From a virus, in the IMG/VR virus record IMGVR_UViG_3300037191_001576, positions 1 through 31,040 of that record: 31,040 bases of DNA, one strand, 5' to 3'. Within the stretch, counting starts at the first letter, position 1; each line of letters starts with the position of its first letter. The position numbers and the translations under genes were made by a program. Below the pieces are notes generated by a model, which worked only from the letters and a program-made list of their open reading frames with translations, was not told where the DNA came from and ran no database searches. This document shows, piece by piece, positions 1 through 31,040 of the stretch.

Positions 1-22
1 AGGCAAGAAACCTTGGGAATAA
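1..22 (+). CDS. C-terminal tail of an upstream gene (partial)
   Basis: An open frame entering from the left edge reads GKKPWE and stops at TAA 20-22. The stop overlaps the AAAGGAG ribosome-binding site (21-27) of the next gene, the tight spacing expected inside a late operon. Too little is visible to assign a function. Confidence 0.35.
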
Positions 23-37
23 AGGAGAACGTATAAA

Positions 38-1552
38 ATGGCTAATTATTTCAGCAAATATCAAGGGCGCGGTGGCCCAGCAATAGCACCCGGCATTGTC
101 CAGATGATGGGCAGCATTGGCGATGAGTATGCGAAGGGCATTGAGGGGCTGGCCGAAGGGATTGATAAGTACCGGCAGAACAAGGAAAAACGTGAAATCC
201 TGACTGAGAAAGGGGAGTGGGTCGCTAACCAAAAAATGCAAAACTTGGCAGCGTGGATCGAAGAAGACCCCCAACGGATAGACTCCAAGGAACACGACGA
301 AAAGCTCAAAGACATTCAGAAATTCGGGGAAGGGATTGTCGATATGCCCCTCGGCAAACTGGAATCCGCCATATCCAACTACGCGATGGATGTGGAACTC
401 GAAAACCGGCGACAAACGAGGGAGATACAGAAAGCGGAAGTGGAGGAATCTAGGCGTCGGTTTGATGCGGGGCAGGAAGCCACACAGAATCGGTTTGAGG
501 CGGGGCAGGAAGCCGCCAGCCGAGCGGAAAACAGAACGATTGAAGACCGGAAGGAGGCGCGAGGGAAAGAGGATGCCTCAAGAGAAGTGCATAAAGCCTT
601 CGCCGCAATTCCGACGCAGACGGAGACTTCAAGAGCCGGGTACTTTGAGGAAAGGAAAGTTCCAAAAGCTCCAGCCGGAACAACGCCGACGAAAAATTAT
701 GATTCGTCAGAGGCGCGTATTGGAGATGCGGTTTCGATAATAAACGACACGATTAAATCGAAGCAGAAAGCACTGGGTAAGTTTGAAAAAGAGCTAACGG
801 ATCTGTATGAAAACAACACCGTAAAACCTCACGGAATAATTTTTGATAAAGACCGAGATGTGTTCAATGCAACGAAAGGTGCGAAGTCCCGTCTTGAAAA
901 AGATATTTCCGCGCTCGAAATGGACAGAGAATCTCTGGACGAAGCCTCTCCAATTCAAACATCGGACGAAGACCGACTGGAAGTATTAAACAGATATGTC
1001 ACTCCACTCGAACCAATGCAAGTTGGTGCAGATGTAGGAGAAGCCCCGGCTGCGCTAACGGAGTACATTTGGAATCCTCCATCAAAAGGAACCCGACCAA
1101 CCACGCAAATCGAGCGTCACCGCAAGATGCAAGAAATTCTTGTCGAACATGGTGGAGACTTGGGGATGGATGAGTTGGGTAAATTTAGAAAAGAAATGGG
1201 CAAGCTCGACCCGAACCAGCCGAGTCCGTTTAGGTATGAGAAAGGCCCGAACAACACTTGGTTGGCCACGCACCAAGGCACTGGAGCTACGGTTAATCTT
1301 GGGCAAGAGGGCCACATGAGCGCAACAGAGATTGGGTACATCCACAAGCGAGCAGATACTCAACTCAAGAGTCTCACGGAGGCGAAGAAGTTTCTTGAAA
1401 AAGCCCTATTCGAGTATGATGAAAAAGCCGCCGATGGTATGTCGAGCGAGGCAGAACTCAAGCCACTCAAAGACCGCTTGGAACGTGCCAAAGCGGCACT
1501 CGAACAAGAACAACCAATCCTAAAATACGGCTCCGGCGGCTGGGAAAACTAA
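38..1552 (+). CDS. Coiled-coil-rich phage virion-associated protein
   Basis: A protein of 504 aa, very rich in Glu, Lys and Arg, with long predicted helical stretches (about residues 40-190, 260-310 and 430-500) and no signal peptide or membrane segment. I recognise no enzymatic domain. The start is well supported by AAAGGAG at 21-27, ten bases before the ATG. The stop touches the ATG of the 1538-aa internal virion protein, so the two are probably translated together. In podovirus-like genomes, long helical proteins just before the giant internal protein are often virion or ejection components, and that is the inferred role. Residues about 141-160 contain a short internal duplication of a RF(D/E)AGQEA motif. 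The family is not recognised. Confidence 0.8.
   Translation: MANYFSKYQGRGGPAIAPGIVQMMGSIGDEYAKGIEGLAEGIDKYRQNKEKREILTEKGEWVANQKMQNLAAWIEEDPQRIDSKEHDEKLKDIQKFGEGIVDMPLGKLESAISNYAMDVELENRRQTREIQKAEVEESRRRFDAGQEATQNRFEAGQEAASRAENRTIEDRKEARGKEDASREVHKAFAAIPTQTETSRAGYFEERKVPKAPAGTTPTKNYDSSEARIGDAVSIINDTIKSKQKALGKFEKELTDLYENNTVKPHGIIFDKDRDVFNATKGAKSRLEKDISALEMDRESLDEASPIQTSDEDRLEVLNRYVTPLEPMQVGADVGEAPAALTEYIWNPPSKGTRPTTQIERHRKMQEILVEHGGDLGMDELGKFRKEMGKLDPNQPSPFRYEKGPNNTWLATHQGTGATVNLGQEGHMSATEIGYIHKRADTQLKSLTEAKKFLEKALFEYDEKAADGMSSEAELKPLKDRLERAKAALEQEQPILKYGSGGWEN
458..514 (+). repeat. 24-bp imperfect direct repeat inside the 504-aa gene
   Basis: Positions 458-481 and 491-514 are the same 24-bp sequence with one mismatch, 33 bp apart. 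They encode RF(D/E)AGQEA twice. The 33-bp period keeps frame (11 codons), so this is a small coiled-coil repeat expansion, not a regulatory site. Confidence 0.75.
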
Positions 1553-4500
1553 ATGCCCATTATAAAAATAGAAGGGGTTGGCCGCGCCCAGTTTCCAGAC
1601 ACGATGGAGCGGGACGAGATTGAAGCGGCTATTCAGCTTCGCTACGGGAAGCACCTAAACGAGTTACGCCAGCAAAAGCGCGAGGTCGAGTTCCAGCAAG
1701 CCCAAGAGGCCGCTCAAAAAGTTGCCGACGAACAGGGCATTTGGGACAGCTTCACCGAAGGCATGGGGCGGGCGAAGGATGATTTCATTCTTGGCAAGAC
1801 CCTACTGGAACTCGACCACGCCGACGCTCAAGAACTCCTAGAAGAAGAATACCGAAACTGGAAGATCACGCCGCGAGCCGACGAGGCCGATATGTTAAGT
1901 GTGCGTGGAATCGGCAACATGGTGGGCGAAGCGGGGGTTACGATTGGCCCCACCATTGGGGCTGGCGTAGGCGCGGGCGCACTGACAACTCCACTCGGAG
2001 GACTCATCACCGCCGGGGTCACGGCCACTGGAATCCAAGCCACCTCCGCAAAAGGCGCAACTTTCCGAAACGACTACATCAACCTACGCCACCAACAGAA
2101 CATGGAGGGCGCGGACGATCCCGGTGCGGCATATGAAACCGCCCGCGACACCTCGAACAAAGCCGCCATGATTGCTGGTGGAATCGCGGCAGCATCCACG
2201 GCCATTCCAGTTGGCAAGTTTATCAAGCCCGGCAGCACCGTTGGCCGCACCGTTGGGAAAAAGGTTGGGGCAGAAGTCGCGTTCGATACCGGCTTGGGCG
2301 CAGCAGAATCCATATCCAGTGATGTGTACGCGGAGGCGCAAGGGGTTGAGCGAGGGAACATTCTGGAGAATGCACTTCGCAGTGCTGCCGGGGAGGCTTT
2401 AATTGGTGGGCCATTTTCAGTGTTTCATGGGCGCGGGTATTTGCGTGAAGCCAGACAGCAACGCAGCATTGCCCAAGTCGCCGAACGCCAAGCGGCATTA
2501 GAAGGGTTAGCCTCTGATGTTGGCCCCGAAGCAGTCAACCGCCAGACCTCCGAACAACAGGAATTACTTTACCTCAACCAAACCCTCCCAGAGGAGAAAG
2601 CTCGACTCGCCCAAGCTGAAACACAAACAAGAGTGGACACGGCTGGAGGCGCAGAAGCCGCGAATCGCCAGACCTCCGAACAAGAGCAGCTTACATACTA
2701 CCAGAAAAACCTAGTTCGAGAGGACGTTCCGCTGGGGTTCGATTCAGATAACCGTACTCCACAAGACACCCCCATACCGATGATCCTAGACGGGCCGATC
2801 ATCGACCCAGACACGGGGAAAGTTTTAGATGTGTCGCTGGAACCAGATGCGCCAATTGCTTTGCTGGACGAACGCGGCAACGTCATCAACCGGGGAGTGG
2901 AAAATGATGCGGGCCGCCTTGCAGCACTGGACATTGAGGCGAAGTTCGATGAACGAATCTCCAACAAGCGGGCCAATCCAGAGGGTGGCAAACTAGGATT
3001 TAGACGGACTGCCGAGGATTTTATCGACACGAAGCCCCGTGATGCTGATGTGGATGCGCCGGTTCCAGTGCCCCCTCGCGAACTCACGCCGACAGAGCCG
3101 ACGGAGTCGCCGACTACAAGGACTTTTCAGGAGGGGCATGAGGATATTTTTACCAGCACCCCTGAAACCACTACCACCACGGCAGAATCGCCAGCAACAC
3201 AAGAAGGGTCTGTCACCTCTCCAGCACCCAAAGTCGATAAAGGCCAACAACTACTTTTCGAGTTCCAAGAAGCGGTCAAAGACCTTGGAGGTCGCGTCGG
3301 CATGGGCGTCGATCCCATTGCCACCTACAAAGTTTTCAAGACGATGGTCAAAATGGCCGCGTACCAAGCTGCCCGTGGTGTTAAGTCTGCCGCTCAATTT
3401 GCAAAGCGCATTGGGGTTAAGTTGACTGAAGCCGTGAAGCAAGCGTGGGCCGATGGCAGCACGGGAGTTGCGCGGACTCCAGCCGAAATACCACAGGCAA
3501 CCGTGGATGACATATCGGGGCGCGGTAAACCAAGCCGCGAAACTGCAACTCGCCGCACCCTCGGCCAGATTGTCAGCGACCACATCGACGCAGCCAAGCG
3601 AAGGCTGGAACTGGACGACACGGATTCCAAGGCAAACGAAGTTATCCGCAAACTGGTGGATAGGTTCGTTGACTTGAAAATCCTCCAGCGGCTAATAACG
3701 GCTGGAAAGAAAATCCCCGACACCATGAACGCATACCTCCACATGGAGTTATTGTCGGATCGTGTTGGGGCTGCGCTGACAAAACTGCGATCAGAGGTGT
3801 TAGACCCGATGGTGGTGAGGATGAAGGAACTCGGCCTGTCTGACGCCGACCTTCATTTATATCTCCACGCCCGCCACGCCCATGAGGCAAACAAGCGTAT
3901 GTCGGAAATACGCGACGATATGCCAGACGGCGGCAGTGGCATGACGAACAAAAAGGCCGAGGATCATCTGGCAAGATTCCAGCGGGAAGGTAAGTTGCCC
4001 GGTCTTCAAGAGATTGAGAAAACGGTTCGTGCCCTGACGCAATCGAAGCTCGACCTCGAACTAGAAGGCGGACTCATCGACGAGGCCAACCACCAAAGAC
4101 TCTCCACCTACTACGAACGCTATGTGCCGCTGAACAGGGAAGGCGAACACTCTGACCACATCGAAAGCGGGAACAGCACATTTAAGGGCCACAAAAAGCG
4201 AGTGGGCAGCGGCAAGGATGTGGTGGACATCACATCAAATCTGTTCGCCCAATACTCAAACGCGATTGAGCAAGTAGAGCGCAACCGCGCAATGGCCGCG
4301 CTGGAGCAACTCGTCCAGAAATACCCGACCGAAGTTATTTCCAGAGCGAAGCCCAAGCTGGTTCCAGACTTCGGCCCCGACGGGAAGTTGACTTCCAGAG
4401 TCGATCCATACTGGAAAACCGCCGACGACATCGTAAGCTACTGGATTGCCGGGGAACAAAAGTTCCTCCAAGTCAACAACCCGGCCCTCGCCCGCAACCT

Positions 4501-6169
4501 CAAGAACATGGGGTATGGGTCAACCAACGCATTCATCCGAGCCTTCGGGGCGGGTAACCGTTTTCTTGCATTGGTCAACACGCAACTCGCACCTAGTTTC
4601 GTCATACCCAACTTTCTGCGCGATCTCCAGACGGCGAAAATCAACATGGCCGCCGAGGATGTTGAAGCCCTGCGAACCAACATCTTGCGGAGTGTGCCGA
4701 AAGCCTTCCGCGCAGCGTGGAAAGCGGAGGTTGGTGTGAAGGGGAAGAAATCCTACGAAGGGGTTGAAGGTCAATACTACAAGGAGTTCACAGAGATTGG
4801 CGGCAAGATTGAGTTCTTCGGGCTAAAAGACATTGCTTCGTACAAAAAACGAATCCAGCGGGGGTTGAAGGATCAGTCCAAGCCAGAGAAGGCTATTCGA
4901 TTCCTACTGGACAAAGCGGGCAGCATCAACGCCACCGTCGAAAACACGATGCGCCTGTCCGTGTATGCCAATGCCCGTGAGGCCGGGCTATCCAAGATGC
5001 AAGCGGCGAGCCTCGCCAAAAACGTCACGGTTAATTTCTCCAGAAAAGGCGAGTGGTCGAGCGGACTAAATAGTTGGTTCCTGTTTTTCAATGCAGGAGT
5101 GCAGGGGAGCTACCGCATGGCACAAGCAATCCAGAGTCCGAAAGTGCAGAAGATTGTTGGCGGCGTTGCGGCCTTTGCAGTTGCACAAGATTTGCTCAAC
5201 CAAATGATCTCGGACGAAGACGAAGACGGCGAATCATTTTACAACAAAATTCCAGAACACGTTCGGGAACGGAACATGATTATCATGTCGCCGCTAGGTG
5301 GCAAGGATTACCTCAAGATTCCAATGCCTTACGGGTACAACGTGTTTCATTACGCTGGAACCAATATGTCCAGAATGTTGCGGGGCGACATATCCGTTGG
5401 GAAAAATGTTGCACAAACATTCAACTCCACACTCAACGCATTCAATCCAATCGGCGGGGCAAGTGATTTATTCAGCATGGCTGGACTAGCGCGGGCCGCG
5501 ACACCCGACATACTTAATCCACTGGTGGAGTTGCCGAGCAACAAGGATTGGAAAGACACCCCGATTTATCCAGACCAAAATCCGTTTGATAAATATGAGA
5601 AGCCACGGTCGCAGCAATATTTCTCCAGTGTTTCGGCCCCGTCTAAATTCATCGCAGACAAACTAAACCGAATCACTGGAGGAACAGAAATCCAGAGTGG
5701 CCTTGTGGATTTGAATCCAGAAGCCCTCGACCATTTGATTTCGCATTTCTTCGGCGGCATGGGCAAGGACGCACTGCGCCCCTTCACTGGGGACGGCATC
5801 AATAAACTTCCAGTGGTGCAGCGATTTGCTGGGGGGCACACAAACTATTACGACCAAGAAAATTATTACAAGCTGCGAAGCGAAGTGTTTCAAGCCGACG
5901 CTCAAATCAAGGCACACAAAGCCCGTGGCGAAGTCCGCGAACTCAAATCATATTTGAACGAGGCAACCCCACTTCGCAAGATGCTTCCCCGAATCAAGGA
6001 CACGGATAAAAAGATTCTGGAACTCAACCAGAAGATTCGTGTGCTGGAAGCCAGTTCAAATTTAGACGATACTCAAAAAGCCGAGCGAATGGAAAAACTC
6101 AAGGAACGAAAAGTCCAGTTGATGAAGCTCACTCGTAAACGATTTTTACTACTCACGGGAAATGAATAG
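1553..6169 (+). CDS. Giant internal virion / ejection-type polyvalent protein (LPD38-like)
   Basis: A protein of 1538 aa. Residues about 1-35 match the short N-terminal motif with FPDTM and EIEAAI seen at the start of many phage internal proteins. Gly/Ala-rich hydrophobic stretches at about 118-167 and 204-224 could insert into membranes. A low-complexity Pro/Thr/Glu linker lies at about 480-560. The region around 1120-1190 (NATVENTMRLS, then NVTVNFSRKGEWS and WFLFFNAGVQGS) matches my recollection of large polyvalent-protein domain 38. The last 100 residues are coiled coil. Such proteins ride in the capsid and enter the host with the DNA. I see no clear lytic transglycosylase motif, so peptidoglycan cleavage is not claimed. 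It directly follows the 504-aa gene and is the last large late gene before attP. Confidence 0.82.
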   Translation: MPIIKIEGVGRAQFPDTMERDEIEAAIQLRYGKHLNELRQQKREVEFQQAQEAAQKVADEQGIWDSFTEGMGRAKDDFILGKTLLELDHADAQELLEEEYRNWKITPRADEADMLSVRGIGNMVGEAGVTIGPTIGAGVGAGALTTPLGGLITAGVTATGIQATSAKGATFRNDYINLRHQQNMEGADDPGAAYETARDTSNKAAMIAGGIAAASTAIPVGKFIKPGSTVGRTVGKKVGAEVAFDTGLGAAESISSDVYAEAQGVERGNILENALRSAAGEALIGGPFSVFHGRGYLREARQQRSIAQVAERQAALEGLASDVGPEAVNRQTSEQQELLYLNQTLPEEKARLAQAETQTRVDTAGGAEAANRQTSEQEQLTYYQKNLVREDVPLGFDSDNRTPQDTPIPMILDGPIIDPDTGKVLDVSLEPDAPIALLDERGNVINRGVENDAGRLAALDIEAKFDERISNKRANPEGGKLGFRRTAEDFIDTKPRDADVDAPVPVPPRELTPTEPTESPTTRTFQEGHEDIFTSTPETTTTTAESPATQEGSVTSPAPKVDKGQQLLFEFQEAVKDLGGRVGMGVDPIATYKVFKTMVKMAAYQAARGVKSAAQFAKRIGVKLTEAVKQAWADGSTGVARTPAEIPQATVDDISGRGKPSRETATRRTLGQIVSDHIDAAKRRLELDDTDSKANEVIRKLVDRFVDLKILQRLITAGKKIPDTMNAYLHMELLSDRVGAALTKLRSEVLDPMVVRMKELGLSDADLHLYLHARHAHEANKRMSEIRDDMPDGGSGMTNKKAEDHLARFQREGKLPGLQEIEKTVRALTQSKLDLELEGGLIDEANHQRLSTYYERYVPLNREGEHSDHIESGNSTFKGHKKRVGSGKDVVDITSNLFAQYSNAIEQVERNRAMAALEQLVQKYPTEVISRAKPKLVPDFGPDGKLTSRVDPYWKTADDIVSYWIAGEQKFLQVNNPALARNLKNMGYGSTNAFIRAFGAGNRFLALVNTQLAPSFVIPNFLRDLQTAKINMAAEDVEALRTNILRSVPKAFRAAWKAEVGVKGKKSYEGVEGQYYKEFTEIGGKIEFFGLKDIASYKKRIQRGLKDQSKPEKAIRFLLDKAGSINATVENTMRLSVYANAREAGLSKMQAASLAKNVTVNFSRKGEWSSGLNSWFLFFNAGVQGSYRMAQAIQSPKVQKIVGGVAAFAVAQDLLNQMISDEDEDGESFYNKIPEHVRERNMIIMSPLGGKDYLKIPMPYGYNVFHYAGTNMSRMLRGDISVGKNVAQTFNSTLNAFNPIGGASDLFSMAGLARAATPDILNPLVELPSNKDWKDTPIYPDQNPFDKYEKPRSQQYFSSVSAPSKFIADKLNRITGGTEIQSGLVDLNPEALDHLISHFFGGMGKDALRPFTGDGINKLPVVQRFAGGHTNYYDQENYYKLRSEVFQADAQIKAHKARGEVRELKSYLNEATPLRKMLPRIKDTDKKILELNQKIRVLEASSNLDDTQKAERMEKLKERKVQLMKLTRKRFLLLTGNE
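2537..2686 (+). repeat. Internal direct repeat in the giant virion protein
   Basis: 24-bp near-identical copies at 2537-2560 and 2663-2686 (two mismatches) encode NRQTSEQ(Q/E) twice, 42 codons apart. Around them the longer motif EA(V/A)NRQTSEQ recurs. The in-frame duplication suggests a helical linker that expanded by recombination. Confidence 0.7.
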
Positions 6170-6171
6170 GC

Positions 6172-6591
6172 GTGGACACAACAACCCTTGGCACAATTGG
6201 GGAACGCCTCGTCGAGGCCGAGTTATTGAAACTGGGGTTTTGTGTCGCCATCCCCTCAGTGGATATTGACGGGTACGATCTCCTTGCGGGAACTGACGCC
6301 CGCGAATACCATCGCCTCCAGATCAAGACCTGTCGGATTCCAGCGGAAATCAGGGGGAGCTACGGGTATCGGTACACTGCGCTCAAAAATAAGAAATCCG
6401 ATTTTTTCATATTCGTTTGCCTCATGCACAACACATTTTACATCGTCCCAACTAGCCTCGTTTCAAGTTCCATCCGACTCTCTGGAGACGGCAGTGGGCA
6501 GTCCGAAGTAGAAAAGTTTTTCGGCGCGTGGCACACATTAAAATCAACAACCAACAACCATGCGTCCACGCAAGTTCTTGATGCGGAGTAG
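6172..6591 (+). CDS. PD-(D/E)XK nuclease superfamily-like protein
   Basis: A protein of 139 aa starting at GTG, two bases after the previous stop. The pattern is typical of small PD-(D/E)XK enzymes: Glu11 in TIGERLVEAEL, Asp36 in the DIDGYDLL strand, then Gln50-Ile-Lys52 in RLQIKT. DGYDLL followed by QIKT is shared with restriction-like and resolvase-like members of the fold. Possible roles are DNA repair, junction resolution or a defence/anti-defence nuclease; the sequence does not decide. Its stop lies only 17 bases before the tRNA-Pro attP core, so in an integrated prophage it would be the terminal gene at the end opposite the integrase. Genes there are often cargo expressed in the lysogen. 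The start codon is not certain. Confidence 0.7.
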   Translation: MDTTTLGTIGERLVEAELLKLGFCVAIPSVDIDGYDLLAGTDAREYHRLQIKTCRIPAEIRGSYGYRYTALKNKKSDFFIFVCLMHNTFYIVPTSLVSSSIRLSGDGSGQSEVEKFFGAWHTLKSTTNNHASTQVLDAE

Positions 6592-6607
6592 GATACGTTA
6601 AAGCCGC

Positions 6608-6657
6608 CCTGACTGGGGGTCAGGAGGTCGAGAGTTCGAATCTCTCTATCCCGACCA
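6608..6657 (+). other. attP core: 3' half of a tRNA-Pro(GGG) gene
   Basis: The 50 bp fold as the 3' half of a tRNA. The anticodon arm is CCTGA (6608-6612), loop CTGGGGG with anticodon GGG at 6615-6617, then TCAGG (6620-6624). A variable AGGTC follows, then a T arm GAGAG-TTCGAAT-CTCTC (6630-6646), acceptor strand TATCCCG (6647-6653), discriminator A and CCA. The matching 5' acceptor CGGGATA and a D arm are absent upstream, so this is not an intact tRNA. A tRNA 3' half next to an integrase is the classic attP, because integration then restores the host tRNA gene. Confidence 0.88.
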
Positions 6658-6700
6658 TTTACTCATTTTTTTGCTTGTTTTATAGAGGCTAAATTCACAA

Positions 6701-6716
6701 TGTCCGTTTCAGGACA
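6701..6716. repeat. Short dyad between attP and integrase
   Basis: TGTCC (6701-6705) and GGACA (6712-6716) form a 5-bp inverted repeat around a 6-bp spacer, in the 106 bp between attP and the integrase start. It could be an arm-type integrase or excisionase site or part of the int promoter; the sequence alone does not decide. Confidence 0.35.
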
Positions 6717-6763
6717 CTTGTACCGTGGGCTGTTCCCGCACACAAGGCGTCGGAAAACGCAAC

Positions 6764-7948
6764 ATGAAGCCCGAAAATGAGGTTCCCACATCTGACCAAA
6801 TCCCACTCTACTACCATGACAAAGGGCGAGTGCGGTTCATGTATCGGGGGCGATCCTACACATTGTTTAAGCCGAAGCTGGGTTCAAATTTCTACATAAA
6901 AATCCAGCGTCAGGGCTACCGCAAAACAACCTCCCTGCACACGGCCAACCCCGTTCAAGCCGTTACAATGGCCGTTGGGGTCATCGATTTCATGCTGACT
7001 GGCCTTGATCCAGAGGCGGTAAAGCAACCCTCACACGCCACCGCCGATTTAGTCACTCGTTCGTACCGGGTCATTGCCCTGCGCCACGGGCTGAAAGAGC
7101 GAACAATCGACGGGAACATTTCCTCGCTCAAGAAAATCATTGGGCGGCGCAAGTCGCTTCGCAGCTACCCAATCTCCAGACTCACGGGGAAACTCATCCG
7201 CGAGTTCATAGATTTTGAACTGGACTTGATCGCAGGGCAGGGTGAAGCCGCCCGGCAAACCAAACTTCGCAGCATCTATTCGGTGTTGAGGCAGGCGAAA
7301 TCTATTTTTAAGAAGGCGTTCCACTCCCGGTACGAGGACGCTGGAATTTATCTCGGCGACATCGAGGGCTTCATGCTCGAACAAGCCGAGGCTCCAGTTA
7401 CGGTGGACAAGGAACCACTGGAGGACGAGGTTGTGGAAGCCCTTGATGCGAAGGTGGAGTCAATCCGCGACACCCGGCCCGACTTCCACGCCGCCTATCT
7501 ACTGGCCAAGTCCACACTTCGCCGGGGGGAAATCCAGCGGGCCAAATGGGACTGGGTGCAGATGAAAAAGGGCCACCCGCATATTGTCATGTCGGCGGAT
7601 CAGAAGGGGAAAAGAGCCACCGCCATACCGCTCGACCCCAAAATATATGCCGCCCTCCAGCAATGGTATAAGTTGACCGAGGACAAGGAATACATTCTCC
7701 CCGAAGACGGATGGACGGGTGAACGCTGCGGCTACTTCATGAAGGAACTGGACAAGTGGTTTAAGGTCGAGGGTGGACTCAAAACGGACAAAACATTCCA
7801 CGAACTCCGCGCCCACACACTCCACACGATTCGGGAGAAATACGGGCTGGAAGTTGCGGCAACGGTGGGTCGCCACTCGGAGGCCGGAATCACCGCAAAA
7901 CACTACACTGGCAAGAAGCAAATCCCCGCCAATTTCAGCTTTCGATGA
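6764..7948 (+). CDS. int: Tyrosine-type phage integrase
   Basis: Site-specific recombinase of about 394 aa. An N-terminal arm/core-binding region (about residues 10-210) precedes the catalytic domain. Counting from the ATG at 6764, the catalytic set is intact: Arg253 in TLRRGEI, Lys281 in ADQKGK, His346 and Arg349 in FHELRAH, His371 in VGRHSE and nucleophile Tyr381 in AKHYTG. An in-frame GTG at 6725 would add 13 residues. I prefer the ATG because the extension is unlike integrase N termini, but neither start has a good ribosome-binding site. It lies directly downstream of the tRNA-Pro half-gene, so it should integrate the phage into that tRNA. A palindrome related to the repressor operators lies 41 bases after its stop. 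Confidence 0.93.
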   Translation: MKPENEVPTSDQIPLYYHDKGRVRFMYRGRSYTLFKPKLGSNFYIKIQRQGYRKTTSLHTANPVQAVTMAVGVIDFMLTGLDPEAVKQPSHATADLVTRSYRVIALRHGLKERTIDGNISSLKKIIGRRKSLRSYPISRLTGKLIREFIDFELDLIAGQGEAARQTKLRSIYSVLRQAKSIFKKAFHSRYEDAGIYLGDIEGFMLEQAEAPVTVDKEPLEDEVVEALDAKVESIRDTRPDFHAAYLLAKSTLRRGEIQRAKWDWVQMKKGHPHIVMSADQKGKRATAIPLDPKIYAALQQWYKLTEDKEYILPEDGWTGERCGYFMKELDKWFKVEGGLKTDKTFHELRAHTLHTIREKYGLEVAATVGRHSEAGITAKHYTGKKQIPANFSFR

Positions 7949-7988
7949 AATGATGAAAATAATCGAAGAAAAAACTTGCAAAAAAAAC

Positions 7989-8002
7989 GGTGAGGACTCA
8001 CC
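7989..8002. promoter_or_regulatory. Operator-like palindrome O1
   Basis: GGTGAG-GA-CTCACC is a perfect 6-bp inverted repeat with a 2-bp centre. The same half-sites occur at 8411-8426 and 8439-8454, so it belongs to a family of three sites. It sits between the integrase stop and the 37-aa gene and is a likely binding site of the ribbon-helix-helix protein encoded at 8462. Confidence 0.6.
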
Positions 8003-8056
8003 ATTTCTTGAGTGCCGAACCAGAGAGACCCAGATAAAGCCCGTCTGCGGACATGG

Positions 8057-8170
8057 ATGAACGTAAAAGACATCCAAGCGTTGCGGGCTATCGCGGAGCG
8101 TGAGGGTATGGAGTTGGGGGATTTTTTAGCGAAGATTGCCAATGAGCGAAACCGGGTTTTGAAAAAATAA
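8057..8170 (+). CDS. 37-aa hypothetical microprotein
   Basis: A short frame encoding 37 residues (starts MNVKDIQAL, ends NRVLKK), mostly helical and strongly charged, with no Cys or membrane segment. It ends two bases before the ATG of the next gene, fitting an operon. It lies between the O1 palindrome and the O2/O3 pair, so the ribbon-helix-helix protein may control it. No family is recognised. A regulatory or leader peptide is possible, but only its spacing and composition support it as a gene. Confidence 0.45.
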   Translation: MNVKDIQALRAIAEREGMELGDFLAKIANERNRVLKK

Positions 8171-8172
8171 AA

Positions 8173-8400
8173 ATGACCAAGGAAGAAACGAATCATATCG
8201 AGGGGGCAGCGGAACTCGAAGTACAACACCACAAAAACGGCCACACCTGTCTCTGCCTCCTGTGGGTGGTGCTGGCCACAGTGGTTACGGGGGTAGGCGT
8301 TAGCCTCTGGCAAAATCAGACCGAATCGGAGTTGCGCCAGATCATCGCCACACAACAAGACATAATCTTGAAACAAACCATTGCCATCGCCAGTCGATAA
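8173..8400 (+). CDS. 75-aa single-pass membrane protein
   Basis: The protein has a hydrophilic N terminus of about 26 residues, one hydrophobic segment at about 27-47 (LCLLWVVLATVVTGVGVSLW), and a polar helical C terminus of about 28 residues. It contains a His-Cys cluster around residues 20-30 (HHKNGHTCLC). The shape is that of a small inner-membrane protein. Holin, spanin-like or superinfection-exclusion roles are all possible, and its position between integrase and repressor favours a lysogeny-expressed membrane function over lysis. It follows the 37-aa gene by two bases. Its end is followed by a T-rich stretch and the O2 palindrome, which may also stop transcription. Confidence 0.62.
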   Translation: MTKEETNHIEGAAELEVQHHKNGHTCLCLLWVVLATVVTGVGVSLWQNQTESELRQIIATQQDIILKQTIAIASR

Positions 8401-8410
8401 TTTTTTTACT

Positions 8411-8426
8411 AGGTGAGGTCTCACCT
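8411..8426. promoter_or_regulatory. Operator-like palindrome O2 (possible weak terminator)
   Basis: AGGTGAG-GT-CTCACCT is a perfect 7-bp inverted repeat. Its centre is 28 bp from that of O3. The right arm runs directly into TTTT, so in RNA it could also act as a small intrinsic terminator after the membrane-protein gene. The shared half-site with O1 and O3 makes operator function the leading reading. Confidence 0.62.
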
Positions 8427-8438
8427 TTTTATTTAACC

Positions 8439-8454
8439 GGGTGAGGACTCACCC
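8439..8454. promoter_or_regulatory. Operator-like palindrome O3 at the repressor start
   Basis: GGGTGAG-GA-CTCACCC is a perfect 7-bp inverted repeat ending 7 bases before the ATG of the ribbon-helix-helix gene. A protein bound here would cover the start region, the usual arrangement for an autoregulated repressor. Confidence 0.65.
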
Positions 8455-8461
8455 AAACAAC

Positions 8462-8638
8462 ATGAACGAACACACACACAGAGTATTAGTAGAGGTGGAT
8501 AACGCGACCCGCGACAAGGCCAAAACCCAAGCGCGGCTTCTCGGCATTCGGTTATCCGAACTCTACCGGCAAGCCCTCGCAACCGGGCTGAACGAATCCC
8601 AAAACGACGACGCACTAGAGCGCATTAAAACAGCATGA
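8462..8638 (+). CDS. Ribbon-helix-helix DNA-binding repressor
   Basis: A protein of 58 aa. A short beta strand (HRVLVEVD, residues 5-12) is followed by helix A (about 13-26) and helix B (about 30-42, RLSELYRQALATGL), the Arc/MetJ/CopG order. Such proteins dimerise and bind short palindromic or tandem sites through the strand, and three matching palindromes flank this gene and the preceding small operon. The ATG at 8462 is chosen because the upstream in-frame GTG lies inside operator O3. The likely role is an autorepressor or lysogeny switch, or the antitoxin half of a toxin-antitoxin pair; no toxin is recognised beside it. The family call rests on the secondary-structure pattern. Confidence 0.72.
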   Translation: MNEHTHRVLVEVDNATRDKAKTQARLLGIRLSELYRQALATGLNESQNDDALERIKTA

Positions 8639-8711
8639 ACAACATCCCCCTCCAAAACACCGGGTTGAGTCAGCGGGCGTGTGTCCGCGTTGGGTCAACC
8701 CCTCTAATTTT

Positions 8712-9080
8712 ATGGGGGCAAAAAAGAAACAGCCGAAGCGGTCGGTTCTGGAAATTCGTTTCGCGTATTACTGGGGAATTCTGGACGGGCCAAAACTCGT
8801 CGAGGAACTCGCCTTTCACCCGAAGCGAAAATGGAGGTTTGATTTCGCACATCCAGCAACCAAAACCGCCATCGAAATTGAGGGCGGCGTCTGGAGCGGC
8901 GGGCGGCACACGAAACCAGCAGGGTTTACGAGGGATTGCGAGAAGTACAATGCCGCCACTGCCGCTGGCTGGAGGGTGTTTAGGCTCACTGGTTATCACA
9001 TCAATGAGGAGCATATTGCTCCGATAAAAGAGTTCATATTATGCCAGACGAACACGCGAAACATTCTCCATCACAATTGA
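8712..9080 (+). CDS. DUF559/VSR-like endonuclease
   Basis: About 122 aa from the ATG at 8712; a GTG at 8679 would add 11. The core matches small very-short-patch-repair-type nucleases of the PD-(D/E)XK class: a conserved Glu in SVLEIRF, then KRKWRFDFAHP with the metal-binding Asp, then AIEIEGGVW with acidic residues, and a C-terminal GWRVFRLTGY strand. These proteins are common in phage replication clusters and probably cut or process branched or mismatched DNA. The gene follows the repressor after a 73-bp gap and overlaps the next small frame by 40 bp, so it opens the rightward replication operon. Confidence 0.82.
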   Translation: MGAKKKQPKRSVLEIRFAYYWGILDGPKLVEELAFHPKRKWRFDFAHPATKTAIEIEGGVWSGGRHTKPAGFTRDCEKYNAATAAGWRVFRLTGYHINEEHIAPIKEFILCQTNTRNILHHN

Positions 9081-9211
9081 AGCACAAAAAAATCTGCCCC
9101 CAGTGGACGAACGACTCCAGCGGGGACACAACCGCCGCCGACGAGGGCACAATGCTCCACGACGTAATGGAGAAATGGGCGATTGCCATTAAGGAGGGGG
9201 ACTTCAAGTGA
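9041..9211 (+). CDS. N-terminal piece of a split RecB/Cas4-like nuclease
   Basis: A protein of 56 aa. It carries the features normally found at the N terminus of AddB/Cas4-type PD-(D/E)XK nucleases: a start like HAKHSPSQL, a single Cys19 in KKICPQW (the first Fe-S ligand), and the EGTMLHDVME motif with metal-binding His40. It stops at TGA 9209-9211. The rest of the enzyme continues in the -1 frame from the overlapping GTG at 9208, so the stop and start share bases (GTGA). A run of five G lies 9-13 bases before the stop. A split enzyme, a programmed frameshift or a sequencing error in the G run are all possible. Confidence 0.68.
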   Translation: MPDEHAKHSPSQLKHKKICPQWTNDSSGDTTAADEGTMLHDVMEKWAIAIKEGDFK

Positions 9212-10134
9212 GTTACGAACTACCCACGCTAACGGACGAACACGCCACGCTGGTTGGTTGGTGCATGAAGAAGGTCGAGCCGCGACTTCGACAGGCCGAC
9301 CAAATCCACGTTGAGTGTCGGCTGGAAATCCCCAACATAACGTGGGGAACGTGTGATGTGGTGCTATTAACCGGCACTCACCTCACGTTAATGGATTACA
9401 AATTTGGCAAGTGGATTGTCGATGATCCGAAAGACAATATGCAAGCCAAGGCGTACACGCTTGGCGCGTTTCATAAATTTCCAGAAGCCAAAACGGCTGA
9501 GTTCACATTCCTAACGCCGCGACACGAACTAGAACAGTCGTCGAGCTTCAAGCGCAAAGACGCGATGGGCTGGACGGACGAATTTAAGACTATTGTTGCG
9601 CGAGCCGATGACCCAGCCAGCCCGTACCGGCCCGACTCTGAGAATTGCTTATTCTGCGGGAGTAAAGCCCGCTGCCCAGAACTACAAAAAAGAGCTATGG
9701 ACATTGCAGAAGACTACGACGGGCTACTCCTACCAGAGTCAGCAAAAACGGCGGCACTCACCGACCCAATCCAACTCCAGCGGGCGTTAAATGTGGCGTC
9801 TATCATGGAACGGTGGGCGAAGACCGTCCGCAACACCGCACTCGAACTGCGACTCGAAGGCGTGGATATACCGGGGTACGAACTCAAACAAACCGCCGGA
9901 AACCGCAAGATCAAAGACGTTACCGGCGCATGGGACGCACTCAAGGAAATCGTTCCGCAGGAGGAATTTCTGGAGGCGTGTTCCATCACCCTCGGAACGC
10001 TGGAAAAGAAGCTCAAAGAGCAAGCCCCGCGAGGGCAGAAACAAGAATTTGCCAAATCCACACTCGAAGTTCTGGACGGTCTAGGACTCATCGAGCGTGG
10101 GAGGGACAAAACATACCTAACGAAACAAAGATGA
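9208..10134 (+). CDS. RecB/Cas4-like PD-(D/E)XK exonuclease, catalytic piece
   Basis: A protein of 308 aa. Catalytic motifs are Asp50 in WGTCDVVLL and Asp63-Tyr-Lys65 in LMDYKFG. The C-terminal iron-sulphur signature is Cys147-X2-Cys150-X5-Cys156 (ENCLFCGSKARC). The N-terminal Cys and the conserved His lie in the preceding 56-aa frame, so this product alone lacks part of the usual metal and Fe-S ligands. The family trims or resects DNA ends during phage replication and recombination, acting in the cytoplasm. It starts at a GTG that overlaps the previous stop. It ends in an ATGA overlap with the next gene, in the replication operon just ahead of the DNA polymerase. Confidence 0.85.
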   Translation: MSYELPTLTDEHATLVGWCMKKVEPRLRQADQIHVECRLEIPNITWGTCDVVLLTGTHLTLMDYKFGKWIVDDPKDNMQAKAYTLGAFHKFPEAKTAEFTFLTPRHELEQSSSFKRKDAMGWTDEFKTIVARADDPASPYRPDSENCLFCGSKARCPELQKRAMDIAEDYDGLLLPESAKTAALTDPIQLQRALNVASIMERWAKTVRNTALELRLEGVDIPGYELKQTAGNRKIKDVTGAWDALKEIVPQEEFLEACSITLGTLEKKLKEQAPRGQKQEFAKSTLEVLDGLGLIERGRDKTYLTKQR

Positions 10135-10841
10135 CTGATAAAAAGAAAAAAGGCAGCGGCAACGCTGGAACGACCACGGCAGTAGCCATCCCGCAACCGG
10201 CGGCGGCTTCAGTTAGTGGAGAAATCGACACAAGCGACTTGGTTGTGCCATCCCTCAAGATGGCAGCGAGAACCGGCGAGTTGGGCGAGCTTTTCCAGCC
10301 CGGTTCACTGGTGCTAAACGCCGAGTACGCGCTGTACGGGGCACGGGCCGACGAGCCAGAGAAGAAGAAGGAAGACCCCGTGTGGCTCACGGTGCTTCAC
10401 GCCAAAAAATCGTACTACGAACGAACCGAATTTGATTCGGGCGAAGTGTCCAAAACCGCCGACACGCTGGACGATGTTCTGGCTCAAGGCGGCTCACTCG
10501 AATGGGGGGAGGACGGCGCGAAGCCAACATGGAACCGGCAAGTGTGTTGCACCGTGCTGATACGAGGGGATGATGAAGCGTACTTCCCGTGGGAGTTTGG
10601 CGACCACCGCTACGCTATGGCTCGCTGGATTCTCTCCAGCTTCAGCGCGTACAGCAACGCCGCCAAACCTATTTTAACTGCTGCGGCACTAAACCTCCGC
10701 GCCGGGCTGGAATACGGGAGTTGGGGGCTGACTTCGGCCCTCAAGAAAAAAGGGGCCAATAGCTGGTACATTCCAGTGCTGACTACTGGAGAAAAAAACG
10801 ACGAAAAATTCGCCGCTTGGGCGCGAGAACTTACCCCTTAA
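10131..10841 (+). CDS. Putative ssDNA-binding/replication accessory protein
   Basis: A protein of 236 aa with a disordered Lys/Ala-rich N terminus (about 1-30), then a compact mixed region with conserved-looking aromatics (WLTVLHAKKSYYERTEF, about residues 85-101) and a C-terminal WYIPVLTTG motif. The start is the ATG at 10131, overlapping the nuclease stop as ATGA; longer in-frame upstream extension runs over the nuclease gene and looks spurious. Position between an AddB-like nuclease and polymerase A is where podovirus-like phages often keep a single-strand-binding protein. That role is inferred from context and shape, not from a recognised domain. Confidence 0.6.
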   Translation: MTDKKKKGSGNAGTTTAVAIPQPAAASVSGEIDTSDLVVPSLKMAARTGELGELFQPGSLVLNAEYALYGARADEPEKKKEDPVWLTVLHAKKSYYERTEFDSGEVSKTADTLDDVLAQGGSLEWGEDGAKPTWNRQVCCTVLIRGDDEAYFPWEFGDHRYAMARWILSSFSAYSNAAKPILTAAALNLRAGLEYGSWGLTSALKKKGANSWYIPVLTTGEKNDEKFAAWARELTP

Positions 10842-10845
10842 CGGA

Positions 10846-10877
10846 GGGGTTGGGGGGTAAACGGGGTGGCGGCGGGG
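10846..10877 (+). other. Canonical G-quadruplex motif upstream of polA
   Basis: Four G runs lie at 10846-10849, 10852-10857, 10863-10866 and 10874-10877, with loops of 2, 5 and 7 bases. This meets the standard G3+N1-7 rule on the coding strand. It starts 5 bases after the accessory gene stop and lies in the 173-bp gap before the polymerase gene. Confidence 0.7.
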
Positions 10878-10934
10878 TTTCATGATTTTTCCTCGTCGCT
10901 GCCCCACTTTAAGAAGAATTTTTAGGGGTACACA

Positions 10935-10965
10935 CCGGCTATTAAGATGCCGGGCTGGGTTTTTT
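10935..10965 (+). terminator. Weak terminator-like hairpin before polA
   Basis: CCGGC (10935-10939) and GCCGG (10949-10953) form a 5-bp stem with a 9-base loop, followed after six bases by a run of six T. The gap between stem and T run makes it weak. It could attenuate transcription into the polymerase gene. Confidence 0.3.
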
Positions 10966-11014
10966 CATGGTTCCAGAGTTGAACGCCCCGAACTTTTAGG
11001 CAGAGGATTGACGC

Positions 11015-12739
11015 ATGATCGCAATTGATTTCGAAACGTATTACGACGCCGAATGCACCGTGAAAGGTCTCGGCCCCGATGCTTATTGTCGCCACCCAAA
11101 ATTCGACCCCTACATGGTCAGCCTCCACGGTGATGGGGTTGATTATGTTGGGCCAACCCAAGACGCGCCGTGGTGCAGTATTCCAGCCGACGCACAGTTC
11201 GTGGCTCATAATGCCGCGTTCGATTCCACGGTGTTCGAGGCCGCGCAGCGCATGGGCTACATTCCTAACGATTTAATCCCAACGTGGGACTGCACCGCCA
11301 ACCTCGGCGTGTATATCCAGTGCCCGCGCAATCTCAAAGGTTTCGCGGAACAGATGTTGGGGGTGAAGCCTGACAAAACCGTGCGGGACAACATGAAGGG
11401 CAAACTTCCAGCCGACCTCGACGAATCCGAACTCAAAGCCCTGCTCGAATATGCCCGGTACGACTCCGTCTACTGCCACGAACTCTGGAACACCTACGAA
11501 AAATATTGGCCCCACCAAGAAAGAGTTTTGGCCCGCCACACGATGACAAGCGGCCAGCGCGGCATCTACATTGACAAACCGAAACTGGATGCTGGGGTTG
11601 AGGTTCTGCATGAGATCAAGGAGGCGGCGGGGAAGAAAGTCCCGTGGAGCGCGGACGAGGAACCCATTAACTCCCTCAAACAACTCAAAATTTATTGCAC
11701 CAAGGAAGGCATCCCGGCCCCGCTCAGTACAAACCAAAACGATCCAGAATGCGTGGAGTGGGAGGCCGAGTATGGTGACGAATATCCAGTGGTGGCTGCG
11801 CTGCGCGATTGGCGCAAATCAAACCGGCTACTCCGACTCTTCCAGACCGTTAATACCCGACTGCGCGACGACGGCACAATGCCGTTTGGCCTCAAATACT
11901 TTGGCGCAACCCTCACGGGGCGTTGGTCAGGCGACACCGGCCTCAATATGCAGAATCTTCCACGGGGCGAGAGCTTCGGGATCGACACTCGCAGCCTCTT
12001 CATTCCACGGCCCGGTAAGAAATTTATTGTTTGCGACCTCGCCCAAATCGAACCCCGCGTCATGGCGTGGCTCACCAACAACACTGAAATGATGGACTAC
12101 GTCCGCAAGGGCGAAGACATCTACACCGCTCACGCGCTCTCCACAATGGGACTGGATAAAGTGGACAAGCAAGCCCGGCAACTCGCCAAAATCCGCGTTC
12201 TCGGACTAGGTTATGGGTGTGGGGCCGCTCGATTCAAACAGATCGCAGATAATTGGGGCGTGACGCTCACAAGTAAGGAGGCCGCGCACACTGTCAAGGA
12301 ATATCGTCGCACGAATCCAGAAATCCTCAAGTTTTGGAGGCAACGGGAACGAGAATTCAAGAACGACCTCAACGAAAACCATTACTACGAACTCCCCAGC
12401 GGGCGGCACATTTGCTACTTCAACGTGCGGCACAAAAGTGACCAATGGTTCGCATCCATCACGCGGGGCGCAACTCCACGCCATTGGTACGGCGGGAAGC
12501 TAGTCGAAAATGTTGTGCAAGCCACGGCCCGCGACATTTTTGCTGAACACTACTACTCAATTATCCGCGCCGGGTTCGAGGTTAGGTGGACAGTTCACGA
12601 CGAGATCATTGTGGAGGTTGATGAGGACGATAAACAAGCCCGCGCCGAAATTCAGAACTTAATGTGCCGCACTCCAGACTGGATCAAAGGATGCCCAGTT
12701 GCGGCAGAGGCATACGAGACAACCGCATACACAAAATGA
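11015..12739 (+). CDS. polA: Family A DNA polymerase with 3'-5' exonuclease
   Basis: A phage replicative polymerase of 574 aa. The N-terminal DnaQ-like exonuclease is intact: Asp5 and Glu7 in IDFETYYD, an Asp in AHNAAFDSTVF, and the YARYDSVYC motif around residue 150. The polymerase domain shows motif A (CDLAQIEPRV, around 345), motif B (RQLAKIRVLGLGYGCG, around 393) and motif C (VHDEIIVEV, around 530). Its length suits a compact phage enzyme without a 5' nuclease domain. It follows a 173-bp gap holding a G-quadruplex motif and a weak hairpin. It ends in an ATGA overlap with the next gene. It should copy the phage genome together with the primase and helicase downstream. Confidence 0.95.
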   Translation: MIAIDFETYYDAECTVKGLGPDAYCRHPKFDPYMVSLHGDGVDYVGPTQDAPWCSIPADAQFVAHNAAFDSTVFEAAQRMGYIPNDLIPTWDCTANLGVYIQCPRNLKGFAEQMLGVKPDKTVRDNMKGKLPADLDESELKALLEYARYDSVYCHELWNTYEKYWPHQERVLARHTMTSGQRGIYIDKPKLDAGVEVLHEIKEAAGKKVPWSADEEPINSLKQLKIYCTKEGIPAPLSTNQNDPECVEWEAEYGDEYPVVAALRDWRKSNRLLRLFQTVNTRLRDDGTMPFGLKYFGATLTGRWSGDTGLNMQNLPRGESFGIDTRSLFIPRPGKKFIVCDLAQIEPRVMAWLTNNTEMMDYVRKGEDIYTAHALSTMGLDKVDKQARQLAKIRVLGLGYGCGAARFKQIADNWGVTLTSKEAAHTVKEYRRTNPEILKFWRQREREFKNDLNENHYYELPSGRHICYFNVRHKSDQWFASITRGATPRHWYGGKLVENVVQATARDIFAEHYYSIIRAGFEVRWTVHDEIIVEVDEDDKQARAEIQNLMCRTPDWIKGCPVAAEAYETTAYTK

Positions 12740-13056
12740 TCACAGAAGACACCAGCGCAGCGGCCCGCGATGCCGCAATGGAACAAGTCGAAGCCGCCAC
12801 CAATCCAGAGTGGAAGGAGGCCGCGCTCGACGCCATCTACCTAACTGCCCGCCACCGGGCGGAGTTCATCGTCGATTCCGTCTGGCAAAACTTCCACGGT
12901 GACGATTCCACCCGTGATAAACGGGCGATAGGGCCACTCATGCGGGTGGCACAGCGCGAGGGTTGGATCACGCCAACCGATAAGTTCCGACCCTCATTCA
13001 TAGTCCATCACCACGCCACCCCCCGTCGGGTGTGGGAATCAAGAATTCTAGCATGA
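12736..13056 (+). CDS. Conserved phage replisome-neighbour protein (winged-helix-like)
   Basis: A protein of 106 aa. Helical N terminus, then a region reading AEFIVDSVWQNF and RAIGPLMRVAQREGWI, and a C-terminal HHHATPRRVWES tail. This order matches a small family I recall next to phage DNA polymerase and helicase genes, with a likely winged-helix fold but no assigned activity. The ATG overlaps the polA stop as ATGA, which fixes the start; upstream in-frame extension would run inside polA. DNA binding at the replication fork is a reasonable inference only. Confidence 0.75.
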   Translation: MITEDTSAAARDAAMEQVEAATNPEWKEAALDAIYLTARHRAEFIVDSVWQNFHGDDSTRDKRAIGPLMRVAQREGWITPTDKFRPSFIVHHHATPRRVWESRILA

Positions 13057-13181
13057 GCGAGTACGACTGCATCGACCATGAATGGCTGGAGGAATGCCCT
13101 AAATGTGGCAGGGACTACGCGGCGCAGGAGACTGCACCGGAGTGTCCAGAGTGTTCCAGCGGGGAGGAGGAGGATGAATGA
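13053..13181 (+). CDS. 42-aa zinc-ribbon microprotein
   Basis: A 42-residue product with two CPxC knuckles (CPKC at 15-18 and CPEC at 31-34) separated by 12 residues, the spacing of a zinc ribbon. An acidic tail follows (GEEEDE). It overlaps the preceding stop as ATGA, so translation is probably coupled. Short zinc ribbons bind nucleic acid or act as protein adaptors; nothing here decides which. Confidence 0.66.
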   Translation: MSEYDCIDHEWLEECPKCGRDYAAQETAPECPECSSGEEEDE

Positions 13182-13374
13182 CTTCGAGTATGTTTTGCAA
13201 ACGCATTGCGGAGTGCGCGGCCCATACACCAAATACCAAGAGGAATACAGAGTCCTCGGAAACCCAATCAGAACAGAAACAGCCGCGCATTTGTTTTCCA
13301 CGGTTCGAGACAAAAGCTATGAGGAAAATGCAGGCGCAGTTTGTCGAGTGCTAGTAGGTTTATGTATAGAATGA
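13174..13374 (+). CDS. 66-aa hypothetical protein
   Basis: The start is the ATG at 13174, placed just after a GGAGGAGGA ribosome-binding stretch and overlapping the end of the zinc-ribbon gene by 8 bases. The product starts MNDFEYVLQTHCG and contains TKYQEEYRVLGNPI and a helical AAHLFSTVRDKSYEE. It has no membrane segment and no recognised family. A competing frame starting at 13178 encodes a Ser/Lys-rich sequence that looks less protein-like. Confidence 0.55.
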   Translation: MNDFEYVLQTHCGVRGPYTKYQEEYRVLGNPIRTETAAHLFSTVRDKSYEENAGAVCRVLVGLCIE

Positions 13375-13386
13375 ACAATTTTGACG

Positions 13387-13470
13387 ATGGACAGTAAACA
13401 AAATAGTGAACTGGGCAACACCGTCGTCAGCCCCCGGCTCGTGATTGCGATGTCCGGGGGAGCTTTATGA
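13387..13470 (+). CDS. 27-aa microprotein or leader peptide
   Basis: A 27-residue frame (MDSKQNSELG to AMSGGAL) ending in ATGA overlap with the next small gene. The coupling repeats the style of its neighbours, which is the main support. At this length it may serve mainly to couple translation. Confidence 0.33.
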   Translation: MDSKQNSELGNTVVSPRLVIAMSGGAL

Positions 13471-13622
13471 TCCCTGATACCAACCAGTACGAAGTCTCCG
13501 ATGCCTGTCCCGAATCTCTGGAATTGGGTACGCAAAAGGATTTCGACGAAAAATACGAAAAATGGAAAATCAAACAAGCCAACCAACCCCCCACATGGGC
13601 GTGGATCGAGGAAACCGAATGA
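13467..13622 (+). CDS. 51-aa hypothetical protein
   Basis: A 51-residue product with an acidic N-terminal half and a Trp-rich C-terminal half (YEKWKIKQ, then PPTWAWIEE). It overlaps both neighbours through ATGA junctions, which fixes start and stop. No family recognised. Confidence 0.5.
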   Translation: MIPDTNQYEVSDACPESLELGTQKDFDEKYEKWKIKQANQPPTWAWIEETE

Positions 13623-13807
13623 CTGAACAACACGAAATGTTAGAGGAACGAGTGCGCGACCTCGAACGCCAACTGGCGCAGGAGCAAGCCTCTCATCTAA
13701 ACGAAAAGGACATCTGGAAGCATGAACTCATGCGGGCCAAACTAAATGCGCGGCTCCAACTCCAAGACGAAATCGCAACCCGGCGGGCAGCACAATTCGC
13801 GGACTAA
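13619..13807 (+). CDS. 62-aa coiled-coil protein
   Basis: An almost wholly helical 62-residue protein with heptad-like Leu spacing (MLEERVRDLERQLAQEQ) and a basic second half. It starts in an ATGA overlap with the 51-aa gene and its TAA abuts the primase ATG. It may be a small dimeric partner of the primase-helicase; this is inferred only from position. Confidence 0.6.
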   Translation: MTEQHEMLEERVRDLERQLAQEQASHLNEKDIWKHELMRAKLNARLQLQDEIATRRAAQFAD

Positions 13808-14644
13808 ATGCCAACAACCCTCCACCCTCCACGAATCAAAGCCTGCCCCTCCAGCGGCACGGGTGTTCATAAATGGATATTCCATGCGGCGTGTATGCTG
13901 GATAAGGCGGGCTACGCAGAGGCCGATATTGAGGGCTGGATTGGGGAACATTCCAGTCGATCTCTCCAGCCGGGCGAAGTTCGGAATGCGCTCAAGTCAA
14001 TCCGAAATTCCAGCGGTGAAGCTCGCCCTAGTTGGCCTTTCCCCAACCACATCGACACTAAACGAATCGCCAACCTCGGCGGCGGCATGGATGCGCTGGT
14101 GAACTCGTCGATGGTCGAGTGCGCGGATGCCGGGGATGCGCTCCAACAACTATTCGAGGGTGACCCGCTACTTTGTTGCGGCCTCGATTCCAGAGAGTTT
14201 GCCACCATGCCGCTCTCCAGATGGAAAACCCCAAACCGATTTCAATTCATAGTTCCATCTCCGATGTCCGATAAGTGGGGCGAAACTCAAGCGGGCAAAC
14301 GCTCCCAGCACACGCTCTCCAACACCGGCCCGCGCCACTATCTCGTAGTCGAATTCGACGAGGGCACTCACGACTCCCACGCCTCAATCATCCAACACCT
14401 AGCCGCCGCCCTGCCTCTCTGCATGGCCGTGGATAGTGGGGGGAAATCGATTCATGCGTGGTTCGATGTGAGGGATCGGAGTGAGGCGTCCACGCGGAAA
14501 TTCTTCCAGCTTGCTTGTCAACTCGGCGCAGACCCCGCCACATGGACAAAGTCTCAATTTGTGCGAATGCCCCACGGTCGCCGGGCAAATGGCAACCTCC
14601 AAAAAATAATACACTTCAACCCCCCAAATTATGCTCCCTTTTGA
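13808..14644 (+). CDS. AEP-like DNA primase
   Basis: A protein of 278 aa. Residues about 1-75 form a helical N-terminal domain (HKWIFHAACMLDKAGY, then EVRNALKSIRNSS) of the kind seen at the ends of primase-helicase proteins. The catalytic region has HYLVVEFDEGT (about 178-188) with the acidic metal pair, and SGGKSIHAWFDV (about 208-219) with the conserved His. FVRMPHGRRANGN (about 250-262) follows. This matches archaeo-eukaryotic primase-type proteins I recall from Verrucomicrobiota and related mobile elements. It overlaps the helicase gene by 14 bases, so the two probably make one primase-helicase unit acting at the nearby origin candidate. Confidence 0.8.
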   Translation: MPTTLHPPRIKACPSSGTGVHKWIFHAACMLDKAGYAEADIEGWIGEHSSRSLQPGEVRNALKSIRNSSGEARPSWPFPNHIDTKRIANLGGGMDALVNSSMVECADAGDALQQLFEGDPLLCCGLDSREFATMPLSRWKTPNRFQFIVPSPMSDKWGETQAGKRSQHTLSNTGPRHYLVVEFDEGTHDSHASIIQHLAAALPLCMAVDSGGKSIHAWFDVRDRSEASTRKFFQLACQLGADPATWTKSQFVRMPHGRRANGNLQKIIHFNPPNYAPF

Positions 14645-15902
14645 AATACTCCACCACGCCTCATCAAGCAGATTTTTCATGCGCGACAATCGCGACCGCT
14701 TCCTCGGCCTCAATGGCGACTCTATTAAGAGGCAGTTGAAGCTGCGGGGGGTTCGAGGTTCGAAGCCGCCGGGCGAAAACATGAGCGACGTAGATCGCGT
14801 CCTTGCTGAATGCACCCACGAATACTCCTGCGAATATGCCGGGCCACTCGCGGGGCACATGGCTGGAGTGTTGGAGTTTAAGGGGAACCGCGTGCTGGTC
14901 ACGGACGATCCAGTGGTCATTAAGGGCGAGCCGCGCCCGTTTCCGATGATTGAAAAAGTTTTGAGTGAACTATTCCACGCGGTTGATCCGGCGCAAATGC
15001 TCCACGTTTTTGGCTGGCTCCACATGGCGCGGTTGATGATGAAAGCCGGGCGACCCATGCCGGGCCAAGCTCTAGTCATGTCCGGCCCGCGAAATTGCGG
15101 CAAAAACCTATTCCAAGACTTAATTACTGAAATGCTTGGAGGCCGCGTGGCCCGCCCATATCGGTATATGACTGGGAAAAGCGAATTCAATGCCGACCTG
15201 TTCCAAGCCGAACACTTAATGATAGCAGACGAAGCCCCCTTCCAAGACATTGCGTCGAGGCGACTATTTGGGACTCGGATCAAGGATTTTGCAGTGAATC
15301 AGTTCCAGAGTTGTCATGGTAAGCACAAGGACGCGCTCACTCTCGCCCCATGTTGGAGACTCACGGTTTCCACGAACGACGAGGCTGAGAATTTGATAAT
15401 GCTGCCTCCACTCGACAACAGCATTGAGGACAAAATCATGCTTTTTAAGGTTGCCCCGGCGAAAATGCCAATGGAATGTGACACTCCAGCGGGGCGGGAT
15501 GGTTTTTGGGACGGTTTGATGGCTGAATTGCCGGGATTTATTTGGTTTGTGGAGAATTATCGCATTCCAGTGGGGCTAAAAGACCCTCGCTTTGGAATTA
15601 AGGCATATCATCATAAAGATATTGTGGAAATTCTGGGCGACATGGCTCCAGAGGCGAGGCTTTCGGAACTGATTGATGTGATTATCCAGCCGACTGGTAA
15701 GCCTTGGCGAGGGTCGTTGCAAGACCTCGAAACCCAACTTTTGGATGACTCCACATACCGCTCCAGAGTGGAAAAATTGCTCTCATATCCGACCGCGCTC
15801 AAGACATATGTGAGGCGACTCCACCGGGATCGGCCAGATAGATTTAGCCACGCCAAGCTAAATGGTCGGAATATTTGGGAAATTAGTGCCCCGGAGAGGT
15901 GA
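14631..15902 (+). CDS. SF3/DUF5906-like replicative helicase
   Basis: A P-loop ATPase of 423 aa. Walker A is GPRNCGKN at about 152-159 and Walker B is LMIADE at about 196-201. STNDEAENL at about 250-258 fits sensor 1, and NSIEDKIMLF follows. The arrangement is typical of the helicase half of phage primase-helicases annotated as DUF5906 or SF3-like. The C terminus (about 320-423) is a winged-helix-like tail. The ATG at 14631 lies inside the end of the primase gene, fixing the start by coupling. It is the last gene of the replication operon and is followed by the iteron-rich origin candidate. Confidence 0.85.
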   Translation: MLPFEILHHASSSRFFMRDNRDRFLGLNGDSIKRQLKLRGVRGSKPPGENMSDVDRVLAECTHEYSCEYAGPLAGHMAGVLEFKGNRVLVTDDPVVIKGEPRPFPMIEKVLSELFHAVDPAQMLHVFGWLHMARLMMKAGRPMPGQALVMSGPRNCGKNLFQDLITEMLGGRVARPYRYMTGKSEFNADLFQAEHLMIADEAPFQDIASRRLFGTRIKDFAVNQFQSCHGKHKDALTLAPCWRLTVSTNDEAENLIMLPPLDNSIEDKIMLFKVAPAKMPMECDTPAGRDGFWDGLMAELPGFIWFVENYRIPVGLKDPRFGIKAYHHKDIVEILGDMAPEARLSELIDVIIQPTGKPWRGSLQDLETQLLDDSTYRSRVEKLLSYPTALKTYVRRLHRDRPDRFSHAKLNGRNIWEISAPER

Positions 15903-15909
15903 AATATCC

Positions 15910-16049
15910 AGCACCCGCAGCACCCGAAGGGCTGGACTGAAGCACCCGCAGCACCCGAGTATTTGGGTTTGTAAATAAAAGGCAGCACCCGCAGCACCTC
16001 CAGCACCCGAAAACGGAGTGAGCTGACTAAAATAGCACCCGCAGCACCC
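15910..16049 (+). repeat. Iteron array AGCACCCGCAGCACCC
   Basis: Direct copies lie at 15910-15926, 15941-15957, 15984-15998 (with an extra half-copy at 16001-16009) and 16034-16049. Each copy is itself a tandem pair of GCACCC half-units. There is no long gene in this segment. The array begins eight bases after the helicase stop. Confidence 0.85.
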
Positions 16050-16123
16050 TTGTCTCAACTTGTACCCTGAAAAAATATTATATAATACATATACAAGTTG
16101 CTGGAGTGGGTGCTGCGGGTGCT
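16034..16123. other. Candidate replication origin: iteron dyad around AT-rich core
   Basis: A nested dyad. The outer arms are the 16-bp iteron AGCACCCGCAGCACCC (16034-16049) and its exact inverse (16108-16123). The inner arms are CAACTTGTA (16056-16064) and TACAAGTTG (16092-16100). The 27-bp centre 16065-16091 is almost all A/T. Iterons beside an AT-rich unwinding element next to the primase-helicase genes are what an origin would show. The place is also a convergent gap between rightward and leftward genes, so a terminator or cruciform role cannot be excluded. Confidence 0.6.
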
Positions 16124-16126
16124 GGA

Positions 16127-16164
16127 GCCAAAAGAGGGGCTGGAGGCCAAAAGAGGGGCTGGAG
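16127..16164 (+). repeat. Two perfect 19-bp tandem repeats
   Basis: GCCAAAAGAGGGGCTGGAG occurs at 16127-16145 and again at 16146-16164 without a spacer, followed by a partial third start (CCAAAA). It adjoins the origin dyad on its right side. Confidence 0.85.
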
Positions 16165-16177
16165 CCAAAAAAGCCCC
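16149..16177 (-). terminator. Terminator-like hairpin for the leftward genes
   Basis: Read leftward, GGGGCT (16177-16172) pairs with AGCCCC (16160-16155) across an 11-base loop and is followed by TCTTTT (16154-16149). It lies 45 bases after the stop of the last leftward gene. The stem is only 6 bp, so strength is uncertain. Confidence 0.45.
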
Positions 16178-16221
16178 GCCCCCCAAAGTGGAGAGGCGAG
16201 GCTGGAACCAGTGAGAGAGTG

Positions 16222-16455
16222 TCAACCGTTGTCGAGCCGGGCGTGGCGATTTAGAAATTCCACAACGCCGTCTTTGCCTTTGTCGATTTCATGTTTGAAT
16301 GGGCCGCCCCAACCCACGAAGTTTTTCTGGGTACTATGAGTCCGGTACGCGGCCCTCACTTTGGCTTTGATGCTGGATATGTCGGTTTTTGATTTGGCCC
16401 AATGTCTGATACTCCCGCGCCGGGTGTCGATCTGGGTTATTTGGTAGATAATCAT
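16222..16455 (-). CDS. 77-aa hypothetical protein
   Basis: A basic 77-residue product starting MIIYQITQIDTRRGS, chosen because its ATG overlaps the RlpA-like stop as ATGA; a longer start would intrude into that gene. It contains a helical stretch (ISSIKAKVRAAYRTH) and an aromatic FVGWGGPFKHEI motif. No family recognised. It is the last gene of the third leftward unit and is followed by the terminator-like hairpin. Confidence 0.6.
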   Translation of the reverse strand: MIIYQITQIDTRRGSIRHWAKSKTDISSIKAKVRAAYRTHSTQKNFVGWGGPFKHEIDKGKDGVVEFLNRHARLDNG

Positions 16456-16829
16456 TTCACAATCCTCCACCGGGGGCGAATCAGTCCGGCCTCTATTTGA
16501 GCCAATTTGGCAAACGCGCCGCTGGACAGGTCGAATTCCCGCCCCGCCACGAACGGCCCGCGATCCGTCACGGTTACGATTACGCTGCGCGGGCCTAGCT
16601 GGAACCGCACTCTAGTCCCAAAAGGCAGCGATTTATGAGCCACCGTTAGGGCCGCTGGATCGAAGGGCTGGCCGTTGGCCATGAGACGCCCCCGATATTT
16701 CTCCCCGTACCAACTCACCAATGCGTGGCGGTCTTCAGGCTTTTCAGGAGGTTGGGCAGGGTGAGACCCCACCCCCAACATAAAAATGGCGCAGAGGGCC
16801 ACTGGGGCGCAGAAAATGGCGGTTTTCAT
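16452..16829 (-). CDS. Exported RlpA-like double-psi beta-barrel protein
   Basis: A protein of 125 aa with an N-terminal signal peptide (hydrophobic residues 4-20). The RlpA barrel follows: SWYG at 39-42, TVAHKSLPFGT at 62-72 with His65, VTDRGPF at 87-93 with Asp89, and REFDLSSGAFAKL at 97-109. RlpA enzymes cut naked glycan strands at division septa. Here the position of the catalytic Glu (two residues after NG in the motif) is Gln54, 11 residues before the His as in Pseudomonas RlpA, so activity may be altered or lost. Export to the periplasm and a role in lysis or wall remodelling are likely. It joins both neighbours by ATGA overlaps. Confidence 0.85.
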   Translation of the reverse strand: MKTAIFCAPVALCAIFMLGVGSHPAQPPEKPEDRHALVSWYGEKYRGRLMANGQPFDPAALTVAHKSLPFGTRVRFQLGPRSVIVTVTDRGPFVAGREFDLSSGAFAKLAQIEAGLIRPRWRIVK

Positions 16830-17248
16830 GCTGTCGCCACCTCCTCATCACATTTATCCGCCTCTTTTAGGTCAATAGTCCTCCTGCCTTCGCCTAGCTT
16901 TAGGACTTCGGAAGCTGTCCCAAGCTCGCGCCCTTCGGCATGGGCGATGGCTTCATTGATTACATACCACCATTCGCCACATTTGGCTTGCGCCCCGTGT
17001 GGGTCTGATCGTTTGGATCGTATCAGCGGCAAGGCTTTTCGGAGGCACTCTTGCGCCCCCTTTAGTGCCGCCAACAACTCCGGCGCACTGGAAATCAGAT
17101 GCGCGTTTGCATCCACTTCGCCCACTGGCCAGTCTGTCCGAATGTCGGCGACAACTTCGCTACCGTCGCCGCCGCCTACCATTAGGCAATCTTCCCCGTC
17201 TATGGTTGAGGTCAACCACGGGCCGTTTGTGTGTCTTGTTTTTTTCAT
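16826..17248 (-). CDS. Conserved phage protein of unknown function
   Basis: A protein of 140 aa. It starts MKKTRHTNGPWLTS and carries EVDANAHLISSAPELLAALKGA in the middle, a pattern shared by a common family of small phage proteins with no known activity. The N-terminal half is mostly strand, the C-terminal half helical. ATGA overlaps at both ends tie it to the RlpA-like gene and to the 86-aa gene, so all are made from one message. Confidence 0.72.
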   Translation of the reverse strand: MKKTRHTNGPWLTSTIDGEDCLMVGGGDGSEVVADIRTDWPVGEVDANAHLISSAPELLAALKGAQECLRKALPLIRSKRSDPHGAQAKCGEWWYVINEAIAHAEGRELGTASEVLKLGEGRRTIDLKEADKCDEEVATA

Positions 17249-17505
17249 ATGTCGGAGTAGTGGCTCGGAAACGCGTTGCGCCCGGTTGCGTATCGGTAGT
17301 AGGTGCGGAGGCGTTTCAAGTCATGCCAGCGCGTTGACCCCGCTTCGCAGTAGTTAAGGTCGAGCGTCGGCAACCGTTCGCAAAGCGCGTCGAAAGATTC
17401 ATCCGCGCAGTGTTTTTCGGTTAGCTCTTCGGCCCCGGCTCGCATTTCTGGAGTTAGTGGGAGTGTCTGGCCTTTTTTCAGCCTTGGTTTTGTTTTAGTT
17501 TTCAT
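17245..17505 (-). CDS. 86-aa hypothetical protein, first gene of leftward unit 3
   Basis: An 86-residue product with a very basic first 15 residues (MKTKTKPRLKKGQ), then an acidic helical region with Cys residues (EKHCADESFDALCERL) and a Tyr/Arg-rich end (LRTYYRYATGRN). An upstream in-frame GTG is part of the shared CAGTGAGA element, so the ATG at 17505 is preferred, as in the other units. No family recognised. Confidence 0.6.
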   Translation of the reverse strand: MKTKTKPRLKKGQTLPLTPEMRAGAEELTEKHCADESFDALCERLPTLDLNYCEAGSTRWHDLKRLRTYYRYATGRNAFPSHYSDI

Positions 17506-17582
17506 TTTTCTCACTGATTAAATCGGGCCGCTGGATTGCGCCCCCGTCGACGGCCCCCGCTTTGGAAGTCGCCGAAGGGGAG
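17506..17582 (-). promoter_or_regulatory. Leader of leftward unit 3 with CAGTGAGA element
   Basis: On the minus strand CAGTGAGA (17516-17509) stands three bases before the ATG. Upstream lies a GC-rich fold: on the plus strand GGGCCG (from 17525) pairs with CGGCCC about 28 bases further on. The GGCCGCTGG word is shared with the leader at 18464-18567. Confidence 0.5.
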
Positions 17583-18221
17583 TCAATACTCGAACCCCAG
17601 TTCGATCATGTCGGCGCGGAAGCTTTCCATAAGTTCGCCGTGCCTCGCTTCTAACATTTTGCGGAGTTCTTCAGGTTCGGCCATTAGTTGCGCGTCGGTT
17701 GCCTCTGGCCAAACTGCACAACTCCGCGCCGCGTCAAGGTCGCGCTCTTTGCCTTCATGGAAACGCCAAGGCACTTCGACAACTTCGGCCCCCATTTGGG
17801 CCGCGACGGTTTGGGCCTCGTCCTCTTTTTTCCAAGCTACCGCTTTGCCGTTTTTGTCCACAACTGGAAGCCCATTTTTCCCTTTTAGGCCAAACTCTGT
17901 CCACCGCACGTCGCCCTTTTTCCCGCCCCAGCAATCGCGTTCACTGGCGTGGTAAAGCGTGTTTGGTATGTAGTGCGTGGGGCCGTCGCCGCTGGTCAAA
18001 TGCCATTTTATGAATTTTGCCAAGTGCGGGAAAGCCGCCACAACTTCCTTGTGACAGCATCCGCCCATGTCGCGCCCTTCCGCCGTGATTGAGAAAGAGT
18101 TGTGACCGTTGCCGCACCGGTCATCGTAGCGGATTGTGACGGTGTGGATGTCAGCGCGGCCCTGTTTGGATGCCGGAACTTCCAGAGTTTTTGTTTGGTT
18201 TTTTGTTAGTTTGCTTTTCAT
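17583..18221 (-). CDS. Conserved phage/plasmid protein of unknown function (212 aa)
   Basis: The start at 18221 is set by an ATGA overlap with the 81-aa gene; a longer in-frame start would run far into that gene. The first 25 residues are basic. A region reading DDRCGNGHNSFSITAEGR, then GGCCHKEVVAAFPHLAKFIKWHL and DGPTHYIPNTLYHA resembles a family I recall from phages and plasmids with no assigned role. The Cys and His residues at about 35-60 might bind a metal. The C-terminal third is an acidic helical tail (AEPEELRKMLEARHGEL). Confidence 0.7.
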   Translation of the reverse strand: MKSKLTKNQTKTLEVPASKQGRADIHTVTIRYDDRCGNGHNSFSITAEGRDMGGCCHKEVVAAFPHLAKFIKWHLTSGDGPTHYIPNTLYHASERDCWGGKKGDVRWTEFGLKGKNGLPVVDKNGKAVAWKKEDEAQTVAAQMGAEVVEVPWRFHEGKERDLDAARSCAVWPEATDAQLMAEPEELRKMLEARHGELMESFRADMIELGFEY

Positions 18222-18463
18222 GCGATCACCTCCCCGCCCTCGAAAACCCAGACCATGCCCGGCTCGGTATGCCCGCCGATCATGCCGCCCCGCCAATCAA
18301 GTTTTAGCTTTAAGGCCTCGGCGGCTTTTTTGTGGTTGCCGTCTATGTTTAGCGCGTGGTCATAACCAAGCGTAACGCTGGCCCCTTTGCTGCTGTTGGC
18401 GGCTTTGATTCGCGATCCTTTGGTGTTGGTCGCCCCTAGGTATTTTGTGTTTATTGTTTGCAT
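18218..18463 (-). CDS. 81-aa conserved hypothetical protein, first gene of unit 2
   Basis: An 81-residue product starting MQTINTKYLGATNTKG, followed by SRIKA, SVTLGYDHAL and NHKKAAEALKLKLDW. This pattern is shared by a widespread uncharacterised family found on phages, plasmids and in bacterial accessory regions. The ATG at 18463 follows CAGTGAGAAAA; an in-frame GTG lies inside that element and is disfavoured. It ends in an ATGA overlap with the 212-aa gene. Confidence 0.72.
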   Translation of the reverse strand: MQTINTKYLGATNTKGSRIKAANSSKGASVTLGYDHALNIDGNHKKAAEALKLKLDWRGGMIGGHTEPGMVWVFEGGEVIA

Positions 18464-18567
18464 TTTTCTCACTGTTTATGGTTTCTTTTCGTTGGCCGCT
18501 GGCTTCGCCGGGCTTCATTCCCGGTTGGATTGGTTTAGTTTCTCACTGTACCAACCCGGCCAGCGGC
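18464..18567 (-). promoter_or_regulatory. Structured leader of leftward unit 2
   Basis: GCCGCTGGC (18495-18503) and GCCAGCGGC (18559-18567) form a 9-bp outer stem. Inside, CCGGG (18508-18512) pairs with CCCGG (18520-18524), and GGTTGG (18523-18528) could pair with CCAACC (18551-18556) instead. CAGTGAGA occurs twice on the minus strand: inside the structure (18548-18541) and just before the ATG (18474-18467). This looks like a cis-acting RNA element. Confidence 0.5.
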
Positions 18568-18610
18568 TCTACTCTGCCCCCTCGCCGGAAGGGACAGGCC
18601 AGAGCCGCCG

Positions 18611-19108
18611 CTAGTCAATGTGGATGATCATTTCCCCGCTTGGCGTTTCGGGCATATAGTCCCGCCGCGCCGCGAATACCGAAACGCCCGCGCTTTGGCA
18701 CAATTCAACCCGGTCTGAAATGGCGGAGCTTTCCCAATATTCGGTGGCTTCAGTGTACTCTTTTTCGCTGAATTTGTCTTCATCTAGCACTGGATAGTCT
18801 TGCCGCTCGCTTTCCATTCCGTCGGCGGCTTTCAGATGCGCCACCGCGTCACGGTGAACGCCGATCCATTCAACCCAGCCGCAAGCCCAATGCCTTTCGC
18901 GGATGACCGCCCAAGGCTGTTCATCATGGGGCCAGTCGGTTGGCTCTGGAATTTCACCAAGCCGCGCTTGCGCTACTTCAAAATTTGAGCGTTCAAGGCA
19001 ACTGGAATCCCTAGTTTGGCCAAGGAAAACAAACATTTCCGGCCAGTCTGGCCCCGCGTAGCTACCGGGCCGCGTCCATGCGTCGAGGTTTTCGGGCTTG
19101 TAGTTCAT
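18611..19108 (-). CDS. Conserved phage/plasmid protein of unknown function (165 aa)
   Basis: The start at 19108 overlaps the stop of the 40-aa membrane protein as ATGA. The protein is acidic and Trp-rich. HWACGWVEWIGVHRDAV (about 80-96) and DYPVLDEDKFSEKEYTEA (about 109-126) match a widespread accessory family I recall, without known activity. The N terminus (NLDAWTRPGSYAGPDWPEM) is polar. It is the last gene of leftward unit 1, followed by the structured leader of unit 2. Confidence 0.7.
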   Translation of the reverse strand: MNYKPENLDAWTRPGSYAGPDWPEMFVFLGQTRDSSCLERSNFEVAQARLGEIPEPTDWPHDEQPWAVIRERHWACGWVEWIGVHRDAVAHLKAADGMESERQDYPVLDEDKFSEKEYTEATEYWESSAISDRVELCQSAGVSVFAARRDYMPETPSGEMIIHID

Positions 19109-19227
19109 TGAAAGAGCCTCCCGCCACCAATCGCCATAGCGGCGACGAATAAGCCAAGGCCGAAGCCAAGCACCACCGCGCACGCCGTGATGATGCGGAA
19201 CTGGGATTTCATTTGTTTTTTTGTCAT
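19105..19227 (-). CDS. 40-aa single-span membrane protein
   Basis: A 40-residue product with a basic N terminus (MTKKQMKSQFR), then one hydrophobic span of about 22 residues (ITACAVVLGFGLGLFVAAMA) and a short GGGRLF end. ATGA overlaps at both ends (19224-19227 and 19105-19108) strongly support it as a real coupled gene. A small holin-like or membrane-anchoring role is possible, notably because an exported RlpA-like protein is made in the same leftward block. Confidence 0.65.
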   Translation of the reverse strand: MTKKQMKSQFRIITACAVVLGFGLGLFVAAMAIGGGRLFQ

Positions 19228-19472
19228 GCTGCCCCCCCTTCCGCCACCAACGCCGCGTACAATACAGAAGCCCGCTTTTTTGTGGGAACTGGATAGTCAA
19301 ACCCCTTGCCCGTTTTTGTGGCGAGTAACCGAATAGCCCACTCTGGCCTTTTGTTGCCACGAGTGGATATTTTCAGCAACTCAACTATTTTGTTTTCGGT
19401 ATATGTTCCGGCCAGTGCTTCTTCGATGAAGTTACCGTGCGCCGGTCGGTTGGTTTTTGTTTCGTTTGTCAT
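19224..19472 (-). CDS. 82-aa hypothetical protein
   Basis: An 82-residue basic product, mostly helical: IEEALAGTYTENKIVELLKIS, then RPEWAIRLLATKTGKG and a C-terminal ASVLYAALVAEGG. No metal-binding cluster or membrane span. ATGA overlaps at both ends place it second in leftward unit 1. No family recognised. Confidence 0.6.
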   Translation of the reverse strand: MTNETKTNRPAHGNFIEEALAGTYTENKIVELLKISTRGNKRPEWAIRLLATKTGKGFDYPVPTKKRASVLYAALVAEGGAA

Positions 19473-19750
19473 GCGTTGGCCTCCCCATATGCGCTCTGGA
19501 TTTTTTCGCCGGTATGATCACAAATGAGCGTTTCATCTTCCCAGTTAACGTCCACGGCGACCACTTGCCACCCGTCATTACACTCGGTTTCAATCGAATC
19601 TTGCACTGATTCAATTTCCTGCTTTACGGCCTCGAATGAGAGGGCCGCGCCGTCACTCGTAATGAAAAAAAGCGGGTATCCGCCCGGCCATGCGAAGGGG
19701 CCGCTTTTCAATGTCTCATGTAGTTTTTTTGTGTTTTCTATTTTCATCAT
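19469..19750 (-). CDS. 93-aa hypothetical protein, first gene of leftward unit 1
   Basis: An acidic 93-residue product with LKSGPFAWPGGYPLFFITSDG near the start, then a helix (EAVKQEIESVQDSIE) and DGWQVVAVDVNWEDETLICDHTG. Two ATGs lie in tandem (19750 and 19747). The first abuts CAGTGAG exactly as in the orphan gene at 26628, so it is preferred; an upstream in-frame start would run through a GC-rich hairpin. The family is uncertain, though the CDHTG ending resembles small uncharacterised phage proteins. Confidence 0.62.
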   Translation of the reverse strand: MMKIENTKKLHETLKSGPFAWPGGYPLFFITSDGAALSFEAVKQEIESVQDSIETECNDGWQVVAVDVNWEDETLICDHTGEKIQSAYGEANA

Positions 19751-19968
19751 CTCACTGATTTTTTGCACCGCCCTTTGCGGCACGGCGAAGAATGTACATT
19801 AAAAACAGAAAGTGGCAACCTTTATTTTTCTCATTATTTCAACCAACCCCACTTTACCCCCGGAAACATTGGCCAGAACGCACCAAAGTTTTTTTGCTTT
19901 TTTCGTTTCGGGGCGCGTATATTAGGTGCGGTTCGGGTCGGTTTGGGCCGGTTCGGGTCGGTTTTTGA
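19751..19968. promoter_or_regulatory. Divergent control region between leftward unit 1 and packaging operon
   Basis: 218 bp without a gene. Next to the leftward start it holds CAGTGAGA (19757-19750) and a CCGC-CCTTT-GCGG hairpin. The middle is AT-rich, and the right end is the phased G-rich array A (19930-19969). No convincing -35/-10 pair is seen on either strand. Confidence 0.6.
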
Positions 19969-19969
19969 A
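19930..19969 (+). repeat. Array A: 10-bp phased GGTTYGGGNN repeats
   Basis: Units are GGTTCGGGTC (19930-19939), GGTTTGGGCC (19940-19949), GGTTCGGGTC (19950-19959) and the capping unit GGTTTTTGAA (19960-19969). The last A is the first base of the next gene's ATG. The same four-unit order occurs inverted at 26866-26905. Confidence 0.88.
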
Positions 19970-20571
19970 TGGCAGGAAATAAGAACAGCGGCAACCCCGG
20001 CCCGCCTAAAAACAAGACTCCACTTGAGAAAGAAACTCAAATTGTGTCATCGCTGAAAGAAGGCAAAGGGATCGCCGAGACCGCCGCGCTAGTTGGGGTC
20101 AGTAAGGGCACGGTTCAGCGGCTACGATACGAAAACGCGGAGGACTTGCCAAAGTGGCGAAAAAATACCGCACAGACCATGATGCGCGTCCATTCAAAGT
20201 TACTGGACACGTTGGAACAGTCGATTGACAACACTGAACCGGGCGCAAAAACACTGGCCACGGTTTCCATTTCTCTCGGTATTTTATCGGATAAACTTAA
20301 AGACATTCAGCAAACCGGGCCGCAAATTGTCGAGCATCGGCATCTCCACGTTAATCATTCCGACGTTAATTCCCTACTTTCTGACAATAAGTCAGGAGGC
20401 GAAGGGCCAAAACAAAGGGAAAACGCCACACATGAGACACAACGGGACACAATCACCGACACTCCCACCGCCCCGATCGACGTTGAGCCTTTGAACGAGT
20501 CCGAACCGCCGGGCGAGGGCACAAAGAGGGGGGGAGGGGGTCGAGCAACTTCCGCCGCTCTGGATACATAA
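19969..20571 (+). CDS. HTH protein, candidate terminase small subunit
   Basis: A protein of 200 aa. A polar basic N terminus (MAGNKNSGNPGPPKNK) precedes a helix-turn-helix at about 32-52 (GIAETAALVGVSKGTVQRLR). A long helical region (about 60-115) follows, then a disordered, charged tail. Terminase small subunits often show HTH plus oligomerisation helices plus a flexible tail, and this gene heads the operon carrying the large terminase, so TerS is the leading guess. A transcription regulator is the alternative. The ATG directly follows array A, which could be its binding site, either as packaging signal or operator. Confidence 0.6.
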   Translation: MAGNKNSGNPGPPKNKTPLEKETQIVSSLKEGKGIAETAALVGVSKGTVQRLRYENAEDLPKWRKNTAQTMMRVHSKLLDTLEQSIDNTEPGAKTLATVSISLGILSDKLKDIQQTGPQIVEHRHLHVNHSDVNSLLSDNKSGGEGPKQRENATHETQRDTITDTPTAPIDVEPLNESEPPGEGTKRGGGGRATSAALDT

Positions 20572-20608
20572 TGGATTTAGCTGTTACAAAATTTTTTATA
20601 AAAAGGGC

Positions 20609-20983
20609 ATGAAGGAGGCTGAATTAGCAGAATATCTCGGCGTTCCACGGACGCAACTCGTCAAGTTCCGCAAGGAAAACCCCGACTACACCTACAAAGT
20701 CGGCCCCGCAATCCACTGGACTGAAGGCGGCAGCGCGGCTCTCTACATTGAACTCGGCCTTGACCATCCACCTGACTACAAGCCGAAAGAGGTTTTCGCC
20801 ACCACTGGAAAGTGCGTTTTCCCAAACAAAAACTTGGTGGAGGCCCGGCTGGACGATGGCAAGCAGATACTAGTACGAGTGCGCGACTCATCCATGTTCG
20901 TCCCAAAGATGCGGATACCGATAAAACCGAACGGGAACGGGTGGACGGTGACGCGACAGCCCAAGCGGCGCGGGAGAATATGA
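20609..20983 (+). CDS. Hypothetical protein with MerR/HTH-like N terminus
   Basis: A protein of 124 aa. The first 40 residues (MKEAELAEYLGVPRTQLVKFRKEN) look like a small HTH that discriminates sites, followed by IHWTEGGSAALYIELGL. The second half is strand-rich (KCVFPNKNLVEARLDDGKQILVRVRDSSMF) with a basic end (RQPKRRGRI). A DNA-binding packaging or regulatory factor is plausible. It lies 37 bases after the TerS-like gene and ends in ATGA overlap with the next one. Confidence 0.65.
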   Translation: MKEAELAEYLGVPRTQLVKFRKENPDYTYKVGPAIHWTEGGSAALYIELGLDHPPDYKPKEVFATTGKCVFPNKNLVEARLDDGKQILVRVRDSSMFVPKMRIPIKPNGNGWTVTRQPKRRGRI

Positions 20984-21288
20984 TCACTGAAAGCTACGAA
21001 CAGGAGAAGGAAGGAATCACGGCGGTGGCGTGTGCCGTTCTGGAGCAGGCGGCGAAGGACTACTGGAAGCTGAAGGATGGGAAAGGCGAGAACGTGAAAA
21101 TTAGTGGCGATGTGATTCCGAGGAAATTTACCCAGATGGCGATTGAGAGATTCTTCTCCGAAGACGGAGGAGCGCAACACTACTTGGATTTGGCGAATTC
21201 AAAAATTTCAACCCACGCAATTTTAACCCGACTAAAAAGCCACCAAGCCACCCAGCAAAGACGCCCCACCCGGCGCGGGTACGAATGA
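20980..21288 (+). CDS. 102-aa conserved phage protein
   Basis: The start is the ATG at 20980, overlapping the previous stop as ATGA; longer in-frame extension runs across the upstream gene and is spurious. The protein is helical: ITAVACAVLEQAAKDYWKL (about 12-30), then FTQMAIERFFSEDGGAQHYLDLAN (about 51-74) and ILTRLKSHQ. The FF-S-GGA-YLDLAN pattern occurs in small phage proteins near terminase genes; function unknown. Confidence 0.7.
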   Translation: MITESYEQEKEGITAVACAVLEQAAKDYWKLKDGKGENVKISGDVIPRKFTQMAIERFFSEDGGAQHYLDLANSKISTHAILTRLKSHQATQQRRPTRRGYE

Positions 21289-21304
21289 GGACTTGAAGAC
21301 AAAT

Positions 21305-21637
21305 ATGAAAACTGACCGAGATAAATTGGCCGCGAACGTCGCGGAGGGGCTGGAACTGAAGACCGACATGGGGCGTGAGATTGTGAAAGTCGCACTGGAA
21401 TGTGTGAAGCTGTTTGACGAGAAGCAACTCGACTACGGCAGCACAAACATATCGACCTCTGGAGAGATCGGTGTGGCGGTTCGGATTCAAGACAAGGCTA
21501 GTCGAATGCGGCACATATTGCTTAAAGGGATGCGTGGAGAGAAGGGCGTTAAGAATGAGCCGCTTGTGGACACCTACCAAGACGTAGCGAACTACGGCAT
21601 GATTGGAATGCTGTTGAATCGCGGGCACTGGAAATAA
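21305..21637 (+). CDS. Nmad1/DUF1599 nucleotide-modification-associated protein
   Basis: A helical protein of 110 aa. KQLDYGSTNI (about 42-51), then GVAVRIQDKASRM (about 59-71) and DTYQDVANYGMIGMLL (about 90-105) match the DUF1599 family, named nucleotide modification associated domain 1 because it accompanies base-modification genes in phages. Its chemistry is not established; the all-helical form with acidic DTYQD and RIQDK motifs recalls nucleotide-binding folds. The ATG at 21305 is preferred over an in-frame TTG four codons earlier. It sits between packaging genes, hinting at DNA modification or nucleotide handling at packaging. Confidence 0.8.
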   Translation: MKTDRDKLAANVAEGLELKTDMGREIVKVALECVKLFDEKQLDYGSTNISTSGEIGVAVRIQDKASRMRHILLKGMRGEKGVKNEPLVDTYQDVANYGMIGMLLNRGHWK

Positions 21638-21642
21638 AAGCA

Positions 21643-22101
21643 ATGCGCTCTGTTGATAAAACTGGTGAAGGGTTCGTGTATTTTGTGACGGAGGAAACGC
21701 CCGGCGGGCTTGAACATTTGAAGATTGGGCGGTCTAAAACCCCCGAAAATCGGATTACAGATATGCAAATTGGGAACTCTCGACAGTTAACTTTGGTGGG
21801 TTGTTTAGAGGGGGGCGCGGAACTGGAGCGTTCGTTCCACCAACTGTTCGGGCCGTTGCGCCACCGAGGGGAGTGGTTTCTGTACACGGAACCGTTAAAA
21901 GCAGTGGTGGGGTGTTTGGATTTCTGGAAACCGATTGAGGTGGTTGAAGTGGAGGAGCCTACCCAAGCGGAGCAGCCGCCCCTTGCGCTGCCCTTCGGCG
22001 CACTTAAAGAAACCACTTTAATAGAAGTTAATGGTGAAACTCGGACATTAGCCGAGTGCATATGTGTGGCGGCCATGCAGAATCGACCAAGCTGGAAATA
22101 A
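21643..22101 (+). CDS. GIY-YIG nuclease of the T5orf172/MUG113 type
   Basis: A protein of 152 aa. GFVYFVTEE (about 9-17) gives the first strand. LKIGRSKTPENRITDMQIGN (about 26-45) contains the catalytic-like Arg and the second strand. AELERSFHQLFGPLRHRGEWF (about 58-78) holds the conserved His, Arg and GEWF with the metal-binding Glu. These fit the MUG113/T5orf172 branch of GIY-YIG nucleases. The C-terminal half carries no recognised domain. It ends directly before the large terminase ATG; some phages need a small nuclease beside TerL for genome cutting, so a packaging role is possible, as is a homing nuclease. Confidence 0.85.
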   Translation: MRSVDKTGEGFVYFVTEETPGGLEHLKIGRSKTPENRITDMQIGNSRQLTLVGCLEGGAELERSFHQLFGPLRHRGEWFLYTEPLKAVVGCLDFWKPIEVVEVEEPTQAEQPPLALPFGALKETTLIEVNGETRTLAECICVAAMQNRPSWK

Positions 22102-23733
22102 ATGGCATTCACCCCCACACCGCACCCTGTACTCGTCGTCCCATCCAAGGCGAGGATGCAGGAGTTTGCGGATCGTGGAGACGAGGGGCTGGACGAACTA
22201 GCCCGCGCACTGGAGCAGCGCGAGCAACTAATCCAACTGGAAAAAGAAGACCCCTATCGCTACGGGTTCGAACCCCCCAACTGGAAAGACGCAGACGAAC
22301 TCTGGAAGGGCTGCGGCGAATTGCTGATACAGGGGGGCAACCGGGCTGGAAAGAGCGAATACGCGGCCAAGCGGATTGTCCAAGTGATGACTGCCAAGAA
22401 AGGCGCGAAAGTTTGGGTGTTGGGAATGACGGCTCAATCCAGTATTCGAGATCAGCAGCAACTCGTTTACAAATACATCCCGACCGAGTGGAAGAACATT
22501 AAGAAGGGTCGCGTGCAAAATGTGAGCTTTTCGCAAAAGAATGGCTTCACCGAAAACACCTTCGTCCTCCCCAACGGCTCGCAGTGTTGGTTCATGAATT
22601 ATTCGCAGGAGATGCGAGTGATCGAGGGTGGAGAGGTGGATATGATTTGGTGTGATGAGCTTGTGCCGCTCCCGTGGATTGAGACGTTGCGGTTTCGGTT
22701 GGTGACGCGGGCGGCGAGCCACGACCTCTCTGGAAAGCTGCTAATCACATTCACGCCGGTGGAAGGCTACACCCCCACGGTGAAGGAATACATATCGGGG
22801 TATCGGGTGCTGGAGGCGCGACCTAGTCCACTTTTGGGGGGAACAGTGAACGTCCCCGGTTGCCCAACTGGAACCATGCCATACACGGCTCAATGTAGGC
22901 GACCTGCTGCAAGGTTGATGTGGTTCTTCACCGACATGAACCCATACAACCCGTATGAGGAAATGAAGAAAACCCTTAACGGGGAGAACAGCATACAGAT
23001 TAAGTTGCGGGCGTATGGGTATGCGGAGAATCTCGCTGGAAGCCAGTTCCCGAAATTTTGTGAGGCACACACACTGGAGGCCGACAAGATTCCAGAGAAA
23101 GGCACAAACTACATGGCGGTTGACCCCGCGTGGAATCGGAATTGGTTTGTGCTTTGGTTGAGGGTGGATGATCGAGGGCGCAAATACATTTACAGGGAGT
23201 GGCCCAATTTAGACGAGTATGGGGAGTGGGCCGTGCCGGGGGATAAGTCTGATGGTGCGCCCGGCCCGGCGCAGAGCGTGGGGGCTGGACGCGGGCTTCC
23301 AGAAGTGAAGGCGATAATCAGCGATCTGGAGCAGGACGAGGAAATGGAGATTCGATACATCGACCCTCGCGCTGGAGCCAGTCAAGCAGCGGGCCGCGAA
23401 GGCGGGACAAGCATTATTGACTTACTGGGGGAAGGCGAAGACCCCATGTATTTTGAGCAAGCCGCTGGAATCTCAGTGGCCAACGGCCTAACAGTTGTAA
23501 ATGACTGGTTAAACTACGACCAGAACGACCCCGTAACGGCGGTTAATGAGCCGAGCCTCTACATAAGTAAAGCGTGTGGAAACCTGATTTATAGTTTGCA
23601 AGAGTGGACGGGGCGCGACGGGGAAAAGGGCGCGAGTAAGGATTGCATAGACACGCTTCGATATTTGGCCGTGATGGATCCGATTTTCGTGGATGATAAA
23701 ACCTTTGCTGGATCGGCAGTTGGCACATACTGA
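22102..23733 (+). CDS. terL: Terminase large subunit
   Basis: A protein of 543 aa. ATPase domain: Walker A GGNRAGKS at 78-85, followed by Walker B VDMIWCDE at 179-186 with the catalytic Glu. RNase H-like nuclease domain: YMAVDPAWNRNW near 335 with the first Asp, YIDPRAGAS near 417 with the second, and DTLRYLAVMD near 523 with the last. Together they form the DNA-packaging motor that pumps genome into the procapsid at the portal and cuts it. The stop overlaps the next ATG by one base (TGATG). The gene begins immediately after the GIY-YIG nuclease stop. Confidence 0.95.
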   Translation: MAFTPTPHPVLVVPSKARMQEFADRGDEGLDELARALEQREQLIQLEKEDPYRYGFEPPNWKDADELWKGCGELLIQGGNRAGKSEYAAKRIVQVMTAKKGAKVWVLGMTAQSSIRDQQQLVYKYIPTEWKNIKKGRVQNVSFSQKNGFTENTFVLPNGSQCWFMNYSQEMRVIEGGEVDMIWCDELVPLPWIETLRFRLVTRAASHDLSGKLLITFTPVEGYTPTVKEYISGYRVLEARPSPLLGGTVNVPGCPTGTMPYTAQCRRPAARLMWFFTDMNPYNPYEEMKKTLNGENSIQIKLRAYGYAENLAGSQFPKFCEAHTLEADKIPEKGTNYMAVDPAWNRNWFVLWLRVDDRGRKYIYREWPNLDEYGEWAVPGDKSDGAPGPAQSVGAGRGLPEVKAIISDLEQDEEMEIRYIDPRAGASQAAGREGGTSIIDLLGEGEDPMYFEQAAGISVANGLTVVNDWLNYDQNDPVTAVNEPSLYISKACGNLIYSLQEWTGRDGEKGASKDCIDTLRYLAVMDPIFVDDKTFAGSAVGTY

Positions 23734-23930
23734 TGAGGTTGTTTGAGCTACCAGTGTTGGTGAGGCCCGACGAAGCGGCGGCTGTCACTGGATTGAGCAA
23801 GAAACAACTGGCGCAACTTGCGAAGTTAAATGCGCTACGAATTTACAGGACGGTGGGTGATCATCGTCGGTATTACAGGGACGACTTAATTAAACACTTA
23901 AAAGGGGAAAAGAAAGATGGAGATAGTTGA
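23733..23930 (+). CDS. Small MerR/excisionase-type HTH protein
   Basis: A protein of 65 aa. RPDEAAAVTGLSKKQLAQLAKLN (about 10-32) is a classic helix-turn-helix, followed by the wing YRTVGDHRRYYRDDLIKHL (about 38-56), as in MerR-like and excisionase domains. It is squeezed between terL and the portal gene, overlapping both (1 bp and 14 bp). That place is unusual for a regulator. It could be a recombination directionality factor, a late regulator, or an additional terminase-associated DNA-binding protein. Confidence 0.78.
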   Translation: MRLFELPVLVRPDEAAAVTGLSKKQLAQLAKLNALRIYRTVGDHRRYYRDDLIKHLKGEKKDGDS

Positions 23931-26010
23931 TAAATTAGCGAAGGCAGAGGACACACCAGATGTGCGGGAATTGGCAGCGGAATACAGCCGAAGCCTACAC
24001 GATGGGGAGTCACTGGATAAAATATCTGATGTGGACAACATTAGATTCACCCGCTGGACGGGGCAAACCACGGACGGGCGCAAGCACAGCGAAGACCTAC
24101 CAGATGGGAAAGAAGCGTTCCCTTGGGAGGGCGCGAGCGACACCCGCATTCCGTTGGCCGACCAGATTATAAACGACACGGTGGATGTGCTGACCACCTC
24201 GTTTGGCCGGGCCACACTGAAGATCGGGGGGACTGAGATTGGTGACTCCGAGGCCGCTGGAGTGGCGAGCAGCATGATGCGGTGGCAGCGCGACACGAAG
24301 CTCTACCACACGCTAAACCGCGAATCCGAGTTGTTGGCCCAATACGGGCAGCAATATGGGTGGAGCGCGTTGTTCGTGGGGTGGGAGCAGAAGAGCGCAG
24401 TGAAGGCGGTTAAGGTGACGATGGATGAGATCATGGCCTTGGCGCAGCAAGTGGGGGGCGAACTGGAGGCATTGCCCGACATGATCAATGATCCAGAGTC
24501 GGAGACTCATGTGGTGGAGATTTTGCGAGCGCAATTCCCCGGCCTCGAAACAAGCAAGGCGCGAAAGGCAGTTAAGGAACTGCGCGAAACTGGAGAAACA
24601 CTTCTTCCGCAGGCATATTTGGCGGTGAACCAACCGACCATAGTGGCGTTGAAGCCGTGGGAAGAGATTTCGTTCCCGCCCGAAACCGTGGATTTGCAAT
24701 CGGCGCGAGTGATATTCCGCCGGTTGTTTATGACGGAGGTGGAGTTGCGGGCGAAGGTTGTGGATGAAGGCTGGAACGAGGAGTGGGTCGAGGCCGCAGT
24801 CAAGACGGGTGGCCGCTCGACGGAGTTCCACGACTTCGGGGTTCAGTTGAGTGACCTGACAGGTAGCCACGTTGACCGACAAGACAACCTAATCGAAGTG
24901 GTGTATGCATACAGTCGCCAACTGGACGACAACAACATACCCGGCATCTATTACACGATATTCAGCCCGATAGCCCAAACTGGAGAGGGCGGCGAGGACA
25001 TTCATGCGAAGCACGAACTACTCGACTACGTTCACTGCCGCTACCCATTTGTCGAATACCGCAGGGAAAAACTCAAACGCCGCATCACGGAGAGCCGTGG
25101 AGTGCCGGAAATCTGCCGGACTTGGCAGGACGAGATCAAGACCCAGCGGGACTCAATATACGACTCGACGAGTTTCGAGACGCTCCCGCCCATCATGGTG
25201 AACAAGCGGCTTGGGTTGGCGAACAAAGTTGGCCCGGCGGTGCAGTTGCCGGTGATGAAGGCTGGAGACTACGAGTTCATGCGCCCCCCGGCGCGGCAAC
25301 CCACGACTGCGTTTAATCTGATTAACGCCGTGGAGCGACAGGCGGATGCCTATTTTGGCCGCGCCAACGCAGAAGTGCCCACGGTACAGACGCAACTCAA
25401 GCAGCAGCGACTTGTCAACAACTGGTTAATAGTGTGGACAGAGGCGTATCAGCAGATGTTCCAGTTGAGCTTGCAATATCTGGAGCCAGAAGAAATCCAG
25501 CGCATCACTGGAACGGAGGTTGTTCCAGAGTCGGATATGTACCAGTTTGACTTCGTGCTGAAATACGATGTGCGAGAGCTAGACACAGAGTATGTGGCGA
25601 GCAAACTCTCAAACATCGCACAATATGTTGTGCCACAGGACGTATCTGGAGTGCTGGATCGTAACAAGTTGATCAGCATGATTACGAGGGCGATCAGTCC
25701 CGACATTGCGGAGGAACTAATCATCGACCAAGCCCCGGCTTCAAAGAAGATGTATGAGGACGTTAAGGGTCAGATTGGCCAGATGATGTTGGGCAACGAG
25801 GCTAGTTACACGGAGAACGACCCCGCCGCCCAAACCAAGATGCAATACGCGCAGGAGATTGTTGGGCGCAACCCGAAGGCGCAGCAGGCGTTGCAGGGTG
25901 ACGAACTGTTTATGCAGTTGTTCGAGAACTACACGAAGAATCTGCAAATGTCGTTGATGCAGCAGCAAAACGCTCAAATAGGGCGAATAGGAGTGAGTCA
26001 AGTAACATGA
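23917..26010 (+). CDS. Portal protein
   Basis: A protein of 697 aa. The N-terminal region with RFTRWTGQTTDGRKHS and FPWEGASDTRIPLAD (about 43-85) is a signature of large podovirus-like portal proteins. A long alpha/beta core follows, with QDEIKTQRDSIYDSTS near 407-422, and a Gln-rich helical C terminus (about 610-697) like the barrel/crown of portals. The portal forms the dodecameric ring for DNA entry and tail attachment and binds TerL. It starts inside the end of the HTH gene (14 bp overlap, AAAAGAAAG before the ATG) and ends in an ATGA overlap with the 74-aa gene. Confidence 0.9.
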   Translation: MEIVDKLAKAEDTPDVRELAAEYSRSLHDGESLDKISDVDNIRFTRWTGQTTDGRKHSEDLPDGKEAFPWEGASDTRIPLADQIINDTVDVLTTSFGRATLKIGGTEIGDSEAAGVASSMMRWQRDTKLYHTLNRESELLAQYGQQYGWSALFVGWEQKSAVKAVKVTMDEIMALAQQVGGELEALPDMINDPESETHVVEILRAQFPGLETSKARKAVKELRETGETLLPQAYLAVNQPTIVALKPWEEISFPPETVDLQSARVIFRRLFMTEVELRAKVVDEGWNEEWVEAAVKTGGRSTEFHDFGVQLSDLTGSHVDRQDNLIEVVYAYSRQLDDNNIPGIYYTIFSPIAQTGEGGEDIHAKHELLDYVHCRYPFVEYRREKLKRRITESRGVPEICRTWQDEIKTQRDSIYDSTSFETLPPIMVNKRLGLANKVGPAVQLPVMKAGDYEFMRPPARQPTTAFNLINAVERQADAYFGRANAEVPTVQTQLKQQRLVNNWLIVWTEAYQQMFQLSLQYLEPEEIQRITGTEVVPESDMYQFDFVLKYDVRELDTEYVASKLSNIAQYVVPQDVSGVLDRNKLISMITRAISPDIAEELIIDQAPASKKMYEDVKGQIGQMMLGNEASYTENDPAAQTKMQYAQEIVGRNPKAQQALQGDELFMQLFENYTKNLQMSLMQQQNAQIGRIGVSQVT

Positions 26011-26231
26011 TGCAAAATCTGTCAGCGTTCCAGTGGCAGGGGGAGAACCCGCTTTGGAATATCCTGCTGGAAAATCTGGACGCCGCCATCGATGTGGAGA
26101 TGGTGACGGCGGTTAGCGCGGACACGGTTGGGGAGGCGAGAGTTCACCAAGCGGGTCGCGCCGATGCGCTGCTGGATTTTAAGAACCATTTGGTTGAGTT
26201 AAGAGAGAGTGCAGTCTCGAAGCTCAACTGA
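26007..26231 (+). CDS. 74-aa hypothetical protein after portal
   Basis: A helical acidic 74-residue product with WQGENPLWNILLENLDAAI at the start and LLDFKNHLVELRES at the end. It overlaps the portal stop as ATGA and is the last gene before a strong terminator. Small head or connector proteins often sit here; no family is recognised. Confidence 0.65.
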   Translation: MMQNLSAFQWQGENPLWNILLENLDAAIDVEMVTAVSADTVGEARVHQAGRADALLDFKNHLVELRESAVSKLN

Positions 26232-26267
26232 TATGTCAGTGTAGTTGCATAGTCCATATTAGTAGTG

Positions 26268-26302
26268 GCCGCTCATCCTGTAATGGGGTGGGCGGCTTTT
26301 TT
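26268..26302 (+). terminator. Strong intrinsic terminator of the packaging operon
   Basis: An 11-bp stem (26268-26278 with 26286-26296, three G-T pairs) and a 7-base loop are followed by six T (26297-26302). It stands 36 bases after the 74-aa gene stop and ends the terL-portal transcript. Confidence 0.88.
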
Positions 26303-26343
26303 GTAAACCCCCGCCCCCGGTTAAGAGGGCGAGGGCGCGTTCA

Positions 26344-26628
26344 TCATAGCATTAACAATTTAGGACTTATTTGGTTAGCCAAGTCTCTGGCGATGTTTCG
26401 ATATGTTGAACAGATGGTATTGGGGTAAACGCCTTGGGCATTGTAGTCAAAACTCCAATGCTCGAAGTTTTCAACTAATACTTTGATGTGATCTTCTGTA
26501 ACCGTTTCGTTAACTTTTACATAATCGCCATCATTAGAAGGACAATATATGCGAACTGGAAACACTTCACCTAGCAAGTGCTTGGTGTAGACTTCCTTGA
26601 TTTGATCTAGTTTTGTTATTTCTTTCAT
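26344..26628 (-). CDS. Leftward orphan hypothetical protein
   Basis: A protein of 94 aa starting MKEITKLDQIKEV, with FPVRIYCPSNDGDYVKVNE, then a helix HIKVLVENFEHWSF and a C-terminal NTICSTYRNIARDLANQI. It is visibly more A/T-rich than the neighbouring genes and the only leftward gene in the virion half, suggesting a late acquisition. Its ATG abuts CAGTGAG, the same element that opens the leftward units at 16-20 kb, which ties its control to theirs. No family recognised. Confidence 0.7.
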   Translation of the reverse strand: MKEITKLDQIKEVYTKHLLGEVFPVRIYCPSNDGDYVKVNETVTEDHIKVLVENFEHWSFDYNAQGVYPNTICSTYRNIARDLANQISPKLLML

Positions 26629-26827
26629 CTCACTGTTTTATGTGTGTTTTTAGTTTCAGTTAATCTGCCCATCACTCGATAGGCGGCGTCCATTATATCA
26701 AACCGGGTTTTCCAAAATCACGAAATCGAGAGGTTTCGGCTGAAAAATGTTTCTGGTTGTTAGGAAATAAAAAAATAAAAAAAAGAGTTGACGCGCTTTT
26801 TTGGAAAACCTGCTTGAACTCATAAGG

Positions 26828-26850
26828 GCCGTCTTCGGGGCGGCTTTTTT
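26828..26850 (+). terminator. Terminator-like hairpin upstream of the capsid operon
   Basis: GCCGTC (26828-26833) pairs with GGCGGC (26839-26844, one G-T pair) around TTCGG, followed by six T (26845-26850). No rightward gene ends here, so it may end a short untranslated RNA or act as an attenuator. Confidence 0.65.
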
Positions 26851-26865
26851 CTTCTCGGTGGCATT

Positions 26866-26915
26866 TTCAAAAACCCACCCAAACCCTCCCGAACCTACCC
26901 AAACCGACCCCCCGA
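26866..26915 (-). repeat. Array B: inverted copy of the 10-bp phased G-rich repeats
   Basis: On the minus strand: degenerate unit TCGGGGGGTC (26915-26906), then GGTTTGGGTA (26905-26896), GGTTCGGGAG (26895-26886), GGTTTGGGTG (26885-26876) and cap GGTTTTTGAA (26875-26866). It has the same period, unit count and cap as array A, in opposite orientation. Confidence 0.88.
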
Positions 26916-26933
26916 CCTAACTATTTTTTGCAC

Positions 26934-26965
26934 CCCCACTCTTATAGGCGTTTAAGAGGTGTGGG
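26934..26965 (+). repeat. Bulged hairpin in the capsid-operon leader
   Basis: TCTTA (26940-26944) pairs with TAAGA (26953-26957). Beyond a bulged G, CAC pairs with GTG, and CCC with GGG after a bulged T. It lies about 55 bases before the scaffold ATG and may shape the leader RNA or be a protein site. Confidence 0.4.
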
Positions 26966-27018
26966 TTTCTGCAAACCATAAAAATGCTGCCAGCCAAACT
27001 TGCGGGCTATAAAGAAGC

Positions 27019-28074
27019 ATGAACGATAAGGGATTCGAAGCCGAGGGTGACGCGGCACAAACGGAAGTCACAACGAATGTCGGCGAACTTTTGGACGCTG
27101 ACGGATTAGCGAGCCAACTGGAAAGGCTGTTGGAACGCGCACCGGAAGAAGCACCGGCCTTGGAAGACGAGGAAAAAGCTAAAGGCGAACAGCCTCCCGT
27201 TGAAGGTGAGTTGAGTGACCCACCAGAGGATGAGGCTAAAGCTGAAGAAGAAGCTCTTTCTCAGACTGAAGAAGAAACTGCGGAAGCTGAACCGGCTTTA
27301 GATGCCGATGAGCCATCCGAAAAGGACAAAGCCAACAAGGGTTTGTTCAAGCGGATCGACAAACTCACGGCGAAAAGGCGCGAAGCAGAAGGCAGGGTTG
27401 ACGGACTGGAAGCCGAGATTCGGACTTTACGCACTGAATTGGACGCCAAGGAGGAACTTCCACCGCTACCGCCCGTTGATGGGAACCCATATAGCCGTTT
27501 GAAATCGACTCAAGAAGTTGATCGAGAAATGGATCAAGCCGAAGAGGTGCTTGAATGGTGTGAGGATAATACGGATGGCGCGTTGGTTAAAAACTCAAAA
27601 GGCGACGAAGTCGAATATAGTGCCGAGGAAATTCGGGGGATTAAAAAGAATGCCCGCAAATCCATTAAAAAGCACTTACCGAACCGGCGAGAATACTTGA
27701 AGGAAGAGGCTGCGGTAGCGCAGCAAGTAGAGCAAGCATTCCCATACTGGAAGGACAGGAGTTCCGAGGGCTATCAAGAAGCTATGGAAATCCTTCGTAA
27801 CAGGCCAGACATTCGCAATCACCCAACATGGAAAGCAGACGTTAGCGTGTTTCAGCTAGGGTTACAGGCTTACCGGGAGATGGTGAACAACCCTACTCAA
27901 AAGGCAGCGGCGAAGAAGGCGGTTAAGAAAGCCCCCGGACAACCCGCCGCCCCGGCTGCGGCCCCGGCCACAACTGGCGCATCTAAAGCCCGTTCAGTTT
28001 CCGCGAGAAAAAACTTTGGTTCTGAGAATTCAGTGGATTCTTTAGCGACAATATTAGAATCGGACTATATGTAG
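27019..28074 (+). CDS. Scaffold-like protein
   Basis: A protein of 351 aa. The first 105 residues are strongly acidic and disordered (Glu/Ala/Pro rich), followed by a coiled coil at about 110-150 (FKRIDKLTAKRREAEGRVDGLEAEI). A helical domain (about 165-300) follows, then an Ala/Lys/Pro linker (about 295-325) and a short C-terminal segment ending in DYM. Acidic, coiled-coil, helix-ending proteins directly before the major capsid gene are typical internal scaffolds that guide procapsid assembly. The 74 bp before the ATG are weak in Shine-Dalgarno sequence. Codon choice is richer in T-ending codons than in the packaging genes, as in the capsid gene. Confidence 0.8.
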   Translation: MNDKGFEAEGDAAQTEVTTNVGELLDADGLASQLERLLERAPEEAPALEDEEKAKGEQPPVEGELSDPPEDEAKAEEEALSQTEEETAEAEPALDADEPSEKDKANKGLFKRIDKLTAKRREAEGRVDGLEAEIRTLRTELDAKEELPPLPPVDGNPYSRLKSTQEVDREMDQAEEVLEWCEDNTDGALVKNSKGDEVEYSAEEIRGIKKNARKSIKKHLPNRREYLKEEAAVAQQVEQAFPYWKDRSSEGYQEAMEILRNRPDIRNHPTWKADVSVFQLGLQAYREMVNNPTQKAAAKKAVKKAPGQPAAPAAAPATTGASKARSVSARKNFGSENSVDSLATILESDYM

Positions 28075-28101
28075 TCCAAATTATTAGGGAAATATTATAT
28101 T

Positions 28102-29160
28102 ATGGCACTTCTTTTAGAACAAGGATACAACGGTCTTCAATCGGGTGGCCGAGAAGACTTATCCAACCTTATCGCAAATGTTGACGCAAAATCCACTGTT
28201 TTCACCAGTTTAGCAAAGAAGGGCAAGAAGCCCGGCAATGTTGCTATGGGTTGGCAGATGGATAAATTCTCTGCGGCAGCACTAGGCGGAACGGTGGAAG
28301 GTACTGATGTGGATATGACTTCTGCAAGCAGTTTTACCAGCCCCGCAGAAGATCGAGTATTGGCACAGAACTACGCGCAGATTTTCCGTCGCGTGTTTCG
28401 TGTTTCGAGCTTGGCAGACGAAATCCAAGTTGTCGCAGGCGTAAGGAACGAGCTTGCAAACGGTATCGCCAAGAAATTGGTGGAACTCAAGCGCGACATG
28501 GAGATGACGTTCTTGAACGATCAAGACGCACAGGCAGACGCAGGAGGCACAACTCCATATTTGACCAAAGCACTGGGTTCGTTCTTGGATGCTGACGGTC
28601 AAACTGGATCAGCTTGCGCTTTCCAAGTGAACTCGAAGTATTATTGCGCGAACAGCTTGCCCAACGGCGGAGCGACTACTACAACCCCCCCTACCGCTGC
28701 GGAGCTTACGGAGGGTAATGTTCAAGACGTTCTTAAAAAGATATACGAAGAAACTGGAGAGATTCGGGATTACGATGTTCTTGTTGGGACTGCGTTGAAG
28801 CGGGCATTCACTAGCTTCACCCAATCGGCAACCGGGTCTAATGATCGTCTTGCGATTAAGACGTTTAATCAAGCAGCCAGCGATAAGTCATTCATAAATG
28901 TTGTGGATGTTTTCGAGGGTGATTTTGGCCGGATGCGGGTACACCCCACGACACATATCTCGCAAACGTCTGGGGGCACTAACCGAAACTACCTTGGGTA
29001 CATTATACCGTTTGACAAGGTGGAAATCCGTTATGGCAAATTGCCGCAGATTAAGGAACTCCAAGACAACGGTGGTGGCCCCGCAAGGCTCATTGAGGCT
29101 GTCGCGGCGTTGATAGTCACCAACCCTAAAGGCTTTGGTAAGCTGGACTGTACCGGATAA
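28102..29160 (+). CDS. Major capsid protein (DUF5309/SU10 type)
   Basis: A protein of 352 aa. LSNLIANVDAKSTVFTSLAKKGK (about 20-42) followed by MGWQMDKF (about 49-56) is the hallmark start of the DUF5309/SU10 major capsid family, a HK97-fold group found in diverse podovirus-like and other tailed phages. The central LVELKRDMEMTFLNDQDAQ (about 126-144) and the C-terminal PFDKVEIRYGKLPQIKELQDNGG (about 304-326) also fit. Hundreds of copies form the shell. It follows the scaffold by 27 bp. Like the scaffold gene it lacks the CTGGA/TCCAG enrichment of the other genes, probably from codon selection for high expression. Confidence 0.88.
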   Translation: MALLLEQGYNGLQSGGREDLSNLIANVDAKSTVFTSLAKKGKKPGNVAMGWQMDKFSAAALGGTVEGTDVDMTSASSFTSPAEDRVLAQNYAQIFRRVFRVSSLADEIQVVAGVRNELANGIAKKLVELKRDMEMTFLNDQDAQADAGGTTPYLTKALGSFLDADGQTGSACAFQVNSKYYCANSLPNGGATTTTPPTAAELTEGNVQDVLKKIYEETGEIRDYDVLVGTALKRAFTSFTQSATGSNDRLAIKTFNQAASDKSFINVVDVFEGDFGRMRVHPTTHISQTSGGTNRNYLGYIIPFDKVEIRYGKLPQIKELQDNGGGPARLIEAVAALIVTNPKGFGKLDCTG

Positions 29161-29165
29161 GTAAT

Positions 29166-29582
29166 ATGATTGGAGTCGAAGGTCTCAACGACGAATTGGC
29201 TTCAAGCGTAGCCGGTGTGTTGCGTGGGCAGATACAGCGCGAGTACGAGAGTGCTTATGCTGAGCAAGCCCGCGCCGCACACACGGCCAAGCGCGAAACT
29301 CGATCAGTGGAGGGGATGGGGGAACTCAAAGCGAGGATCAACCCCACCTCCTACCACTATTGGGGGAAGCGCGTCGGCTACAAGTGCTGGGATGACCGCA
29401 AGTTTATGAAAGAATACTTGAGGGACAATCCAGAGAGCCGAGTGAATGGGGTGAGCGGTAAGGTTCAAGTGGGGTATGGGGATAATAGGCCGATTGGCTA
29501 TTACGACACTCCAGTTGGCCGCGTCACTTTTCGCAAAGTGTATGGGGTAAACGAGCGCGTCGAAGTAGATGCAAACGCTTAA
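29166..29582 (+). CDS. Hypothetical structural-region protein (138 aa)
   Basis: The N-terminal half is helical (about 1-50, LNDELASSVAGVLRGQIQREYESAYAE). The second half is polar and aromatic, with YHYWGKRVGYKCWDDRKFMKEYL and a strand-rich end (IGYYDTPVGRVTFRKVYGV). It starts five bases after the capsid stop and overlaps the next gene by 14 bp. Proteins in this slot are commonly head-completion or minor structural proteins; the domain is not recognised. Confidence 0.68.
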   Translation: MIGVEGLNDELASSVAGVLRGQIQREYESAYAEQARAAHTAKRETRSVEGMGELKARINPTSYHYWGKRVGYKCWDDRKFMKEYLRDNPESRVNGVSGKVQVGYGDNRPIGYYDTPVGRVTFRKVYGVNERVEVDANA

Positions 29583-30279
29583 ATTCAGCACTGTTCTATA
29601 TGGTACGGCGCAACTCGCCGGGCTGGATAGGGACAATTTACCGACACACTTCTTTAAGCAGGTTCGCGACTTGGCGAGCCAGAGGTTGTCGGTGGCATGG
29701 GACACGGAACGGTGGCCCAACTTGGTGCGCGTGGAGAGCGCGACAGTCACAACGGCGAGTGACATTAACACGGCCCCGTATCCGGCAACGGCGGGGATGA
29801 TATTTCAAGTGTATCAGAAAGACCCCCGCGCAACGACAAACGCAGTTCCAGTTGGATATTCGTTGTATGACACCGGAACAGCGCAGCAAATAGTTTTATC
29901 CGACAACACCACGCCCGTTTATGTGGAGTTTGCGATCACACGACCTAGTTTCACGGGAGACACATACAGTGCCACCACAGACTACGCCGTGGATGACCAA
30001 GTTTACTATTCCACCACGGGACAATTTTACGACATGACGGTAGACGCGGTGGCTGGAACCATTCCGACCACAACGGCAAACTGGACAGTCGTCAGCATAC
30101 CAAAGAATTTTGAGAACTACCTCATACGAGGAACTTATGCGGATTATTTGAGAGCAAACGGCCAGCTCGAAATCGCGGCACTGGAAGACCGCACCGCCGA
30201 AGCCTTCATCACCGTGGAAGCGGACAAGGTGTATAGGCAACAAGGCCAAGTTAAGAAACTTAATTTTGTAGGATATTAG
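29569..30279 (+). CDS. Head-tail adaptor-like structural protein
   Basis: A protein of 236 aa. The N-terminal helical part (FFKQVRDLASQRLSVAWDTERWPNL, about 28-52) is followed by a strand-rich middle (about 60-190) with a YSATTDYAVDDQVYYSTTGQFY stretch, like carbohydrate-binding or decoration-type modules. The C terminus is helical (NYLIRGTYADYLRANGQLEIAALED, about 183-207). Helix ends around an inserted beta domain after the capsid gene suggest an adaptor or connector. The beta insert could be a surface-exposed binding module. Confidence in the exact role is low. Confidence 0.65.
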   Translation: MQTLKFSTVLYGTAQLAGLDRDNLPTHFFKQVRDLASQRLSVAWDTERWPNLVRVESATVTTASDINTAPYPATAGMIFQVYQKDPRATTNAVPVGYSLYDTGTAQQIVLSDNTTPVYVEFAITRPSFTGDTYSATTDYAVDDQVYYSTTGQFYDMTVDAVAGTIPTTTANWTVVSIPKNFENYLIRGTYADYLRANGQLEIAALEDRTAEAFITVEADKVYRQQGQVKKLNFVGY

Positions 30280-30283
30280 AATT

Positions 30284-30598
30284 ATGAAAGTACGAGCAGT
30301 AACAGGCGCAAGAACAATCACGGCGAATAGTAGCGGGACGTTTAAGACAATTACGTCAGCACTAGTCGCAAACGATTACCGAAAGTCATTCACCCTAACA
30401 AACATGGCTGTGGGCAAGTTGCTTGTAAATTTGTCTGGAGTCGATCCAACCGCAGCGGCTTGCCACTTCGTTCTACCGGGATGCACATCAGCCGCAGACG
30501 GCACGGGTGGCTCCTTGAGCGTGGATGGGTACGTTGGAGCCGTGACAGTTTTGGGAACGGGTGCTGGCGGCAGCTACTCGGTTGTCGAGTTCGGTTAA
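30284..30598 (+). CDS. Small beta-rich structural protein
   Basis: A 104-residue Ser/Thr/Gly/Ala-rich product with alternating strand patterns (VRAVTGARTITANSSGTFKT, then KSFTLTNMAVGKLLVNLSG and GYVGAVTVLGTGAGGSY). No membrane span or signal peptide. The pattern suits a decoration or tail-surface protein. It starts five bases after the adaptor-like gene and is followed by the LamG-like gene. Confidence 0.6.
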   Translation: MKVRAVTGARTITANSSGTFKTITSALVANDYRKSFTLTNMAVGKLLVNLSGVDPTAAACHFVLPGCTSAADGTGGSLSVDGYVGAVTVLGTGAGGSYSVVEFG

Positions 30599-30609
30599 AC
30601 TAAAATATC

Positions 30610-31040
30610 ATGGGAGCAAAATTTAGCGGCGGTGGAGCCACAGTATTCCACGACAGAACAGACTCTCCCGGCGAGATAACAACCTCGCTGATCAACTCCA
30701 CCGACGGTGCGGGATTGCACTTCGACGGGACGAGCGGGAATATCGAGATTGCGAAAGCTCCGTCTGACCCGCCGGACTTGGGGACGAAGTTTTCGTTTGA
30801 GTTGGTTGTGCAGGCGGATAGTTTTGGCAGCGCAAACCGTTGGCTCGTTGATTTTGGAACCGGTGGTCGATTTGTTTTCGGCAGCGATTCGAGTACTTCC
30901 TACAATCTCGGGATTTATGACAACACCTCTTGGAAGTCGTTAGGTGTTCAAGTATTGGATGACTTAATAGTTCATCATCTTTGTGTGACTGTCGATGGCA
31001 CGGCGGCGATTCTTTACGACAACGGGAACCAAGTTGGCGC
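30610..31040 (+). CDS. LamG/concanavalin-like tail or fibre protein (cut by window end)
   Basis: At least 143 aa are visible and the frame is open to the last base. GLHFDGTSGNIEI (about 35-47), then TKFSFELVVQADSFG (about 59-73), a WLVDFGTG strand and HHLCVTVDGTAAILYDNG (about 122-139) follow the strand order of the LamG/jelly-roll lectin-like fold. Phages use this fold in tail fibres or appendages that bind surface sugars, so it is a candidate host-recognition protein. The ATG follows the previous stop by 11 bases. The full length and C-terminal modules lie outside the window. Confidence 0.7.
   Translation, partial: MGAKFSGGGATVFHDRTDSPGEITTSLINSTDGAGLHFDGTSGNIEIAKAPSDPPDLGTKFSFELVVQADSFGSANRWLVDFGTGGRFVFGSDSSTSYNLGIYDNTSWKSLGVQVLDDLIVHHLCVTVDGTAAILYDNGNQVG

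Follow-up and report, generated by a model that had tools for sequence, protein, structure and literature searches.

Two arrays of phased direct repeats in this viral DNA are probably operators (we put the probability at about 0.72) for gp23733, a virus-encoded 65-aa excisionase/BldC-like winged HTH protein whose gene lies in the terS-terL-portal operon. The DNA analysed, a stretch of 31,040 nucleotides, is called the window below, and its relevant features are collected in Table 1. Judging from sequence comparison and modelling, we predict that one gp23733 monomer would occupy each 10-bp unit and that neighbouring monomers would stack head-to-tail, giving a short filament along a single face of the helix. 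At site B, the end of such a filament would lie just upstream of a weak -35-like hexamer, where it would most likely activate the scaffold/capsid operon; at site A, the filament would lie over the terS start codon and the ~40 bases transcribed first, and would most likely repress the protein's own operon.

Table 1. Positions in the window of the arrays, their putative promoters and the neighbouring genes.
Feature	Position	Strand	Remarks
Putative terS-operon promoter	19894..19923	+	TTGCTT 19894-19899, 18-bp spacer, TATATT 19918-19923; read from sequence, conserved in L007, L008 and L011
Array A	19930..19969	+	Four 10-bp units: 3 x GGTTYGGGNN + cap GGTTTTTGAA
TerS-like HTH protein, 200 aa	19969..20571	+	Weak HTH_23 match; low-confidence model
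Terminase large subunit (TerL)	22102..23733	+	PF03237, phrog_979
gp23733, 65 aa	23733..23930	+	Excisionase/BldC-like winged HTH; gene flanked by terL and portal; candidate for binding both arrays
Portal-like protein, 697 aa	23917..26010	+	Matches records annotated portal; position after terL
Intrinsic-terminator-like hairpin	26824..26848	+	Just before array B
Array B	26866..26905	-	Four 10-bp units: 3 x GGTTYGGGNN + cap GGTTTTTGAA; reads away from scaffold promoter
Putative scaffold/capsid promoter	26928..26956	+	TTGCAC 26928-26933, 17-bp spacer, TTTAAG 26951-26956; near-constant spacing in relatives
Scaffold-like acidic protein	27019..28074	+	Position before MCP, composition; heads the operon that site B is proposed to control
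Major capsid protein (MCP), SU10 type	28102..29160	+	PF17236 3e-44, phrog_1328 2e-48

Both arrays are real and far beyond chance. Array A has the units GGTTCGGGTC GGTTTGGGCC GGTTCGGGTC GGTTTTTGAA, and its final A (19969) also serves as the A of the terS ATG; array B, read on the minus strand from 26905 to 26866, has the units GGTTTGGGTA GGTTCGGGAG GGTTTGGGTG GGTTTTTGAA. The direct repeats are spaced exactly 10 bp apart, four to a site, and so have the layout of Apl-type sites (at least three adjacent repeats, one helix turn apart). A two-unit pattern with up to three mismatches matched nine times in the window against 1.79 expected, a count that none of 100 shuffles reached. In a self-match at lag 10, array B scored 24/30 and array A 23/30; no score above 21 (mostly 17-18) came up when the entire window was shuffled 60 times with dinucleotides preserved, and the sole other lag to score above 20 in the window was a single lag-12 window at 21. 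No other four-unit array of the GGTTYGGGNN motif occurs in the window. An initial annotation had described two exactly 10-bp-phased arrays of three such units and a cap, and the sequence readout, the shuffles and the lag-10 test bear this out. Its coordinates hold for array A; array B had been extended to 26915, but the last ten bases, G-rich as they are, fall out of phase.

How do the arrays lie with respect to promoters? Array A begins 6-7 bp past the -10-like hexamer of the putative terS promoter, and array B lies 22 bp from the weak -35-like hexamer of the putative scaffold/capsid promoter. Both promoters were read by alignment; a generic promoter scan called neither. The array edge lies 21-22 bp from the -35-like hexamer in clade 1, in L061, in L065/L067 and in most of the group with TerL identities of 77-80%, and 18 bp from it in seven loci that belong to a different clade and differ in the intervening sequence. 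The scaffold promoter-like score is higher in relatives without gp23733 than in those with it (mean 9.2 vs. 7.7 of 12; -35 hexamer, 5.1 vs. 4.1 of 6), as would be expected if the carriers depend on an activator. These observations are compatible with two earlier suggestions, a late-promoter activator site and an autoregulatory operator.

More than 200 related virus fragments were compared, drawn, at up to 80 per scan, from over 600 TerL-matching stretches. As the initial annotation had proposed, related genomes were searched for the arrays, and these were found at the same two places. Their sequence drifts and their 10-bp phase stays: the unit is RGTTTTNNNN at both sites in clade 2, RGTTTGGRNN in L065/L067 and GGTTNNGNNN in the TerL 77-80% group. 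In clade 2 the G-runs have been lost and the units are phased A/T-tracts; what is conserved is the phase, not the G-richness that had been emphasized. Nor does site B usually lie in a divergent region, as had been supposed for both arrays, because the minus-strand ORF at 26344-26628 is absent from most relatives. Within a lineage, sites A and B vary jointly (the matched pairing ranked second of 120 permutations).

The arrays also come and go with gp23733. Among the matches listed, array B was present in all 25 relatives that carry gp23733 (TerL 77-97%) and in none of 17 from a TerL 70-75% clade that has lost it, although the loci are not phylogenetically independent and the non-carrier samples are small. 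This clade is nested among carriers in the TerL tree, and the gp23733 gene was not found in those of its contigs that were searched whole (up to 38.7 kb); g20609 was likewise not found there, and other genes also covary with clade. Elsewhere in the tree, another 10-bp-phased site, AAAATGCTATAAAATCG, was present in 5/5 carriers and 0/8 non-carriers. Upstream of the scaffold gene, lag 10 was the best of 12 lags in ~16 of 37 dereplicated carriers (~3 expected) and in none of seven non-carriers. In unselected intergenic regions, an excess at lag 10 includes some simple tandem repeats, few in number. Several carriers outside the window's clade (e.g., L075, L083, L258, L264 and L305) had no clear array upstream of scaffold. 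The more distant L092 (TerL 42%) has site-B arrays in the opposite orientation, and its HTH ORF is only loosely similar to gp23733 and was missed by the gp23733 profile. An apparent third array in the L018 contig is a further copy of site A, lying before a second terS variant at the opposite contig end.

The virus group itself has few known members. TerL and the portal-like protein matched only 4 of 50,697 phage records, at no more than ~32% identity, and one relative at that distance, phage C75C1 (TerL 32%), had no array of this motif. No family match was found for the scaffold-like protein, nor for the portal-like protein in PHROGs or Pfam. A host search found no TerL relative among genome contigs. 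The strict three-unit pattern occurred in these contigs in 56 stretches from unrelated taxa, mostly tandem decanucleotide repeats or long open frames, and gave no host signal. A Burkholderiales match (L123) that ends in GGTTTTTGAAATG, as the cap does, lies where a chromosomal polyphosphate-kinase-like gene begins, and we regard it as a coincidence.

By profile and by model, gp23733 is predicted to have a MerR/Xis-like winged HTH fold. It narrowly passes the excisionase-domain model TIGR01764 of NCBIfam (29.9 bits; cut-off 28.8), and the homologue in L072 falls just under it (27.7 bits). Profile matches in the PDB were 6AMK (2e-8), 6AMA (4e-7) and 8DGL (1.5e-3), and the predicted structure (pLDDT 84) had BldC-DNA chains and Pukovnik Xis as its best Foldseek matches.

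Do known systems offer a precedent for such sites? The initial annotation knew of no described element of this kind; that stands for the sequence itself and not for the architecture, since direct repeats about one helix turn apart are a known excisionase/BldC-like site type. The Apl operators of phage 186 are direct repeats 10-11 bp apart that are bound cooperatively and of which several adjacent copies are needed, and some directionality factors of the Apl, lambda Xis and P2 Cox type also regulate promoters (PMC7498355). Like these, gp23733 is a small protein, above the TIGR01764 cut-off, paired with direct repeats about one helix turn apart. Here, in contrast, the repeats recur every 10 bp exactly, the gene for the protein belongs to the packaging operon, and the arrays lie at late structural operons, 12-20 kb from the integrase and a tRNA-like attP candidate, rather than at att or an early switch. 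A functional excisionase would have its sites at attP by the integrase; window-wide, no phased array of this motif lies near the integrase gene (6725-7948) or the attP candidate.

BldC of Streptomyces binds cooperatively and head-to-tail to direct repeats 9 bp apart, in variable number (PMC5859096), and has been reported both to repress and to activate (PMC6428758). Its structures, 6AMA and 6AMK, are the closest solved ones to gp23733 by sequence profile and by fold, and its whiI unit, AATTCGGAC, resembles the array unit GGTTCGGGTC, TTCGG being common to both. The resemblance is partial: the 9-bp AATT(N3-4)(C/G) repeats of BldC are replaced here by a 10-bp period and an RGTTY core, and gp23733 lies far below the cut-off of the BldC family NF033787 (20.4 vs. 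77 bits). The guanine-contacting Arg30 of BldC aligns with Q28 of gp23733, with K or R in close relatives and with L in clade 2, which suggests that the base contacts differ. RdfS of ICEMlSymR7A, the 8DGL match, is likewise an oligomeric wHTH; it has an extra N-terminal oligomerization helix and no consensus motif (PMC11963761), unlike the well-defined motifs here.

Could the arrays instead serve packaging? The initial annotation had suggested, among other options, a pac/cos-like array, and the TerS-like protein would be its binder. Array A does adjoin terS, whose product is weakly similar to Sf6 TerS (best Foldseek match, E 0.035, with a model of pLDDT 63 that is too weak to settle identity), and the pac site of SPP1 similarly has direct repeats across the promoters and start of its small terminase gene (PMC4737164). 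The identity of the TerS HTH, however, does not go with array type: the window-type array occurs in L011 beside a TerS HTH of only 42% identity, a TerS HTH of 69% identity accompanies the different array of clade 2, and in L069/L079 the clade-2 array is found with TerS HTHs of 33-36% identity. Relatives that keep TerS and lack gp23733 also lack arrays. That array identity tracks gp23733 and not the TerS HTH argues against packaging by TerS, as do the two inverted sites ~7 kb apart, the second at the scaffold promoter and both at constant spacing to promoter-like hexamers, and the low specificity of SF6 TerS DNA-binding domains for box repeats (PMC4737164). We consider this role quite improbable, and the interpretation in the initial annotation is partly supported overall. 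It is also unlikely that gp23733 itself binds the arrays as a packaging-specificity factor rather than as a transcription regulator. Its gene does sit between terL and portal, and lambda TerS and the PICI protein RppC carry MerR-like wHTH domains (PMC6739421); a packaging-motor wHTH, 7LW0, also turns up in the Foldseek list, at rank 42. BldC and Xis, however, are clearly nearer. Site B, moreover, keeps its spacing to a scaffold promoter that is stronger in non-carriers, and the gene has been lost in whole clades that retain terL, portal and TerS, which suggests that it is dispensable for packaging.

The remaining readings fare worse. The exact helical phase amid drifting sequence, and the A/T-tracts of clade 2, might point to an element of DNA shape, such as intrinsic curvature or a UP-element-like tract; this is very unlikely, as identity at 7 of 10 positions of GGTTYGGGNN within the arrays exceeds what curvature needs, and in separate branches of the tree the arrays disappear along with a single gene. 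Because array A lies in a putative 5' leader and was flagged as terminator-like by a scan, an RNA element of the terS transcript (leader structure, attenuator, G-quadruplex) could be imagined, but we give this little credence: the RNA folds unremarkably (z -1.7 to +1.6) and not in a way common to the clades, array B is antisense to scaffold, the clade-2 arrays have no G-runs, and an Rfam scan gave no match. A tRNA scan was empty. Finally, the arrays form a 30-nt inverted repeat with 87% complementarity that could bound an invertible 7-kb segment; a single orientation in all relatives showing both sites makes such inversion extremely improbable.

Operators for gp23733 remain the preferred reading, and they suggest a broader and more tentative scheme, which we regard as possible rather than probable: a motor-to-capsid switch in a large group of uncultured tailed viruses. 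A BldC/Xis-like protein made together with the packaging motor would form a filament on phased arrays, turning the motor operon off at A and the scaffold/capsid operon on at B; in each lineage the protein and its operators would have re-evolved jointly. For the capsid operon of a widespread virus group of which hardly any members have been described, the analysis puts forward a candidate regulator together with its sites. It also provides a clean comparative system for joint change of a BldC/excisionase-type protein and its operators, because operator spelling shifts between clades at a fixed 10-bp phase and because the regulator has been lost along with its sites in at least two parts of the tree. 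The scheme also suggests a simple way in which a virus might fix the amount of packaging motor made relative to coat protein.

Arrays A and B stand where the initial annotation placed them, except that B ends at 26905 rather than 26915, as 26906-26915 is G-rich but off phase. Because the two-unit pattern matches nine times in the window against 1.8 expected, and because the lag-10 self-similarity (24/30 and 23/30) exceeds the maximum of 21 over 60 window shuffles, the two arrays are beyond chance. No further four-unit array of the GGTTYGGGNN motif was found in the window.

Coordinates of the arrays and neighboring features (window positions unless a related locus is named)
Feature	Position	Strand	Description
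Array A	19930-19969	+	four units, exactly 10 bp: three GGTTYGGGNN + cap (fourth unit) GGTTTTTGAA
Array B	26866-26905	-	four units, exactly 10 bp: three GGTTYGGGNN + cap GGTTTTTGAA
Integrase	6725		gene
Exonuclease, DNA polymerase, primase-like protein			genes
TerS-like protein	19969-20571	+	gene
TerL	22102		gene
Small HTH protein (gp23733)	23733-23930	+	gene
Portal-like protein	23917		gene
Scaffold-like protein	27019		gene
Major capsid protein, SU10-type	28102		gene
tRNA-Pro(GGG)-like 3' half	6604-6656		
RlpA-like small secreted protein	16452-16829	-	
28-nt repeat	17493-17520, 18451-18478, 19734-19761, 26612-26639		TTTTCATTTTTCTCACTGATTA type
Scaffold leader	26964-27018		
GGTTYGGG arrays, L092	1350-1380, 3876-3906 (minus)		distant relative
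GGTTYGGG array, L101 (same relative as L092)	168-191		distant relative
Array-like sequence, L123	2793-2850	reverse complement	Burkholderiales chromosome

The window is a 31-kb virus record from IMG/VR, and its TerL has relatives in only 4 of 50,697 phage records (nearest, phage C75C1, 32% identical), and none was found in the bacterial genomes searched. The tRNA-like half, some 70 bp ahead of integrase, is a likely attP core. The RlpA-like protein matches a phrog lipoprotein precursor and recurs on the L018 contig. Each 28-nt repeat is found where a minus-strand gene begins, and together they seem to be a shared translation-start region (CAGTGAGAAAAATGAAAA).

Relatives came from a TerL search of viral contigs (at least 80) and two alignment searches (about 140 more). 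Close relatives share the arrays at both places, before terS (site A) and upstream of scaffold (site B). In relatives at 77-97% TerL identity the units change in spelling but not in their 10-bp phase: RGTTTTNNNN in clade 2, RGTTTGGRNN in L065/L067 and, in the 77-80% group, a looser GGTTNNGNNN. Some of these relatives have a weaker site A (L065/L067 with two units, L034 with no clear unit). Pairing A with B by lineage ranks second best among 120 pairings; because the sites thus drift together, their sequences point to one trans-acting factor that reads both.

Farther out, L072 (TerL 57%) has two and a half units at site B, the last T-rich, and at about 44-48% the region before scaffold carries different words, again arrayed in 10-bp phase (e.g., CCCGTTTNNN). 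Such unrelated words (CCCGTTTNNN, GGTTGATTTN) occur there in L208, L209, L210, L223, L224, L225 and L230; part of this clade (e.g., L211, L215, L224) has a weak gp23733-like match directly 3' of terL. L092 (TerL 42%) has three GGTTYGGG arrays, all on the gene-sense strand and two in the late region; the gp23733 profile search does not detect the HTH ORF near them. L123 has GGTTTGGGTA four times and then GGTTTTTGAAATG, nearly the same cap, where a PPK2-like gene begins; this is probably a coincidence.

Which protein follows the arrays? Three tests (co-loss, independent contrast and tracking) point to gp23733, a 65-aa winged-HTH protein, and not TerS. The clade with TerL 70-75% identical has lost gp23733, with portal directly after terL; it keeps TerS, yet lacks arrays at both sites. 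Array B is present in 25/25 carriers of gp23733 with TerL 77-97% identical versus 0/17 of this clade, although all carrier and non-carrier counts here are phylogenetically dependent; because the tree's starred branches force at least four gp23733 label changes, the independent contrasts come to a handful. On the TerL tree, the array-less clade is nested among carriers. No gp23733 gene turned up in those non-carrier contigs that were searched end to end (up to 42.7 kb), a search in which four control carriers scored; another gene, g20609, was likewise not found in the array-less clade. The contrast from elsewhere in the tree concerns a two-unit 10-bp site, AAAATGCTATAAAATCG, upstream of scaffold: it is present in the carriers L254, L255, L259, L262 and L277 and in 0/8 of their non-carrier sisters. 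Lag 10 was the best of 12 lags in approximately 16 of 37 dereplicated carrier regions (about 3 expected) and in 0/7 non-carriers. Several carriers outside the window's clade lack a clear array.

Identity of gp23733 matches array type (L011, 100%; clade 2, about 46%). That of the TerS-like HTH protein, the binder first proposed, does not: L011 is 42% identical with the same array, clade 2 is 69% identical with a different one, and L069/L079 combine the clade-2 array with only 33-36% identity. This lack of a link, and the array-less clade that retains TerS, speak against that proposal. The terS gene itself (window, L011, L069, L079) is hypervariable, at 47-78% identity where TerL is 95-97% identical, and the array before it is kept; the L018 contig has two terS variants, one per end, each with an array in front.

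gp23733 narrowly passes the NCBIfam excisionase-domain cut-off (29.9 vs 28.8) and scores far under that for BldC. A profile of 48 homologues matched BldC-DNA complexes (2e-8, 4e-7) and RdfS (1.5e-3) among solved structures, and the predicted structure (pLDDT 84) best matched BldC-DNA chains, then Pukovnik Xis. BldC contacts guanine through Arg30, whereas this position is Q in the window, K/R in near relatives and L in clade 2, whose array has lost the GGG core; the residue change fits that of the core, which is only suggestive.

Because its spacing is fixed and the promoter weak, site B would be an activator site for the scaffold promoter. A weak -35-like hexamer (TTGCAC, TTGCCA, TTGCAA or TTGACG) lies 21-22 bp from the array edge in clade 1 (the window's type), L061, L065/L067 and most of the 77-80% group; clade 2 has TTCGAC at a similar distance, judged by eye, and seven loci of another clade keep 18 bp with differing intervening sequence. 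Scaffold promoters are stronger in non-carriers (9.2 vs 7.7 of 12 matches), often with a perfect TTGACA. In clades 1 and 2, array A starts 6-7 bp past a -10-like hexamer and runs to the terS ATG; placed so, it would repress gp23733's own operon. A generic promoter scan called neither putative promoter (terS, scaffold). BldC reportedly acts as both repressor and activator (PMC6428758). The leader directly before the scaffold gene is a candidate structured 5' UTR: it contains a putative hairpin-like element (CTG-stem-loop-stem-CTG, e.g., TTTCTGCGT..AACGCTG) that even very distant relatives retain, and by eye the changes in its stem seem to compensate each other (GCGT/ACGC, GCA/TGC, GGG/CCC).

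Less probably, gp23733 may have a packaging role instead, as lambda TerS and RppC share its wHTH fold (PMC6739421). The arrays are a real, conserved, helically phased pair in both late control regions, and are most likely operators read by a virus-encoded BldC/excisionase-like regulator. Sites of this type are already known; what is new is where they lie, a regulator encoded in the packaging operon, and their re-spelling lineage by lineage.
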